This document shows, one piece after another, positions 1-64,000 of a stretch of DNA of 64,000 nt (position 1 is its first letter; every line of letters starts with the position of its first letter). Under the pieces are notes generated by a model, which had not been told where the DNA came from, did not search any database, and saw nothing but the letters and a program-made list of their open reading frames with translations. The position numbers and the translations under genes are program-made. The DNA lies in assembly GCF_008974285.1 (NCBI RefSeq), contig NZ_BKZV01000002.1, positions 62,001 through 126,000 of the forward strand, in the 5' to 3' direction. The stretch is from Thermogemmatispora aurantia (GTDB lineage: Bacteria > Chloroflexota > Ktedonobacteria > Ktedonobacterales > Ktedonobacteraceae).

Positions 1-195
1 CTCTTGCCTGGCAGCCTCATCATTGTGGGAAGCTTTTCCGCCTTCAGCACCTTAAGAGAGAAAAGAGAAGGAAGGACGACAGCGATGCCCCTTTGATACA
101 TCCGCTGTCCCCAAAGCAGGCTCCGGCTGCGCTGCAGAAGCGCAGCTTTCTCTCATCAACCCAATAGAATGTATATCACAGGTATTTAGATTTTT

Positions 196-2466
196 ATGAG
201 CGAATTGATCACTGAAATCTTTCCTGTTAACAGGGAGGCTCTCCCTCCTCTTGCCGGTTACCTGCTGGACCTGACCACAGACGACGACCCGGCCAGGATT
301 GGCGGGAGGCTTGCCTATGAACTGCGCCGCCGCACTGGAGGCCACTGGTTCTGGAGTCGCCCCAGCCGGCACCTGGTAGGCGACCAGCTCTACACTGTGG
401 AGCAGCTGAAGCAGCTCTGTCGAGACCTCTGGTCCGCGCCGAACGGTGTTTTTGGTGGTCTGCGTACGATCCAGCTCGACGAGCAATGGCAGGCTGGGCC
501 AGGCGAGCAGGCCGACTATGTAGCGCTTGGTCTGGCCGACGAACTGGCAGAGGAGTTAAAACAGGCGCTGCAGCCCTTTCACGAGGAACTGCCGCCGGCG
601 CTTGAGATCTGGCGTCTCTATCACCTGCGCGGCTGGCTGGTCCAGGGGGAACCGGCCATCTCGCTCTCGGTCAGTTCACAGCCGGTGCTGAAGCAGAACC
701 TGCGGTCATTCTGTCAAAGCTTTGCCTGGCAGACACTAGCCGAGCTAGAGGAACACCTTCGCGATTTGCGAGTAAAGGCCAAAGACGGAGACCTCTGCGG
801 CTCCATTGTTCGCGTGACAGGGCAGCTCGCTACGGAGCGTCAGCGACTGCTCGCCCTGGCAACGCGCGAGAGTTCCAGAAGGCGTCTAGAGCAAGCCCAA
901 GATGAGGAGGCCGTGGTCTTAGTAGAAACGGCGAGCGGCAAAGGGTACGAATATCCGCTGAGCGGGCTGCGCATCGTTGTGCAGCCAGGACATTATAAGC
1001 GCCTGGGCCTGGACGGCTGCCGGGTCCAGAGCCACCTGCACCTGGCTCCCGCCCAGCGAGCTGCGATGGTCCGCTCGCTGGCCCAACCTCTGCAGAAGCG
1101 CAGACTGCTTAAGTCGAGGGCCTATAGCACACAGAGAGCGCCGAGGCTCTTCCAGCGTGGTGCCGACCTGGGTTTTGTTCCCCGGCTCCGCGTCGGCCAG
1201 AATCATATCATTGAGGGCGAAAATGGGTTGATAGCAGATTTAGAGCAATATGGCTTTTACCGCCCCACGCCTCAACTCGCCTGTAAAGCAGCGCTGCGCA
1301 TTGGTCTGATCCTCGCCGGTGATCTCCCGCAAGCTCATCTGAAAGCAGCGGCCCACACGCTGAAAGAGGCCTTCCAGAAATTTAGGGCTACCGTGCAATT
1401 CTCCCTGAAGCGGCTCCCCCATAACAGCAGGGAGGCGCTGGAGCAGGTCATTGCCACCCTTGAGAAGGAGCGAGCTGTCGATGCGCTGCTTGCTTTCTTG
1501 CCTGATCGGGAGGCACAGCCTTTGCAGCGAGAGGAAGCCAGCCGGAAGCCCTGGACCCTTTATCACCAGTTCAAGGCCATCACAGTTGGCAACGACATCC
1601 CCAGCCAGGTGGTCCTCTTCTCGACCCTGAAAGGGCTGGACTTTGCCGCGGCGAACATCGCTTTGGGTCTCTTGAGCAAGATGGGTGGCATCCCCTATGT
1701 GCTTGCCGAGCCGCTCCCCTACGCCGACGTGATCGTTGGCATCGATATTGCTCGACGCCTCAAAACGACGCTGCCGGGCAGCGTGAACTTAACAGCCCAG
1801 ACGAGAATTTTCCAAAGCGATGGCCAGCTGCTTCAGTACCGGATCGCCGATGCTATCATTGATGGCGAGACCATTCCCACTGAAGTTTTGCAGCAGCTCT
1901 TTCCTCAGACGCTCTTCGCTGGCAAGCGGGTGCTGATCCAGCGCGATGGTCCCTATCGCGGACGCGAGAAACAGGATCTTCAGGAGTGGGCTCAACGCAT
2001 TGGAGCGACGTTCTTGCTGGTCGAGGTCATTAAGCAGGGAGCTCCGCGGCTCTATGGCTTCCAACCGGCTTCAGGCCGAGCCGCCGCCACGAGAGCGGAG
2101 CGTGTCGCGGCTGCCGTGGCCCGATCCGGCAGCTATCGGCCATCGCCTTCTTCTCAGCAACTGGAGGACATTACCCTGCCCCCAAAGGGCAGCGCTATGC
2201 TCCTGAGCGACTACGAGGCCCTGCTTGTTTCAACGCTGCCCCCCTCGTCGGCGGCCACGCCGGAGCCGCTGCATATCCGTAGCGAACCGCCTTTCTCTAT
2301 CAGGGAAGCCCTGCATTCGGTACTCGCCTTGACCTTACTGCACGCCGGCTCGCTCCGTCCTCCGCGCCTGCCGATCAGCATTCACTACAGCGATGAGTTG
2401 GGCGGGCTGGCGCTGGTTGGCATTCGCCCGAAGAGTGCCGAGGGCACCCGGCCTTTCTGGCTTTGA
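196..2466 (+). CDS. ago: Long prokaryotic Argonaute (pAgo), probably catalytically active
   Basis: The 756-residue length is that of full-length pAgos, and an N, PAZ-like, L2, MID and PIWI order is plausible. The MID 5'-end pocket is readable as Y456-x3-K460, Q471 and K495; K495 sits in a classic SKMGG context after an NIAL helix. The PIWI domain shows D517 (VGIDIAR), E558 (DGETIP), D584 (QRDGPYRG) and D733 (HYSDEL). These fit the DEDD nuclease tetrad, with spacing like that of Thermus Ago (my alignment by eye). A PAZ-like stretch covers about residues 180-300. The family uses small nucleic acid guides to bind or cleave foreign DNA or RNA. No clear Shine-Dalgarno precedes the ATG. The gene faces two WD40 genes; the left neighbour is outside the window, so a helicase or nuclease partner cannot be excluded. 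The family call is firm; guide type and activity are inference. Confidence 0.9.
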   Translation: MSELITEIFPVNREALPPLAGYLLDLTTDDDPARIGGRLAYELRRRTGGHWFWSRPSRHLVGDQLYTVEQLKQLCRDLWSAPNGVFGGLRTIQLDEQWQAGPGEQADYVALGLADELAEELKQALQPFHEELPPALEIWRLYHLRGWLVQGEPAISLSVSSQPVLKQNLRSFCQSFAWQTLAELEEHLRDLRVKAKDGDLCGSIVRVTGQLATERQRLLALATRESSRRRLEQAQDEEAVVLVETASGKGYEYPLSGLRIVVQPGHYKRLGLDGCRVQSHLHLAPAQRAAMVRSLAQPLQKRRLLKSRAYSTQRAPRLFQRGADLGFVPRLRVGQNHIIEGENGLIADLEQYGFYRPTPQLACKAALRIGLILAGDLPQAHLKAAAHTLKEAFQKFRATVQFSLKRLPHNSREALEQVIATLEKERAVDALLAFLPDREAQPLQREEASRKPWTLYHQFKAITVGNDIPSQVVLFSTLKGLDFAAANIALGLLSKMGGIPYVLAEPLPYADVIVGIDIARRLKTTLPGSVNLTAQTRIFQSDGQLLQYRIADAIIDGETIPTEVLQQLFPQTLFAGKRVLIQRDGPYRGREKQDLQEWAQRIGATFLLVEVIKQGAPRLYGFQPASGRAAATRAERVAAAVARSGSYRPSPSSQQLEDITLPPKGSAMLLSDYEALLVSTLPPSSAATPEPLHIRSEPPFSIREALHSVLALTLLHAGSLRPPRLPISIHYSDELGGLALVGIRPKSAEGTRPFWL

Positions 2467-2533
2467 ACCTGAGCCGGGCAGGGGTGTCCGCCCACGTTGA
2501 CGAGCGCAGGAGAGGCAGGGACGCCGTGATCAG

Positions 2534-3679
2534 TCAGTGTCCCGGTGCCCCCCAGACCAGGACCATGCCATCCCTCGCTGCCGAGGCAATGCAGCGGCCA
2601 TTCGGCGACCAGGCCACCGCCTGCACTAGATCGCGATGACCACCGTAGCTGAGGACCAGGCGGCGGCGCTCTACCTCCCACACCTGCACTTCTGTATTGT
2701 GGCCCACCATTGCCAGATAGCGGCTATCTGGCGACCAGGCCAGGCTGTGGGGAAAGATCAGGGTTGAGGCTTGCCCCATGCCAATCCCAAAGCTGCCGGC
2801 CAGGGAGAGCACTTCGCGCGCAGTGCTGACCTCGCGCACGATGATCTGCACTGGTCGTAGCTGATCTTCATAGGCCATCGGGTTCTGCTCTACCATGTAG
2901 GCCAGGCAGCGGCCATCTGGCGACCAGGCGGCGGCGATCGCCTGAGCCAGCTCGGGGAAGTAGTGCAGGGGTCGACCAGTGGCTGCTTCCCAGAACTGCA
3001 CGGCGTGCGTGCGCCCCGCCGAGGCGATTGTTTTGCCATCCGGCGACCAGGCTACTATGTAGGAGGGCTGTCCTCCAGGTGGAGGATTTCTCGGGTAGGT
3101 CACCAGCACCTGACCACTCACAGCATCTCTGACGGTCACGCTGTAATCGCTAGCCAGAGCTACGCGCTTCCCATCTGGCGACCAGGCAAACATGTAGACG
3201 GTGGTGAACGCCGAGCCTGCCTCAAAGTCATAGAAGGCCAGCGTGTTGCCACTGGCCGGTTCCAAGACCTGCAGCGGGCCATATCGCCACCCCAGATAGC
3301 TCAGTTGCCCCGTGCCCGTAGAGAACCAGCTCAAGGCGTTGATACAGTCGAGTGTGTCATCCTGGTAAAGGAGCAGCGTCCGTCGGGTGGCAATATCGCA
3401 GATTCTCAGCTGCTCCCAGGTGCAGTAGGCCAACCGTTGGCTATCTGGCGACCAGACCACATCGGGAACGGGGGTTCCCCCTGGAGTGCGAAAGGTCGCC
3501 AGCGTCATCCCGGGAGGCACCGCTGTGGGCGTCGGCGCAACGGTCGCCGTTGCTCGCCCCCGGCTACTGCCAGTGGGCAGCTCCTGACACCCAATGAGCG
3601 TGGCGCTGACCCCCGCCCCTAGCACTGCCAGACCACTGAGGACACCGCGCCGTGAAAGGTGCATATCATTTGTGTTCAT
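2534..3679 (-). CDS. WD40-repeat lipoprotein with Tat-like signal
   Basis: This 381-residue protein begins with SRRGVLSGLAVLGAG and a lipobox LIGC, suggesting Tat-dependent export followed by lipidation and membrane anchoring. A Thr/Pro/Ala-rich linker follows. The rest is a beta-propeller of about seven WD40-like blades, each with a WSPDG/WSPDS core (for example AWSPDGKTIASAG and AWSPDSRYLAMVG). Propellers of this kind are protein-binding scaffolds without enzymatic activity. GGGAGG lies 7-8 nt before the ATG at 3679. It is about 100 nt downstream of a clear paralogue and probably cotranscribed with it. It converges on the Argonaute gene. The binding partner is unknown. Confidence 0.85.
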   Translation of the reverse strand: MNTNDMHLSRRGVLSGLAVLGAGVSATLIGCQELPTGSSRGRATATVAPTPTAVPPGMTLATFRTPGGTPVPDVVWSPDSQRLAYCTWEQLRICDIATRRTLLLYQDDTLDCINALSWFSTGTGQLSYLGWRYGPLQVLEPASGNTLAFYDFEAGSAFTTVYMFAWSPDGKRVALASDYSVTVRDAVSGQVLVTYPRNPPPGGQPSYIVAWSPDGKTIASAGRTHAVQFWEAATGRPLHYFPELAQAIAAAWSPDGRCLAYMVEQNPMAYEDQLRPVQIIVREVSTAREVLSLAGSFGIGMGQASTLIFPHSLAWSPDSRYLAMVGHNTEVQVWEVERRRLVLSYGGHRDLVQAVAWSPNGRCIASAARDGMVLVWGAPGH

Positions 3680-3779
3680 GGAATCACCCTCCCGTTATCA
3701 TCAGCTCAGAGGCGCAAGCCATAGCTTCAATGGCTGGTTCATTGCAACCTCCGACTCGCTTGTCTCCCTCAAGGCGCCT

Positions 3780-4976
3780 TCAAGGGGCCTTCCAGACATG
3801 CACTTCGCCATCGCTGCTGGCTGAAGCCAGCCAGTCCCCCTGAGGAGACCAGGCCACGGCCAGGACAGGCGCGCGATGACCACGATAGGTCAGGGCCAGG
3901 CGTCGGCGCGCAATTTCCCAGACCTGCACCGTCGCCCCCTGACCAGCCGCGGCCAGCCAGCGGCTGGTTGGCGACCAGGCCAGACTGCGTAGCAGGAGAG
4001 GGATTCCAGCCAGCCCCGGGGGCACAGCAGGATAGACTGCCGGCTGCGAGAGCAGGAGCCGTCCACTGTCTACCTCGCGGACCACGAGCGTCAGCGACTG
4101 GGGCCGGTTCCAGGTCTGCAGCGAGACAGTGCCCGCCAGGTAGGCCAGGACCCGGCCATCCGGCGACCAGGCGGCAGCCAGAGCCTTGGTTTGTTCGGGA
4201 AAGTAATGCAGGGGTTGACCGGTGGCTGCCTCCCAGAACTGCACGGCGTGCGTGCGCCCCGCCGAGGCAATGGTCTTGCTGTCTGGCGACCAAGCCACTA
4301 TGTAGGAGACATCTGTCGGATAGGAGGTACTCAGCCCCTTCGAGGAGAGGTCACCGCTCATGGCTTCCCAGGCAACCGTGCCGCCATCAGCGGCCATAGC
4401 TATGCTCTTCCGATCTGGCGACCAGGCCAGAGCATAGACCGGAAACGAGGTGTAATTCTCCACTCCACCTGCGATTACCAGACTCTCATCGATCCACCCC
4501 GTGGCCACGTTCCACATTACCAGGGAGACCGTCTTTACCTGTCTGCTCCCTTCCAGAGAGCTGAGGTGCTGGCCATCCGGCCCCCAGGCCAGAGCTGCCC
4601 AGCGAGCGTCACCGGGAAACGGCTGATAGACCGAGTGGATAGCACCAGAGGCCTCCCATAGATAGAGCAGACGCTCCCGTGGCAGATCACGCACAGGACT
4701 GGGAACAGCCAGGGCCGCTAGCAGACCACTGTCAGGCGCCCATTCCAGCCCGTAGGGTATAGCCGGCTTCTTGACGAAAGACATCTGATGACGTACCAGC
4801 AGCGTTCCAGGAGTGGGCGGGGAAACCGCCTCCATGACATGCCGTGACAGCAGAAGCGACTCCTGACTGGCGCTAGCTCGCACCTGCGGCGGCTGAGCCG
4901 TCAGTGTCAACACTTGCCGCAAGAGACTCCGTCGGGACAAACGCCCGACAGGCTGAGGAGCAAGGGGTGTATCCAT
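3780..4976 (-). CDS. WD40-repeat protein with twin-arginine signal, paralogue of its downstream neighbour
   Basis: This 398-residue protein has an N-terminal twin-arginine motif (RLSRRSLLR), but no lipobox cysteine is visible. At least six blades with WSPD or WAPD cores follow. Two consecutive blades, around YIVAWSPDSKTIASAGRTH and the FWEAATGQPLHYFPE block after it, are almost identical to the downstream gene. The rest has diverged. This points to tandem duplication with purifying selection or gene conversion on those blades. AAAGGTGG precedes the ATG at 4976. Function is unknown; a scaffold at the outer face of the membrane is an inference. Confidence 0.82.
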   Translation of the reverse strand: MDTPLAPQPVGRLSRRSLLRQVLTLTAQPPQVRASASQESLLLSRHVMEAVSPPTPGTLLVRHQMSFVKKPAIPYGLEWAPDSGLLAALAVPSPVRDLPRERLLYLWEASGAIHSVYQPFPGDARWAALAWGPDGQHLSSLEGSRQVKTVSLVMWNVATGWIDESLVIAGGVENYTSFPVYALAWSPDRKSIAMAADGGTVAWEAMSGDLSSKGLSTSYPTDVSYIVAWSPDSKTIASAGRTHAVQFWEAATGQPLHYFPEQTKALAAAWSPDGRVLAYLAGTVSLQTWNRPQSLTLVVREVDSGRLLLSQPAVYPAVPPGLAGIPLLLRSLAWSPTSRWLAAAGQGATVQVWEIARRRLALTYRGHRAPVLAVAWSPQGDWLASASSDGEVHVWKAP

Positions 4977-5199
4977 GTTGCCACCTTTGATCTCTCCGTG
5001 CGTTTAAAAGTGGCCGGCTGAGGACTCGGGTATAAGGAGACCCCGTCCACCATCTGCTTCTAGAAGACGGTAGCACCCGCCAGGCATGCCCCGCTAGAGC
5101 TTAGCTCACACAGCGAGTGTGACTTAGCTCATACTTCAGACTCAGAGTGGCAACAGCCCTGGCAGCCTCAGCGGAGCACGCGCAGCATCAATAGTTCTG

Positions 5200-5208
5200 T
5201 GCTATAAT
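5200..5208 (+). promoter_or_regulatory. Extended -10 promoter for the cyclodeaminase-folD pair
   Basis: TGC-TATAAT is a perfect extended -10 element with no good -35. It predicts a start near 5215 and a leader of about 67 nt. The upstream ATG at 5207 would overlap the -10 and is therefore not the start codon. Confidence 0.6.
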
Positions 5209-5281
5209 GTCCCACAAAACGCCTGTCCCTCTGGGATACTGCAGACAACCAATAGCTACTGCTCTTTGCAAGGACATGTAC

Positions 5282-5905
5282 ATGTATCTAGATCAATCCT
5301 TACGGGAGTATCTTAATGACCTCTCTTCCTCTCAACCAACACCCGGGGGCGGCTCCGCTGCGGCGCTGAGTGGAGCGATGGGTGCGGCCCTTGCCAGCAT
5401 GGTCACCCGACTCACTATTGGCAAGAGTGGTTACGCCGATGTACAGGATGAGATCGAAGACATTCTACAGAAGACAGAGGAATTGCGCGAGCGATTCCAG
5501 CAACTCATACAAGAGGATAGTGACGCCTACGAGCGACTGGCCATGAGTTTTCGGCTTCCCAAAGGGAACGCTGAAGAGAACGAGGCTCGCAGCCGCGTCA
5601 TTCAGGTACGCCTCCATGAGGCGGCCCTGGTGCCCCTGGAGGTCGCCGAGCGGGCGGCGGAGCTGATGCGTTTCTGCGTGCGCCTGGCCCAGATTGGCAA
5701 CAAGAACGTCCGCAGCGACATCGCTGCCGGGGCCGCCCTGGTGGTGAGCGCGGCCCAGGGCGCGGCCTGGATGGTGCGCGTCAATCTGCGCTCGCTCAGA
5801 AACCAGCAGTTGGTCGAGCAGCTGCAAGGGCGCCTGGAGACGGCCCTGCTGCAAGTGGAGACGGGCCATGCCGACGTGGTTCGCCTGGTAGGAGGGACCT
5901 TGTGA
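5282..5905 (+). CDS. Formiminotransferase-cyclodeaminase C-domain protein (methenyl-THF cyclohydrolase/cyclodeaminase family)
   Basis: This 207-residue stand-alone protein belongs to the all-helical FTCD cyclodeaminase family. The signature PTPGGGSAAALSGAMGAALA is near the N-terminus, and the RAAELMRFC and GNKNVRSDIAAGAALV segments are typical of the C-terminal half. Known members convert 5-formimino-THF to 5,10-methenyl-THF and ammonia or act as methenyl-THF cyclohydrolases. AAGGA lies 7 nt before ATG 5282 and only 1 nt before ATG 5276, so 5282 is chosen. Its TGA overlaps the GTG start of folD in a GTGA junction, so translation is coupled. It may supply or consume methenyl-THF for that partner. 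Confidence 0.88.
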   Translation: MYLDQSLREYLNDLSSSQPTPGGGSAAALSGAMGAALASMVTRLTIGKSGYADVQDEIEDILQKTEELRERFQQLIQEDSDAYERLAMSFRLPKGNAEENEARSRVIQVRLHEAALVPLEVAERAAELMRFCVRLAQIGNKNVRSDIAAGAALVVSAAQGAAWMVRVNLRSLRNQQLVEQLQGRLETALLQVETGHADVVRLVGGTL

Positions 5906-6795
5906 GCGCAACGATTCTCGACGGGCGCGCCCTCAGCAGCGAGATTCGGGGAGAGCTGCGGGACGAGGTCGCTCGCTTCCGTGAGCAGCAAGGATACCCG
6001 CCCGGTTTGGTGATTGTGCGCGTGGGCGGCGACGCAGCTTCCGGCGTTTACACTAAGGCTATCCTACGCCTGGCTGGCGAGATCGGCGTGCAGGCCCGTT
6101 TAGAGGAGCTGCCAGCGCTGACAAGCGCCGACGAGCTGCGCGCCCTGCTGCTTCAGCTCAATGAGGACCAGCGTACCCACGGCATCATCGTGCAAATGCC
6201 CTTGCCCGCCCATCTCTCGCAGAAGATGGTCGCCGATACGGTGGCACCAGCGAAAGATATCGATGGCATCAGTCCAGGTAGCGCCGGCAATCTCTTCCTG
6301 GGCCTCCCTAGCTTCCTGCCATCGACCGCCGCCGCCGTCATGGAGATTCTCGATCGCTACCGGATACCGCTAGCAGGCAAGCGCGTGGTGATACTGGGAC
6401 GCAGCAATGTGGTGGGTAAGCCACTGGCCTTGATGCTGCTCCAGCGCAACGCTACGGTAAGCGTCTGCCATTCGCGTACGCGCGACCTGACCACGCTGAC
6501 GCGCCAGGCCGATGTGCTGATCGCCGCTGTCGGACGCCCACGCCTGGTGACCGCCGAGATGGTGCGCCCGGGGGCGGTGGTCATCGATGTCGGGATCAAT
6601 GCCTTGCCAGAAGGGGGGATCGTGGGCGATGTGGACTTTGAGGCGGTGCGCGAGGTGGCCGCAGCCATCACCCCAACGCCGGGCGGCGTCGGCCCGTTGA
6701 CGAATGTGATGCTGCTCAAGCAGTGCGTCCGCGCCGCCTGGCTGGCCAACGGGCTGGCGGAGGAGAAGCCGGACCTTTCCGTGCCCCAGTCTTAG
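5902..6795 (+). CDS. folD: FolD-type methylene-THF dehydrogenase/cyclohydrolase lacking the catalytic lysine
   Basis: This 297-residue protein aligns without gaps to FolD through the N-terminal domain. Conserved parts include VQMPLP, KDIDG, the NADP loop GRSNVVGKP and TPGGVGPLTNVML. At the family's YxxxK motif it reads Y50-T-K-A-I54, so the catalytic lysine (K54 in E. coli, K56 in human) is Ile. The usual PCTPxG motif is PSTAAA at 140-145. In characterised enzymes this lysine is required for cyclohydrolase. I infer that the protein keeps dehydrogenase activity but is weak or dead as a cyclohydrolase, with the coupled upstream cyclodeaminase-family protein filling the gap. GTG start, preceded by GGAGGGAC. 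Confidence 0.88.
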   Translation: MSATILDGRALSSEIRGELRDEVARFREQQGYPPGLVIVRVGGDAASGVYTKAILRLAGEIGVQARLEELPALTSADELRALLLQLNEDQRTHGIIVQMPLPAHLSQKMVADTVAPAKDIDGISPGSAGNLFLGLPSFLPSTAAAVMEILDRYRIPLAGKRVVILGRSNVVGKPLALMLLQRNATVSVCHSRTRDLTTLTRQADVLIAAVGRPRLVTAEMVRPGAVVIDVGINALPEGGIVGDVDFEAVREVAAAITPTPGGVGPLTNVMLLKQCVRAAWLANGLAEEKPDLSVPQS

Positions 6796-6825
6796 GGGAA
6801 AGACCCAGCAAGGTGGGGGGAGGGA

Positions 6826-6869
6826 GGGGCATCCGCACCCAGGAGGGCAAATAAGCAGTGCGATGCCCC
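6826..6869. terminator. Terminator-like hairpin between convergent folD and globin genes
   Basis: GGGGCATC-c-GCAC pairs with GTGCGATGCCCC, giving 12 pairs with one bulge and a 19-nt loop. Neither side has a strong T-run. Its position between convergent genes suggests a bidirectional terminator. Confidence 0.4.
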
Positions 6870-6882
6870 CCCACGCAACGTG

Positions 6883-7284
6883 CTATGGTTCACCAGCAGC
6901 AATCATCTGGGAGCTGATGACCTCAAAAGCCTGTACCCAGGCATCTTGCATGGCCGGCGTGAAACGCGGCCCAAGAAAGTCGACAAAGGTGGCAATCAGG
7001 GCTTGCCCAACCAGGGGATAGTGCTCCGGTTGCACACCATAGCGATAATGGCGTTCACCCAGCTTGTGTAGCACCGGCACAAGGTTCTCCCCACGCTCAA
7101 CGCCAGCGACCACGGCGGCGAGCGTGGCCATGAGAGCGCTTTCCTGGCGCCGCATGTCGGTGTTGGCAAAGAGCGGGCGCGTTTGCGGATAGGTCGCGAA
7201 AAGGCGTTCGTAGAACTGGCGCGCGAAAGCTTCTTTCTGAGGGGCAATCAGCCCAAAGCTTTCTTTGAGCAAGGGCGCATTCAT
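6883..7284 (-). CDS. Single-domain bacterial globin (Vitreoscilla-type)
   Basis: This 133-residue protein has the three-on-three globin pattern. FYERLF carries Tyr25 at B10, RPLF carries Phe39 at CD1, Gln47 is a candidate for E7 in RRQES, and RHYRYGV carries the proximal His79 at F8, followed by PEHYPLVGQALI. Tyr-B10 with Gln-E7 is typical of O2/NO-binding bacterial globins, so a role in oxygen storage or NO detoxification is likely. There is no reductase domain, so it is not a flavohemoglobin. The start at 7284 (MNAPLLK) is preferred because AGAGG precedes it; an in-frame upstream start at 7338 would add an Arg/Lys/Glu-rich tail unlike the family. Confidence 0.9.
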   Translation of the reverse strand: MNAPLLKESFGLIAPQKEAFARQFYERLFATYPQTRPLFANTDMRRQESALMATLAAVVAGVERGENLVPVLHKLGERHYRYGVQPEHYPLVGQALIATFVDFLGPRFTPAMQDAWVQAFEVISSQMIAAGEP

Positions 7285-7542
7285 GGCGCGTCGCCTCTCT
7301 TCCTTTCTTGTCTCTCTTGCTATCCGTCCTTCCTTCACCTCTCGCGCGGCAACAGGATCAGACAGCCCCAGATCGCTGGCGCCCTTGCTCGCCGATCCCG
7401 CTCGCTGCCCTGCCCTGCATCAGCCGCCAGGCTGGACGCTATTGTTAATTATGCCCAATCCGTTTCTCTGGTTATACAGTATCATTTTCTATTTCCCCCG
7501 TAAATGAGTAGAATAGCTAATTCTCACTTCAAATATTTATGC

Positions 7543-7554
7543 ATTGTGCACAAT
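7543..7554. promoter_or_regulatory. Perfect palindrome ATTGTGCACAAT, candidate operator
   Basis: A 12-nt perfect palindrome lies in the AT-rich region upstream of the globin gene, flanked by AATATT-like sequence on both sides. It resembles half-sites of Rex or Crp-type regulators (TTGTG/CACAA). The regulator assignment is a guess. Confidence 0.35.
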
Positions 7555-7616
7555 ATTCGGAGGCCCCGCCTGGACCGGCTCGCTCCCCTCATCAGCACCA
7601 GCCGCGCACGGCAACT

Positions 7617-7668
7617 ATATAGACTAATGTCTATATGAAGATGTCCCGCCCTCTCAGCGGGACATCTT
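7617..7668. other. Two abutting perfect inverted repeats upstream of the tail-like gene
   Basis: ATATAGAC and GTCTATAT (7617-7636, 4-nt loop) are followed at once by AAGATGTCCCGC and GCGGGACATCTT (7638-7668, 12-bp stem, 7-nt loop). The second looks like a terminator stem but has no T-tract. The rest of 7285-7847 shows no convincing gene. Confidence 0.5.
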
Positions 7669-7847
7669 GCTTTCGCGCTGTCACTCAGCTATACTACTAC
7701 TGACAAAAGGAGGTTGGGGCGCGTCCCCCGCGCCGGGTGAAGCAGCGTCTTCCTCCCCTATCCCCTGTGCTTGTTGTCCTGCTCCTTTCTTCTCCTCAGT
7801 AGCAGGCCCAGGCCAGAGACTCCCCCACCAAGCAGGAGCTTCCCCTC

Positions 7848-9908
7848 ATGGTTCGTACTCTTCCCAATCCCCTGAGCGCCGCTCTCAACAGCCTTACGCG
7901 CCGCCCAGTCCTGACTCTCAACGTCGCCGACCATGTCCTCCACTACGCTCCTTACCAGACCCCGGGGACCCCTGAGAGCTGGCATGACGCCTGTCTCGCC
8001 AGCGATGGCAGCATCGTGCGTGTCCATCTGGCGCGCTCCAGCTCTTTTCTTACCGGGACATTCCAGGTTCAACGCATCACTGATCCTGCTCAGGCCAGCC
8101 AGTGGGCTACCAGCGCCTGGGTGACGCTACCGGGCGCGGCTGGCGTTATGAATCAGGACGGCAGTTGCGCTGTTGCCAACTGTGGGGGGCTGCTGCGGGC
8201 TTTCGCTCAGCGTGGCAGTGGCGGCAACCAGCTCTGGGTCTGGACCTCAGCCAACAATGGCCTGAGTTGGAGCGGCCCGACAACTGTGCTTTCTCCACCG
8301 GGCAACGCTCTGATCAAAGGTATTGCCTGCGCTGGCACCAACGATGTCTTTTTTCTCTACGATGTCGTTGGTGGCGAAGCCCTGGGTTGCTCTTTTTTCA
8401 ACGGCACTGGCTGGTCCAGTCTGCAGAGCTGGTCGCTGCCACCGTTGGGAGCCGGTGGTGGACTGGCCAGCGCCTGCTCTGGCTCCCTCTACACGCTGAT
8501 TTACTCAGATAATTACTCGCTGAGCACCTGCACCTTCAACGCCGCTAATGGGCAGTGGAGTTCTGGCGTGGCGATCGCCCCGGCTACGACTACCGCTATT
8601 ATGCGCCTGGCTCCGCGCCTCTCCTTCGCGGATGGTCTCTACACTCTGAGCTGCGTCGAGGCCGACAGCGGCAACCTGACCGGCTCAGTCTACAGCTACC
8701 CACGACTGCGCCAGTCGCTGGACCTGGTCCACTGGTCAAATGGGACTATTCTGCACATGCTGTCCTGTACCTATGGGGCCGTCGTGTTGCCCGTCGCCAG
8801 TCCCGCCAGTGGAAACGCAGGTCCGCGCTCCTACGTCCTGACGATGCCAACGATCGCCAGCGCCCCCCTCTTCCAGAGCACTAACCCTCAGCAGTCTCTC
8901 GATCTCTCGCCCGCTGTGCTGGCCTATCGGCGCCTGGAGCGCCCAGGCCGTCCCGCTCGCTTAGAGGTGCTGCTGGACAACAGCGGTGGCAGCTATAACG
9001 CGCTGGTCAGCAGCGCTGGTAGCTACCGTCCACTCGGCCCGGGAGCCACGCTGACCCTGAGCGAAGGCTACTACGCAGGTACGCCGCCTTCTCCGACGCA
9101 GATCAAGACTGGCAGCTATGTCCTGAGTCAGCTCCACTTTCTGCGCTCTCCCCAGGAGCATCGCCTCTTGCTCGTCGCCAACGATCGCACGCGCCAGCTC
9201 GATCTGCTCGCCCGCTACCAGAACAGCTACAATGGCCAGACGCTGGCCTTTCTGATTAGCGAGGTCTGCGCCCGGGCTGGCCTCTTTACCATCGCTCTTC
9301 CCGCTACCGACCAGCTGAGCCAGACTATTCCCTCTTTTGTCATCCAGGCAGGCCAGCCTTACCGCGCGGCCCTCGACGAGCTGTGCAATACATACGGGCT
9401 GGTCTACTTCCTCGACCAGGATGAGGTCCTGCGCTTCCGCGAGCTGAGTAGCGGCGAGACCCCTGTCTGGTCCTACCAGCCCGAGATCGAGCTGCTCAGT
9501 ATCGGCAGTAGCGACGAGCGCGCCAACCATATCATCGTCAGTGGCAGGCCACCGGCCAGTGGTTCGCCTCAAGCTTTGACGACCGCCGAGGCCTACGACG
9601 ATCTCCATGTACAGCAGGTGGGCTGCGAGCGCCTGCGCTACCACATTGACCACAAGCTGACCACTACCAGCCAATGCGCTCAGAAGGCGGCCTTCTTGCT
9701 GGCTCAGGAGCAGCGCGCCGCCAGTCGCCACCGCATCACTGTGCCGCTGAATCCAGCGCTACAGCTCTTCGATGCAGTGACGCTGATCGATAGCCTGGCA
9801 CCTACGGGCAGCGGCCAGAATCTGACCTGTCGCATCAGCGGCCTGACGGTCCGCTACGCCGCTCAGCAGGGTCTGGCAGAGATGCAGCTTGAGCTGGAAG
9901 GTCTTTAG
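7848..9908 (+). CDS. Large beta-rich protein with phage tail/baseplate-like C-terminal half
   Basis: This 686-residue protein has no signal peptide. Residues about 30-340 are rich in Ser/Gly/Trp with sialidase-like blocks (NGLSWSGPTT, LDLVHWSNGT), suggesting a propeller. Residues about 360-680 resemble tail or baseplate hub proteins: a LEVLLDNSGGSYN strand, then an ARAGLF helix, FVIQAGQPYRAALDELC, YGLVYFLDQDEVLRF and a repeated strand pattern to the end. No capsid, terminase, lysis or integrase gene lies nearby, so it is an isolated or domesticated tail-like gene rather than a prophage. CAGGAG lies 9 nt before the ATG. The stop codon is 19 nt from the distal end of the CRISPR array. The family call is by eye and tentative. 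Confidence 0.5.
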   Translation: MVRTLPNPLSAALNSLTRRPVLTLNVADHVLHYAPYQTPGTPESWHDACLASDGSIVRVHLARSSSFLTGTFQVQRITDPAQASQWATSAWVTLPGAAGVMNQDGSCAVANCGGLLRAFAQRGSGGNQLWVWTSANNGLSWSGPTTVLSPPGNALIKGIACAGTNDVFFLYDVVGGEALGCSFFNGTGWSSLQSWSLPPLGAGGGLASACSGSLYTLIYSDNYSLSTCTFNAANGQWSSGVAIAPATTTAIMRLAPRLSFADGLYTLSCVEADSGNLTGSVYSYPRLRQSLDLVHWSNGTILHMLSCTYGAVVLPVASPASGNAGPRSYVLTMPTIASAPLFQSTNPQQSLDLSPAVLAYRRLERPGRPARLEVLLDNSGGSYNALVSSAGSYRPLGPGATLTLSEGYYAGTPPSPTQIKTGSYVLSQLHFLRSPQEHRLLLVANDRTRQLDLLARYQNSYNGQTLAFLISEVCARAGLFTIALPATDQLSQTIPSFVIQAGQPYRAALDELCNTYGLVYFLDQDEVLRFRELSSGETPVWSYQPEIELLSIGSSDERANHIIVSGRPPASGSPQALTTAEAYDDLHVQQVGCERLRYHIDHKLTTTSQCAQKAAFLLAQEQRAASRHRITVPLNPALQLFDAVTLIDSLAPTGSGQNLTCRISGLTVRYAAQQGLAEMQLELEGL

Positions 9909-9927
9909 CGTTTCAATTTTCAATCCC

Positions 9928-10864
9928 CTTTCAATCTCAGAGCGGGCTAAACAGGCATTCTGACTCGACCTGGCACAGGCGCCGACGCAGCTCCTCAAGT
10001 TTCAATCCCAGAGCGGGCTAAACAGGCATTCTGACCGGTGTCATCCGGCTGACAGAGACAGAACCACCACTTAGGTTTCAATCCCAGAGCGGGCTAAACA
10101 GGCATTCTGACGGCAAGGTGGGGGGGACGAGCCAATGTCTGGACAGAGGCGTTTCAATCCCAGAGCGGGCTAAACAGGCATTCTGACCATTCTTAGGATC
10201 AGCCCCTCTTTCATTCCAGGCAGGGTTTCAATCCCAGAGCGGGCTAAACAGGCATTCTGACCCGGTTTCCTCCATCCCTTTTCTTCTGGAAGAAGGAGTT
10301 TCCGTTTCAATCCCAGAGCGGGCTAAACAGGCATTCTGACCTGCCTGGTGCTCGCTCTCTCAGCGCTGGCTTTACGTCGAGTTTCAATCCCAGAGCGGGC
10401 TAAACAGGCATTCTGACGCAAGACCTGGCCTGGCCAGGAGGTGAACCCAGGTTTCAATCCCAGAGCGGGCTAAACAGGCATTCTGACTCGAGAGCAATCA
10501 CCTGAGTACCATGAGACGCTTCGAGTTTCAATCCCAGAGCGGGCTAAACAGGCATTCTGACTGACCAGGCTTTCTTGATGCAGTTGGACCCCTTGCCGTT
10601 TCAATCCCAGAGCGGGCTAAACAGGCATTCTGACCTTCATGTTGATGCTTTGGCGCCCGGCATTGTAACCGGTGGTTTCAATCCCAGAGCGGGCTAAACA
10701 GGCATTCTGACACCGACGCGCGAGGAGATTCGCGCGCGGATGGTAGGTTTCAATCCCAGAGCGGGCTAAACAGGCATTCTGACTCACGCCACACGAGAAA
10801 AAAGTGTGGCGTAGACTTCATATAAAGGTTTCAATCCCAGAGCGGGCTAAACAGGCATTCTGAC
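9928..10864 (-). CRISPR. CRISPR array, 13 repeats of 37 nt and 12 spacers of 33-44 nt, transcribed from the minus strand
   Basis: Repeats start at 9928, 9999, 10075, 10151, 10225, 10304, 10381, 10451, 10525, 10598, 10675, 10747 and 10828. On the plus strand each begins GTTTCAATCCC and ends GGCATTCTGAC. Twelve are identical; the one at 9928 has two substitutions (positions 1 and 10), as expected for the oldest, leader-distal end. Read on the minus strand the repeat ends ATTGAAAC, the usual 8-nt crRNA 5' tag of type I/III systems. Both facts place the leader on the right (10865 onward). A partial repeat start (GTTTCAAT) also lies at 9910-9917. No cas genes are in the window. Spacer 12, the newest, contains an 8-bp inverted repeat. 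Confidence 0.97.
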
Positions 10865-10876
10865 GGTACCCTTCCT

Positions 10877-10905
10877 AAAATAGCATTGCAGGCGGCCTCA
10901 GTCAA
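10877..10905 (-). promoter_or_regulatory. CRISPR leader promoter
   Basis: On the minus strand TTGACT and TATTTT are separated by exactly 17 nt. The predicted start is near 10870, about 5 nt before the first (leader-proximal) repeat. The orientation agrees with the degenerate end and the ATTGAAAC tag. Confidence 0.6.
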
Positions 10906-10922
10906 GCCTTTTCGAGCATCCC

Positions 10923-10959
10923 AAAAAAACGGTCATCAGTGACCGCTTTTATGCGGTCA
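10923..10959 (-). terminator. Intrinsic terminator with a competing antiterminator stem in the CRISPR leader
   Basis: Read on the minus strand there are three segments: A (TGACCGC), B (GCGGTCA) and C (TGACCG), followed by seven Ts. B with C forms a terminator hairpin with a 4-nt loop. A with B forms an alternative 7-bp hairpin with a 6-nt loop that would destroy it. It lies just upstream of the CRISPR promoter and would block read-through into the array. Conditional attenuation is an inference. Confidence 0.6.
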
Positions 10960-11000
10960 TGATGCCAGCCACTCTGGCCCTGGCACGGCCTGGGGAGCCA

Positions 11001-11044
11001 TTCGAGGATCGCTGCATGAAAACCCGGGCACTGCGATCCTCGAA
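11001..11044. other. Perfect 12-bp inverted repeat in the distal CRISPR leader
   Basis: TTCGAGGATCGC pairs with GCGATCCTCGAA across a 20-nt loop. No T-tract follows. It may be a regulator or integration-host site or a structured RNA; no function can be assigned. Confidence 0.45.
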
Positions 11045-11158
11045 GCGAACAGCGTGAGATGCATAGGAGGTATTTATATATTGATCTACTGTGAGAGTAC
11101 TATCGATGGCAAGAAGAAAGTATGAACCAGATCCGATACAGAAGTGAGTTCAGGAGCA

Positions 11159-11343
11159 TCAGGAGCTGTTCTTGAAAGTATTCGCGCGGCACTCCACAGC
11201 GTAGCAAGGGCGGTCGCTCCTGGCCTGCACAATCTGGTTGTAAAGTTCCTTGTTGCCGCGGTGCCGCAGAAAGAGCGGCTCACCCACGGTGGCCTCCAGC
11301 GCCGCCAGTTGCTGGGTCACCGCAGGCTGCATCAGCAAGAGGG
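11159..11343 (-). pseudogene. Decayed fragment resembling a LysR-type helix-turn-helix
   Basis: One minus-strand frame reads MQPAVTQQLAALEATVGEPL, which looks like the recognition helix of LysR regulators (QPAVSxQIxxLE). There is no intact start, the frame upstream is interrupted, and the following residues do not match the family before a stop at 11159. It is therefore a remnant at best. The surrounding 11045-11633 holds no intact gene; 11415-11490 is AT-rich. Confidence 0.35.
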
Positions 11344-11454
11344 CCTACGCCACCCCGAAGACAGCTCCGGCGCGGTAGATGGCAGCAAAGCAAAGCAGCG
11401 GTACCACTCCAGATTAATCATAAACTTATTTATATATATCATCAGAAAGACTAT

Positions 11455-11484
11455 TTGCTTTATAGCCGGGCCACGATATAGAAT
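11455..11484 (+). promoter_or_regulatory. Weak candidate promoter for the DJ-1/PfpI gene
   Basis: TTGCTT and TAGAAT are 18 nt apart in an AT-rich block, about 150 nt upstream of the GTG start. Matches are partial. Confidence 0.3.
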
Positions 11485-11633
11485 GTCAGCGGAGCGGCAC
11501 GCCAAAGCACCGAAGAGGAGACGCAGCGTTTCCAGCAAATGGGCGCCGCTCAATCGTGGTAAGATGCATCTCTCTCTGTGCAGAGCACAGCTTGCCTTAC
11601 TAGCCGAGACCCGAAGAAAGGAGTGAGTTCTCT

Positions 11634-12302
11634 GTGGCTCAACCGCGTCGTATTCTGATGGTAGTGACGGGTCACGATCGCATTGACGACGAGCACCGGA
11701 CCGGGATCTGGTTTGAGGAATTCGCGGTTCCCTATCAGGCTTTCAAAGAGCAAGGCTGGCAGATCACAGTCGCCAGCCCGCGCGGTGGCAGCGTGCCCGT
11801 TGACCCGCGCAGCGAACCCAAGGAGGAAGAGGCCCAGAAGTACGCCGAGGCCCGGGCCCAGCTGCAGAATACGCGGCCCCTGGCTGGGCTGAATGCCGCC
11901 GATTACGACGCCATCTTCCTGCCTGGCGGGCATGGCGTGATGTTCGATCTGGCCGAAGATACGACTCTGCACCGTCTGCTTGGCGACTTCGAGGGTCAGG
12001 GCAAGGTCATCGCCGCTGTCTGCCACGGTCCAGCGGGCCTGGTCGGGGCCCGGCGTGCTGATGGCCAGCCACTGGTGGCGGGTAAGACCATCACGGCCTT
12101 CACCGACGAGGAGGAGCGCGCCACCGGGCTGGATAAGTTTATGCCCTTCCTGCTGGAGACGCGCCTGCGCGAGTTGGGGGCCAATTTCGTGACCCGCCCC
12201 AATTGGTCCGACCACGTGGAGCGCGATGGGCTGCTGATCACGGGCCAGAACCCACAATCGAGCGCCAGCATCGCGCGTGCTGTGATCGAGGCCCTGAGCT
12301 AG
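11634..12302 (+). CDS. DJ-1/PfpI superfamily protein (type 1 glutamine amidotransferase-like, Hsp31/glyoxalase III group)
   Basis: This 222-residue protein has the nucleophile elbow AVCHGPAG with Cys130 followed by His131. An acidic residue candidate lies in TGIWFEEFAVPY near residue 27, and the FLPGGHGVMFDL loop is present. The PGGHG and AVCHGP motifs plus the long TGxWxEE segment point to the Hsp31-like branch. Those proteins are glutathione-independent glyoxalases/deglycases or holding chaperones that detoxify methylglyoxal. The GTG start has AAAGGAG 10 nt upstream. The gene stands alone, ending in a strong terminator. Confidence 0.87.
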   Translation: MAQPRRILMVVTGHDRIDDEHRTGIWFEEFAVPYQAFKEQGWQITVASPRGGSVPVDPRSEPKEEEAQKYAEARAQLQNTRPLAGLNAADYDAIFLPGGHGVMFDLAEDTTLHRLLGDFEGQGKVIAAVCHGPAGLVGARRADGQPLVAGKTITAFTDEEERATGLDKFMPFLLETRLRELGANFVTRPNWSDHVERDGLLITGQNPQSSASIARAVIEALS

Positions 12303-12327
12303 GCTATACCAGGCTACAGGACCCAGT

Positions 12328-12369
12328 GGGCGCCCGGCTCTTCATTCGAGCGAGTCGGGGCGCCCTTTT
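12328..12369 (+). terminator. Rho-independent terminator of the DJ-1/PfpI gene
   Basis: GGGCGCCCGGCTC pairs imperfectly with GAGTCGGGGCGCCC, followed by TTTTCTTC. Confidence 0.65.
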
Positions 12370-12396
12370 CTTCGTCGTCATTCTTCCTGATCTCGC

Positions 12397-12897
12397 TCAG
12401 GCTTTGCCTGCCCGTCGGCGGCGCTGCTCGGCCATCCTGCGCCGATGCTCCAGACGGCGACGACGGCGCTCCCGGCGCCGGGCCGCTTCCAGCTCTGGAT
12501 CGCTCTCCACCGTCTCCAACGCCTGACTGCCGCTCCTCGCCTGATCACCACCGGAGGCCACAGCAGCCTCTCCCACACCCTGGCGGGGTACCGCCCGTCC
12601 CCGCGTGGCCATACGCACCACCATCACGGCCAGGACCAGGGAGATGATGAGTAAGGCAAAAGAGGCCCCGAACAGATAGGGCGTTACCGAGGAGGGCAGC
12701 AGCGTCGTTCTGGCCAGAGCGCTGATGAAGAAGACCAGCGCCAGCAGCAGGTACTCGCTGCCCGTGAGAATATTGACCTGCTGCAGGGGGCGCATCCCTG
12801 GCTGGGCGCGTAAGCGGCGACGCCCAACCACCAGGTTATACCCCCCCAGAGCCACAAAGAAGAGGCCAAAGATGACAAGAATACGTGGATCATTCAT
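12397..12897 (-). CDS. Small membrane protein with Arg-rich C-terminus
   Basis: This 166-residue protein has about three hydrophobic helices: 7-24, 47-64 (YLLLALVFFISAL) and 77-95 (FALLIISLVLAVMVV). A cytoplasmic tail follows, with a run of Arg-Arg-x repeats at about 138-163 that may bind nucleic acid or phospholipid. I do not recognise the family. No strong ribosome binding site precedes the ATG at 12897. It follows another membrane protein on the same strand by 88 nt and may be cotranscribed with it. Confidence 0.7.
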   Translation of the reverse strand: MNDPRILVIFGLFFVALGGYNLVVGRRRLRAQPGMRPLQQVNILTGSEYLLLALVFFISALARTTLLPSSVTPYLFGASFALLIISLVLAVMVVRMATRGRAVPRQGVGEAAVASGGDQARSGSQALETVESDPELEAARRRERRRRRLEHRRRMAEQRRRRAGKA

Positions 12898-12985
12898 AAG
12901 TATACATACTCACTCATCACTCAATGAGAGTAAGAGTAATCGCTGCCTGGTCAATTGCGCAAGCCCGGTGGGGCGAAGACCAGCG

Positions 12986-14518
12986 TCACGACCGGCCTGT
13001 CCGGCTGGCATGTGCACGCTCATACTGCCAGCGCAAGGCCAGTGCCAGGAGCAGAGAGAGCAGCGGCCCCGTCACGAGATTCAGACTGAACGTGAGCGGA
13101 TCAAGAATGCGCAGCGTACGGAGTGGCAGCGCGATATCGGCATGGGGAATCTGCAACAGGCCCGCCAGACCTTGAAAGATCCAGAGATCAGGAGCCAGCA
13201 CCAGCGCCAGGCCCAGCAAGGCCGCCAAGAGCAGGTAGGATGGCCAGCCTGGCAGCGCCGGCTCTCCTCCAGAGGCAGCAGCCGTTCCAGTCGTCTCCTG
13301 ACCATAGGTGGTCAGGAGGAGCAAGGCCAGAGCGGCACCATTCAAGACCACTGGCTCCAGGGCCAGGACATCGAACATGGTCCCATTGCCGAGGAAGAGC
13401 GGGATGCGCCACAAGAGCGAGAAAATAATCAGGGCGGCGTCGGGCCGGCTCAGGTCGATATGAATAGGCACCTGCCAGGGCAAGAGCGCCGACAACAGGC
13501 GCAGCGTTGGGAAAGGACCGGGCGCAAACTGATAGAGGACAAACATGGCATCGTAGGCCGCTGCGAAGAGGTAGCCCACTACCGTCGGCAGGAGCGCCAG
13601 GAACAGAACGGCGATCGCATAGCTCAGCAACGGACGGCGAGTCGGCCTTGAATCCGCCATCGTCTCGCCAGCATCCGCAGCCTCCTCCGCTTCTCCCGCC
13701 TGCTCTCCCTCTGCTTCGTCCTCCCCATCCTGCCCGTCGACGATTCGAGCCGCTGCCTGAGCGGTCTCAGAGGAAGCGCTCATCGTTTCCCGGGCTGGCA
13801 CTTCTATTGCGCCCTCCTCAGTTCTGAGCGAAACCGCCAGCGCCGACTCCCCGGAACCTGCTCCTCCTTCTTCCTCTTCCGAGGTCTCTCCTTCTTCAGC
13901 CTGAGCAAAAACCTGGTCTTGCCTCACCTTCGCGGCAGCCTCCGAGCGGGCCGGTAGTGGCCGTAAGGGGCCGAAGGCCAAATGGCCGAGCGCGGCCCCG
14001 ACGACACTCAGCACCAGCGCAAAGAGGGCCACCAGGCCCCAGGTACTCAAAAAGGCCAGGCGCAGCTCGGCCTGAGCCAAGAGCGTCGACAGCACCGAGG
14101 GATAAGTCAGGGCGGCCCCCAGATGACACAGAGCCAGAATAGCGCCGGCTAGGGCCGCCTCCAGCAGGCCGGGACGCTGCAAGGTGCGCAGCTTACGAAT
14201 GGCCGTCACCAATAGGCCACAGCCGGGAGCAGCCAGCACCGCTACAGGCACCAGCGCCGTTGAGGGCTGGACATTCAAGCGGGCGATAATAGCGAAGAGC
14301 AGGCCCACTACGGTCACCACCTCCACCGCCAGCCAGTCGGGTCCACTTTTTGCCCGAGGCTGGCTCTTCCCTTCAACGGGAGCAGTTTCCGGCGTGGCCG
14401 TCGCAGCCGTCTCGCCTGCCTGTTGCTCCGCCGGCTCAGAAGCAGCAGGCTTCTCCTCAGCGCCTTCCTGGGCCTGGGGAGCGGCAGCAGTGCGCTCAGA
14501 ATGTTCGGATTCTTGCAT
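12986..14518 (-). CDS. Polytopic membrane protein with a long acidic insert
   Basis: This protein of about 510 residues has a Glu/Ala-rich N-terminus and about four helices (for example EVVTVVGLLFAIIARL and LLEAALAGAILALCHLGAAL). An acidic, probably disordered insert of roughly 110 residues (EEGETSEEEEGG, DGQDGEDEAEGE) comes next, then five or more further helices. The last, YLLLAALLGLALVLAPDLWIF, precedes a segment ending in LLSLLLALALRW. The family is unknown; the layout recalls Yip1-like integral membrane proteins, but without a diagnostic motif. The start at 14518 (MQESEHSER) is chosen over 14563 because GAGGAG lies 12 nt upstream. Confidence 0.68.
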   Translation of the reverse strand: MQESEHSERTAAAPQAQEGAEEKPAASEPAEQQAGETAATATPETAPVEGKSQPRAKSGPDWLAVEVVTVVGLLFAIIARLNVQPSTALVPVAVLAAPGCGLLVTAIRKLRTLQRPGLLEAALAGAILALCHLGAALTYPSVLSTLLAQAELRLAFLSTWGLVALFALVLSVVGAALGHLAFGPLRPLPARSEAAAKVRQDQVFAQAEEGETSEEEEGGAGSGESALAVSLRTEEGAIEVPARETMSASSETAQAAARIVDGQDGEDEAEGEQAGEAEEAADAGETMADSRPTRRPLLSYAIAVLFLALLPTVVGYLFAAAYDAMFVLYQFAPGPFPTLRLLSALLPWQVPIHIDLSRPDAALIIFSLLWRIPLFLGNGTMFDVLALEPVVLNGAALALLLLTTYGQETTGTAAASGGEPALPGWPSYLLLAALLGLALVLAPDLWIFQGLAGLLQIPHADIALPLRTLRILDPLTFSLNLVTGPLLSLLLALALRWQYERAHASRTGRS

Positions 14519-14757
14519 GCAGACGCTCAGCTCCTCATGGACAATCTGCCAGGATAGTAGCACATTGGGGGCAGGGCGACAAGGGTCAGACTACAAAGAA
14601 GCCAGTCAGTTGGTCAGGAGACGGTTACAGCAGTAACGCGAGAGGAGGATGAGGAGAAGCCGGCCAACCAGCCCACGAGCAGGTTTGCCGGACGGAACGA
14701 GCGAGCCAGCAGCGTGGCCAAAGAGGGCAGCCAGCGCGCCCTCCTGGCCAGCACCAC

Positions 14758-15603
14758 TCAGGGGTCTGCTCTCTCCGCCCCGGGGAACCAGATAACGGCG
14801 CTCACCATCTCACCGCCTGGGACCACCAGCTCATCGTTGTCAGGAACCAGCCAGTTTGCCAGGAAGCTGCGCAATTCGCGGCGCGTCGCCTCATCGTCAG
14901 GCAGAAGTTGCTGCTCAAGCATCTCCTCCACAGCATCATCAAGCGAGGAATAGCGCAGCGAGATCGGCGTCTTCACAATTTCCACATTGGCATAGATGCC
15001 CATCTCAAAGAGGACATCCAGCAAGTGGATATAGGCCGGAGAGCGGGCCCGCTCCGTGTTATGAAAATGGCGCCAGACGGGAGCCGTAAAGTCATCGAAG
15101 TGGGTAGCGCGCATGTAAATATAGCACGTTCTCCGGGCCGCAGCGCGCAGCTTTTCGACGAAGGGGACCACCTCGCGGATCGGATAGAGCACATGACTGC
15201 AGAGCACCAGATCGGCGCGCAGATCGGCAGGAGCCGCCTCCCAGGTCGACTGAATCGGCACGATGTTATTGACTCCGCGCTCCCCCGCCTCCTGACGCAG
15301 ATAGCTCAGCATAGTGGCATTGGGTTCGACCGCGTAGACCACCCGTACCAGCGGCGCCACAGCCAGAGCGAAGCGGCCCGTTCCGGCTCCCACGTCCAGG
15401 ACGCTCAGCGACGGCTCCAGCTCCTGGCGCACGCGCTGAAAAAATGGATCACTCGCAGCACGCTCGCGCGTGCTGCGATGGAAGAAGCGCGCGCGCCGGT
15501 CCCAATAACCGGCACTGGAGCGCCCCAGGCGGGCATAGATCGCTTCCATCTGCTGTGCGCGCGCATCATGAATAGCGTACCAACGCTCAATTGCGCTCTC
15601 CAT
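14758..15603 (-). CDS. Class I SAM-dependent methyltransferase
   Basis: This 281-residue protein has motif I VLDVGAGTGRF at about residues 70-80, an acidic residue at the end of beta 2 (YAVEPN) and LVLCSHVLYPI as motif III/IV. An N-terminal helical cap precedes the Rossmann fold. The substrate is unknown. AGAGGGGGG lies directly before the ATG. It is 68 nt downstream of coxG on the same strand and could be the last gene of the cox transcript, but nothing in the sequence ties it to CO metabolism. Confidence 0.85.
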   Translation of the reverse strand: MESAIERWYAIHDARAQQMEAIYARLGRSSAGYWDRRARFFHRSTRERAASDPFFQRVRQELEPSLSVLDVGAGTGRFALAVAPLVRVVYAVEPNATMLSYLRQEAGERGVNNIVPIQSTWEAAPADLRADLVLCSHVLYPIREVVPFVEKLRAAARRTCYIYMRATHFDDFTAPVWRHFHNTERARSPAYIHLLDVLFEMGIYANVEIVKTPISLRYSSLDDAVEEMLEQQLLPDDEATRRELRSFLANWLVPDNDELVVPGGEMVSAVIWFPGAERADP

Positions 15604-15671
15604 AGCCCCCCTCTCTGCTCAACTATCATCCCCAGCCAGAGCCAGGCGCGACCCTGGGGCGCGGGGCCTCC

Positions 15672-16130
15672 CTAGCTCTGCGAAGTCCCGCCTGGCTCCA
15701 GCTTTGCCTTCAAACAGGCAAAGAATTGGCCAGTCAGCTTCTCCGCGGTCCCTTGCAAGAGGCGCGCCCCCACGCTGGCGATCGTTCCACTGACAATCAC
15801 TTTGGCCTCCCAGTCCATGCGCGTCTGATTGCTATCGACCGCCGTCAGGTGCATATCGCCCGAGAGTTCCACGGCGCTCCCCGGCGCCTTCCCCCGCGCC
15901 TTCACCACCATGTGATCCGGCTCATGCATCTCGGGCCGCGTTACATCCAGCGTAAACCTGGCCTTCACGGCCCCAATGCCGACGCTGACCACGGCCTTCC
16001 AGTGCTCCTCTCCGAGCACTTCGAGACTCTGAAAGCCGGGAGCGCATTCAGCGACTTTGTTGACATCCAGCAGGAAGGCCCAGACCTTATCGATCGGGGC
16101 GGCGATGGTCTGCGAACCAGAGAAATCCAT
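15672..16130 (-). CDS. coxG: CoxG family protein (carbon monoxide dehydrogenase subunit G, SRPBCC fold)
   Basis: This 152-residue protein has the SRPBCC/START-like fold. It begins MDFSGSQTIAAPIDKVWAFL, with the conserved WxFLLDVNKVAECAPG segment and a C-terminal amphipathic helix (RLLQGTAEKLTGQFFACL). CoxG proteins are accessory factors of aerobic CO dehydrogenase and have been linked to membrane recruitment and quinone delivery. It follows the XdhC-YHS gene by 9 nt. Unlike some CoxG proteins it has no C-terminal transmembrane anchor. Confidence 0.9.
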   Translation of the reverse strand: MDFSGSQTIAAPIDKVWAFLLDVNKVAECAPGFQSLEVLGEEHWKAVVSVGIGAVKARFTLDVTRPEMHEPDHMVVKARGKAPGSAVELSGDMHLTAVDSNQTRMDWEAKVIVSGTIASVGARLLQGTAEKLTGQFFACLKAKLEPGGTSQS

Positions 16131-16139
16131 AGCGACCTG

Positions 16140-17102
16140 TCACCTTTCGTGTGTTGCGTGTGCCTTGGGCGCAAGATAGCGCTGCGGATCGCTTTCGAAG
16201 AGCCGCCTGCAAGCGGGGCAGCAGAAATAGAAGGTCTGCCCTTGATAGGTGCTGCGCTGCCTGGCGGCGGCTACTTCTACTATCATACCACAGACCGGAT
16301 CAATGGCGGTCGCAGACGACGCCTCGACAGCGGTAGGCGACGCTGCTGCGGCTGGCACCTGGGCGGATTGGCGCCGGCGCACCTGAACCAGCTCGGCCAG
16401 GATACTGGCAGCAATCTCTTCGGGTGTGACCGCCCCCAGATCAAGACCAGCGGGCGCCCGCAGGCGAGCAATGACGTGTTCCTCCAGGCCGGCCTCGCGC
16501 AGGTACTGGCGACAGGCCTCGGCCCGCCGGCGGCTGCCAACCATGCCTACATACCAGGCGGGACTGCGTAGGGCGCGGGCAACGGCCTCGTCGTCGTATT
16601 CGCCATGTGTGGCCACCAGGACAGCGCTGCGCTCGTCGGGCTGCATGCTGACCAGGCCGCCCTCGTCGATCTGGACAACGCCAAAGTCGAGGACGGGCGC
16701 CAGGCGCGCGAGAGCCGCTACGACCGGAGAGGCACCAATCAGGAAGAGACGCGGCGGCGGTAGATGTGGCTCCATATAAATGTCTAGAATTCCTCCGCTG
16801 CTACAGGTCATGGGGAAGACGCGCACTCCAGAACCGGTGCGCGTAAGACCAGCTTCCGGCGCTCCCAGGCGCAGGAGATAGGGGTCGCCCCCTTCGTGGA
16901 GGAGACGCAAGGCCTCGCGCACGACCACCGGCTGGGCACAGCTACCGCCGATCCAGCCGCTGATGCTGCCATCGGCCTGGATCAAGGCCCGCGCCCCTGG
17001 CTTGGCCGAAGTGGGCCGCTCGCACCAGACCACGGTCGCCAGGACAAAGGGCTTGCGCGCCTGCTCCAGACGCTGAGCCAGCTTGAGCACATTCTCAGGC
17101 AT
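16140..17102 (-). CDS. XdhC/CoxI-family molybdoenzyme maturation factor fused to a YHS metal-binding domain
   Basis: This 320-residue protein starts with an XdhC/CoxI domain (about 1-100, with GWIGGSCAQPVV). A Rossmann XdhC_C domain follows (about 115-240: LFLIGASPVV, VGSRRR, APAGLDLGAVTPEEIAASILAE). XdhC proteins bind molybdenum cofactor and help its sulfuration and insertion into xanthine-dehydrogenase-family enzymes. After a Ala/Ser linker, residues about 265-310 form a YHS domain: IDPVCGM, a QGQTFYFCCPACRRLF segment and a C-terminal RYL. YHS domains bind metal, often copper or zinc. Since form I CO dehydrogenase needs a Mo-Cu centre, a copper-handling role is an attractive inference. GGAGGG lies 7 nt before the ATG. 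Confidence 0.88.
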   Translation of the reverse strand: MPENVLKLAQRLEQARKPFVLATVVWCERPTSAKPGARALIQADGSISGWIGGSCAQPVVVREALRLLHEGGDPYLLRLGAPEAGLTRTGSGVRVFPMTCSSGGILDIYMEPHLPPPRLFLIGASPVVAALARLAPVLDFGVVQIDEGGLVSMQPDERSAVLVATHGEYDDEAVARALRSPAWYVGMVGSRRRAEACRQYLREAGLEEHVIARLRAPAGLDLGAVTPEEIAASILAELVQVRRRQSAQVPAAAASPTAVEASSATAIDPVCGMIVEVAAARQRSTYQGQTFYFCCPACRRLFESDPQRYLAPKAHATHER

Positions 17103-17250
17103 ACCGTTTCCCTCCGGGCAGCCAGCACCGGCGACCGGCTGCGCCAGGCGGCAAGCAGCATCTATCTATCTGCCTGCTTGTCTGCGCCTGGCTCCGGCCT
17201 CCGGTCTGGCGGCTGCCATCATCCACCTGGTTGGGTTGCTGAGGGCCACA

Positions 17251-19626
17251 CTACGCTGTGGCAAGCCCTTTCTCTTTGAGAATGGCCCAGACCTTCCACG
17301 GGGTGATGGGAATGTCGATGTGGCGTACACCAACGTGCGCCAGGGCATCGACCACCGCATTGGCGATGGCCTGGGGAGCACCCACCGTCGGCGACTCGCC
17401 CACGCCCTTGGCCCCAATGGGATGGTGCGGCGAGGGCGTCACTGTACGCGCCGTCTCCCAGCGCGGGGTTTCCATCGCCGTCGGAATCAGGTAATCCTGG
17501 AAGTTGCTTCCCAGGACATTGCCATCCTCATCGTAGGCCAGCTGCTCGTAGAGGGCCGGCGCCAGCCCCTGAGTCAGGCCACCGTGGATCTGGCCTTCGA
17601 CGATCATCGGGTTGATAACCGTGCCGCAGTCGTCGACGGCCAGGAAGCGGCGAATGTGCACCTCGCCAGTGCCACGGTCGATGTCGACAACGCAGATGTA
17701 GCTGCCAAAGGGATAGGTCAGATTGGGCGGATCGTAGTAGTTGACGGCCTCCAGGCCCGGCTCCAGATAGGGCGGGCAGTTGGTGTAAGCGGCAAAGGCG
17801 ATCTCCTGGATGGTCTTCCCTTTGCTCGGGCTGCCGCGCACATAGAAGCGGCCCGGCTCCCATTCGAGGTCTTCTTCGCCTACTTCGAGCAGATAGGCCG
17901 CGATCTTGCGCGCCTTGTCGCGGATCTTGCGCGCGGCCACGGCGGTGGCGGCCCCGCCGACGGGAGTGCTGCGACTGGCGTAGGTACCCAGGCCGTAAGG
18001 GGCGGTATCGGTGTCGCCATGCTCGACGTCGACGTCGTCGGGCGAGATACCCAGCTCGGCGGCGATGATTTGGGCAAAGGTCGTCTCGTGGCCCTGGCCC
18101 TGGGTCTGGACTCCGATGCGGGCCAGCACTTTGCCGGTGGGATGGACACGGATCTCGCAGCTATCGAACATCTGGATACCGGCGATGTCGAAGTGCTTGC
18201 CGGGACCAGCCCCGACGATTTCGGTGAAGGAGGAGATGCCAATGCCCATCAGCTCGCCGCGCGCTCGCTTCTCGGCCTGTTCGCGGCGCAGCTCCTCGTA
18301 GCCGATCTTCTCCATCGCCAGGCGCAGGGCACGTTCATAGTTGCCGCTGTCGTAGGTCCAGCCCAGGGCCGAGCGGTAGGGAAAGGCTTCGGGCTTGATG
18401 AAGTTCTGCAGGCGGATCTCCGCGGGATCTTTGCCCACCTCACGCGCCAGCGTGTCCATCATGCGCTCGATGAGATAGGAGGCTTCCGTGACGCGGAACG
18501 AGCAGCGGTAGGCGATGCCGCCAGGTGCCTTGTTAGTGTGCACGGCGTCGACGGCAACGTGGGCATGCTTGAAGTCGTAGGAACCGGTGCAGATGTGGAA
18601 GAGGCCAGCGGGGAACTTGGTCGGCTGGGCCGCCGCATCAAAGGCGCCGTGGTCGGCCAGGGTGTAGACACGCAGCGCCTTGACGGTGCCCTCTTTGTCA
18701 GCGGCGATCTCCGCGTGGATGTGGTAGTCGCGCGCAAAGCCGGTGCTGGTCAGGTTTTCGGTGCGGTCCTCGATCCATTTGACCGGCCTGCCAGTCTTGA
18801 GGGCTGCGACGACAGCGCAGACGTAGCCGGGATAGATGGGGACCTTGTTGCCGAAGCCACCACCGACGTCGGGCGAGATGACACGGATGCGGTGCTCAGG
18901 CAGGCCGGAGACGATGGCGAAGAGCGTGCGATGGGCATGCGGAGCCTGCGAGGTCATCCAGACGGTCAGCTTGCCGGTGGCCGCGTTGTAATCAGCCACA
19001 CAGCCACAGGTCTCGATGGGAGCCGGGTGGATACGCGGGACGTACATGTCCTGACGCACGACAACGCCGTTCTGCTCGGCCTCGGCAAAGGCGGCATCGG
19101 TGGCGGCGCGATCGCCGGTCTCCCAGTGGTAGATCTGGTTGGTCGGCTGGCGATCCTTCTTGTCGGGCCGCAGCAGTGGAGCGTCGGGCGCCAGCGCTTT
19201 GTGAGGATCGACGACGACGGGCAGGGGATCGTAGTCGACTTCAACCGCGGCAGCGCCATCGGCGGCGGCGTAGCGGCTCTCGGCTACAACAAAGGCGACT
19301 TCCTGCATCTGGTAGAGGACGCGATCGACGGCCAGCACGGCCTCGCTATCGCCGGAGAGCGTCGGCATCCAGGCCAGGCCGGCGGCCTCCAGGTCCTTGC
19401 CAGTAATGACGGCGACAACGCCCGGCACCTGCAGGGCCTTGCTGATGTCGATGCTCTTGATCAGGGCATGGGCGTAGGGACTGCGCACAATGTCGGCATA
19501 GAGCATGCCCGGGAGCTGGATATCGTCGACGTAATTGCCCTTGCCGCGAATGAAGCGCGCATCTTCCTTGCGCTTGTAGGGTTCTCCCAGGCCGTGGACG
19601 TGTGGGCCTGCACTGGTGGTGGTCAT
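17251..19626 (-). CDS. coxL: Form I aerobic carbon monoxide dehydrogenase, large subunit (Mo-Cu)
   Basis: This 791-residue catalytic subunit oxidises CO with water to CO2, passing electrons to CoxS and CoxM. The diagnostic form I active-site loop AYRCSFR is present, with Cys375 as the expected copper ligand; form II enzymes carry AYRGAGR instead. GGGFGNKVPIYPGY, QGQGHETTFAQ and the C-terminal GVGESPTVGAPQAIANA (catalytic Glu) are all intact. The length is normal for CoxL. It starts 2 nt after coxS, with GGAGGTGA upstream. Because the form I motif is exact, growth or survival on atmospheric or geothermal CO is a well-supported prediction. Confidence 0.97.
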   Translation of the reverse strand: MTTTSAGPHVHGLGEPYKRKEDARFIRGKGNYVDDIQLPGMLYADIVRSPYAHALIKSIDISKALQVPGVVAVITGKDLEAAGLAWMPTLSGDSEAVLAVDRVLYQMQEVAFVVAESRYAAADGAAAVEVDYDPLPVVVDPHKALAPDAPLLRPDKKDRQPTNQIYHWETGDRAATDAAFAEAEQNGVVVRQDMYVPRIHPAPIETCGCVADYNAATGKLTVWMTSQAPHAHRTLFAIVSGLPEHRIRVISPDVGGGFGNKVPIYPGYVCAVVAALKTGRPVKWIEDRTENLTSTGFARDYHIHAEIAADKEGTVKALRVYTLADHGAFDAAAQPTKFPAGLFHICTGSYDFKHAHVAVDAVHTNKAPGGIAYRCSFRVTEASYLIERMMDTLAREVGKDPAEIRLQNFIKPEAFPYRSALGWTYDSGNYERALRLAMEKIGYEELRREQAEKRARGELMGIGISSFTEIVGAGPGKHFDIAGIQMFDSCEIRVHPTGKVLARIGVQTQGQGHETTFAQIIAAELGISPDDVDVEHGDTDTAPYGLGTYASRSTPVGGAATAVAARKIRDKARKIAAYLLEVGEEDLEWEPGRFYVRGSPSKGKTIQEIAFAAYTNCPPYLEPGLEAVNYYDPPNLTYPFGSYICVVDIDRGTGEVHIRRFLAVDDCGTVINPMIVEGQIHGGLTQGLAPALYEQLAYDEDGNVLGSNFQDYLIPTAMETPRWETARTVTPSPHHPIGAKGVGESPTVGAPQAIANAVVDALAHVGVRHIDIPITPWKVWAILKEKGLATA

Positions 19627-19628
19627 GG

Positions 19629-20147
19629 CTATTCACCTCCGCCGCCGCTGCCGGCGGGTACCTGCTCGGGTTGCGGCTCGCGCAGCTTTTGCGCGGCGTA
19701 CTGGATGGCCTTGACAATATTGACGTAGCCCGTGCAGCGACAGAGATTGCCCGAGATGCCTTCGCGGATCTCTTGCTCGCTGGGATCGGGATTGCGCTTG
19801 AGCAGAGCCAGGGCGGCCATCATCATGCCCGGCGTGCAGTAGCCGCACTGCAAGGCGTGCTCGACGTGGAAGCCTTCCTGGAGCGGGTGGAGCTTGCCGT
19901 TTTGCTCCAGGCCCTCGACGGTCAGCAGCTCGCGCCCATCGGCCTGCACGGCCAGCATGGTGCAGGATTTGACCGCCTTGCCATCGACCAGGATGGTACA
20001 GGCGCCGCAGGAGGAGGTGTCACAACCAATGTGAGTGCCGGTGAGGCGCAGGCTGTCGCGCAGCCAGTGAACCAGCAGGGTACGCGCCTCAACGTCGCCT
20101 TCGTAGAGCTTGCCGTTGATGGTGACGCGAATGTGGTGGATGCTCAT
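19629..20147 (-). CDS. coxS: Aerobic carbon monoxide dehydrogenase, small [2Fe-2S] subunit
   Basis: This 172-residue protein has the N-terminal plant-type [2Fe-2S] site ([15 protein letters not shown] then SC) and the C-terminal four-helix [2Fe-2S] site ([11 protein letters not shown] then CRCTGY). It carries electrons from the Mo-Cu site of CoxL to FAD in CoxM. AGGAGG precedes the ATG, which lies 2 nt from the end of coxM. Length and motifs are canonical; a Pro/Gly/Glu-rich tail of about 15 residues is the only extra. Confidence 0.96.
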
Positions 20148-20149
20148 GG

Positions 20150-21028
20150 CTAGGCGCCTCCTGTTGCGCGGCTGCGCGCCTGGCGCAGCGCCCGCATGGT
20201 CAATGTCTCAACCATCGCACGCTTGTAGTCAGCGGGACCGCGCAGGTCGCTGACAGGCTGAGCCTCGGCAGCGGCTTGCCTGGCGGCCTGGGCGATGACC
20301 GCGTCGTCAAGGGTGCTGCCACGCAGGAGCTGCTCAGCGGCGCGGGCCTTGATGGGGGTCGGGCCGACGTTGGTCAGCCCGATACCAGCGTAGGTGACGT
20401 GCCCGGCTCCGTCCAGGACAACGTAGGCGGCCACGCCGGCGATGGCGTAGTCACCGACCTTGCGCTCTAGCTTCAAATAGGCGCCGCCGCTGCGCTCTGC
20501 CGGGGCCGGAATGCGGATCTCGGTCAGCAGCTCGTTGGGCTGCAGCGTCGTCTCAAAGCTGCTGTCGGTAAAGAACTGCTCGATCGGAATGAGGCGCTGG
20601 CCAGTGGGACCGGTCGCTACGAGCTGGGCCCCGAGGGCAAGCATGGTCGCCGGGTGATCGTTGGCAGGATCAGCGTGGGCCAGGTTGCCGCCGATGGTGG
20701 CCCAGTTGCGCACCACGGGATCGGCGATGACGCGGGCCGTATCCGCCAGAATGGGATAGCGCCGGCGAATGAGGTCCGAGGCCTCCAGGTCGACTTCGCG
20801 CGTCAAGGCCCCAATGTGCAGGGTGCCGTCGGCTTCTTGCATGTACTCCAGGTCGCGCAGACGGTTGATGTCCACCAGAACGGCAGGGGAGGCGAGGCGA
20901 AAGCGCAGGAGGGGAATAAGGCTGTGCCCACCCGCGAGCACCTTGGCATCGGCGCCGTGCTGGTCCAGTAAGGCGATGGCCTCAGCAACGCTGCTGGCCA
21001 CCTGATAGTCAAAAGGACCAGGGATCAA
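20150..21028 (-). CDS. coxM: Aerobic carbon monoxide dehydrogenase, medium FAD subunit
   Basis: This 292-residue protein contains the FAD-binding motifs [13 protein letters not shown] (near residue 32) and [17 protein letters not shown] (near 105). The CO_deh_flav C-terminal domain begins around 180. It passes electrons to the respiratory chain, usually via quinone. The start is a TTG at 21026-21028, chosen because GGAGGTGATC, a near-perfect anti-Shine-Dalgarno match, sits 7 nt upstream. It is the first gene of the coxM-coxS-coxL-XdhC/YHS-coxG run, all on the minus strand with gaps of 2-150 nt. Confidence 0.95.
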
Positions 21029-21393
21029 GGGGAGATCACCTCCGTTTCGTCACTGGCAGCCTACTGAGCAGGCAGGGCGGGGCATGACCCGAGGCCAGGC
21101 CGGATGCGTCTGGCTCCAGTCGGCCTTTGTGACGTGCTCGCTCCTGTCTGGCGCTGGCTTGGGTGTGATCGCTGAGCGTCTCGTCTCAGCTCAGCATTTC
21201 GCAGAGCGTGGCAGGCGTGGTTGATTGTCTACGCTGCTTCCAGTATAGCCAGGATGGGGAAGCACCTGTTACCTCCGAATGCAGGGTCTTGCTCCCCTGC
21301 TTTTGGAGGGTGGTCGATCAGCAAAAGCTGCACCCGGGCAACACGCCGGCTGACTGGCTGGCTGATTGACCAACTACTGGACTCGCTGCCCGC
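21029..21393 (-). other. Intergenic region upstream of coxM
   Basis: No gene is seen. A possible -10 (TATACT on the minus strand, 21242-21247) has no matching -35. GCTTTTG (21299-21305) pairs with CAAAAGC (21322-21328). A GGCT/GACT tetranucleotide tract lies at 21348-21370. Confidence 0.35.
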
Positions 21394-22029
21394 CTAGAGC
21401 CAGCCCTGCTTGACAGCTACCATGACGGCCTCGGTGCGATTCTTCACCCCCAGACGATGCAGGATCTCCTGAACGTAGCTCTTGACCGTATTCTCGCTGA
21501 GGTAGAGCTTGGCGGCAATCTCGCGGCTGGAAAGGCCCTGGGCGATCAGGCGCAGAATCACCAGCTGCTGGGCGCTCAGCGGCTCCGGCCCCGGCTCCTG
21601 ACGCACCGGCGTCCGGCGCAAGTGGGCCAGTACGGCCACCGCCGCCTTGGGATCAATGGCCGCCTCGCCGCGCGCCACCGCGCGGATCGAGCGCTTGAGA
21701 TCGAAACGCTCGATGTCCTTGACGATATAGCCGCGGGCGCCCGCCTGCAGGCACTCGGCCACCAGGTTCTCATCGGTATAGGTGGTGACAATGATGACCC
21801 CGATCTCGGGGTAGCGCTCGCAGACCTGGCGGCAGAGCGCGACGCCGCTCACTCCCGGCAGGCGCACATCGAGCAGAATGATGTCGGGATGCAGGCGCTC
21901 GACCAGCCCCAGAGCCTGCTCGGCATTGGCCGCCTCGCCCACGATCTCGAAATCCGGCTCCGAGACCAGCATGGCCTTCAGGCCCTCGCGCACCATCTCG
22001 TGATCATCGACGATCAGTAAGCGAATCAA
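21394..22029 (-). CDS. NarL/FixJ-family response regulator
   Basis: This 211-residue protein has a receiver domain with acidic pair Asp8-Asp9, phospho-acceptor Asp54 (LLDVRLPG), the conserved Thr in VTTYTD and Lys105 (VKD). A LuxR-type helix-turn-helix occupies about 145-205 (LSAQQLVILRLIAQGLSSREIAAKL, ENTVKSYVQEI). It should bind DNA when phosphorylated. Its start overlaps the end of the upstream histidine kinase by 26 nt, so they form one unit. It is the nearest regulator upstream of coxM on the same strand; control of the cox genes is plausible but unproven. Confidence 0.93.
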   Translation of the reverse strand: MIRLLIVDDHEMVREGLKAMLVSEPDFEIVGEAANAEQALGLVERLHPDIILLDVRLPGVSGVALCRQVCERYPEIGVIIVTTYTDENLVAECLQAGARGYIVKDIERFDLKRSIRAVARGEAAIDPKAAVAVLAHLRRTPVRQEPGPEPLSAQQLVILRLIAQGLSSREIAAKLYLSENTVKSYVQEILHRLGVKNRTEAVMVAVKQGWL

Positions 22030-23389
22030 GGGGGATCACCGCCTTCACGATCAGGCCGCCTTCCTCACCGTTGACCAGCAGAAGCTGGCCGCCACAGTCG
22101 TTCACCCGCTGCTGCATGCCGCGCAGTCCCAGATGGGCCGGATTGTGACGGTAGCTTTCCAGGATCTCCGGCGCCAGGCCAACCCCGTTATCCTGCACGA
22201 CCAGCACGGCCTGTGTGCGCGTGACCTGCACGGTGACCACGACAGTGGTCGCCTGGGCATGACGCAGGACGTTGGAAAGCGCCTCGCGCGCCACGCTGAA
22301 AAGGGCGTTCTCGACTGCTACCGGCGGCGCACTGGCCCACTCGGCGACTACCAGGTCCATGTCGAGGCCCGCTGCAGATTCGCGCAGGTCGTGGATGAGG
22401 GTATGCAGGCGACTGATCAGGCCACCGTCCTGCGTCTGTGGCTCGCTGGAGGAGAGGGCAAAGATGGCGTCGCGCACCTGGGCCGTTCCCAACGAGGCCA
22501 GCTGCTTGATGGTGCGCAGGGGACGCTCCAGCGGCGACCCCGGCGGCAGCTGCTCCAACGCCCAGTCAGCCTTGAGACCAATGGTGAATAGCGTCTGCTG
22601 GACGCGGTCGTGTAGCTCCTGAGCGATGCGGCTGCGCTCGTCGGCCAGCATCTGGCGCTTCTGCGCTTCGGTGAGCTCGTGATGCAGGGTCTGGAGATCA
22701 GTGGCCACTCGCGTCAGCTCCTGGTTGCGCCGCTCTAGCTCGGCAGTGCGTTCCCGAACCTCGCGTTCAAGCCGCGCGGCCTGCTCTTCCATGGCGTGGC
22801 GCTCGCGGGCAATGAGCTGGGCATTGTGAATGGCAACAGCGGCCTGCGCGCTAAGGGCCTCGATCAGCTCGACGTGGCGCGGTTTGAAGCGGCTGGGTTG
22901 CGTGTGCCCGATGAGGAAGGCCCCCAGGATCGACCCTTCGCGCGTCCGCAGCTGGACGCCGAGAAAACTGCGCACGGGGATATGGCCGCGGGGAATGCCG
23001 ACGTAGCGCCGGTCGGCGAGAACGTCGTCCACCAGCACGGAGGCACCTTTCCAGAAGACGGGATGAAGAACACCAATGCCCTCGACCGGACCGACATGAC
23101 GGAAGTGTTCTTCGACTCCGTGCTCACCAGAGATAGCTGCTAGATGGAAGAGGCCCTTCTTGCTGCGCCGCTCCGGCGATTCATGAGTGAGTTCGGGAAT
23201 GAGGAAAAAGGCAGCGTACTCGGCTGCGGTCACCTTGCGCGCGGCGTCGGTGATCATCTGGAGCAGGCGCTGGAGGTCAAACTCTGAGGTGAGCGCAATG
23301 GCAATGCGGTTGAGCTGGGCCAGCTCTTCGGCACGCTCCTGCAGGCTGGCAATCAGGTTCGTCCGGCTGTCATCGCTGGTCTGTACCAT
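22004..23389 (-). CDS. GAF-domain sensor histidine kinase (HisKA_3, NarX-like)
   Basis: This protein of about 461 residues has a GAF sensor domain (about 25-190), a coiled coil rich in Arg/Glu/Gln (about 190-245) and a HisKA_3 dimerisation domain with the phospho-histidine in RIAQELHDRVQQTLF. The HATPase domain has N-box NVLRHAQ, G1 VQDNGVGL and G2 HLGLRGMQQR. There are no transmembrane helices, so it senses a cytoplasmic signal or bound ligand, possibly heme or gas, as in other GAF kinases. Start 23389 (MVQTSDD) is an ATG; an in-frame TTG at 23416 is possible. It overlaps its response regulator. Confidence 0.92.
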   Translation of the reverse strand: MVQTSDDSRTNLIASLQERAEELAQLNRIAIALTSEFDLQRLLQMITDAARKVTAAEYAAFFLIPELTHESPERRSKKGLFHLAAISGEHGVEEHFRHVGPVEGIGVLHPVFWKGASVLVDDVLADRRYVGIPRGHIPVRSFLGVQLRTREGSILGAFLIGHTQPSRFKPRHVELIEALSAQAAVAIHNAQLIARERHAMEEQAARLEREVRERTAELERRNQELTRVATDLQTLHHELTEAQKRQMLADERSRIAQELHDRVQQTLFTIGLKADWALEQLPPGSPLERPLRTIKQLASLGTAQVRDAIFALSSSEPQTQDGGLISRLHTLIHDLRESAAGLDMDLVVAEWASAPPVAVENALFSVAREALSNVLRHAQATTVVVTVQVTRTQAVLVVQDNGVGLAPEILESYRHNPAHLGLRGMQQRVNDCGGQLLLVNGEEGGLIVKAVIPLDSLTDRR

Positions 23390-23467
23390 AGCAGGCTTCT
23401 TCTCTGTGACGCGCAACTACCCGGGCCCGAGCAAAGACGTCTGTCCTGTCGTCGTTGACTGCTATTT

Positions 23468-23476
23468 ATTATAGCA
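23468..23476 (-). promoter_or_regulatory. Extended -10 promoter of the GAF histidine kinase operon
   Basis: TGC-TATAAT on the minus strand is a perfect extended -10. The predicted start is near 23461, leaving a leader of about 72 nt. Confidence 0.6.
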
Positions 23477-23583
23477 GCTCCCTCTGGCTCCTGCCCTTGC
23501 ACGCTCACGAGCAAGGTCCGGGCAAAAGGGACCACCTACGCCCCCCGGCCCGCCATTGACGGCTCCTTTGACGCCACTGGCCC

Positions 23584-24189
23584 CTAAAGCCAGCCTTTTT
23601 GACGGGCCAGCTGCGCTGCCTCGATGCGATTGCGCGCCCCCATCTTCTGAATGGCAACTGAGAGATAGTTACGCACCGTTCCCTCGGAGAGAAAGAGCTG
23701 AGCCGCGATCTCGGCTATGCTTGCTCCAGGCAGGGCAGCCCGCAAGACTTCTCGCTCGCGCTCGGTCAGAGGATTGTCTCCTTCGCTGAGGGCCGCCATT
23801 GCCAGGCTGGGATCAACGATGCGCTCACCTGCCAGCGCCCGCCGAATGGCGGTGGCCAGCTGCGCCGACGGAGCATCCTTGAGCAGGAAACCTACGACGC
23901 CGTTGGCCAGAGCTTGCTTGAGATAGCCAGGACGCCCAAAAGTGGTCAGAATAAGGATGCGACACTCTGGCAGCTGGCGATGGAGCGCCGCCGCTACCGT
24001 GAGACCATCGCCGCCCGGCATCTCGATGTCCAGGAGCGCCACATCGGGCCGGGCCTCTAATGCTGCCGGCACCACCTCGTCGCCACGTCCAACTTCGGCA
24101 ACGACCTCGATGTCACCCGCCAGACTGAGTAGCGCCACCAGAGCACCGCGCACCATCGCTTGATCTTCAGCCAGCAGGACTCGTATCAT
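23584..24189 (-). CDS. DesR-like LuxR-family response regulator
   Basis: This 201-residue protein has a receiver with acidic residues in LLAEDQ, phospho-acceptor Asp in LLDIEMPGGDG, Thr in ILTTFG and Lys in LLKDAP. A LuxR helix-turn-helix follows (LTEREREVLRAALPGASIAEIA, GTVRNYLSVAIQK). The start at 24189 has AGGAGGGCGG upstream; a longer reading to 24255 lies inside the kinase gene. It overlaps the 3' end of the DesK-like kinase by 23 nt. DesR-type regulators usually control membrane-lipid or envelope-stress genes. Confidence 0.92.
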   Translation of the reverse strand: MIRVLLAEDQAMVRGALVALLSLAGDIEVVAEVGRGDEVVPAALEARPDVALLDIEMPGGDGLTVAAALHRQLPECRILILTTFGRPGYLKQALANGVVGFLLKDAPSAQLATAIRRALAGERIVDPSLAMAALSEGDNPLTEREREVLRAALPGASIAEIAAQLFLSEGTVRNYLSVAIQKMGARNRIEAAQLARQKGWL

Positions 24190-25534
24190 CGCTCCGCCCT
24201 CCTGTGACGTCAGTTTGTTTCTCAGCACTCTCTTGCTCTCCTTCACGGCCAGCATGCTCAGCGGCTGAGACTTCGCCGCGGCGCCCTGTCAGTGGTAATG
24301 CCACCTCCAGACGAAAGCCGTCAGCCACTGGCCCGGCTTCGAATTGACCACCCAGCTCTAGCACCCGTTCGGCCAGACCGCGCAGCCCGTTGCCCGCTGC
24401 TACCTCCCCGCCCTGAGCTGGTCGCACGAGCCCGTCGTTACTGATCGTGATCCAGAGCAGGCGCCCCTCCTGCCTGAAGCGAATGCAACACTCGCGCGCC
24501 CGACTATGTCGAATAACGTTGGTCACACCTTCGCGCACAATCCAGGAACAGACAACCTCTAGCGCCGGTACCGCCACGGCCTCCAGAGTACGCTCACCCT
24601 CTAGCCGATAGCGCACCCCGGCTACCTCCAGTAACTCACGCGCAGCCCGTAGCTCATCAAGCAGCGCAGGCCGGCGGTAGGCGCTCACTGCCTCGCGCAC
24701 TTCTTGCAAGGTGAAGCGAGCAACTTGCTCGATGTCGCGGATCTCGCGCGCCGCCCTCTCTGGAGCCTGGTCAAGCAGACGGCCAGCCAGCTCGCTCTTC
24801 AGCGCGATTAACGAGAGGCTGTGGCCAAGCAGGTCGTGGAGATCGCGCGCAATGCGCAGCCGCTCTGCCGTGGCCGCCAGACGGGCAATCTCCACGCGCG
24901 CGCTGCGCAGCCGCTGGCTGGTTCTGACAAAATGGCCCACAGCCGCGATGAGCGCGCCAATGACTGCGATGAAGAGCAGGGTCATGCCCTCCACGTTGAG
25001 CGCATTATGGGCCAGCAGAGCGAGAAGGGTCGCCAGCAGCGCCAGCCCGGCAACAGCGAGCACGGTCTGACGTACAGGGAGACGTCCGCCACTGTAGCCA
25101 CTAATGTAGTAGAAGAGGTTGAGCCAGTTATTGCCGCCGTTGAGCAGCACCAAGGGGATCGCCAGCAGGCTCAGCAGCCCCAGGATCAGCCAGGCCCGCA
25201 ACAGACGCCGATCAACAGCGCCGGTCATAGGTGGTGTGGAAGCCAGATAACGGGCATCGCACCAGCTCGCCCAGAGATAGATGCTAAAAAAGCATATCAC
25301 TCCTGAAAGAGAAATAAAGGCATCGACAGGCTGCGGATGCGATGATAGCAACTGGAGGATAATGGGCAGGAACAAAGGTACCCAGGCTACCCAAACGCTC
25401 CAAATGAGATAAGGCGATAACCTCTCTACGGGCCACGGTGGGACCGCCTCTAGAGGAGACTGTGACACTTTCTCAGCCTCAAGGGGGGCCGTCTTCCGAC
25501 GAAACGGCCAGGGCAGATGCAGGCGGCGCGACAT
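24167..25534 (-). CDS. DesK-like membrane sensor histidine kinase
   Basis: This protein of about 455 residues has five or so transmembrane helices between residues 30 and 210 (such as YLIWSVWVAWVPLFLPIILQL and MTLLFIAVIGALIAAVG). HisKA_3 follows, with phospho-His in RIARDLHDLLGHSL, and a HATPase with NVIRHS and NGLRGLAERV. DesK-type kinases sense membrane state or small molecules. The start is uncertain. In-frame ATGs at 25534, 25618 and 25672 all lack a strong ribosome site. I prefer 25534 because the longer forms would translate a GGCT/GACT simple-repeat tract that is intergenic everywhere else here. The promoter at 25701-25729 would allow any of them. Confidence 0.9.
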   Translation of the reverse strand: MSRRLHLPWPFRRKTAPLEAEKVSQSPLEAVPPWPVERLSPYLIWSVWVAWVPLFLPIILQLLSSHPQPVDAFISLSGVICFFSIYLWASWCDARYLASTPPMTGAVDRRLLRAWLILGLLSLLAIPLVLLNGGNNWLNLFYYISGYSGGRLPVRQTVLAVAGLALLATLLALLAHNALNVEGMTLLFIAVIGALIAAVGHFVRTSQRLRSARVEIARLAATAERLRIARDLHDLLGHSLSLIALKSELAGRLLDQAPERAAREIRDIEQVARFTLQEVREAVSAYRRPALLDELRAARELLEVAGVRYRLEGERTLEAVAVPALEVVCSWIVREGVTNVIRHSRARECCIRFRQEGRLLWITISNDGLVRPAQGGEVAAGNGLRGLAERVLELGGQFEAGPVADGFRLEVALPLTGRRGEVSAAEHAGREGEQESAEKQTDVTGGRSDDTSPAG

Positions 25535-25560
25535 ACTTTTGCTCGTTTCTAGCGCAGACA

Positions 25561-25586
25561 GGCTGGCTGGCTGACTGACTGACTGG
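25561..25586. repeat. Tetranucleotide tract (GGCT)3 then (GACT)3
   Basis: A simple-sequence run 5' of the DesK-like kinase. Similar GACT/TCAG-type tracts occur at 14601-14618, 21348-21370, 53230-53243, 47757-47776 and 57323-57359. Confidence 0.6.
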
Positions 25587-25700
25587 ATGGTCTTTTCGCT
25601 TTGTTGAGACTGGGCCATTGTAGCGCGAATAGCGTGAATTGCTCTCTGGCTCCAGAGGGTACTTGCGGCCATTCTCCCAGTTCATCCACCCCTTGGAGTG

Positions 25701-25729
25701 AGTATAGCTGGCCCAGCGGGCCATGTCCA
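25701..25729 (-). promoter_or_regulatory. Sigma70-type promoter for the DesK/DesR-like pair
   Basis: On the minus strand TGGACA and TATACT, each 5/6 matches, are separated by 17 nt. The predicted start is near 25694. Confidence 0.6.
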
Positions 25730-25983
25730 GTGAAGACAATCATCAGACTGGTATGACATCTGTCAGGCGATTCTGGTGATTACCTCCACTACCGGCCTGG
25801 CCTCGCTCTCCCTATACTCGACCCATATGAGCGCTGCAAGCCCTGCCCGCTCTGACCCAAGGCAGTCGCAGCACAACAGCCAGGCCGGCCAGGGTTCCTT
25901 CCATCAAGCAGCAGTTCAGGCCTGCAAACACGAGCAAGAAGCGAGAGACTGGCGAAACGCCAAACAAAAAGGAGTCACTGCTC

Positions 25984-26733
25984 ATGACCATTCAGCCAGA
26001 GGTCCCGCGCTCCCACCCCCAGGCAACGGAGCGCGCCGTCATTCTCGACGTACAGGAAATTACCAAAACGTTGCCGTTGAGCCATGAAGAGCTTGCGATT
26101 CTCAAAGGCATCAGCTTCCAGATTTACAAGAGCGAGATTGTCGCGATCGTAGGGCCATCCGGGGCCGGCAAGAGCACTCTGCTGGGCATCATCGCCGGAC
26201 TGGATAGCCCGAGCGCGGGGCGGGTCTTGCTCAACGGTATGGATATTAGCCACCTGCGCGAGAGCCAGCTGGCCAGCGTACGCAATCGCAGCCTGGGCAT
26301 GGTCTTTCAGGCTTTCAACCTGATTCCCACCCTGACAGCTCAGGAGAACGTAGAGCTGCCGCTCTATACCGGCAAGCACCGGGGATCGCCAGCGACGCGC
26401 GCCCGCGAGCTGCTCACGCTCGTTGGCCTCGAACAGCGTCTTCACCACCGCCCCAACCAGCTGTCTGGTGGCGAGCAGCAGCGTGTCGCTCTGGCTCGTG
26501 CCCTGGCCTGCGATCCGGCGCTGATCATCGCCGATGAGCCGACGGGCAACCTTGATGCTCGTAATAGCGAGCACGTTCTTCAGCTGATCCTGCAGCTGCG
26601 CTCAACAATCGGTAAGACCTTTATCATCGCGACTCACGACCCGCTGGTCGCTTCTCTGGCCGACCGCACGATACGCATCGTCGACGGCCAGATCGCGGCC
26701 ATTGAGGCGACCCACTCTGTAGTCACCCAGTAA
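25984..26733 (+). CDS. ABC transporter ATP-binding protein (LolD/MacB family)
   Basis: This 249-residue protein has Walker [11 protein letters not shown]-loop [16 protein letters not shown], signature [15 protein letters not shown], Walker [13 protein letters not shown] and H-loop ATHD. The [17 protein letters not shown] stretch is typical of the LolD/MacB/FtsE-like ATPases that power mechanotransmission rather than substrate import. AAAGGAG precedes the ATG by 10 nt. The FtsX-type permease begins 49 nt downstream. It is divergent from the DesK/DesR-like kinase pair, a frequent arrangement for stress-induced exporters, so regulation by that pair is plausible. Confidence 0.95.
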
Positions 26734-26782
26734 GCGCTAACGGCTCTCGACTGTAACTATAGCTAAGAAGCGAGCAATAGAG

Positions 26783-29503
26783 ATGAAAGCCTCTTTCTAC
26801 CTGCACTATAGCGGACGGTCTCTGTTACGCAGCGGTCAGCACAGTTTTCTGGCCATCCTTTGCATCGCAGTGGGGGTCATGGCCATTGTCTCTCTGCAGC
26901 TCGTCGGCTCTATGCTGCAGCACTCGCTGGCCGACAGCGCACGCGACGCCACCGGCGGCGATATCGCCATCAACGCCTCCGGCGCGCCACTCAGGCCCAC
27001 CGATCTCAGCTTTTTCGACCAGCTCAAAGAGCAGGGACTCATCAGCAGCTATACAGCGGTTATCGGCGCCAACGGGTCCCTGAGCAACCAGACGGCCATA
27101 ACCCAGACGTTTCCAGTGGAGGCCGTTAATCCTGCAAGCTTCCCCCTGGTCTCGCCTCCACAGTTCCGCGCGCCGAGCGGGGCCACGCTGCACAGCGCGC
27201 TTGAGGGTCATCAGGTTGTCGTCACTGAGCAGTTTCTGACGCTCTACCATAAGCAGCTCAACGAGCGCTTCCCTCTCTACGTGAAGAGCCTCAGTGGAGC
27301 CGGCGAGACGCTGACGGTGACGATCGCCGGAGTAATCGCCAACAGCGGGAGCTTCGCCCAGGCCGGCAATCTGGTGCTTCTGTCGCAACAAACCTACCTG
27401 GCTGCCAGATCTGCAGCCCTGGCCACCTATACCCTGATCGACCTCACTACCAGCTCACAGGCCCAAACGGCGCGCGCCGTGGCGGCGATTAACCGGCGTT
27501 TCCCGCTGGTCAGTGTGCAGACAGCCAGCGATCTCTTCAAGGCCCAGCAGTCGTCAATTGACCAGATCAGCCAATTCCTGAAAATCGCTGGCCTGCTGGC
27601 GCTGCTCATTGGCGGCGTGGGCATCGTGAACACGATGCAGGTGCTGCTCTCACGCCGCCGGACCGAGATCGCCATGCTCAAGACAGTTGGCTACCGCCGC
27701 CGCGATCTCTACCTCCTCTTCGGCCTGGAGGCCGGCCTGCTCGGCCTCGGTGGCGGTCTGCTGGGAGCGCTTGCCGCTACCGGTGTGAGTTACCTGACCC
27801 ATCAGCTGCTCCAGAGCCTCGGGATCAGCCTGCCATTTCTGCTCAATTATAGCATTATCGCCTCCGGTCTGCTCACTGGCACCGTGACAGCTCTGATCTT
27901 CGGACTGCTGCCGATCGCCCAGGCGGCCTCCATTCGCCCGCTACAGGTCCTGCGCGAAAGCGAGATGCAGGGTCGCCATCGTCGTGGTCTGACGCTCGCA
28001 ATGCTCTTTTTACTCTCCTTGCTCTTCTGTTTGCTAGCGAGCGTGATCCTGGAGAACAACTACGTGCTCGCCGTTGGCGTGACTTACGGCACCTTTGCCT
28101 GTCTGCTCTTGCTAGGCGGTCTTTTCAGCACTCTGCTAGGGCTGATCAGCAGGCTGCCGGTACCTGAGAAGCTGCACCCGCTGCTGATCCTGCTGGCGCT
28201 GGCTGGCCTGGTGAGCGCTCTGGTCATCCTTCCGCTCCTCCCCATGTTCAGCTTCTTGCTACTGGCACTCGCATTGCTGGGGCTGGCCCTCCCCTGGCTG
28301 CCGCCCTCCTGGAAAATCTCCCTCAAGATGGCGCTGCGCAACATCGGGCGGCGGCGCGCGCGTGTCACGGCAACTGTCCTGGCGCTCTTTATCGGCGTCT
28401 ATGGGGTCGGCCTCGATATTGGCCTGGGCCAGGATCTCCAGGAGCGCGTCAGCAGCGTCCTGAGCCAGCAGCAGCCCTACAACCTGGTGGTAACCACCAG
28501 TGGCAGCGACAGTACACGCCTTGCCGCCCATTTGCATAGTATTCCGGGCCTCAGCGCCAGCCGTGTGAACCTCTTCAGCCAGACACTGCCCGTGGCCATC
28601 AACGGGCGTCCAGCACAAGGGCAGATGCCTGGTGGCGACTATGGCCAGCAAGATCGCGCCATACTGGGCGGCCTCGAAGGGTTCGATCTCACCCACAGCC
28701 AGCCGACGCTCACCCTGATCGCTGGCCGTAACCTCAGCGCCCGTGACGCCAACAGCAACAATATCCTCATCAGCACAATTCTGACCCGCGCCGGCTGGTC
28801 CGGGCTGAATCTGCGGCCCGGGGATACCATTACCTTCACTAGCCTCGATGGCCAGAGCATCAGAACGGCCCACATCGTCGGGGTCTTCTCGATCGCCAGC
28901 AGCTACCAGACCCTGGGGAAAGTTCTGGCCCCGGCCTCCTTTGTGGCCTCCTTAAGCCCACAACAGGCCAACAGAACTGCCGTCTTCTACCTGAAGGTGC
29001 CCACTACTGGCATCGTGGCTGCTCTGCAGGCCATTAACCAGATCGCGCCCAACGCAGCGGCGCAGAATCTGACCGATGGCGCTCTGGCCTTTCTGCAGGT
29101 GGTGAAGCAGATCACGCTAGTCCTGTTGGCTCTGGCTTTGCTCTCGCTGCTGGCCGGGGTCCTCATCATCGCCAATGCGGTAGCTCTGGCCATGCTGGAA
29201 CGGCGGCGCGAGCTAGGGATTCTCAAGGCAGTAGGCTATACGGCCAGAAGTCTGCTCGGCCAGATAGCTATCGAGTACGCTGTCGCTGGCGGTCTTGGCT
29301 CCTCTATGGCGGCTCTCCTGGCTGCTGGCGGGGTAATCCTCTTCAGCAAAGTGCTCTTTAACAGCAACCTCATCCTTAGCATGGAGCCAGGTGTGATGGC
29401 TGGCTTGGTCGTTATGCCGCTACTCCTGGCCGCCAGCACGGCGGCCCTGGTCGCCTGGCAGGCTGTGCGCGTACGCCCGTTGATCGTGCTGCGCTACGAA
29501 TGA
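26783..29503 (+). CDS. FtsX/MacB-like ABC permease with two permease units
   Basis: This 906-residue protein has an N-terminal helix (about 18-40), an extracytoplasmic MacB-PCD-like domain (to about 255) and three helices of a first FtsX domain (about 265-385, with RRRTEIAMLKTVGYRRRD). A block of extra helices sits in the middle (400-500). A second unit with its own periplasmic domain (530-770) and FtsX domain (ERRRELGILKAVGYTARS) follows. The two coupling-helix motifs are those contacting the ATPase. Ten helices in one chain means a single polypeptide may act as the whole transmembrane dimer. Likely substrates are lipoproteins, peptides or antimicrobials. Confidence 0.92.
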   Translation: MKASFYLHYSGRSLLRSGQHSFLAILCIAVGVMAIVSLQLVGSMLQHSLADSARDATGGDIAINASGAPLRPTDLSFFDQLKEQGLISSYTAVIGANGSLSNQTAITQTFPVEAVNPASFPLVSPPQFRAPSGATLHSALEGHQVVVTEQFLTLYHKQLNERFPLYVKSLSGAGETLTVTIAGVIANSGSFAQAGNLVLLSQQTYLAARSAALATYTLIDLTTSSQAQTARAVAAINRRFPLVSVQTASDLFKAQQSSIDQISQFLKIAGLLALLIGGVGIVNTMQVLLSRRRTEIAMLKTVGYRRRDLYLLFGLEAGLLGLGGGLLGALAATGVSYLTHQLLQSLGISLPFLLNYSIIASGLLTGTVTALIFGLLPIAQAASIRPLQVLRESEMQGRHRRGLTLAMLFLLSLLFCLLASVILENNYVLAVGVTYGTFACLLLLGGLFSTLLGLISRLPVPEKLHPLLILLALAGLVSALVILPLLPMFSFLLLALALLGLALPWLPPSWKISLKMALRNIGRRRARVTATVLALFIGVYGVGLDIGLGQDLQERVSSVLSQQQPYNLVVTTSGSDSTRLAAHLHSIPGLSASRVNLFSQTLPVAINGRPAQGQMPGGDYGQQDRAILGGLEGFDLTHSQPTLTLIAGRNLSARDANSNNILISTILTRAGWSGLNLRPGDTITFTSLDGQSIRTAHIVGVFSIASSYQTLGKVLAPASFVASLSPQQANRTAVFYLKVPTTGIVAALQAINQIAPNAAAQNLTDGALAFLQVVKQITLVLLALALLSLLAGVLIIANAVALAMLERRRELGILKAVGYTARSLLGQIAIEYAVAGGLGSSMAALLAAGGVILFSKVLFNSNLILSMEPGVMAGLVVMPLLLAASTAALVAWQAVRVRPLIVLRYE

Positions 29504-29525
29504 GGGCCTCCCGGACCAGGGCAAG

Positions 29526-29583
29526 CGAGCAAAAGCCACTCTCCCTTTAGAGAAAAGGCGGGAGTGGCTTTTGCTCGTTTTTT
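29526..29583 (+). terminator. Strong intrinsic terminator of the ABC exporter operon
   Basis: CGAGCAAAAGCCACTC pairs perfectly with GAGTGGCTTTTGCTCG (16 bp), followed by six Ts. Confidence 0.85.
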
Positions 29584-29759
29584 CAGCTGTTTCCTTCTTT
29601 AGCTGTAAGAGCCAAGCACAATGGAGATGGCCAGGCTCCCCCAGTCTTCCGTCCTCACTCCGTACTGCTCACATTCACCCTAGAGAATTCTTCCCCTCCA
29701 ACGTTCTCTTGCTAGCAGACACCTTTGCCTATCTTTCCTTGTGACAGGAGGCTTCTACC

Positions 29760-31163
29760 ATGCAATCCAACTTTCGCTTCTGCCCAAACTGCGGTGTCCC
29801 ATTGCAAGAACAGCAGGCTTTCTGCTCAATGTGCGGTGCTGTCCTCAGTACGGAAACTGGCGAACCTACCCATTCTTCTGGAGCGGGGGAATCAGCCGGA
29901 TCTTCCGAGTCGATAGAGAGGACCGTTGTGTCATCGCTGCCCCCACCAGCTCCTCCCTCCCATCCACCCACCTGGCCGCCTGCTCTTCCCCTCAATCAAC
30001 AGCCGCCCAACGCCGGCCCGCAGCAAGCAGCCTTGGGCCAACGACAGCCGGGCTATATGCCCCCTCCCCCCACTCCCTCCTACGGTCAGCAAGGAGCCAT
30101 GCCTCCACCTCAGCCAGGCAATGTTCCCCCCCCTTACGCTCGCCCACAGCGGAACGCCAGTCGCGGCGTCATCACCGGTCTCAGTTGTAGCGTGCTATTG
30201 ATTATCTCGCTGATCGTGGTTGTCTGTGGGGCCTTGAGCCTGGGCGGTTACCTCCTCCTGCGCAACTTCGCGAGCACCGGCGCCACCAGCTCCTCTTCTT
30301 ACAGCAGCGGCACCAGCGGGAGCACTACGCTCCATTCCAACACGCCAACCAGCATCCCGACCCGCACCTTCCCTGTGAACGGCACCTTGACCTACTCCTC
30401 CATCACGATCACCGTCGTAAATGTTCAACTGGCCAGCAGCTTCCCCGACGACCTCAATGCCACCAATAGTGCGACTCTCTTGCGCGTCCTCCTCAAGGAG
30501 AACAACGGGACCAATGACTTTGCCTCTTATTCCTATAATGAGATTGCTCGCCTGATTCTTCCCGATCAAACGAGCGTTGCCCCAAACGCCCTACAATATG
30601 GCGGGGCCCCGCAACCCAGCTCGACCCGCACCAACTGGCTTGATTTCCCCGTTCCCAACAATGTGGATGTGAGCCATACGCTTCTGCGCCTGGGAGCCCC
30701 TACCGAAGCGACTATGGACATTCCTCTCCAGAACAAGCCCGATCTCACGAAATACGATCCCTCTACCACCAGGCCAACCAACGCCCAGACCACCTACGCC
30801 GGCCTGAAATGGACGGTCACGGAAACCAGCGTGAGCTGGAGCGCTCAAGGCAAGCAAGCCGATAGCGGAAAACGCTTCCTGACCTTAAGCTTCCGCATCG
30901 ATAACCTGTCCAACCAGGATGTCGGCTTCAACGCCGATGATTTTATGCGCCTTCAGGTCGGCAGCGATCGTTTCCCGCCTACAGCGAATACCCTCCACAT
31001 GATCGTTAAGGCAGGAACCACTAACCAGACTGGCGATGTTATCTTCACTCTACCGGAAGGAACAACGGCTTGTACAGTGATTATGATGCAGAGCGATCTT
31101 CTTCCCAATAGCCAGGAGGCGCAGATTCCGCTCCAGCTCAGCTCTAACAAAACTTCAGCTTAG
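29760..31163 (+). CDS. Zinc-ribbon membrane protein with DUF4352-like extracellular domain
   Basis: This 467-residue protein begins with a zinc ribbon (FCPNCGVPL then FCSMCGAVL; four Cys at about 8, 11, 22 and 25). A Pro/Gln/Ser-rich disordered linker runs to about 135, and one transmembrane helix (VLLIISLIVVVCGALSLGGYLLL) follows. A Ser/Thr-rich stalk then leads to two beta-sandwich segments resembling DUF4352 (about 200-330 and 340-460). The zinc ribbon is predicted cytoplasmic and the beta domains outside. Such proteins are common in Chloroflexota and Actinomycetota, with unknown function. AGGAGG lies 7 nt before the ATG. Confidence 0.8.
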   Translation: MQSNFRFCPNCGVPLQEQQAFCSMCGAVLSTETGEPTHSSGAGESAGSSESIERTVVSSLPPPAPPSHPPTWPPALPLNQQPPNAGPQQAALGQRQPGYMPPPPTPSYGQQGAMPPPQPGNVPPPYARPQRNASRGVITGLSCSVLLIISLIVVVCGALSLGGYLLLRNFASTGATSSSSYSSGTSGSTTLHSNTPTSIPTRTFPVNGTLTYSSITITVVNVQLASSFPDDLNATNSATLLRVLLKENNGTNDFASYSYNEIARLILPDQTSVAPNALQYGGAPQPSSTRTNWLDFPVPNNVDVSHTLLRLGAPTEATMDIPLQNKPDLTKYDPSTTRPTNAQTTYAGLKWTVTETSVSWSAQGKQADSGKRFLTLSFRIDNLSNQDVGFNADDFMRLQVGSDRFPPTANTLHMIVKAGTTNQTGDVIFTLPEGTTACTVIMMQSDLLPNSQEAQIPLQLSSNKTSA

Positions 31164-31224
31164 CTGAAGCGCCCGGGCGAGACACTGACCCAAGCGGCGG
31201 GCCTCTCGATCCCTCTGACCAACG

Positions 31225-31276
31225 TCATCCGTTTCAGACACAGGACTACCCGGCTCCAGCGATCCTGAAACGGATG
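31225..31276. other. Perfect 12-bp inverted repeat between convergent genes
   Basis: CATCCGTTTCAG pairs with CTGAAACGGATG across a 27-nt loop, followed by TCTTGTCT. It may be a weak terminator. The remaining 31164-31553 holds no recognisable gene. Confidence 0.4.
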
Positions 31277-31553
31277 TCTTGTCTATCCCTGCGCTGGATG
31301 CGTCCGCCCCATCCTACTCCTTGCCTGTGGGACTCTCTTCCTCCCTTCCTCTCTCACCCGCCTCCCCCAGCAGCAGATCACGTGAAAGAGACGCCGACAG
31401 TTCTCCATCACCAGCCCAGGGAAAAGCGCCAACAGCCGAGAGAGATGGCATCATCGACAAGTATTTCTCTCAGGTGAACAGAATTGGTCGAACAGGCAGC
31501 CTGAAAGCCGGCCACAGTAGCCGTTCGGGCCGTCAGAGAGGGAAAGAGCCATC

Positions 31554-32789
31554 TCACCAGAGCAGACGACAGAAGATGGCTTTGAGATAGAGGGTCTCGG
31601 GCATAGCCAGCCTGACCGGATGATCGCAGCTGTGGGTCAGCACTTCCAACACCTGCACCTCGCGGTCAAGGGCGCGAGCCGCCAGCGAGAGCGTTCCCGA
31701 CAGATCGTCCAGGCCGATCACTCCCGAGCAGGAGCAGCTCAGCAGGATACCGGCGGGACGCAGCACGCTCATGCCCAGCATGTTCAAGCGGCGATAGGCC
31801 CGCAGGGCCTGCGACCTCGCTCCCTGGTTGCGCGCAAAGGCCGGCGGATCAAGTACCACGATATCGAAGCGCTCGCCACGCGCCCGGACCTCCTCCAGGT
31901 AGGCAAAGACATCAGCGACGACAAAGGCATGCTGATCAGCATCCAGCCCATTGAGGGCGAAGTGGCGCCGGGCCGCCTCCATTGCCGACTGCGAGCTATC
32001 AACGCTGGTGACCCGCACCCGCCCATCGCTCAGGGCAGCGACCAGCGAAAAGCCACCGGTATAGGAGAAGCAATTGAGCACGCGCGCCACGCCCTCGGGC
32101 GCCAGTTCCGCGACCACAGCCCGCACATACTTGGCCAGCGCTGCTCGCTTGTCCCGCTGATCAAGAAAGAAGCCAGTTTTTTGACCACGCCAGGGATCAA
32201 TCAGGTAGCGCACACCGTTTTCGCGCCCTTCCACCTCCGGGGGCACCTCGCCGGCCAGCAAGCGCGGCTCCTCCAGCGCCAGCCCCTCACGACGCCGCGC
32301 CTGGCTATCGTTCCGCAGAAGTAGACCACGTGCTCCCGTCTCTTCGAGCAGAGGCTCCACCAGCAGGGGCAAAAGGCGCTCCATGCCGAGCGTGTGCACC
32401 TGAGCCACCAGAACCTCAGCATAGCGATCGACGATCAGACCGGGCAGGCCGTCGCCTTCTGAATGGATCAGCCGATAGATGTTGGTGACAGCAGGATCGA
32501 AGACACGGCGTAGCTCCTGAGCGCGGCGGATGCGTCGGCGCAGCAACGCAGCATCGATCGGCTCCTCACGACGCGTCAGCAGGCGGATCGCGATATCGGT
32601 GTGAGGATGATAATAGCCGCGCCCGAGGAACTGCCCCGAGGCCGAGCGCACCTCAACCAGCCCGCCCGGTTCGACCTCGCGCGGCACCTGCTGCAAGGCT
32701 CCCGAGAAGACCCAGAGATGCCCGTTGAGCAGCGGCTCCTCGCGTTGCGGCTTCAAACGTACCTGTGGATAGACGGTAGTAGTAGACAT
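31554..32789 (-). CDS. RlmI-like class I rRNA large-subunit methyltransferase (PUA-SAM)
   Basis: This protein of about 411 residues has an N-terminal PUA domain (LNGHLWVFSGAL, GLVEVRSASGQFLGRGYY), a central EEHEA-like domain (YRLIHSEGDGLPGLIVDRYAEV) and a C-terminal Rossmann methyltransferase. The last has VLNCFSYTGGFSL, TSVDSSQSAMEAA, VVLDPPAFARN and the catalytic-cysteine segment LLSCSCSG. RlmI makes m5C in 23S rRNA; other members of this PUA-SAM group modify nearby positions. The start 32789 (MSTTTVYPQ) is preferred to 32834. It is the last gene of the siroheme/sulfite reductase run but shares no pathway with it. Confidence 0.88.
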   Translation of the reverse strand: MSTTTVYPQVRLKPQREEPLLNGHLWVFSGALQQVPREVEPGGLVEVRSASGQFLGRGYYHPHTDIAIRLLTRREEPIDAALLRRRIRRAQELRRVFDPAVTNIYRLIHSEGDGLPGLIVDRYAEVLVAQVHTLGMERLLPLLVEPLLEETGARGLLLRNDSQARRREGLALEEPRLLAGEVPPEVEGRENGVRYLIDPWRGQKTGFFLDQRDKRAALAKYVRAVVAELAPEGVARVLNCFSYTGGFSLVAALSDGRVRVTSVDSSQSAMEAARRHFALNGLDADQHAFVVADVFAYLEEVRARGERFDIVVLDPPAFARNQGARSQALRAYRRLNMLGMSVLRPAGILLSCSCSGVIGLDDLSGTLSLAARALDREVQVLEVLTHSCDHPVRLAMPETLYLKAIFCRLLW

Positions 32790-32859
32790 CGACAGTGGCC
32801 AGCCCCTTGCCTGCCGGCAGCCTCGCCTCATCACATCTCAGCCAGGCAGACCACCGGCC

Positions 32860-33696
32860 CTACTCGTCGGCCATTATAGCATACGGATCATCGGTGGCAA
32901 GGGGAGCCGTCCCCTCTCCTCGGAACCAGGCCAGCACCTCGCGCAGGCGCACCACCTCACCGACCACGATGACCGCCGGCGCTCGTATGCCCGCCTCAGC
33001 AGCGCGCCCAGCAATCTCGGCCAGTCTGTCCTCAACCGAGCGCTGCTGGGGCAGCGTCCCCCACTCGATCACCAGGGCCGGAGTCGCAGGGTCGAGTCCC
33101 CCGGCCTGCAGCTCAGCCACAATCTGCGGCAGCGTCTTCACGCCCATCAAAATCACCAGTGTCCCCCCGACACGCGCCAGCGTGCGCCAATCCACCGCGC
33201 TCGCCTCAGTGCCACGCTCCTTGTGGCCGGTCACAATGGTCACCAGCGAGGCCAGGCCACGATGAGTGACCGGCACCCCCGCGTAGGCCGGCACAGCCAG
33301 GGCGGCACTTACTCCCGGCACCACCTCGAAGGGGATTCCAGCCTGCGCCAGCGCTTCTGCCTCCTCACCACCACGCCCAAAGACAAAAGGATCGCCACCC
33401 TTCAGACGTACCACCAGGCGCCCACGGCGAGCCTGCTCGATCAACAGGCGATTGATTTCCGCCTGGGGTAGCTGATGGCAACCTGGTCGCTTCCCCGCAA
33501 AGATCAGCTCGGCCCCAGGGCGGACCTCGGCTAACAGCTCGGGGGCAACGAGGCGATCATAAATCACCACATCGGCGGCGCGCAGGCAGCGCAAGCCCTT
33601 CACAGTGATCAAATCGGGCGCCCCGGGACCAGCACCCACCAGATAGACCTTGCCACGCTCCAACGCTGCCCCTGGCTGCTCAAACTTCTCGCTCAT
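32860..33696 (-). CDS. cobA: Uroporphyrinogen-III C-methyltransferase
   Basis: This 278-residue SUMT has VYLVGAGPGAPDLITVKG, YDRLVAPE, RLKGGDPFVFGRGGEEAE and PGVSAALAVPAYAGVPVTHRG, all family signatures. It methylates uroporphyrinogen III at C2 and C7 with SAM to make precorrin-2, feeding siroheme here. Start 33696 (MSEKFEQPG) has GGAGGGAG upstream; the reading to 33786 lies inside the preceding gene. It begins 16 nt after the precorrin-2 dehydrogenase. The uroporphyrinogen-III synthase (hemD) is in the heme operon 10 kb away. Confidence 0.95.
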   Translation of the reverse strand: MSEKFEQPGAALERGKVYLVGAGPGAPDLITVKGLRCLRAADVVIYDRLVAPELLAEVRPGAELIFAGKRPGCHQLPQAEINRLLIEQARRGRLVVRLKGGDPFVFGRGGEEAEALAQAGIPFEVVPGVSAALAVPAYAGVPVTHRGLASLVTIVTGHKERGTEASAVDWRTLARVGGTLVILMGVKTLPQIVAELQAGGLDPATPALVIEWGTLPQQRSVEDRLAEIAGRAAEAGIRAPAVIVVGEVVRLREVLAWFRGEGTAPLATDDPYAIMADE

Positions 33697-33712
33697 CCAT
33701 CTCCCTCCTCCC

Positions 33713-34423
33713 CTATGAAGCCAGTGAGCGCTCATCAATGGCGCCGGCGCCACCCTCCTCGAACGAGCGAGGCACCTCCACGCCATACTGGCGCAACAGC
33801 TCCGCCGTCAGAGCGCGGGCTGCGGCCTCGGCACCGGCCTCCAGATGAGCCAGCACCGGCGAGCGGTAGAACTCCTGAAAGAAGGCATCGCGCCGCTCAT
33901 AGGTGACCCCCTGGGTACGCAGCAAAGCCCGCGCCTCCGCCGCCAGGCGTAAGAAGGCCCCATAGGCCCGGGAAAAGTGCTGCTCCAGCTCCTGGCGGAT
34001 CAGCTTCGCCAGGCCCGGGCTGACCCCTTCCGTCGAGACCGCCACCGTCAGGGGATCGCGGCGCAGAATTGAAGGCGTGATGAAATTGCAGCGCTCGGGC
34101 AGATCAACAATATTGAGCAACTGCTCACGCTGCTGGGCCTCGCTCCAGACGGCCTCTACCAGCTCCGGCTCGCGCGTCGTGGCGATCACCACAAACGCCC
34201 CCTCCAGGTCACCGGATTGATAGGGGCGCCGCCGCATCTCTAGCTGTCCCCCCACCTCCTGAGCCACCTGCTCCAGCTCCGCGCACCACTCAGGAGCAAT
34301 CACGCAGACTTGCGCCCCACAGGCGGCGAAAGCCTGGACCTTCTCCGCCGCAATGCGATCGCCCCCGATCACCACCACGCGCCGACCGCGCACATCGAGC
34401 ATAATCGGATAATAGTTCGGCAT
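33713..34423 (-). CDS. Precorrin-2 dehydrogenase/sirohydrochlorin ferrochelatase (CysG N-terminal type)
   Basis: This protein of about 236 residues has an NAD-binding Rossmann start (VVVIGGDRIAAEKVQAF), the ATTREPE and NIVDLPERCNFITPSILRRDPLTVAVSTEGVSPGLAKLIR stretches diagnostic of SirC/Met8p, and a C-terminal helical domain. It oxidises precorrin-2 to sirohydrochlorin; bifunctional members also insert iron. Start 34423 (MPNYYPIML) fits the family; GTG 34465 would add 14 residues and has a poorer fit. It lies between the sulfite reductase and cobA, giving siroheme synthesis next to its consumer. Confidence 0.93.
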   Translation of the reverse strand: MPNYYPIMLDVRGRRVVVIGGDRIAAEKVQAFAACGAQVCVIAPEWCAELEQVAQEVGGQLEMRRRPYQSGDLEGAFVVIATTREPELVEAVWSEAQQREQLLNIVDLPERCNFITPSILRRDPLTVAVSTEGVSPGLAKLIRQELEQHFSRAYGAFLRLAAEARALLRTQGVTYERRDAFFQEFYRSPVLAHLEAGAEAAARALTAELLRQYGVEVPRSFEEGGAGAIDERSLAS

Positions 34424-34581
34424 CTCGGTTGCCGTTCCTCCCTGCGCTCTCTCTCGTTCGCTCACACGCTCAAAGTGACACTGTTCTCTCTGTTGCCCAG
34501 TCCCCCATCCCTCACTCCGCTCGGTTCAGCCCCCATACACAGCGCGCCTGCCTCCCCTGGAAGAGCAGCAGGCGCGCACGC

Positions 34582-36363
34582 TCAATGCAAGCCACTCAAC
34601 TGGCGTTCGTCGAGGGTCTGCGCCCGCTGACGCAGATACTCCACACCGACGCGATGGCAGTAGTCGCCGAAAGTCTCACCGGGAGTGCGTTCATCGCGCC
34701 AGAGCACCAACAGCGGGCGAATCGTGGCGGGTACCTCTCGCAAAGGTACAGAGGCAGCATAGAGCGTTGTCAGGCGCGTATTCTCCCAATCGCCGCCGAC
34801 ATAGATATTGTAGAGATCCTTCGAGCGGCCCACAAAGCCGATATCCCCCATATAGGGGCGGGCACAGCCATTGGGGCAGCCGCTCATACGCAGACTGAGC
34901 CGCTCACCGGCCAGACCCAGCTCCTCCATCTGGCGCCCGATCTCGCCCACCACGCCGGGCAGAACGCGCTCGGCCTCAGCCACCGCCAGACCACAGGTCG
35001 GCAAGGCTGGGCAGGCCATCGCATAGCGCTTCACTCCCAGCTTCGAGGGGTCCGTCTCGATGCCATGAGCACGCAGCAAGGCCTCCAGCGGCTCGCGCTG
35101 CTCTGCAGTCAGATCGGTCAGCAGGATATTCTGCTGTCCGGTTAAACGGATACCCGGGCGGAAAGTCTCGATCGCCTTCCGCAGACCCGTGCGCAGCTGG
35201 CAGGCATCCGTATCGCGCACGCGCCCGTTCTCCACATAGACCCCCAAAAACCAGCGTCCATCGCCCTGCTCGTGCCAGCCCAGATGATCATCAACCCCCT
35301 CCCAATGCAGCGGATGGGGATCAGCCACGGCATGGCCCAGGCGCTGCTCTAACTCAGCGCGGAACCACGCGATACCCCGCTCCTCGACCACATATTTCAT
35401 GCGCGCATGTTTGCGATTCTGGCGATCGCCATAGTCGCGCTGGATCGTCACAATGGTCTCCACCACCGAGAGGGCCTCAGCCGCCGGCACAAAGCAGAGC
35501 GGCGTTCCCAGACGCGGATAGGTATCGGCCTTGCCGTGGGTCATCCCCATGCCACCGCCCACCAGGACCGTAAAGCCCGCCAGCTCGCCACCGTCGTCCA
35601 ACTCGGCCACCAGTCCGATGTCTTGAGTGTAGACATCGATGCAGTTATCACCAGGGAAAGCCACACCGATCTTGAACTTGCGCGGTAAATAGGTCGGCCC
35701 GTAGATCGGCTCTACCACCTCATCGTCCGGCGTTCCCACCGTCTGGACATGCTGCCCATCGATCCAGATCTCATGATAGGCCCGGCTGCGCGGCGCCAGA
35801 TGACGTGCGATTTGCCGCGCTACTTCCTGGACTTGCGCCTGGGCCCGATTGCGCGCCGGCGCCGGACAGGCCATCACGTTGCGGTTCACATCACCGCAGG
35901 CCGCCAGCGTTGAGAGCAGCGCCTCATTGATAGCGCGGATCGTCGCGCGCAGGTCGTGCTTCAAGACGCCATGCAGCTGAATGCCCTGGCGCGTCGTGAA
36001 GCGTAAGGTTCCATTGGCATAGCGGCCCGCCAGATCATCTTCGACCAGATATTGCTCGGCGGTCAATGCGCCCCCCGGAATACGCGAGCGGACCATGAAT
36101 TGATAAGCCTTTTCCTCACCCGCAGCCTTACGTGCCTGACGCAGGTCACGGTTCTCCTGCTGGTAAATCCCATGAAATTTGATGAGTTGGACCTGCGCCT
36201 CGCTGAAATGCGAGCTGTCCTGAGCCAGCTCCTCGGCGATCGCCCCACGCAGATAGCGGCTCTCAGCCTTGATGCGCTCTACCTTACTGCCGCCGCCGAC
36301 TCCCAGGCCCAGGAGGTTGTTGCCAGCGGAAGCAGGGGTCTGATGCTCTTGCTCGGTCGCCAT
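34582..36363 (-). CDS. Siroheme-dependent assimilatory sulfite reductase (CysI/ferredoxin type)
   Basis: This 593-residue protein has two ferredoxin-like half-domains and two siroheme/4Fe-4S domains. The cluster ligands are Cys451 and Cys457 (ACPALPTC, C-x5-C) and Cys496 and Cys500 (GCPNGC, C-x3-C). TRQGIQLHGV and GTPLCFVPAAEA match sulfite reductases better than nitrite reductases. It reduces sulfite to sulfide with six electrons for cysteine synthesis. Siroheme genes follow directly. No flavoprotein subunit (CysJ) is nearby, so ferredoxin is the likely donor. Nitrite reductase cannot be fully excluded from sequence alone. Confidence 0.92.
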   Translation of the reverse strand: MATEQEHQTPASAGNNLLGLGVGGGSKVERIKAESRYLRGAIAEELAQDSSHFSEAQVQLIKFHGIYQQENRDLRQARKAAGEEKAYQFMVRSRIPGGALTAEQYLVEDDLAGRYANGTLRFTTRQGIQLHGVLKHDLRATIRAINEALLSTLAACGDVNRNVMACPAPARNRAQAQVQEVARQIARHLAPRSRAYHEIWIDGQHVQTVGTPDDEVVEPIYGPTYLPRKFKIGVAFPGDNCIDVYTQDIGLVAELDDGGELAGFTVLVGGGMGMTHGKADTYPRLGTPLCFVPAAEALSVVETIVTIQRDYGDRQNRKHARMKYVVEERGIAWFRAELEQRLGHAVADPHPLHWEGVDDHLGWHEQGDGRWFLGVYVENGRVRDTDACQLRTGLRKAIETFRPGIRLTGQQNILLTDLTAEQREPLEALLRAHGIETDPSKLGVKRYAMACPALPTCGLAVAEAERVLPGVVGEIGRQMEELGLAGERLSLRMSGCPNGCARPYMGDIGFVGRSKDLYNIYVGGDWENTRLTTLYAASVPLREVPATIRPLLVLWRDERTPGETFGDYCHRVGVEYLRQRAQTLDERQLSGLH

Positions 36364-36381
36364 ACCTCAGTCCTCAACAAA

Positions 36382-36400
36382 GTTGACATAATGGATCAAC
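36382..36400. promoter_or_regulatory. Short inverted repeat GTTGA-N9-TCAAC at the sulfite reductase start
   Basis: Two 5-nt arms lie in an AT-rich block 19-37 nt before the ATG. It is a candidate operator for sulfur control; the arms are short. Confidence 0.25.
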
Positions 36401-36594
36401 TATAGCAACTATTAATTAACATACGATACAGAGCACTGTTTGTCAATAGGCGCACCAGAGCGACGGCGCAGGGGGCCAGAGAAGAGCGCGGCCCGAGGAG
36501 AGCTGGCGGCGATGGCAGCGAAGCCAGGTGGGACTGGATCGGACAAGACCAGGCGGGCGTCTCCCCCGAGGGCCGGGCTGGACCTGGCACGGCC

Positions 36595-36645
36595 CGACAC
36601 AAACAACACGCGGGTCACCGAGGGAGGTCCCCAGTGACCCGCGTG
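36595..36645 (-). terminator. Intrinsic terminator of the GH15 gene
   Basis: CACGCGGGTCAC pairs perfectly with GTGACCCGCGTG (12 bp, 15-nt loop). On the minus strand it is followed by a T-rich tail (TTGTTTGTGT). It lies downstream of the GH15 stop. A second perfect hairpin, GGCAAGGAGG with CCTCCTTGCC, is at 36685-36713. The rest of 36401-36905 has no gene. Confidence 0.6.
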
Positions 36646-36905
36646 CAGAGGAAGCCCATCTCCAGTACGGCGTCCTGCCGCAGCGGCAAGGAGGCAGCCT
36701 TGTCCTCCTTGCCAGCTGCCTAGCTGAGTACTGATACTGACGATACAATCGCAGAGCGAGCAGGCTGGCGAGGGAGCGGCAACGAGCGGCCAAGCAAGCG
36801 AGGGAGCCACGAAGTCAACCGACGCGGCTGGAGACCGCTGTAGCTCCCTCCTCTAGCTCTCTCTACCCTCCAGGTGTCGGGCGCCTGCCTGTCCTGGCTG
36901 AGCGC

Positions 36906-38918
36906 TCACTCATCGGTTTTCTTCTGCAACTGGATGGCGGCGATCACCGGCTGCGTGCAGCGATCGCGCTCAGCCAGGCGCTGTTCTGCCTTATAAAGAT
37001 TATAAGCGCTATTGATAAGAGCGATATGAGTAAAGGCCTGGGGATAATTGCCCAAAGCCATGCGAGTGTGCGAATCGATCTCTTCGGAGAAGAGGCCGAG
37101 ATTCCCGCCGTAGGTCAGCAGGCGTTCGAAGAGCGAGCGCGCCTCACCGAGGCGGCCCTGCATCGCCAGATTATCGATCAGCCAGCATGTACAGATCGTA
37201 AACGTGCCCTCATGGCCGGGCAGGCCATCCTCGGACAGGTAGCGGTAGACAAAGCCATGCTCGTCCGTGAGCTGCTCCATGATGCGATCGACCGTCGAGC
37301 GCATCCGAGGGTCGTCGGCGGGGATGAAGCCGATCAGCGGCAGGAGCAGATTGGAAGCATCGAGGGCCGTGCTCGCGTATGATTGGGTGAACGCACCGAT
37401 CTCGGTATTATAGCCGTGGGCCAGCACATCCGCCCGAATCTGATCGCGCACGCGATACCAGCGCAGGAGATCAGCCTCCAGATGGAGCTGCTCAGCGGCG
37501 CGGATGCCGCGGTCCAGCGCGACCCAACACATGACCTTGGAATAGACATAGTGGCGAGGCTCGCCGCGCATCTCCCAGATGCCGCGGTCCGGCTCATGCC
37601 AGTGGGCGCAGACGTAGTCGACCAGCGAGCGCAGCATCTCCCACAAGGGGCCTTCCAACTTCTCGCCGTAGCGTTCGAAGCCACCGCGGCGGCGGTAGAG
37701 ATGGATGCAATCCAGGATCTCGCCGAAGACATCCATCTGCTTCTGATCGGCAGCGGCGTTGCCAATGCGCACCGGGCGCGAGCCACAATAGCCCTCCAGG
37801 TGTGGTAGCTCCTGCTCCGGCAGTTCGCGCTCGCCACGGATACCGTACATCACCTGCAGATCCTCGCCATTGGAATACGACAGGCGACGCAGCCAGTAGG
37901 TAAAGGCGCGGGCTTCATCGGTAAAGCCCAGGACCAGCAGGGCATAGAGCGTAAAGGAAGCGTCGCGCAGCCAGGTAAAGCGATAATCCCAGTTGCGCAC
38001 CCCCCCGATCTCCTCTGGCAGCGACGTTGTGGGCGCGGCCACCAGGGCGCCGGTAGGCGCATAGGTCATCATCTTCAGGACCAGGGCGCTGCGCCGAACC
38101 CATTCTGCATATGGGCCATCGTAGTTGATCCCCGAGATCCAGCGCCGCCAACAATGCAGCGTATGGGCCAGCTCCGCGGTAAAATCGCGCTGGAGCAGCT
38201 CCTGCTCCACCAGCTTCCGTGCCGCGCGCAGGCTGCGCCCCATGCCGATAGCAAAGATCAGCCGCTCGCCCTCACGCAGCGTGACCTGCACCACCAGAGT
38301 GGGATGGAGCTTCTCCGGCTCCTCCCCCTCGTCTGGTACGATCTCCAGGGAGAAGCCCGGCAGCCGATAGGCCCCGATGATCGCCAGCCCAATGTGCTGC
38401 TGGCCATCCGAGATCACCGCCCCCGTTGCGTTGGGCAGCAGCTCGATCTGGCTCGTCGTCGCCGCATAGTTGGGCGTCGCCTTCAGGGTCACCGTAATCG
38501 GCAGCTCTCCATGCGTGCATTCCACAATGCGCACCAGGCTATGGCACGAGCCGTCCTCATACGACCAGGTGTTGTTGTTCAAGCCGCGGTAGGGCCAGGC
38601 CTCCAGCGACTCCACCGGCATGAAGTCAGTGAGCACGATCTCGCCACCAATGCTTGTAAAGCGCGTCTGTAGCACATTGCTATCGCGAAGATAGCGCTGA
38701 ACTCCAGGAATCGTGTTATCGGTCGGGGCAATCTGGAAAAAGCCGCCACGCCTCGCATCCAGCAACCGACAGAAAATGGCCGGGCTGTCAAAATCGGGCA
38801 GGCAGGCCCAGTCTACCGAACCATCCGGCGCTATCAGCACAGCTGAATGACAGTCTCCGATGACTCCATACGATCCGATGGGCTGATAAGAGCGATTTTT
38901 GGTGTTCAACCCAACCAT
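36906..38918 (-). CDS. Glycoside hydrolase family 15 (glucoamylase/trehalase-like)
   Basis: This 670-residue protein has an N-terminal beta-sandwich domain (IGSYGVIGDCHSAVLIAPDG, SVDWACLPDFDSPAIFCRLLD) and a catalytic (alpha/alpha)6 barrel with GVRNWDYRFTWLRDASFTLYALL. A conserved GLFSEEID segment near the C-terminus carries Glu612, the expected catalytic base. GH15 enzymes release glucose from starch or glycogen non-reducing ends, or hydrolyse trehalose. No signal peptide is seen, so it is intracellular and more likely acts on trehalose or stored glycogen. The gene is monocistronic with its own terminator and a structured leader. Confidence 0.92.
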   Translation of the reverse strand: MVGLNTKNRSYQPIGSYGVIGDCHSAVLIAPDGSVDWACLPDFDSPAIFCRLLDARRGGFFQIAPTDNTIPGVQRYLRDSNVLQTRFTSIGGEIVLTDFMPVESLEAWPYRGLNNNTWSYEDGSCHSLVRIVECTHGELPITVTLKATPNYAATTSQIELLPNATGAVISDGQQHIGLAIIGAYRLPGFSLEIVPDEGEEPEKLHPTLVVQVTLREGERLIFAIGMGRSLRAARKLVEQELLQRDFTAELAHTLHCWRRWISGINYDGPYAEWVRRSALVLKMMTYAPTGALVAAPTTSLPEEIGGVRNWDYRFTWLRDASFTLYALLVLGFTDEARAFTYWLRRLSYSNGEDLQVMYGIRGERELPEQELPHLEGYCGSRPVRIGNAAADQKQMDVFGEILDCIHLYRRRGGFERYGEKLEGPLWEMLRSLVDYVCAHWHEPDRGIWEMRGEPRHYVYSKVMCWVALDRGIRAAEQLHLEADLLRWYRVRDQIRADVLAHGYNTEIGAFTQSYASTALDASNLLLPLIGFIPADDPRMRSTVDRIMEQLTDEHGFVYRYLSEDGLPGHEGTFTICTCWLIDNLAMQGRLGEARSLFERLLTYGGNLGLFSEEIDSHTRMALGNYPQAFTHIALINSAYNLYKAEQRLAERDRCTQPVIAAIQLQKKTDE

Positions 38919-39120
38919 AGCACGAATCTTCCCTTTAGTGAGCTAAACTCTTGCTTTTAACAGCTCCTTCTGAAAGAACCGGGCTTGCCGAGTCTCCTGC
39001 GGGGCTCCCAGGTTCCTTCCTGTGTGGGGCCCTTCCCCATCGAAGCCGGCTCCTTCTCCGGCCCCTTTTGTGAAGAGGACGGAGCAGAACCCTTTCTGGT
39101 AACAAGATATCAGAACAACC
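38919..39120 (-). promoter_or_regulatory. Structured leader upstream of the GH15 gene
   Basis: On the minus strand GAACC and GGG pair with CCC and GGTTC around 38976-39015. A second element with GGGGCC/GGCCCC and GCCGG/CCGGC arms lies around 39035-39070. It fits a folded 5' UTR, but I could not match it to a known riboswitch class. Confidence 0.3.
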
Positions 39121-39667
39121 CTAAAAATGGGGGAAGAGCCGGTTTCCCCTCCTCTGCCTTGGCCGAGGAGAGATCGCCAGGAGAAAAAAAGATTCCCTAT
39201 CCCCTTTCTTTCTAAAGACCGCTAACCCCGCTCCTTTCTGACAGCCCCACACCTTATCTGCTCCTGCTCTCTTCCTTCCCTCGCCACCTGAACTCCCTCT
39301 CTCCTTCCGGACTTCCTTCTCCATCCTTCCGGCGGTTCCGGCGGCGGTCCGTCCTCTCCAGACAGCAAGGCTGGCGTTGCCTGGTCCGGCCTCCCGTCTC
39401 CATCCCCCGTTGGACCGCCGCCCCGGCAGCGCTGGGGGCTATACCTACATGTGGTGAGAACGGAAGAAAAGCGCTGAGGTAACGACTACAAACGATTGTG
39501 CGCTGCCTTCCTTCGCTGCTCTCACTCCCGCCTGCCACTGTCTCCCACGCCGCCTATTCATTAGAAAGGAAAAACCGGTCATTTTATTTCTTCACTCTAC
39601 ACCTGCTTGCGGCTGCCCTCCTCCACAGCTATCCCCCAAGCCAGCCACTCCTTCTCTCGCCATCGTG
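39121..39667. other. Gene-poor, pyrimidine-rich intergenic stretch
   Basis: The plus strand is dominated by CT-rich runs (about 39140-39340 and 39500-39660). Short open frames here have unusual codon use and no ribosome sites. I see no gene. Confidence 0.5.
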
Positions 39668-39710
39668 CCAAAATAAAGAAAGGAGGGATGGATGGGTTTC
39701 TCATCCATCC
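39668..39710 (-). terminator. Terminator downstream of the heme operon
   Basis: GGATGGATG pairs perfectly with CATCCATCC (39686-39710, 7-nt loop), followed on the minus strand by a T-rich tail (TTTCTTTATTTT). It lies about 260 nt past the hemB stop. No gene is seen in 39711-39967. Confidence 0.55.
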
Positions 39711-39967
39711 CGCCATTACTGACCGGTACAGGCATCATTCTAATCGCATCTGAGCTTGCTGTCAAATGGTCTGGGCCACCTTTCCCCCGGTCCACCTATC
39801 GCCCGCTCCCTCGTCTTCAAGAGGCGCCCAGGAGCTGGCCACAACAGCAATCGGACAGAGATAGGACTTCCGGGGGGTATTCATTCAAGCAAGGGCGCTC
39901 GCCGCTCCCGTAGGCCGTCCTTGCTGCCTTATCTAACGTCCTGTCCTGTCTCGCCTGCCGTCCTTGC

Positions 39968-40948
39968 TCAACCCTCCCGCAGCCAGCGCGCTACATCGGG
40001 AGCAAAATAGGTGATGATGATGTCAGCGCCAGCTCGGCGAATGCCTGTCAAGACCTCCATGACGATGCGACGCTCTTCCAGCCATCCTTGCTGGGCCGCC
40101 GCCTTGATCATGGCATATTCGCCGCTGACATTGTAGGCCGCCAGCGGCAGATCATAATGCTCGCGCACGCGCCGGATGACGTCAAGATAGGCCAGAGCCG
40201 GCTTGACCATCACGATATCAGCCCCCTCGGCGATATCCAGCTCGACCTCGCGCAGAGCCTCGCGCGCGTTGGCCGGGTCCATTTGATAAGAGCGACGGTC
40301 ACCAAATTGGGGGGCTGACTCCGCAGCCTCGCGGAAAGGACCGTAGAAGCCAGAGGCATACTTGGCTGAGTAGGCCATGATCGGCGTCTGCGCAAAGCCC
40401 CGCTCGTCGAGTAGACGTCGGATGGCGCCAACGCGCCCATCCATCATATCCGAAGGAGCCACAATATCGGCGCCGGCCTCGACATGCGAGAGAGCCATGC
40501 GCGCTAACAGCTCTAGCGATGGATCGTTCTGCACCTCGCCGCTGGCAATAACACCGCAGTGGCCGTGACTGGTATATTCGCAGAGACAAACGTCGGTCAC
40601 GACCAGCAGCTCCGGCACTGCCGCCTTGATGCGCTGGATGGCCCGCTGGATGATCCCCTCGGGATGATAGGCCTGCGAGCCTTGCTCATCTTTGGTAGCC
40701 GGAATGCCAAAGAGCAAGACAGCTGGAATGCCCAAGGCCGCCACCCGCTCGGCCTCGCCCGCTACCTGCTCTAACGGCCACTGCACCACCCCTGGCATGG
40801 AAGCAATCGGACGCGGCTCACTGATGCCCTCGGCGATAAAGAGTGGGTAGATCAACTGCTCCACTGCGAGATGGGTCTCGCGCACTAGCCCGCGTAAGCG
40901 CTCCGTTCGGCGCGTGCGCCGCAGGCGTGTGACAGGAAACTGACTCAT
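39968..40948 (-). CDS. hemB: Delta-aminolevulinic acid dehydratase (porphobilinogen synthase)
   Basis: This 326-residue TIM-barrel enzyme condenses two ALA to porphobilinogen. The metal-binding segment [14 protein letters not shown] has the cysteines of zinc-dependent members. Schiff-base lysines are in [13 protein letters not shown] and [20 protein letters not shown] and the C-terminal [17 protein letters not shown] are typical. AAAGGAG lies upstream of the ATG. It is the last gene of the hemA-hemC-hemD-hemQ-hemL-hemB run. Confidence 0.97.
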
Positions 40949-41089
40949 GCCATCGCGCTCCTTTCCTTCCTGCCTTTCTTGCTCTCGTCCTTCCCTTCTT
41001 CTCTTCTCGCCCTCCCCTGCGTTCGCTCCTTGGGCCTCCCCCCACCCCCCAGGTCAGCGTCAGATGTCCTACGGCCCTGCTACCCTCGT

Positions 41090-42439
41090 TCAGGGCTGCA
41101 AGCTGGGGTCGGGATCGCCCCCCGCCACGACCCGCAGCGCCTGGGCAATGGCGTGCAAGGTCTCCTCCAGCATGGCATCGCTGTGCGCCAGCGAGAGGAA
41201 ACAGGTCTCAAACTGCGAAGGCGGGAAGTAGACGCCACGCTCCAAGAGGGCCCAGAAGAAGCGCGCATAACGCCTGGTGTCGGCTTTCCTGGCCATTGCA
41301 TAGTTGAGCACCGGCTCTGCGCTGAAGAAGAGGCAGAAGAGCGAGGCAAAGCGCACCACCTGCAGCGGCAGCCCGGAGGCCTCCACCGCTGCGCGCAGGC
41401 CCTCCTCCAGCAGCGCTCCCTTGCGCTCCAGCTCCTCGTAGCAGCCGGGCTTTTGCAGCTCTTTGAGGGTCGCGATGCCCGCGGCCATAGCCAGGGGATT
41501 GCCGGAAAGAGTACCTGCCTGGTAGACCGGTCCCAGGGGAGCGACCAGCTCCATGATGGCACGCTTGCCCCCGTAGGCTCCCACCGGCAAACCGCCGCCA
41601 ATGATCTTGCCAAAGCAGGTCAGATCAGGCAGAACCCCAGTGCGCGCCTGCATACCACCCAGAGCGACGCGGAAACCTGTAATTACTTCATCGAAGATCA
41701 AGACAGCCCCGTACTGGGTGGTCAGACGCCGCAGGGTCTCCAGAAAGCCAGGCTGAGGCAGCACCAGCCCCATATTGGCCGCCACCGGCTCTACGATCAC
41801 CGCCGCAATCTCCTCGGGATAGCGCTGAAAGGCTTCCTCAACGGCAGCGCTGTCATTGTAGGGCAGGCTGATCGTGTGAGCCGTCGCCTCCGCCGGCACC
41901 CCGGCGCTGCCGGGCAGCCCCAGAGTGGCCACACCTGAGCCGGCCTGCACCAGCAGCAGGTCGGCATGACCATGATAGCAGCCATCAAACTTAATGACCT
42001 TGGAACGCCCCGTATAGGCGCGGGCCAGGCGCAGCGCGCTCATGGTGGCTTCCGTGCCCGAGTTAACGAAGCGCACCAGATCAATTGATGGGACGCTTTC
42101 CACTACCAGACGAGCTAGCTCATTCTCGGCCTCGGTCGGAGCCCCAAAGCTAAAGCCGCGCCGCGCCGCCCGGGTCACCGCCTCAACTACCGCAGGATGG
42201 GCATGACCCAAGATCAACGGCCCCCAGGAGCCAACGTAATCCAGATAGTGGTTGCCATCCACATCATAGAGATGGGCCCCCTCACCACGCTCGATAAAGA
42301 TCGGCTCGCCTCCTACAGCGCGGAAGGCCCGAACTGGACTGTTGACCCCTCCGGGCATAAGGCTCTGAGCCTCGCGGTAGAGAGCCCGCGACCATTCTCG
42401 TCCCGCCTTTTTGCCTGACTGTTGCCGCTCCGTTTGCAT
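41090..42439 (-). CDS. hemL: Glutamate-1-semialdehyde 2,1-aminomutase
   Basis: This 449-residue PLP enzyme converts glutamate-1-semialdehyde to ALA in the C5 pathway. It has [14 protein letters not shown], the [13 protein letters not shown] loop, [20 protein letters not shown] and the PLP lysine in [17 protein letters not shown]. Start 42439 (MQTERQQS) is chosen because AAGGAG is 7 nt upstream; ATG 42478 with GAGGGG 4 nt away would add 13 residues. With hemA upstream it shows that ALA is made from Glu-tRNA, not from glycine. Confidence 0.96.
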
Positions 42440-42576
42440 CGCCAGCTCCTTCTTAGATCCATACTCACCCGTACTCATCTTGCCCCTCTATCGCTCCATT
42501 CACGCTGCCTGCAAGCCAGGGACTTCACCACCGCTCCCAACGCGCTGCGCCCAGGCCCTCAGTCAGCTCCCCGCGC

Positions 42577-43341
42577 TCAGGCCCCAATGTCGTCCAGGAT
42601 CTCCGGCAAGGAGCGCGCAACGCAGGTGAACATGGGCGTGTCGCGCAAGGTATACTGGCTGGCCTCGCTCTCGCGCATCTCTTGTACGAGATCAAGAAAA
42701 TCAGCCACGCTGTCGGATTCAAAGGCGACGACAAATTCCTGATCGTCCAACCCAAACGAGTAGGTGGTATGGATCTTGATGTTGGGATAGGCCACTCCCA
42801 TGCGAATATGCTCGTCCATCATGCGCTTGCGCTCCTGCAGCGACAGAGCATACCAGGGACGCGTCTTGACAAAAGGATAGACGAAGAGATAGGGCTTGTC
42901 TTCGAGCGTAATGACCAGTCGCGGGTCATGGGCCGCCCCACGTGGGCCTTTACCCACATAAACCGAACGCTTGGTCATCGAGAGGAAGGAGCGCACTTCG
43001 GGCAAATAAGGTCCGATGGCGCTGCGGCGAATCTTGCTGCTCAACCCCTGCAGATGTCCAAGATCGTAGGTCGCCTGCCAGAGCATAAAATCGCAGTCGG
43101 AGCGCAAGCCATAGAGAGCATAGCTGCGAATCAGTGAGCACTGGGCATATTCGTCGTAAATGGCCAGCAGCTCCTCGCGGCCCGCGCGCCGCTGCTCGGC
43201 AGGCAGGCGCAGCCACTGGGGATCAAGCTTGTAAAAGACGAAGCGTACAAGCTGACGAGGCTGCTTCGGTTTGGCCCGAGCCGGTTCCTGCTCAGGCAGA
43301 GTTGTGACTGTCTGCTCAACTGTTTCCATCTGACCTGACAT
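42577..43341 (-). CDS. hemQ: Coproheme decarboxylase / HemQ (chlorite dismutase family)
   Basis: This 254-residue protein has a charged N-terminal extension of about 28 residues, then the dimeric alpha-beta barrel of the chlorite dismutase family. His178 (DEHIRMG) is the expected proximal heme ligand. Tyr155 in the YPFVKTRPWYAL segment matches the catalytic tyrosine of the YPM-x-K-x-R motif of HemQ/ChdC. GLDDQEFVVAFE is diagnostic. HemQ removes two propionate carboxylates from coproheme. Its place inside the heme operon supports this role over chlorite dismutation and implies the coproporphyrin-dependent branch. Confidence 0.93.
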   Translation of the reverse strand: MSGQMETVEQTVTTLPEQEPARAKPKQPRQLVRFVFYKLDPQWLRLPAEQRRAGREELLAIYDEYAQCSLIRSYALYGLRSDCDFMLWQATYDLGHLQGLSSKIRRSAIGPYLPEVRSFLSMTKRSVYVGKGPRGAAHDPRLVITLEDKPYLFVYPFVKTRPWYALSLQERKRMMDEHIRMGVAYPNIKIHTTYSFGLDDQEFVVAFESDSVADFLDLVQEMRESEASQYTLRDTPMFTCVARSLPEILDDIGA

Positions 43342-43487
43342 GGCCTTTCTCTCTTCTTAGCTTCTCTCTATCTACTCTAACACACCTTGTCTGATGTTGC
43401 TATCCGTTTCTTGTTGATTCGCTCTCTGGCTTCCTTCCAGGACAAGGCAGAGAGACGCCGCCCATTCTCCTCTCGTCAGACAGCGTT

Positions 43488-44405
43488 CTAAATTGCCTGT
43501 TCTTGAGGAGCCTGAGTCTGGCGTCGATAATAGGCCACAATGGCCGCGACCAGCCCCTCGATGGTAAAGGGCTGGGCTTCGACAGCCACCTGCAGGCCCA
43601 GCGCACGCGCCGTGGCGGCAGTAATGGGACCAATGCAGGCGATCGCCACTCCCTGACGGGCTAAGAGAGTACCTGGAGTGGTTCCTGCAGCTTGTTCTCC
43701 CACGGCCTGCTCCAGCCAGCGCACAAAAGAGCGTACCGTCGATGAGCTGGTAAAGGTCGCCAGCGAGAGGCGCCCAGCTTCAATCAAGGCCAGCACCTGC
43801 TGTCCGCGCGGATCATCGCCAGTCGCCGGCAGGGTGCGATAGGCTGGCACCTCCTCAACCAGCATGCCGGCCTGACGCAGCGCCTCGGCCAACACGCGCC
43901 GGGCCTCAGCAGCGCGCGCCAGCAGTACGCGCTGCCCCGCAGGGGCCACCCCCTGACGCTGGCACTCCGCCAGCAAGGCCGCGGCTACCTGCTCAGCGAC
44001 ATACTCCTCGGGGACCAGGACCCCCCTCAGGCCATACTCGGCCAGCGCTGCCGCTGTGGCTGGTCCAATAGCCGCCACTCGCGCCGCCCCCCTGCCCAGC
44101 AGGGAAGGCTCCAACCCCAGGGTTCGCAGGCGCTCAACACAGAAACGCACCCCGTTGACACTGGTAAAGACCAGCCAGTCATAGGGAGCGTGTCCATTCT
44201 CGCGACCAGCTGCCAGACGCTGTAAGGCCCGATCAAGCGGCGCCCAATCGTCTGGCGGCACCAGGCGGATCACAGGGAAACACAGCGTTTTTGCCCCAAG
44301 GGCCTGCAGACGGCTGCTGAGCGCCTCGGCCTGCTCCTGAGCACGCGTGACCAGGATCGTCCGCCCGCGCAGCGGCTGCCCCTGATCCTCAACGGCCCCC
44401 ATCAT
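43488..44405 (-). CDS. hemD: Uroporphyrinogen-III synthase
   Basis: This 305-residue protein shows two Rossmann-like domains: GRTILVTRAQEQAEALSSRLQALGA, DWLVFTSVNGVRF, VAAIGPATAAALAEYGL, then LATFTSSSTVRSFV and IACIGPITAATARALGL. It cyclises hydroxymethylbilane to uroporphyrinogen III with D-ring inversion, the branch point to heme and siroheme. The sequence family is poorly conserved, but the TSVNGV and CIGPITAATA motifs and the operon position settle it. AGAGGAGG precedes tandem ATGs at 44405 and 44402. Confidence 0.95.
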   Translation of the reverse strand: MMGAVEDQGQPLRGRTILVTRAQEQAEALSSRLQALGAKTLCFPVIRLVPPDDWAPLDRALQRLAAGRENGHAPYDWLVFTSVNGVRFCVERLRTLGLEPSLLGRGAARVAAIGPATAAALAEYGLRGVLVPEEYVAEQVAAALLAECQRQGVAPAGQRVLLARAAEARRVLAEALRQAGMLVEEVPAYRTLPATGDDPRGQQVLALIEAGRLSLATFTSSSTVRSFVRWLEQAVGEQAAGTTPGTLLARQGVAIACIGPITAATARALGLQVAVEAQPFTIEGLVAAIVAYYRRQTQAPQEQAI

Positions 44406-44447
44406 CGCACCTCCTCTTTGCTTGTTGTAGCCTGAGCCTCTCCCAGC

Positions 44448-45404
44448 TCATACCGTGCTGGCAGCGCGGATCTCAGCGATAATCTCCTCGGCCCCCTGTG
44501 CCAGGGCCTGCTCGGCCAGCATCACCCCCAGCTGAGCCGCCAAGCGCGGAGCCTGCTCGGCATGCCAGGCCACGCTTCCCTGGACCCGCACCACCCGGCG
44601 TCCGTCCAGACTGATTACCAGGGCCCGCAGATGCAGACGCCCGTCGGCCAGCCAGGCATGGGCCGCGACTGGCAGGTAGCAGCCGGCTCCCAAATGGCGC
44701 ATAAAAGCGCGCTCAGCGCTTGTAGCCGCCTGCACCTCCACATCGTTGAGCGGGGCTAGCAGCGGCAGCAGCTCCGAATCTGCCCGCAGCTCCAAAGCTA
44801 AGGCTCCCTGGCCAGGAGCCGGGAGCAGCATCTCTACCGGCAAGCACTCCAGGCGGTCCGCCAGCCCCTCAGAGAGACCGAGACGGCGCAGGCCCGCCGC
44901 AGCCAGCACAATCAGGTCGTAGTCGCCAGCCTCCAACTTGCGCAGGCGCGTATCGACATTGCCCCGCAAGGGCAGGATCTGCGCCTGCGGATAGAGCGCG
45001 CGCAATTGAGCTGTGCGGCGCAGACTGCAGGTCCCTATGCGCACCCCAGGCTCGGCAGGTGAGCCTAGAAAGTCGCGGCGACGCACCAGCACATCCCGCA
45101 CGTCCTCGCGTGGCCCTGGCACCATCACCAGGAGGCCCTCCGGCGGCGCCGTTGGCAGATCTTTCAGGCTATGGACCGCCAGATCGACCACGCCCGCACG
45201 CAGGGCACGCTCGATCTCCGTCACAAAGATCCCATCACCACCAATCCGCGCCAGCGGGGTCTCCGTCACACGGTCCCCGTGTGTATGAATCGGTTCAATG
45301 ACGATCTCCAGCTCGCGATACAGCTGCTGCAGCCTGGCGATCACTGTCTGCGTCTGCGCCAGAGCTAGCTTGCTGGCGCGTGTCCCGATCACTAGTCTGT
45401 TCAT
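44448..45404 (-). CDS. hemC: Porphobilinogen deaminase (hydroxymethylbilane synthase)
   Basis: This 318-residue enzyme polymerises four porphobilinogens. It has IGTRASKLALAQT at the N-terminus, VHSLKDLPT, RIGTCSLRRTAQL, RGNVDTRLRKLEAGDYDLIVLAAAGL and the cofactor-binding cysteine in HLGAGCYLPVAAHA. The start is ATG 45404 (MNRLVIGTRASK), which is the family's normal beginning. This places it 110 nt inside the 3' end of hemA, in another frame, with GGAAGTGG upstream. Confidence 0.96.
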   Translation of the reverse strand: MNRLVIGTRASKLALAQTQTVIARLQQLYRELEIVIEPIHTHGDRVTETPLARIGGDGIFVTEIERALRAGVVDLAVHSLKDLPTAPPEGLLVMVPGPREDVRDVLVRRRDFLGSPAEPGVRIGTCSLRRTAQLRALYPQAQILPLRGNVDTRLRKLEAGDYDLIVLAAAGLRRLGLSEGLADRLECLPVEMLLPAPGQGALALELRADSELLPLLAPLNDVEVQAATSAERAFMRHLGAGCYLPVAAHAWLADGRLHLRALVISLDGRRVVRVQGSVAWHAEQAPRLAAQLGVMLAEQALAQGAEEIIAEIRAASTV

Positions 45405-46680
45405 CCGTCGCCACTTCCAGATCAAAGAGATAGCGCAGCGCCTCGGCATAGACATGGCCACGCCCGGCAGCGGCGGCCTCCTTGAGGCGCGTCACCGGCT
45501 TATGGAGCACCTTATTCATCAGGCGGGTGGTCAGCTCCTGGATGGCCGCCAGCTCGCGCTCCGAGAGCGAGGGCGAGAGTTGGCGCAAGGTACGCGCCAG
45601 CTCCTGCTGACGGAGGGACTCCACGCGCTCGCGCAGCTCGACGATCGTCGCAGTCACGCTCAGCGAGCTGAGCCAGCGCGCAAAAGCCTCGACCTCCTCA
45701 GCGACGATGCGCTCAACCTGGGCCACTTCCTGCAGACGCAAACGAATGCCCTCATCGACCACCAGGCGCAGATCATCAATATTGTAGAGGTGCACCTCGG
45801 GCAGCGCTCCCACCGCCGGATCAACATCGCGCGGCAAGGCAATATCAATGATAAGCAGCGGGCGCCCCTGCCGCCGCGGCAGAACCGCCCGCATCATTTC
45901 CTCAGTGACCACCGTATGGGGGGCCGTGGTTGAAGTAATGACGACATCCGCCTCCACCAGCACCTCCGGCAGCTCGCTAAAAGGGCGGAAGGAGGCACGC
46001 TCCCCAAGCTGCTCTACCAGCTGCCGGGCATGCTCCGCGGTGCGATTCACAATGATGAGGCGGCGCGCTCCGTTGTCACACAAATTACGCGCCGCCAGCT
46101 CGCTCATCTGACCCGAGCCGACGAGTAGGACCGAGGCTTCGTTGAGACGCGGGAAGAGCTGGCGCGCCAATTGGACCGCCGCATGGCTGATCGAGACCGC
46201 CCGTCGACTGATGCCTGTTTCGCGACGTGCCCGCTTGCCTGTGACCAGCGCCGCGCGGAAGAGGGCCGAGAGCACCGGCCCGGCAAAGCTCCCTCCCTGG
46301 GCTAACTCCAGAGCATCGGCCACCTGCCCCTGAATCTGCGGCTCCCCCGGGATCAGTGAATGTAAGCCGCAGGCCACACCGAACAGGTGTCGCGCCGCCT
46401 CCAGGTCGGTATACGTGTAGCAGTGCTGCTCCAGCGACGCCCGCTCCACACCACGCTGCTCGCAGAGCACTCCGAGCAACGCCTCACGCCCACTGTGCTC
46501 CTCCTCCGAGCAGACCGCGTAGAGTTCGAAACGGTTGCAGGTTGATAGCAGCACCGCCTCCTGTGCCACCTGGCGCACCGCCCGCAAGAGCGCCGCCACC
46601 TGACGCGGCGCACAGGCTAGCTGCTCACGCAACTGAATCGGCGCCGAAGTGTGATCAACGCCTACCAGGACAATCTGCAT
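45295..46680 (-). CDS. hemA: Glutamyl-tRNA reductase
   Basis: This 461-residue NADPH-dependent enzyme reduces Glu-tRNA to glutamate-1-semialdehyde. It has VGVDHTSAPIQLREQLA, the catalytic-cysteine motif LSTCNRFELYAV, GEPQIQGQV, the Rossmann VLLVGSGQMSELAARNL and the dimerisation domain. The family normally ends near LRYLFDLE. Here about 36 more residues (starting TDEQTSDRD) continue over the 5' end of hemC in another frame. The tail is low-complexity and probably unstructured. GTTGAGGAG precedes the ATG. First gene of the heme operon. Confidence 0.95.
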   Translation of the reverse strand: MQIVLVGVDHTSAPIQLREQLACAPRQVAALLRAVRQVAQEAVLLSTCNRFELYAVCSEEEHSGREALLGVLCEQRGVERASLEQHCYTYTDLEAARHLFGVACGLHSLIPGEPQIQGQVADALELAQGGSFAGPVLSALFRAALVTGKRARRETGISRRAVSISHAAVQLARQLFPRLNEASVLLVGSGQMSELAARNLCDNGARRLIIVNRTAEHARQLVEQLGERASFRPFSELPEVLVEADVVITSTTAPHTVVTEEMMRAVLPRRQGRPLLIIDIALPRDVDPAVGALPEVHLYNIDDLRLVVDEGIRLRLQEVAQVERIVAEEVEAFARWLSSLSVTATIVELRERVESLRQQELARTLRQLSPSLSERELAAIQELTTRLMNKVLHKPVTRLKEAAAAGRGHVYAEALRYLFDLEVATDEQTSDRDTRQQASSGADADSDRQAAAAVSRAGDRH

Positions 46681-46710
46681 GCTCTCCTCAACAGCTCACA
46701 GAAGAAATCT

Positions 46711-46770
46711 CTAAAATCTCAAATCATTGGCGGTCTATGGAGATTTTAGCGATTCTCTCTGAAGAGTCAA
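46711..46770 (-). promoter_or_regulatory. hemA promoter with an overlapping 10-bp inverted repeat
   Basis: On the minus strand TTGACT (46765-46770) and TAAAAT (46743-46748) are 16 nt apart. CTAAAATCTC (46711-46720) and GAGATTTTAG (46740-46749) are perfect 10-nt arms separated by 19 nt. The upstream arm covers the -10 box and the other lies just past the start. This is the layout of a repressor operator on the heme operon. Confidence 0.65.
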
Positions 46771-46831
46771 GGCCGAATCCCCGGATATCTTATCAGGTAA
46801 TCACCGTATTTTGTCTCAGGTGGAATCTGCT

Positions 46832-46862
46832 AAAAAAAAGAGAGCGACCGCGTGGGCCGCTC
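46832..46862 (-). terminator. Intrinsic terminator upstream of the hemA promoter
   Basis: GAGCGGCC pairs with GGTCGCTC (one G-U) around a 5-nt loop, and eight Ts follow on the minus strand. It insulates the heme operon from upstream transcription. Confidence 0.65.
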
Positions 46863-47099
46863 CGCACGCCGCAGAGATCGCCAGCCCACCAGCCGCCATG
46901 CTGCCTTCGCCCGGGCCACGCTCTTCCGCTGCTGTAATAATATAGTACCACTCGGGGGCCCTGGCCGCCAGTGAGGAAGAAGCCGCTCACTGGCCAGGCC
47001 CTGGCTGGCCCCGCGCAGCATAGAAGCCGCGCCTCTTCTTCACAGACCTCACGCTCGCTCACAGCTGCCTCTCAAAATAACTACCTGAGCAGGATCAGT

Positions 47100-47173
47100 A
47101 GAAGAAAAGAAACCAGGCGGGCAACTGAGACCTCCGACGCCAAAAATTCTGGGTCTCTCAGGTGCCTGCCTGG
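47100..47173 (-). terminator. Long-stem terminator downstream of the CoxG-like gene
   Basis: Arms starting CCAGGC at 47113 and ending GCCTGG at 47173 pair over about 20 nt with a few mismatches. On the minus strand TTTCTTTTCTTCT follows. No gene is seen between here and hemA. Confidence 0.55.
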
Positions 47174-47267
47174 TAAAAAGTAGAAGTAAGGAGAGAAACG
47201 ACGTACGCTTTAGGGTATTCTCTGGCTGGAAGACAACCTGGGACAGCGGCGAAGCGGCCAGAGCCTC

Positions 47268-47705
47268 CTAGGCAGCCAGCACCTTTTCCAGGTTCTTGAA
47301 GAAGGTGCTGAGAGAGTTCTTGGCCACACCCTGCCCCACAGGATTGTTCGCAACGGCGATCGGGCCACTCATCTCAGCATTGGCATCGTAGGAGAGCAGG
47401 GCGCCATCCGGCTCATCGGCCAAGGTGATCTGGGCAGTGGCATCGATGGAGCCACCACGCCCCTGACGCTGCAGCTGCAGTACGAGCAGATTGGGCACCT
47501 GACGCTGGACAATGTTAAGCAGGGCCGTGTACGTCCCCTTCAGCCCCGGGACTGGCAGCGACAGCGTCACCTTCAGATGGTTCTCGTCCGCGTATTCGAC
47601 AGCCTCGCAACCAGGAATACACTGCTTCAGCACCGCCGGATTCAAAATAGCTTCAAAGACACGTTGGCTAGGTGCATGAAACTTATACGTACCGTTGAAC
47701 TTCAT
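47268..47705 (-). CDS. CoxG-like SRPBCC protein
   Basis: This 145-residue protein is a second member of the CoxG family. It has MKFNGTYKFHAPSQRVFEAI, LKQCIPGCEAVE, a LKGTYTALLNIV strand and a C-terminal helix (GVAKNSLSTFFKNLEKVL). It lies 26 kb from the cox genes, alone, with its own ribosome site (AAAGGATGG) and terminator. It may serve another molybdenum hydroxylase or bind a lipid-like ligand. Its residues differ clearly from the cox-cluster copy. Confidence 0.85.
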   Translation of the reverse strand: MKFNGTYKFHAPSQRVFEAILNPAVLKQCIPGCEAVEYADENHLKVTLSLPVPGLKGTYTALLNIVQRQVPNLLVLQLQRQGRGGSIDATAQITLADEPDGALLSYDANAEMSGPIAVANNPVGQGVAKNSLSTFFKNLEKVLAA

Positions 47706-47939
47706 CCAGATCCATCCTTTTGCATCAGCGAAATAACTGGTATGTACGGCGTTCCTCAGTCAGCCAGTCTGCTTGAGAAGCAGCTCCTGACTACTGGGCA
47801 ACGTCGGGCTTTATTCTAGCCACTCGCCAGAGCACTTTCAAGCCCGCAAGATTGAGGATACCTTATATTCCTATGCACTGAGTCCCCCCAGCCCTCTGGC
47901 CTAAATGTGCTATCTTCCCCTTCCCACCGTCTCTCTTTG

Positions 47940-47948
47940 TGTTATACT
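47940..47948 (+). promoter_or_regulatory. Extended -10 promoter of the proline-rich protein
   Basis: TGT-TATACT predicts a start near 47955. This excludes the longer reading from 47905 and supports the ATG at 48043. Confidence 0.5.
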
Positions 47949-48042
47949 GCCTGAAAACGTGCTATCGAGTATCAGCGTATGTAGAGAGGCCAGATCTCTC
48001 CAGCGCCGCAATGTGTACGTGTTCGTCTGGAAGGGAAGCATC

Positions 48043-49338
48043 ATGGTTCGGAGAGAAGAAGACATCAACATCGAGCAACAGCAGCAACAAGAGCAGCTTC
48101 ACTGGCGTAGGCGAGCCGAGCGAGGCCGCAAGCGGTTGTCGGCCTCCGTCGAGGATGTGCTCGCCGAGCGTACGAGCAATGAACCCCTGGAGGAAGAGGA
48201 ATCTGGGGAAGAAGAGCTGGTCCGCGCCCGCCAAGCTGATGCTCGGCCAGCCGGGCAGATTCCGCCGCGCCTGAGCCTGCAGTCGCGCGAGTTGGCGATT
48301 CCATCAGCGGCGGGCGGCGCTACGACAGAGCGGGAGTCGCTCCGGCCCGCGGCTGCTCCGGCCACTCAGGACAGCGCAGCCCACGAGTCCGACAAGGAAG
48401 AAGAGGAGAAGCTGGTAGCGAATCGTGTACTGGCTGCTTTCGCGCGGCGCGTCACCGCGTCTCTTGCCGCTTTGGGCAAGGTGCGGCAGCCGGGTCAGCG
48501 CTCGCCGGCTCCGGTCACGGCTGTGTTGCCAGCCTTGCCAGCTGGAAGCGAGGCAGGAGCGTCTTCGACCAGCGCAAACGCCAGTGCTACCACCCCCTCG
48601 GTCCCTGGAGCCGCGCCCCAGACCCCCACAGAGGAGCCGCCTAAGGCCTCTTCTCCCAATCTAGCTCTTCCACCGATCGGTAGCGCTCATGAGAGCGGGG
48701 CCAGGGCAGTCACTGGTGCAAGAGCGCCGGCGGCCTTGCCTCAGCCTCAGCCGCGCGAGATGACGCGCCCCACCTCTCAACGTCTGGCTGGACGGACAAC
48801 GCGTGTGCGCCTGGAGGCAGCCCCCAAGCTCGCTAGCTCTCCCTCTGCACCGGCTGGTCCGGGCCTGACAGCGCCTCCCCAGACCACACGTCCGCTTCCC
48901 ACTCCAGGTAGCGGCTATCCTCCTGCCGGCGCAGCGCTGCGCCCGGGTCCATCTGCTCCACCACCGCCACCGGAGCGCATTCTGTCGCCATCCGCTCCCG
49001 TAGCGCGCCCAGGCCGACAAGAGCAGCCAGCTCCTGCAGTGGCAAGCACTCCTCCCCTTCCCTCTTTCCGCTGGCAGATTGGGAAAAGCTGCTTTACACG
49101 CGGACAGGGCGAAGTAGCTGTGAACTGCCCGGCGGTCAGCGAGGCCAGTGTCGTGTTGGTGACCTTGACAGGGGACCCAGGGCCCGTGGTGGTGCAATAC
49201 GTGTCGCTCCAGCCAGGACGGGGGTTCACGGTCCATCTGAGCGCTCCCACCCAGCGCGAGACGCCTTTTCACTATGTCGTGCTCGAAAGTGCACCGCTCA
49301 GTAGCGACGTCGAGCGCTCGCAGCCAGGCAATGGTTAG
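48043..49338 (+). CDS. Disordered Pro/Ala-rich protein with a C-terminal beta domain
   Basis: This protein of about 431 residues starts with a charged segment containing five Gln in a row and Arg/Glu-rich helices (1-75). A long Ala/Pro/Ser/Thr-rich disordered region (80-345) follows. The end is a compact beta domain of about 80 residues: FRWQIGKSCFTRGQGEVAV, VVLVTLTGDPGPVVVQYVSL, GFTVHLSAPT and PFHYVVLES. That domain occurs at the end of many Chloroflexota surface or structural proteins and may be a binding or assembly module. There is no signal peptide. GGAAGGGAAG precedes the ATG. Function unknown. Confidence 0.72.
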   Translation: MVRREEDINIEQQQQQEQLHWRRRAERGRKRLSASVEDVLAERTSNEPLEEEESGEEELVRARQADARPAGQIPPRLSLQSRELAIPSAAGGATTERESLRPAAAPATQDSAAHESDKEEEEKLVANRVLAAFARRVTASLAALGKVRQPGQRSPAPVTAVLPALPAGSEAGASSTSANASATTPSVPGAAPQTPTEEPPKASSPNLALPPIGSAHESGARAVTGARAPAALPQPQPREMTRPTSQRLAGRTTRVRLEAAPKLASSPSAPAGPGLTAPPQTTRPLPTPGSGYPPAGAALRPGPSAPPPPPERILSPSAPVARPGRQEQPAPAVASTPPLPSFRWQIGKSCFTRGQGEVAVNCPAVSEASVVLVTLTGDPGPVVVQYVSLQPGRGFTVHLSAPTQRETPFHYVVLESAPLSSDVERSQPGNG

Positions 49339-49408
49339 CGCCCGCACACGGCTCCCCGCTCCACGCCAGCGAAGCCACTTCCGTTCTGACCGGCCCGGCC
49401 TGCTCTGG

Positions 49409-50110
49409 TTAGCACTCGCCGCGCGCCTCCGCCTCCAGGCGCCGGAAGAATTCGCACATGAAGGCGTAACGCTGCCGGGCCAATTGGCGTCCTGTGACCG
49501 TGCAGAGCTTTTCAGGCAGATCTGTAAAGAGAAGGTGAAATTCTATTGAGGGGGAATAATCCGGGCAATCGCGTAGCTCGCGCACACGCAGCGGGGGAAG
49601 AGGCAATACCAGGTCCTCTGGTAGGGGGGCATAGACTCGTTGTCCGCGCCGACCAGTGATCATATATAAGCGTCCGATCCCAATGGCGCCCAGCGCATCC
49701 AGTTTATCGGCATCGTAGAGCACCTGGCCCTCCAGAGAGCGCGGTCGCCGGCCCGCAATCAGGCGATGATCGGCGATAGCCTCCTGCACTGCCGGGATCG
49801 CCTCCTGGGGAAAGCTTGTACCGCGCAGCAGCTCGGCGGCCATCTGGGCCCCAATCAGCGCGTGGTCGCCGCCCTGCCGACGCTCCCGTTCCTGGCCGAT
49901 ATCGTGCAGAGCCACCGCCGCCCAAATCACGGACAGCTCGCCACCCTCACGCCGCTGAATCGTCTCGGCCAGGTTCATCACCCGCAGAATATGATCCATA
50001 TCGTGCGCCACATCGCTGCCTCCCTCACGCAGCATGGTCGCACGCGCCAGCTCCAGCAACCAGCCTCGCAGCTCAGCAGGCTCCGCCTGCTCTTCTTTTG
50101 CCTCTGGCAC
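49409..50110 (-). CDS. HD-domain phosphohydrolase
   Basis: This 233-residue protein has the HD metal site: His in HDMDHILRV, the His-Asp pair in ALHDIGQ, His in IADHRLI and a distal Asp in YDADKLDALG. HD-domain enzymes of this YedJ/YfbR-like size hydrolyse nucleotides or phosphoesters, often with Mn2+. The substrate cannot be read from sequence. GTG start at 50108-50110 with AGGAGTGAG upstream. It follows the large histidine kinase by 22 nt on the same strand, so the two are probably cotranscribed. Confidence 0.87.
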   Translation of the reverse strand: MPEAKEEQAEPAELRGWLLELARATMLREGGSDVAHDMDHILRVMNLAETIQRREGGELSVIWAAVALHDIGQERERRQGGDHALIGAQMAAELLRGTSFPQEAIPAVQEAIADHRLIAGRRPRSLEGQVLYDADKLDALGAIGIGRLYMITGRRGQRVYAPLPEDLVLPLPPLRVRELRDCPDYSPSIEFHLLFTDLPEKLCTVTGRQLARQRYAFMCEFFRRLEAEARGEC

Positions 50111-50132
50111 TTGCTCACTCCTGCTCCAGGCT

Positions 50133-53100
50133 TTAGCTTTGCAGGGCTGGGAGCGTCAGGATAAAGCGACTCCCCTCGCCAGGTACGCCACTGCTCTCTA
50201 CGCGGATCGAGCCACCGTGCATGCGCAGGATCTCGGCGACAAAGTAGAGACCCAGGCCCAGGCCTCGCGCCTGGCCGGTACCGGTGTTGGGGGCACGATA
50301 GAAGCGCTCAAAGAGATGTTCCTTGGCCTCTGGCGGGATACCAATGCCGCGATCCTCTACCTCTACCTGGATCAGATTGCCGTCCGTTTGCGGACAGCGG
50401 CAGAGCGAGAGGAGCACCGGCCCACCCTGCGGGCTGTATTTTATCGCATTTTGAATGAGGTTGACAAGCACCTGGAGCAGGCGCTCGCGATCGCCACTGA
50501 CCAGATAGGGGCGTCCGTTTTCATCAACACGACAGGCCAGATCATGGAGGGCCGTGGCCGTGCGATGCTGGGCTACCACCTGCTGCGCCAGCTCCTCCAG
50601 GTCTACCCGCTCGCGGTCAATGACGAGCTGCCCACGGTTGATCTGGGTGGCCTCCAGAAAGGTGTTGACGATATTGGTCAACAGACGCGTCTGCTCTTCG
50701 ATCATCCCCAATTGTTCGAGCAGGCGCTCGCGCTGGCGTGGGCCGCTGCCGCGGTTGAGGGTGCGTCTGGCATACTGGGCGTTGGTCAGGATGACGGTGA
50801 GCGGCGAGCGGAACTCATGGGCAGTAATGGCCAGGAACTCATCTTTGAGGGCATTGGCCTCGCGCATCGCGGCCTCGCTGGCGCGGGCCGCGATAGCTTC
50901 CTGCTGCCAGCGAGCCTGCTCGATGGCCAGGCCGGCCAGCTGCGCTACGCCCTCGATAACCGCCATCTCCCAGATTGTAAACTCGTACTGCGGTTCGCTC
51001 TCTTCATCGCCGCCCTCGCTTTCTCCAAACGGGAGGGCCGAGGGACGCATCAGAAGCATAACGCCGAGCAAGCGCCCGCCGTGGGTGATAGGCGCCACTA
51101 AGGTTAACCAGCGGCTGGCGTTTGGGGGCAGAGCCGGCAACTGGCCACCCCGGCTATGGCTGTGGCCACGGCTAAGGCGGCGCAGGTGCAGAAACTGGCT
51201 GGGCGTGAGAATGAACGCATGGCCCGCACTCAACTGGAGAAAATAATCTTCGTAGTCCAGCAGAGCTGTGAGCAACCAGTCAAGCTGTTGAGCCTCGACC
51301 TGGCCAAGGCTCCGACGCTCACTCGCTGCTGGCAGGTTGGCCAGCAGATCATTATCGTACAGCTCCCGCTCCAGGTGGAGACGCTCACCAGGTCGGCCTT
51401 GCTCTGGGTCATAGAGCGCCACCAGCCCACGCTGGCAATCCAGAGCCTGCAGCGCCATGCTGAGCACGCTGCGCAGAATGGCCGTCACCTCGGTCAGCCC
51501 GGAGAGCGCTTCCGCCATGCGCAGCATGGTCTCCAGGGCTTGATGAATATGCTGCTCGATCCGCATCTGGGAAGTGATGTCGCGGAAGGCACTGACGACG
51601 CCAAGCTGCTGGCCGGTCGGGGCCAGGAGAGGCGCGACATTGATTTCCAGGATGCGTTCCCTCCCATCGGCGCGGCGCGTGATGAAACGTTCACCTCGCA
51701 CCTGCTCGCCGCGCAGGGCGCGGGCCAGGGGAAAATCTTCGCTGTGCAGCGGCTGCCCCTGCAGCGTGTAGACCGGCTGACGACGCAGCAGCTCCTCCAG
51801 GGTGACCGTCCCTTCCAGACGCCCCCCAACGAACTCGCGCGCGGTGGCATTGGCCATCAAGAGCCGCCCCTGCATGTCGAGCACAGAGATGCCCTCGGTC
51901 ATAGCATGGAAGACGGCATTGAGCGTATTAGCTCGCTCGGTTGCCAGCGAGGCGGCGCGGCGCGCCTGCTCCAGCAACTGGGTCTTTTGGACTGCCAGAG
52001 CACACTGGGCAGCGATGTCCAGGGCAAAGGTATAGTGGTCCTTGGAGGGCCGAAAGTGGGGATCACTGAAGCTGACAAAAGCCAGGCCCACACAGCGCTG
52101 ACCCGATTGGCTCTGTTCATCCGTGGGCAAGGGCGAGCGTACCCCCACCATCAGCGGCGTAATCAGCGTATGCCCTAGATTCTGCGTCTGAAACCAATGC
52201 AGCTCACTGATGCCCAGGCGATCAAGCGAGACAAAGAGCGGCACGCCGCTCGTGGCCGCCTGGCGGCAGAAAGGTAGCTCGTCCAGAGAGGCCGCTATAC
52301 GCCCCCGCGACGGCGTTAGGGCTTTGAGCGGCTGCTCAACGATGCTCCCCTCACGTCCCCCTGTGGAGGCCTCCTTTTGAGACTGCCCCTGCCCTTCCGC
52401 TTGCCCCTCATCCATCTCTTCGGTGGTGCAGGGCAGGTAGAGCCGCCCCTCCTCCAGGAGAAGAATCTTGCCTGTGTCAGCCCCTAAGACCTGTCGCAGC
52501 TGCTGGGTGGCAATCTCCAGGATCGTCGGCAGATCTTCGTCGGAGTTGACGGCCATCGCTACCTGATAGATAGCCTGAGATCGCTCAATCAGCTGCTCAG
52601 CCCGCCGACGTTCGCTCTCAGCCCGCTGGTAGAGACGCGCGTTATCGATCGCCACCGCCGCCTGTTGGCCGATGGCTCGCGCCAGCTGCTGTTGCTCCGC
52701 CGAGAAGCTCCCATGCTCCCCCGGGTTGTCCAGCGACATCACGCCCACCGGTCGATCTTCACGGACGAGGGCGACCAAGAGGATTGAACGGACGAGGAAG
52801 AGCTCGGCCAAAGCCCGCAGCGAGCGCTCATCGCGCAGATCGTAGACGTACAGCATCGCACGTCCGCTGAGCAGGCGGCTCATCAGCGGGTTTGTTGTGG
52901 GAATAGTACTGCGATACCAGAGCTGATCAGCGATGCGCTGACGTTTGGCATCAACAAGCTCGCGCGCCAGGTGGTAGACAACGGGGCGCAGCAGCTGGCG
53001 CTCCTCGTCATGAAGCCAGACGGCGCAGCGCCCAACCTGGCAAACCTCGGTTGTCCGCTGCACCAGCACCTGCAGCACGCGGTCCAGATCTAAAGAGGAG

Positions 53101-53207
53101 GCCAGCAGGCCAGCCAGCTCGCGGAGAATCTCGCTCTCACGTAAAGCGCTTAGCAAGCGCTGGTGTTCACTGTTCTGGCTAGAGGCAGGCTGTTCCTGCG
53201 ATGGCAT
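50133..53207 (-). CDS. Large soluble sensor histidine kinase with three GAF-like domains and a PAS domain
   Basis: This 1024-residue kinase has no transmembrane helix. The order is GAF (about 20-190), coiled coil, GAF (215-410), PAS (425-545; VLDMQGRLLMANATAREFVGG), a third GAF-like domain (555-790) and HisKA. HisKA carries the phospho-histidine in EFLAITAHEFRSPLTVI. The HATPase has NLIQNAIKYSPQGG, DRGIGIPPEA and GLGLGLYFV. The multiple GAF/PAS modules suggest integration of several cytoplasmic signals. No response regulator is adjacent, so it is an orphan kinase. ATG 53207 has GAGGT 7 nt upstream. Confidence 0.94.
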   Translation of the reverse strand: MPSQEQPASSQNSEHQRLLSALRESEILRELAGLLASSLDLDRVLQVLVQRTTEVCQVGRCAVWLHDEERQLLRPVVYHLARELVDAKRQRIADQLWYRSTIPTTNPLMSRLLSGRAMLYVYDLRDERSLRALAELFLVRSILLVALVREDRPVGVMSLDNPGEHGSFSAEQQQLARAIGQQAAVAIDNARLYQRAESERRRAEQLIERSQAIYQVAMAVNSDEDLPTILEIATQQLRQVLGADTGKILLLEEGRLYLPCTTEEMDEGQAEGQGQSQKEASTGGREGSIVEQPLKALTPSRGRIAASLDELPFCRQAATSGVPLFVSLDRLGISELHWFQTQNLGHTLITPLMVGVRSPLPTDEQSQSGQRCVGLAFVSFSDPHFRPSKDHYTFALDIAAQCALAVQKTQLLEQARRAASLATERANTLNAVFHAMTEGISVLDMQGRLLMANATAREFVGGRLEGTVTLEELLRRQPVYTLQGQPLHSEDFPLARALRGEQVRGERFITRRADGRERILEINVAPLLAPTGQQLGVVSAFRDITSQMRIEQHIHQALETMLRMAEALSGLTEVTAILRSVLSMALQALDCQRGLVALYDPEQGRPGERLHLERELYDNDLLANLPAASERRSLGQVEAQQLDWLLTALLDYEDYFLQLSAGHAFILTPSQFLHLRRLSRGHSHSRGGQLPALPPNASRWLTLVAPITHGGRLLGVMLLMRPSALPFGESEGGDEESEPQYEFTIWEMAVIEGVAQLAGLAIEQARWQQEAIAARASEAAMREANALKDEFLAITAHEFRSPLTVILTNAQYARRTLNRGSGPRQRERLLEQLGMIEEQTRLLTNIVNTFLEATQINRGQLVIDRERVDLEELAQQVVAQHRTATALHDLACRVDENGRPYLVSGDRERLLQVLVNLIQNAIKYSPQGGPVLLSLCRCPQTDGNLIQVEVEDRGIGIPPEAKEHLFERFYRAPNTGTGQARGLGLGLYFVAEILRMHGGSIRVESSGVPGEGSRFILTLPALQS

Positions 53208-53576
53208 GCACACGACCTCGCATTATTTCCAGACTGACTGACAGAACCTGGTCGTCCGTTGTCACGCTGAGAGAGTGACCGCTCTGCTTCCTCGCAGGCA
53301 GGGGCTGCAGGCAGGGAAGGCGAGCAAGCAGAGGAAAAAGGCAGTTTCGCGGCAACCAGCCTTCGTGGAACCAGGCGACGGACAGGCGCACGGGTACGAG
53401 CGCTGGCTGGGCCTCGGCACAGAGCGGCTTCCGTCCACCTACCGCAGACCCTGACCTCAGTATCCTGCCACTGGGGGCACAGGCTCTAGCTTCGCCGGCC
53501 TGCCACCTGTGCCGGCACGCAAGCGTCTGAAGGCGAGACGATGGTGGCCAGGGGCCAGTCGCACAAGCCAGGCCCT

Positions 53577-53599
53577 GAAGCCGGCAAGCTGCCGGCTTC
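53577..53599. other. 9-bp hairpin in the leader of the large kinase
   Basis: GAAGCCGGC pairs perfectly with GCCGGCTTC across a 5-nt loop, inside the roughly 420-nt leader predicted from the promoter at 53638-53666. Apart from this, 53208-53637 shows no convincing gene. Confidence 0.45.
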
Positions 53600-53637
53600 A
53601 CGTTCATGGTACTCGTCTGCTAGTATCTTATGCTCTT

Positions 53638-53666
53638 ATTGTCCCATCACTAAGAATATCTGTCAA
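53638..53666 (-). promoter_or_regulatory. Promoter of the large histidine kinase with consensus -35
   Basis: On the minus strand a perfect TTGACA is 17 nt from GACAAT (4/6). The predicted start is near 53631, giving an unusually long leader of about 420 nt. Confidence 0.5.
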
Positions 53667-53832
53667 GGGGCTGAAGAGCGCGGGTGAAAACTTCTGTCCC
53701 TCTCGGGAACCGTTCCCTGCACGTGTTGACGCTTGCCTCCTTTCTCTGTTGGCTTCAACCCACTGTTCCCCACTCTTGCCGCCGGCTCCAGAGACAAACG
53801 GCCCGAAGAGGATGCACGAGGGCGTCGCGGCA

Positions 53833-53841
53833 TGCTATAAT
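53833..53841 (+). promoter_or_regulatory. Extended -10 promoter of the DUF1464-like gene
   Basis: TGC-TATAAT is a perfect extended -10 about 120 nt upstream of the ATG at 53965. Confidence 0.6.
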
Positions 53842-53964
53842 TTCAGGCAAAGACCAAACTGAGCTATGGATGGCGGAGAAGAGGGGCAAGCGAGGACGAA
53901 TACGGAGTACGCCTGTCCGTGCACCGCTCTTTGGCGGAGTGGGACGTGGGAGTAGAGACTAACT

Positions 53965-54912
53965 ATGAGCCTGAGCATTGGCATCGACTACGGTCGCAGA
54001 AGCTGGAAGCTCTGTTTGTTGGATGAGGCCCAGCCACCGGAATACCACTGTTTCGCGTCTCCCGCCGAGCTGCTGGCTAGCCTGACTCGCCTCTGTGCCC
54101 TCTTCCCCGAACCGGTGATTACGCTGGCAGCGGGCAATGGCCTGCCCCTTGAGCGGCTCGATCGCCTGGTGTCTGAGCAGATCGACGCTTTGACGGCAGG
54201 CTACGATGAGCCAGTCTTTCCCCCAAGCACGCCAGCGGCCAGCGCCGTGAGCGAGACTCTGCCGCAAACACAGGAGAGTCCTCCGCTGGTATTGGCGAGC
54301 TTCTTGGAGACGCTGCGCAGCCTGAATCTCCATAGCTATGTGCTACCCAGCCTGGCACACCTGCCCACGGTACCCGCTTATCGTCTGCTGCTGGAGCGCC
54401 TGCCCAGCAGCCCAGCAGCGGTTTGTCGCGTGGTCACGCTGCTTTATCGCCTGCGTCAGCGTGAGGCCAGCTGGCCGGAGATGCGCTTCCTGGTGCTGGA
54501 GGCCCGCAGCGCTTCCTGGCAGGTATTGGTGGTTGAGGATGGCTACCTGACTAACGGTGTCCATGGGAAACCGCAGGATCTCACCTTGCCTTTGCTGCCT
54601 CTGGCCGCAGCGCCGACCGAGGGCCTCTTCGAACAGGCCTATTGGGAGGGACTGCTGCGCGACCTGGCCGGTTTGCTGGCCATCCATCACCTGGATGAGG
54701 TGGTGATCAGTGGCCGGCGCAGCGAGACGCTGGCTACCCGCCTTGGTGAGGTCTATCAGCTCTACTATTTCCCCTATGCTCCCCAGGAACCCCACGGCTT
54801 CGAGGCCGCTCTGGGCGCCGCTTTGATTGCCTCCGGACTCCAACATCCGCGCAGCCTGGCCGCAGAAGTTGTGCAGCATCTGCAACTTTGGAGATCCGTC
54901 CCTGTTTTTTAG
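53965..54912 (+). CDS. DUF1464-like ASKHA-fold protein (sugar kinase/actin-like ATPase)
   Basis: This 315-residue protein starts SIGIDYGRRSWKLCLLD, a phosphate-1 loop of the ASKHA fold. A second-domain strand (MRFLVLEARSASWQVLVVEDG) and VVISGRRSE fit phosphate-2/adenosine motifs. A C-terminal GFEAALGAALIASGL helix is typical of DUF1464. The family is related to FGGY/BadF-type kinases, with no proven substrate. The region about 75-130 is a variable Ser/Pro/Thr segment. An A/T-rich end follows the stop. No catalytic partner is adjacent. Confidence 0.75.
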   Translation: MSLSIGIDYGRRSWKLCLLDEAQPPEYHCFASPAELLASLTRLCALFPEPVITLAAGNGLPLERLDRLVSEQIDALTAGYDEPVFPPSTPAASAVSETLPQTQESPPLVLASFLETLRSLNLHSYVLPSLAHLPTVPAYRLLLERLPSSPAAVCRVVTLLYRLRQREASWPEMRFLVLEARSASWQVLVVEDGYLTNGVHGKPQDLTLPLLPLAAAPTEGLFEQAYWEGLLRDLAGLLAIHHLDEVVISGRRSETLATRLGEVYQLYYFPYAPQEPHGFEAALGAALIASGLQHPRSLAAEVVQHLQLWRSVPVF

Positions 54913-55069
54913 TAGTTTAGTAAAAAATCGACGGTATCGTTTGATCCTTCCGAGCGGCATTCGTCATATTAGAGGCAGCCAGGAAGAACCGCGGCCTGCC
55001 GTTCGCCCAGGTGCGGGACCTTGGGGTGGTCAATCTGCACAACTTCTGCCGAAAGGGTGGCACGCTGCT

Positions 55070-55348
55070 ATGACTGACCAGTCAACGCCACAGAAGATCC
55101 TCTGGATAGTGGAATACACGCTTGGCGATAGCCAGTATCACCATTTGGAACCCATCTACGCTTCTTCGCGCGCTGAGGCAGAAGAGCAGTGCCGACAGCT
55201 GCTGACACGCCACGGCCAAAAGGTGAACCTGATCGATCTCCGTCCCTACCCCCACGGTTTCGTGGTCAAGCATGGACGCATGCCGGGCAACCTGACGAAG
55301 GGACAGGAACAGGAAACGGAAGAGGAGCCACCCCACCCACCGCCCTGA
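55070..55348 (+). CDS. Small conserved-looking hypothetical protein
   Basis: This 92-residue protein begins MTDQSTPQKILWIVEYTLGD, then has one alpha-beta module (ASSRAEAEEQCRQLLTRHG, VNLIDLRPYPHGFVV) and an acidic tail. It resembles a small ferredoxin-like or single-domain binding fold, without a motif that names it. AAAGGGTGG lies 9 nt before the ATG at 55070, and codon use matches the neighbours. The longer reading from 54827 overlaps the preceding gene and is rejected. Confidence 0.6.
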   Translation: MTDQSTPQKILWIVEYTLGDSQYHHLEPIYASSRAEAEEQCRQLLTRHGQKVNLIDLRPYPHGFVVKHGRMPGNLTKGQEQETEEEPPHPPP

Positions 55349-55654
55349 GACGCTCTATCGGCGGTAAAATGAGCAATCAGCAAGCAAGCTTTGCCTGGCG
55401 GATTCAAGACAAGCTTAGAAAGGAAGGAGAGGCCAGGCACAGGCATAGCTCGGGCATGGTTTCTCCTCCCGTGCTCTCAGCGTCTGCTTTGCCCCTACTG
55501 GGGATCAGTGCCTGACCTGCCAGGCGCTGTTGCTTCACGCGCTGCGGGAAGGTTCGCCGGGCTGGTTCAGGCTGCGGTGCCTTCCTCTCGCGCTTCCCAA
55601 CTCGTGTAGATAGAGCGCCAGCCCTCTCCCCCCATAGCGCTAGCAGATCTCCTC

Positions 55655-55683
55655 TTGACAGCACCAGGCCCCTGCCCTAGCAT
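55655..55683 (+). promoter_or_regulatory. Promoter of the PfkB gene with consensus -35
   Basis: TTGACA and TAGCAT are 17 nt apart; predicted start near 55690, leader about 140 nt. The rest of 55349-55654 holds no gene. Confidence 0.45.
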
Positions 55684-55754
55684 ACGGTCAGCAGCCTGAT
55701 CTTTTCGGCGCTTGCAGCTCTCATGCAGTAGCTCGATAGCCTGATCCGGCTTCT

Positions 55755-55796
55755 ACAGCTCAGGCCATCTGCCTGTGTTCGCCTGGTCTGAGCTGT
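55755..55796 (+). promoter_or_regulatory. 13-bp hairpin in the pfkB leader
   Basis: ACAGCTCAGGCCA pairs with TGGTCTGAGCTGT (one G-U) across a 16-nt loop, ending 32 nt before the start codon. It could control translation or be an operator; no T-tract follows. Confidence 0.45.
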
Positions 55797-55828
55797 CAGC
55801 CAGAGAGCCAGTGGCGGGCAGGTAGCGG

Positions 55829-56890
55829 GTGGATCACGAGCATACGACGGGTATGGAACAGGTGTATCTGGCAGTGGAATGCAAGGACTTTGATGTACTG
55901 GTAATCGGTAATCCCTGCGTAGATCTCATCTTCAGCGGCCTTCCTCACTGGCCGGCGCCCGGCAAGGAGGTCTACGCGACACGCTTCGCGATCGGTGCCG
56001 GAGCGGTCTTTAACACGGCAGCAGCGCTGAGCCGTCTTGGTCTGCGAGTAGCCCTGCTCGGCGAGCTGGGAAACGATTGTTTGAGTCGCTATCTGCTCGA
56101 AGAGATCAGGCGAGCCGGCATCTGCAGCGATCTGGTGCGGCAGCGCGAGCAGCGCATTGCTGCCTTGAGCGTGGCTCTGGTCCACGACGACGAGCGTGGT
56201 TTCGTTTCCTACGTTGAGCGCCCTTCCCCTTCCAGCCCGGCAGCTGCTCCTCTTTCCCCAAGCGCCGCCTCAGCCGGGTCTGCCAGTCGAGAGGAGGCTC
56301 CAGCACCGGCGACGGAGCTGCTGCCCCCGCTCTCGCTCCCCGAGCTGCGCGCTCTGCTTCAACGCTATCGCTGGCGAGCCGTCTTTCTCCATCTGCATCC
56401 AGCCCTGGGGCCTGCCCTGGAGCTGTTTGCCGAGCAGCGGATCGAGGTTTTTCTTGACACCGGCTGGCATCCCAGGCTACTAGGCGACCAGCGGGTGCCC
56501 GAGGTGCTTCGACGGTGCACGGTCTTTCTCCCCAATCGTCTGGAGGCGGAGGCTTTGACTGGGGCGCGCGATCCCGAGACCGCCGCCCGCCAGTTGGCTC
56601 AACTGGCCCCGCTGGTAGTGATCAAGTTAGGGGCCGAGGGTGCGCTCGCTTGCCAGGGAGAGCAGCTATGGCACTGCCCGGCCTGGCCAGTAAGCGAGGT
56701 GATTGATCCGACCGGGGCAGGAGATGCCTTTGATGCCGGCTTTATCTATGCTCTGCTCCACGGCTACTCGCTGCCCGAAGCCCTGCGCTGCGGCACCATC
56801 TGCGGCAGTCTGGCCACGACGGCCTTAACAGGAAGCGCCGCCGTCCCCGACGCCGCTGAGCTGGAACGCCTGCGGCACAGCACTCCATGA
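55829..56890 (+). CDS. PfkB-family carbohydrate kinase
   Basis: This 353-residue ribokinase-like enzyme has the N-terminal substrate motif GAGAVFNTAAALSRLG and the C-terminal signature DPTGAGDAFDAGF, whose Asp is the catalytic base. FLPNRLEAEALTG and VVIKLGAEGALAC complete the ATP site. An insert of about 35 Ala/Pro/Ser residues near 130-165 is unusual and probably a surface loop. The sugar is not predictable. The GTG start at 55829 follows AGGTAG; ATG 55853 is possible. It stands alone. Confidence 0.9.
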   Translation: MDHEHTTGMEQVYLAVECKDFDVLVIGNPCVDLIFSGLPHWPAPGKEVYATRFAIGAGAVFNTAAALSRLGLRVALLGELGNDCLSRYLLEEIRRAGICSDLVRQREQRIAALSVALVHDDERGFVSYVERPSPSSPAAAPLSPSAASAGSASREEAPAPATELLPPLSLPELRALLQRYRWRAVFLHLHPALGPALELFAEQRIEVFLDTGWHPRLLGDQRVPEVLRRCTVFLPNRLEAEALTGARDPETAARQLAQLAPLVVIKLGAEGALACQGEQLWHCPAWPVSEVIDPTGAGDAFDAGFIYALLHGYSLPEALRCGTICGSLATTALTGSAAVPDAAELERLRHSTP

Positions 56891-57405
56891 GCGACGCCTG
56901 ACCCGGCCTCGGCGGCCTCGGCAGAGATGCAGCGCTGCCCGAGAAAAGCGGGAGGCCCGCGGAAATCATCCAACGGTAGAGCCCGGCACGTTGGAGTCCT
57001 TCGTTCGAAGGTCAGGGAAAGAGGCTACAGAGATCTGAGGCGATCGATGGGGCATGACGGAAGGCCCCTTGGGATAGCAGTTGATCCCTTGTGGGAATCA
57101 GGCAGCGATGGAGGGGCGTGGCCCGTGCCGAAGCTGTCCCGCTGGTCCTTGCGCCAGCGCAGGGAGGAACCAGGCCATGAGAAGAGACGTCCTCTGCCGG
57201 GCCCGCCACCGACGTTCCAGACATTCCTTCCTCTACCGGCCACACTATCTACGCTCATCTCCAGGCTCGCTCGCACCCACCACGCCTGCTCTTGAGGAGA
57301 AGGGCAACGGCGAGTAGCAGGGCCAGTCAGTTAGTCAATCAGTCAATCAGTCAGGCTGGTAAACAAGAGATGAGAAGCCCGATAGATGGCCCTGGGATCT
57401 CTTGC
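56891..57405. other. Intergenic region with a tetranucleotide tract
   Basis: No gene recognised. At 57323-57359 there is a run of GTCA/ATCA units (for example TCAGTCAATCAGTCAATCAG), the longest member of the window's tract family. Confidence 0.5.
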
Positions 57406-57867
57406 TCAGCGCTCTGCCGCTGGCGCCGGCGCCGAGGCAGGGGCCGAGAGAGGGGCCGGGGCACTGGCACGGCCTCGCATGGCGAGACGGGCATAGTAGC
57501 TGTGATTGGCCAGGGTCCACAGAGCCTGGAAAAAGGCCGGATCACGTTGCTCCAGCTGCCAGAGAATCGTTTGCTGAAGCTCGGGGCTGGCTTCGCAGAA
57601 GTTGCCGTCGGCGGCGAGATTGAGGTCGCGCAACACAGCGCGCAAACGGGGCAGACTCAGGGAGAGCGATGGGTAACGGAATGCCTCAGCACGGAGGTAA
57701 CGCAGGAACTCGTCAATCAAATGGAGACTGGAGGGCGGGGGAAAGTCACCATCTGCTGGAATGAGGAGATCAAGGATGGTGATCAAGGTCGCGCGCTCTT
57801 CGGCGCTTAGCTCTACGACAGGTCCCTGCCGCCGGGGGAGCATAGCAGAGAGAATCAGCTCACTCAT
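57406..57867 (-). CDS. Small helical protein, possibly gluconate 2-dehydrogenase subunit 3-like
   Basis: This 153-residue protein has LSAEERATLITILDLLIPADGDFPPPSS, resembling the start of gluconate_2-dh3 domains, which escort GMC-type dehydrogenases. There is no signal peptide and no dehydrogenase partner nearby. The Ala/Pro/Ser-rich tail (APAPLSAPASAPAPA) is low-complexity. AAGGAG precedes the ATG. The assignment rests on one segment, so it is tentative. Confidence 0.55.
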   Translation of the reverse strand: MSELILSAMLPRRQGPVVELSAEERATLITILDLLIPADGDFPPPSSLHLIDEFLRYLRAEAFRYPSLSLSLPRLRAVLRDLNLAADGNFCEASPELQQTILWQLEQRDPAFFQALWTLANHSYYARLAMRGRASAPAPLSAPASAPAPAAER

Positions 57868-58208
57868 GACAGCTCCTTAGACTAAACTCAACAACCCCTG
57901 GAGGAACAACCTCTATATCCACTATAACCACGCCAGAAATGGCACCCCTGGTTCCCTCGCGTGTCGTGCTCGATCGATGGCCTGGGCCGAGCCGAGCGAG
58001 CGGCATGCCTGGCGGCATCCTTCCACGCTTGCTCTGACGTGGTCCCCGCCGGGAATGCCATGACACAATCCCGGACAGGCACAAGAAGGGGAGAGTCCTT
58101 TCTCTGCCAGAGAGAATGGTACCATAAACCGCTCCCTTGTTTCAACCAGCAATGCGATGGCCATTTTCTCCTATCCCATGAAGAAGGTAGGGCCTTGGGT
58201 TTACCATT

Positions 58209-58238
58209 TTGACAGGATAAGCCTGAGCACGATATTCT
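58209..58238 (+). promoter_or_regulatory. Candidate promoter upstream of the pseudokinase receptor
   Basis: TTGACA and TATTCT are 18 nt apart, predicting a leader of about 370 nt. Nothing else is recognised in 57868-58616. Confidence 0.4.
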
Positions 58239-58616
58239 CTGGAGACAGAGCAAGACAGACAAGAGCAGAAGCGTAGCCAGACCAGGCGTACATAAGACAA
58301 GCGGCCAGTCCCGCCCAAAGGGGGGCAGGACCACCAGGGCGTTTAGCCTCGTTCTGCCTACCTGGCAGTCGAGTGAGCCAGCAGGGCACAAGCGCAGCCC
58401 CCGAAGAGGGTGGCCTCGCTTGTGACTTCTCCGTCTACCTGCGGCATGAGAGAAAAGAGGTGTCTGTTCAGGCATAGGCAAGCCAGAGAGAAGCGAGCGA
58501 AGGACAGGGTGCCAGCTCCGCCCGTTTGTCTTGTGTATGCAATGCAGTCCATTCCCAAGCGCACACGAAGGAACAACTGTGCGTCTGTCAACAGACCTTA
58601 GTTGGAAGGAAGACCT

Positions 58617-61367
58617 ATGCGCTGTCCTCAATGCCACTTTGAAGGGGAACCGCTGAATGGGGGGTGTCCACGCTGTGGTTATGGCCGCCTGCCCGACAGA
58701 GGGAGCCGCCCGCTATCGTCAGGTCAGGAAAGCCGTGAGCTGGTCACCACGGTGTCGAGGCCGCTCAGTCTGGTTGCCACGCGCCCGGTGCTACGCGGCG
58801 ATGTTCTACGCGAGGGACGCTATCGTATTGTCGAGGAGCTGCCCCTCCCGCGTAGCCAGTATGATCAAGGGAAGGCATGGCTGGCCAGGGATGCGCAGTC
58901 GGTGAGCCGGCTGGTGTTGATTCGCGAGGTGATCCCCACCGCCGAGAAGGCTGCCCGGCTGGAGCAAGAGTTACGCATGACCGCGCAGCGTCTGGCTGAG
59001 CTGGGCCAGCACCGCGGCTTCCCTCACCTGATTGACATGTTCAGCGAGCGCGGCTGCTACTACATTGTGCTTCAGCATCCCGAGGGGCAGAGCCTGACCC
59101 AGCTCGTCGAGCAGCAGGAGGAGCCATTGCCCGAACGTCTGGTTGCTGAGTACGGGCGACAGCTTTGCGAGTTGGTCCAGGTTCTGGCCTCGCAGGAACC
59201 ACCTTTGGTCCACGGAGCTATCAGCCCGGAGACGGTGATCATCAGCCCGGATGGCCGTCAGGTCTCTTTGATTCTGATGCCACTCTTTCCTCCCCGCCTC
59301 CCCCCAGAGATGCAGGGCAAAGCTATCGCCGGCTTTTTCGCCCCCGAGCAGTTCCACGGTGTGACCGATACCCGCACCGATCTCTATGGGGTTGCGGCCA
59401 CGCTCTACTATGCTCTGACGACCTACGATCCGCGCCAGCACATGGCCTTTTTCTATCCGCCAATCCGCCGGCTGAACCCCCGGGTGTCGGCTCGCATGGA
59501 GGCTGCTCTGGCGCGTGGCCTGCGCGTGGCCGCTGCTCAGCGCTATCTGCGCCCGGCCCAGATGCTGCAGGAACTGGCAGCCATTGCAGCCGCTTCGCCA
59601 CGACGAGGAGGCGAGGAGGCGCTACTCTCGCCTTCGACAGAGGCGCTACCGCCAGGCCGAGCTCGGCCCCGACGTCGCTCTAGTACACGCCGCTCTACCT
59701 TAACCTTCGCCGCGGTCATGCTCCTGGTCTTTGCCTTACTGGTGGGAGGCATTATCGTGGCCGCCCAGCGTGCTCCGCAGTCAACAGGGGCCCCCAATCC
59801 CGCAGCGACCGCTACCTCCCTGGCTCAGCAGACCGCCACAGCTCAGCAGGCTCGCCAGGCAGCGGCCGCCTGGCAGCAGGAGCTGAACCATGAACAGCAG
59901 AGCTGGCAGACACGCGGCATTGCTGTCAGCGACGGACGCTTTGTGCTGGACTCCTACGCCGGGCGCAAGGACGTCGAACAAAAACAGGCCGCCGCTCGCG
60001 CCCTGCAGACGGGTGATCTGGACACTGCGGCCAGCGCCCTCAGCTCCGCCATCGCCCTCGATCCCACCGACGCGGAGGCGCTGATCTACAGCCAGAATCT
60101 GCTGATCGAGCAGAATGGCCAGCCGTTCGTGACCATCGTGGTGGGCCTGAGCTTCAACCCCAACGATCCACAATCCCTGGCGGCCACACGCTCTATGCTC
60201 CAGGGCATCTATGTGGCTCAATACGAGATCAATGAGTTCGCCTGGTTGCCTCATAATTATCAGCTGCGTATCCTGATCGCTGGCTCGCCTCCCGATAAGG
60301 CCAGTGTGACCGAAGTGGCACACGATATTGTCAATCGCGTGACGCAGGCGGATAACCTGGATCATATCATCGGGGTGGTCGGCTGGCCCTCCAGCAGCCA
60401 GACTCAGGCCGTGCGCGATCTGATCGCTTCGGCCCATCTGCCGCTGGTGTCCCAATTGGCGCCCGATGTGAATCTGGTGGGCAATCCGTATTTCTTCCGC
60501 ATCAGTCCTCCCTACAACGTCCAGGGCGACGCCCTCGCCGAGTTTGCGCTGCAGCAGTTGCACGCCAACGCCATCCTGGTGATGCGCTCGCCAACAGATG
60601 CAGCCAGTACGGCGCTGGCCAATGCTTTCGAGGCTCGGGTCCAGGTGCTGAATGGTCATGTGGTCGATAGCGCGCGTGACACCTTCGTCACTCAGACGAC
60701 GCCGGTGGAGGGCTATAGCACGGCTATCGCCGATGCGCTGGCCCACCAGGCCAACGTGATCTTCCTGGCCGGCACCGACGTCGATGCGGTACGCCTGGCC
60801 CATGAGATCGGTCTCCTGTCACGCGCACAGCCCGCTAATACGGCGCTGGCCAACTTGAAGGTCCTGGCCGGTCCGGCGGTCGCTACTCGCTTGCTCCTGG
60901 GCGAAGGGGACAGCGAGGACGCCTTGCTGGCACGCTCTTTCCCTGAAGATATGCAGCGGATTTATGTACTGGCCTATGCCGATCCAAGCGAGTGGAATAA
61001 TGTGCCCTCCCTGGAGCAGCCGACGCTCTTTACTGACTGGGCCGGAATCTTCCAGAACCAGAAGGAGAGCGCCAATAACGCACCGCCCCCCGATCAGAAC
61101 GCGATCATGACCTACGACGCGGTGCGTGTGATTGCTCGTGCGGCCTCCTATGTCAAGGGTTCGCTCAATGGCGCCAATGTGCGCGCCATGCTCGATGCCC
61201 TTGGGAACGGTCCCCTGCCAGCCTTCGATGGCGCCAGCGGGCGCATCAGTTTCGATTCGCTAGGGAACCCAAGCGATAAGGCCCTGGTGATGCTACAGGT
61301 CCACCAGGATGCAACCACCGGCGCTTCTACCTTCGCCATGATCCGCCTCTTCGGGGCCTTACATTGA
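58617..61367 (+). CDS. Zinc ribbon-pseudokinase-transmembrane-periplasmic binding protein receptor
   Basis: This 916-residue fusion has a zinc ribbon (CPQCHFEGEP then CPRCGYG, residues 3-23) and a Ser/Thr-kinase-fold domain (about 65-318). A transmembrane helix (AAVMLLVFALLVGGIIVA, about 364-382) and a coiled segment follow, then a periplasmic-binding-protein type I domain (about 500-916; IIGVVGWPSSSQTQAVRDLI, PYFFRISPPYNVQGDALAEF). The kinase lacks the glycine loop, has Arg where the beta 3 Lys should be (VLIREV), HGAISPET in place of HRDxKPxN and ILMP in place of DFG. It is therefore a pseudokinase. I infer ligand sensing outside and scaffold signalling inside. Start ATG 58617 has GGAAGGA 6 nt upstream; the TTG at 58602 is rejected. 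Confidence 0.85.
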   Translation: MRCPQCHFEGEPLNGGCPRCGYGRLPDRGSRPLSSGQESRELVTTVSRPLSLVATRPVLRGDVLREGRYRIVEELPLPRSQYDQGKAWLARDAQSVSRLVLIREVIPTAEKAARLEQELRMTAQRLAELGQHRGFPHLIDMFSERGCYYIVLQHPEGQSLTQLVEQQEEPLPERLVAEYGRQLCELVQVLASQEPPLVHGAISPETVIISPDGRQVSLILMPLFPPRLPPEMQGKAIAGFFAPEQFHGVTDTRTDLYGVAATLYYALTTYDPRQHMAFFYPPIRRLNPRVSARMEAALARGLRVAAAQRYLRPAQMLQELAAIAAASPRRGGEEALLSPSTEALPPGRARPRRRSSTRRSTLTFAAVMLLVFALLVGGIIVAAQRAPQSTGAPNPAATATSLAQQTATAQQARQAAAAWQQELNHEQQSWQTRGIAVSDGRFVLDSYAGRKDVEQKQAAARALQTGDLDTAASALSSAIALDPTDAEALIYSQNLLIEQNGQPFVTIVVGLSFNPNDPQSLAATRSMLQGIYVAQYEINEFAWLPHNYQLRILIAGSPPDKASVTEVAHDIVNRVTQADNLDHIIGVVGWPSSSQTQAVRDLIASAHLPLVSQLAPDVNLVGNPYFFRISPPYNVQGDALAEFALQQLHANAILVMRSPTDAASTALANAFEARVQVLNGHVVDSARDTFVTQTTPVEGYSTAIADALAHQANVIFLAGTDVDAVRLAHEIGLLSRAQPANTALANLKVLAGPAVATRLLLGEGDSEDALLARSFPEDMQRIYVLAYADPSEWNNVPSLEQPTLFTDWAGIFQNQKESANNAPPPDQNAIMTYDAVRVIARAASYVKGSLNGANVRAMLDALGNGPLPAFDGASGRISFDSLGNPSDKALVMLQVHQDATTGASTFAMIRLFGALH

Positions 61368-61418
61368 TCAATACCTATCCATAACGCAAATAGCGCAGGC
61401 CCTTCCGCCTGATTTTTA

Positions 61419-61468
61419 CCAGAGGCTCCATGCCGATCGGCACAGCACGGTCCGCATGGAGCCTCTGG
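61419..61468. terminator. 15-bp hairpin between the receptor and threonine aldolase genes
   Basis: CCAGAGGCTCCATGC pairs perfectly with GCATGGAGCCTCTGG; the loop holds the palindrome TGCCGATCGGCA. No T-run follows on the plus strand, so it is a likely but atypical terminator. Confidence 0.55.
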
Positions 61469-61597
61469 CTTGCATTGCCGGGTTGCCGGGCGATTGCCTA
61501 CACCATTGTGGCCTGTGCGATATACTGAAAGAGCATGCTCCTGCACCGCCTCTGCTGGTAGCAGAGAGAACAGGAAAGAAGGAGAGTACAGAGTACG

Positions 61598-62683
61598 ATG
61601 GTAATTGACCTGCGCAGCGATACCGTGACTCAGCCAACGCCGGCCATGCGGGAGGCGATGTATCGTGCTGAGGTAGGCGATGATGTCTACGGCGAAGATC
61701 CAACGGTGAACCGCTTGCAGGAGCTGGCGGCGCAGCGCCTTGGCAAGGAGGCGGCGCTCTTTGTGACCAGCGGGACGATGGGCAATACCACGGCCATGTT
61801 GACGCACGTGCCACGCGGCGCGGCGGCCATCGTCGGCGATCAGGCCCATATTTACCGCTACGAGGGCGGGGGGGCAGCCCGCCTGGGCGGTATCCAGCTC
61901 TGGGTAGTGCCGAACCAGCCAGATGGAGGCTTCGATCAGGAGCAGCTGGCGGCGGCCATTACCGACGAGAGCGATGAGCATACGCCCCCGACCGCTCTAC
62001 TGTGCCTGGAGAACACGCATAACCGCTGCGGTGGCCGTGTGCTCTCGCTGGAGCAGATGACGGCCCTCTGTGGCCTGGCCCATGCTCGTGGGCTGAAAGT
62101 GCACGTCGATGGAGCACGGATCTTTAACGCAGCGGTAGCTCTCGGTGTGCCTGTCAGGCAGCTTGTGGCTGAGGCTGACTCGGTGATGTTTTGTCTCTCC
62201 AAGGGGCTGAGTGCCCCCGTCGGTTCGCTGCTGGTAGGCAGTCGGGACTTTATTGAACGTGCGCGCTGGGTGCGCAAAGTTCTTGGTGGGGGACTGCGTC
62301 AGGCCGGAATACTGGCGGCTGCTGGCATTGTGGCCCTGGAGCAGATGGTGGAGCGCCTGGCGGAGGACCATGCCCACGCCCGTCTTCTGGCCGAGGGTCT
62401 GGCTGATTTGCCCCAGGTCAGGCTGGATGCTCAGCGCGTCCAGACTAATATTGTAATCTTCCGCCTGCAGGATGGCGAGCGCGTTCTACCCGAGGAGCGC
62501 TGCGCCGAATTTCTGGTTCGCCTGAAAGACGAAGGTGTGCTCCTGAGCAGCATGGGTAATGGCCTGTTGCGCGCCGTGACCCACTATGGCATCGAGCGCT
62601 CTCACATTGAGATGGCCCTGCTGGCCATCAAGCGCACTCTGGAGGCAACGCTGCCCCGAACGCGCGTGGGGCGCCTCTCTTAA
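61598..62683 (+). CDS. Low-specificity L-threonine aldolase
   Basis: This 361-residue fold-type I PLP enzyme has IDLRSDTVTQPTPAMREAM, GDDVYGEDPTVNRLQ, FVTSGTMGNTTAM, DQAHIYRYEGGG, LENTHNRCGG, VHVDGARIFNAAV and the PLP lysine in CLSKGLSAPVGS. It cleaves L-threonine or L-allo-threonine to glycine and acetaldehyde. Length and all motifs are canonical. GAAGGAG lies about 13 nt before the ATG, a rather long spacing. A possible -10 (TATACT) is at 61521-61526. Confidence 0.95.
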   Translation: MVIDLRSDTVTQPTPAMREAMYRAEVGDDVYGEDPTVNRLQELAAQRLGKEAALFVTSGTMGNTTAMLTHVPRGAAAIVGDQAHIYRYEGGGAARLGGIQLWVVPNQPDGGFDQEQLAAAITDESDEHTPPTALLCLENTHNRCGGRVLSLEQMTALCGLAHARGLKVHVDGARIFNAAVALGVPVRQLVAEADSVMFCLSKGLSAPVGSLLVGSRDFIERARWVRKVLGGGLRQAGILAAAGIVALEQMVERLAEDHAHARLLAEGLADLPQVRLDAQRVQTNIVIFRLQDGERVLPEERCAEFLVRLKDEGVLLSSMGNGLLRAVTHYGIERSHIEMALLAIKRTLEATLPRTRVGRLS

Positions 62684-62828
62684 GGAATGGCAGCCTCAGC
62701 TTGCGGAAGAACATAGGGGCATTGGAGCACGGGTTTGTGGCCGCGTCTATCACAGAGGAGGGCATCCTCTCCCTTTACGTCCCCCTCGCCTGGGGCCAGG
62801 GAGAGCTAGTGAAGCGAGGAACAGGGTC

Positions 62829-63533
62829 ATGATGGGCAATTCTCCAGACTGGCGTCAGCAGATGAAAGCCGCTCGCCGGCAGGCGCGCCTGCAAGCACGG
62901 CTCTATCGACAACAGGTGCGTCAGCAGGCGCGCGCCTATCGCTGGCAACAGCGTCTCTATGCCGGTCCTTTGGCCGGTCTGGGCACAGTAGTAATGCTCA
63001 TAACTTTTGCCGGAGCCGCCTATGCGCTCTTTAGCGGTCGCTGGGGCCTGCTGTTTCCCCTTTTCTTCGCCGGTTTAGCTGTGAGCTGTCTTTTCCAGTC
63101 TCTGGCCCGGGGACGGTTGATGGCTGGCCTGAACGGCTTTGTCTGGCTGCTAGCTATTGCGTTGCTGATGGTAAATGGCTCCTGGAGCTGGCTCCTGCTG
63201 GCCTTGCTCTTCTCCATCATCATCAGCAGCCTGGGATCGAGTCTCACGGGCCTGTTTGGGATGCAAGGGCCTACGCCGGCCCCACCACCCTTTGTCAATC
63301 CACCAGCTACAGCGCCAGAGGCACCCACCAGCGGAGTCGACGAGCCGCCCTACACGCCTTACCATCAGGGTTACCCGGCGCAGACGCAGGCCGCCGGGGG
63401 TATGCCGTCCGATACCTCCATGCCCGCCCCAGAGGAAAAGGCCTCCTCTGCCAGGCGCTACACCCAGCCGCTGGTCTCTTACCCCGAAGAACCCCCCCCA
63501 AGTCCCGAGGTCCTGCCACCGCAGTCGCGCTGA
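62829..63533 (+). CDS. Small membrane protein with basic N-terminus and Pro-rich tail
   Basis: This protein of about 234 residues begins with an Arg/Gln-rich helix (RQQMKAARRQARLQARLYRQQ), followed by four hydrophobic segments between about 50 and 140 (for example VVMLITFAGAAYALF and WLLLALLFSIIISSL). A Pro/Ala/Ser-rich cytoplasmic tail ends the protein. It resembles other proline-rich membrane proteins of this genome type; no family name is justified. GAGGAA precedes the tandem ATGs. The longer reading from 62586 overlaps threonine aldolase and is rejected. Confidence 0.65.
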   Translation: MMGNSPDWRQQMKAARRQARLQARLYRQQVRQQARAYRWQQRLYAGPLAGLGTVVMLITFAGAAYALFSGRWGLLFPLFFAGLAVSCLFQSLARGRLMAGLNGFVWLLAIALLMVNGSWSWLLLALLFSIIISSLGSSLTGLFGMQGPTPAPPPFVNPPATAPEAPTSGVDEPPYTPYHQGYPAQTQAAGGMPSDTSMPAPEEKASSARRYTQPLVSYPEEPPPSPEVLPPQSR

Positions 63534-63609
63534 GCCGCAGGCCGCAGCGCAGGCCCGTCCCCGCCTGACCTTGCAGCTCACTCTCGGACGCGGTAGAATC
63601 CGCACAGGA

Positions 63610-63644
63610 GCCTTGTTCTGCCCCGTAGAGTGGCAGAACAAGGC
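63610..63644. terminator. 13-bp hairpin upstream of the short-chain dehydrogenase
   Basis: GCCTTGTTCTGCC pairs perfectly with GGCAGAACAAGGC (9-nt loop). Without a T-run it is a weak terminator or a leader element. Confidence 0.45.
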
Positions 63645-63698
63645 CCGAGAGCGCACAGCTCGAAGAGAGCAGAGCGAAAGCGAGAGGAGCTGCGAGCA

Positions 63699-64000
63699 AT
63701 GACAGTGACAGCGATTGCGAACGCCGTGGCCGTCGTCACAGGGGCAGCCAGCGGCATCGGCCTGGCAACGGCCCGCGCCCTCCACGAGCGAGGCGCACAT
63801 GTTGTGCTTGCCGACATTAACCAGGGCGGCTTGATGGAGGCCGCCCAGCGCTTACAGCAGGAGAGCAGCGGTCCGAGGCAGGAGCGGGGCAAGGTCCTGA
63901 CTGTTGTCACCGACGTCACCGTTGAAGCCCAGGTCGAGGAGCTAATGCACCAGGCAGTGGCCCTTGACGGCGGTCATCTCGATCTGGTAGTAACCAGCGC
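63699..64000 (+). CDS. Short-chain dehydrogenase/reductase, 5' part only
   Basis: Translation of ATG 63699 gives AVVTGAASGIGLATARALHE, the NAD(P)-binding TGxxxGIG of classical SDRs. VVLADINQGGL follows, in which Asp favours NAD. The cofactor-contacting TDVTVEAQVEEL and a beta 4 strand (DLVVTS) reach the window edge. AGGAGCTGCGAGCA precedes the ATG. The catalytic Ser-Tyr-Lys lies beyond 64000, so the substrate class is unknown. Confidence 0.9.
   Translation, partial: MTVTAIANAVAVVTGAASGIGLATARALHERGAHVVLADINQGGLMEAAQRLQQESSGPRQERGKVLTVVTDVTVEAQVEELMHQAVALDGGHLDLVVTS

Follow-up and report, generated by a model that had tools for sequence, protein, structure and literature searches.

The window analysed here, a 64,000-nucleotide stretch of the Thermogemmatispora aurantia genome, carries a gene (ago) for a prokaryotic Argonaute (pAgo). 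As far as its sequence tells, the protein is probably a long-A Argonaute of the YK/DEDD type that stands alone and is catalytically competent, most likely acting as a DNA-guided DNA nuclease that limits invaders. We read it as competent because its DEDD tetrad, its YKQ(TN)K pocket and its terminal WL each have aligned counterparts in solved long pAgos that are active. The defence reading follows from the patchy retention of the gene in the genus and from the characterised cyanobacterial Argonautes. The initial annotation, made from the letters alone, had proposed a candidate active guide-dependent nuclease; with the pocket and the full DEDD in place, the alignments support this proposal.

The window encodes a single, intact long-A Argonaute

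196 to 2466, forward strand: long-A prokaryotic Argonaute of 756 aa, a single gene from ATG to stop (family matches, orthologues, reading-frame evidence)

The PADLOC pAgo profile PDLC02396 matched the protein with 628 bits, covering residues 3-756 of 756, and the Pfam Piwi profile PF02171 scored 37.8 bits (cut-off 28.9), while an NCBIfam search gave no match. T. tikiterensis has an intact orthologue at 84% identity. A second orthologue, at 82% identity, is split over two contigs of the metagenome-assembled genome HOG59. Substitutions between ago and its orthologue numbered 88, 53 and 168 at codon positions 1, 2 and 3, and the overall dN/dS against T. tikiterensis was 0.27 (Nei-Gojobori). The profile matches, the orthologues, the frame-following substitutions and the dN/dS value together show that this is a real gene and not a chance ORF, and the last two indicate that it is maintained as a protein. 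Thus, the complete long-Argonaute ORF called on this strand by the initial annotation was confirmed. By region, dN/dS reached 0.42 in a MID stretch, against 0.12 and 0.10 for the two catalytic blocks of PIWI (Nei-Gojobori point values); the single-copy neighbour genes ranged from 0.06 to 0.27.

We searched the whole genome for a second Piwi gene and found none, so ago is single-copy. No Argonaute homologue was found in the viral contigs scanned, and a promoter and terminator scan returned nothing above shuffled sequences.

Long-A pAgos are defined by MID and PIWI domains related to those of long pAgos, a full-length chain, a DEDX tetrad in which X is D, H or K, a PAZ of two subdomains, and phylogenetic position (PMC6299218). 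The window protein has the MID/PIWI and the full-length chain, a DEDX tetrad, and, in a small tree, a place apart from long-B. Judged by its sequence features, it is an ordinary member of the known long-A YK DEDD family, with no new domain, motif or operon. The named relatives belong to Thermogemmatispora, a thermophilic genus, which bears out the earlier suggestion of a possible thermophile.

The catalytic tetrad and the guide pocket align with those of solved Argonautes

1744 to 2394, forward strand: PIWI catalytic tetrad D517 (1744-1746), E558 (1867-1869), D584 (1945-1947) and D733 (2392-2394), by column match to solved Argonautes
1561 to 1680, forward strand: MID 5′-guide pocket Y456 (1561-1563), K460 (1573-1575), Q471 (1606-1608), T477, N487 and K495 (1678-1680), by column match to AaAgo and CbAgo (YKQTNK motif)
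2455 to 2463, forward strand: conserved FWL at the C terminus, present as YWL in AaAgo and as FWL in 9iad
2059 to 2175, forward strand: Ala/Arg/Ser-rich PIWI insert, residues about 622-660, from alignments of relatives

The eight residues singled out in the initial annotation (Y456, K460, Q471, K495, D517, E558, D584 and D733) are present at exactly those positions. For the column check, we built a profile (A1) from five relatives, compared it with all PDB sequences, and numbered the matched columns in the chains. The columns of D517/E558/D584/D733 corresponded to 541/577/611/727 of CbAgo (6qzk), to D502/E541/D571/D683 of AaAgo (1yvu) and to 534/575/601/722 of 9iad; the CpAgo tetrad aligned likewise. 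In the CbAgo chain that was crystallised, positions 541 and 611 are Ala; we take them to be engineered catalytic positions. A structural alignment with a tetrad acid outside the active site had been named as one result that would overturn the annotation. In the sequence alignment, all four acids match catalytic columns, and the tetrad passes the check at that level.

In the pocket, Y456/K460/Q471/K495 share columns with Y439/K443/Q454/K480 of AaAgo and Y472/K476/Q487/K519 of CbAgo. Together with T477 and N487, they make up the YKQTNK motif of PMC6299218. The pocket would therefore be of the YK class and of the 5′-phosphate type, as originally proposed. The C-terminal FWL lies at the very end of the chain. 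In pAgos, the carboxylate at the C terminus contributes, through a metal, to anchoring the 5′ phosphate of the guide.

Positions 66-717 of the A1 profile aligned to residues 85-745 of the 9iad chain with 371 bits, from the PAZ region through the C terminus. The PAZ region is collinear with 9iad without a large gap, and from this colinearity the PAZ may be complete; Pfam PAZ was unmatched up to E = 1. AlphaFold models gave no usable fold (mean pLDDT 34 from the single sequence and 33 from a four-row alignment). The PIWI insert, roughly 35 residues long, is absent from more distant relatives and varies in length within the genus; it is 10 residues shorter in T. tikiterensis.

The Argonaute gene stands alone at a conserved chromosomal site

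2534 to 3679 and 3780 to 4976, reverse strand: two WD40-repeat genes, convergent with ago (Pfam; blastn of loci)

Upstream of ago and on its strand lies an ORF whose end is 292 bp away. It has no Pfam match, and the stretch containing it is missing from HOG59. Downstream, the WD40 pair is followed by FTCD_C, FolD and globin genes. Comparing the loci by blastn, we found the ago site to be conserved on the chromosome among congeners. The WD40 genes were considered as operon partners of ago and rejected, because one congener (G023) keeps them without ago. Searched with Pfam, the genes beside ago included no nuclease partner, whether Cas4-like, phospholipase D or of another kind. Unlike the Natrinema and Nostoc homologues, which have nuclease-like partners annotated alongside, the window ago stands alone. 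On the Nostoc plasmid pCENA543b (L041, 3547-6599), the Argonaute gene shares 4 bases at its start with a PD-(D/E)XK nuclease gene.

The gene is repeatedly lost or missing within the genus

Among six Thermogemmatispora genomes, ago is intact in three and decayed or absent in the other three. T. carboxidivorans (G020) retains a remnant whose matches are confined to residues 18-130 and 237-252. In G021, the whole ago-WD40 stretch is gone and a TnpB-like fragment stands in its place, with the downstream flank 99% identical. G023 is the congener with the WD40 genes and no ago. T. carboxidivorans and G021 have the flanking FTCD_C gene at 98% identity, the others at 93-94%. As more distant congeners carry ago and a remnant persists in T. 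carboxidivorans, loss is the simpler explanation for T. carboxidivorans and G021; the absence from G023 may instead reflect gain in the other lineages. The three genomes without an intact gene, G021 with its near-identical flank among them, show that ago is dispensable. Such patchy presence is what one would expect of a defence gene.

Several species have TnpB-like genes or gene fragments close to the ago site (L003, 6555-7577; L048, 10600-11450; L002, 8395-8754). The FTCD_C-like gene of G023 (L049, G023:C296, 7117-7812) has two stop codons within the matched stretch, which may be an assembly error.

These species offer a natural comparison. Because very close relatives have ago intact, decayed or cleanly missing, its cost and use can be tested among them.

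The CRISPR array in the window is not tied to the Argonaute

About 9928 to 10864, forward strand: CRISPR array of 13 repeats of 37 nt with 12 spacers of 33-44 nt (context only)

About 7.5 kb with WD40, folate and globin genes separate the array from ago. The initial annotation described it as an orphan array without cas genes that shares the neighbourhood of ago. The first part holds within the window, where there is no cas1. At the genome level, we reject the orphan idea, because the same repeat, identical or nearly so, recurs on contig 3 at 708-709 and 724-727 kb (G000:C3:708283-709005 and 724390-726578) and the genome has both type I-D and I-A-like cas genes. Cas1 occurs at two places in the whole genome, both outside the window. 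The type I-D cas operon, at the end of contig 2, adjoins long arrays with a related but different repeat, and the I-A-like set is on contig 3 at about 365 kb. Thus, the array is remote from cas genes and is not the orphan of a cas-free genome. Any tie between ago and array is unsupported, given the distance, the unrelated genes between them, and the cas genes and same-repeat arrays elsewhere; nothing links the array to ago. A MID-OH (CRISPR-linked, MpAgo-like) class for the Argonaute was likewise rejected on its YK pocket, the lack of cas1 in the window and the lack of a partner gene.

Three further observations concern these loci. DISARM drmA, drmB and drmD lie between the two contig 3 arrays (L033, G000:C3:706000-725000, 3509-17685). 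In the type I-D operon (L034, G000:C2:764000-780280, 2154-5452), Cas10d is apparently split into abutting frames of 908 and 190 aa. The second Cas1 (L035, G000:C3:357000-373000, 7861-8484) matches the Cas1 profile over roughly the first half only and sits beside Cas3-, Cas8a- and Cas7-like genes.

A DNA-guided DNA nuclease is the preferred reading

We propose that the Argonaute would hold a short 5′-phosphorylated guide, most likely DNA, with the guide 5′ end in the MID pocket and its 3′ end towards the PAZ. The DEDD site, with two divalent metal ions, would cut complementary DNA between the two target bases that face guide positions 10 and 11, at the high growth temperature of the host. The role of the protein would most likely be to keep invading DNA in check, for example plasmids, phages and transforming DNA. 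We infer cleavage, the DNA guide and target, the 5′-phosphate preference and the defence role from ChAgo (PMC11817465), SeAgo (PMC10653904) and the wider family; the temperature optimum is likewise predicted.

Among characterised long-A pAgos of the YK/DEDD type, the majority favour DNA as both guide and target, which argues against an active enzyme whose main activity is DNA-guided cutting of RNA, or which is itself RNA-guided, and which acts on invader or host transcripts. The gene also lacks the Cas1-Cas2-Cas6-Cmr neighbourhood typical of RNA-guided MID-OH Agos. However, the MID and PIWI motifs do not tell the type of guide or target, some pAgos use DNA guides on RNA (PMC9360449), and ChAgo, which takes DNA guides, cuts RNA as well as DNA, though less well (PMC11817465). 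We regard action on or by RNA as unlikely. We give somewhat less weight to a housekeeping role, in which the protein would finish or separate replicated chromosomes and defence would be secondary, as proposed for TtAgo. A replication role of TtAgo in T. thermophilus has been described (PMC10653904), and a single-copy gene at a conserved chromosomal site under moderate purifying selection would suit such a function; the dispensability of ago in half of the congeners speaks against it, and we consider this role improbable.

Intact motifs do not prove cleavage and the AlphaFold models are unusable, so the protein could in principle bind guides and no longer cut despite its tetrad. However, the catalytic PIWI blocks are its most constrained part, and the tetrad acids are kept in all close relatives, which makes a non-cutting protein very improbable. 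Still harder to credit is a partnership with the neighbouring array, for instance one in which CRISPR transcripts serve as guides. The array and ago do lie within 10 kb of each other, but the intervening genes are unrelated, the repeat is common to the contig 3 arrays in a genome with type I-D and I-A-like cas, and the pocket is YK-type and not the MID-OH type of CRISPR-linked Agos.

Chloroflexota relatives and comparison with known Argonautes

A Piwi match was found in only 8 of 400 sampled Chloroflexota genomes. Homologues at 38-41% identity come from G025, which represents a different genus of the same family, and from G216 and G142, both other Chloroflexota. In a MID-PIWI tree, these three cluster with the window Argonaute (support 83/92), separate from the cyanobacterial pair, AaAgo and the Clostridium pair; the tree is small, with some weak forks and several long branches. 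The window protein groups with the DEDD long pAgos, and a long-B-like protein with a broken tetrad (G114) forms an outlying long branch. The DEDD acids are kept in all close relatives and in the Chloroflexota homologues.

The G025 Argonaute (L010, G025:C7, 1498-3645, reverse strand) has A, T and A at the pocket positions Y, K and N, keeps DEDD, and stops two residues before the -WL. On this sequence, it combines a MID*-type pocket with an intact active site. Since G025 has dropped most of the 5′-phosphate pocket and kept DEDD, the Chloroflexota clade (the window protein, G216, G142 and G025, about 36% or less identical to any solved Argonaute) might record a switch in guide 5′-end chemistry and follow its own guide and target rules at 55-75 °C, an idea that we put forward as a long shot.

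In the open-access literature searched, we found no characterised Chloroflexota Argonaute and no paper naming both Thermogemmatispora and Argonaute. If active, the window protein would add a thermostable, stand-alone DEDD Argonaute from this phylum.

Among known systems, SeAgo of Synechococcus elongatus, which restricts plasmids and transformation (PMC10653904), resembles the window protein by description as a long-A, DEDX Argonaute, and is mesophilic. CbAgo (6qzk) and CpAgo (9jh7) have the YK pocket and DEDD in the same columns, but they come from mesophilic Clostridium on another branch and share 28-30% identity in MID-PIWI. AaAgo of Aquifex aeolicus (1yvu), from a thermophile, has the same Y/K/Q/T/N/K pocket, DEDD and terminal WL, although it is 27% identical over 443 aligned residues and sits on a different branch. 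The nearest solved protein is 9iad (745 aa, cyanobacterial type), at about 36% identity in MID-PIWI. It is very similar to a Nostoc plasmid Ago, and its tetrad lies within one residue of the published ChAgo (Chroococcidiopsis) tetrad, though we do not equate the two. Its pocket is YY where that of the window Argonaute is YK, but the two proteins share near-full-length colinearity, DEDD and the C-terminal FWL.
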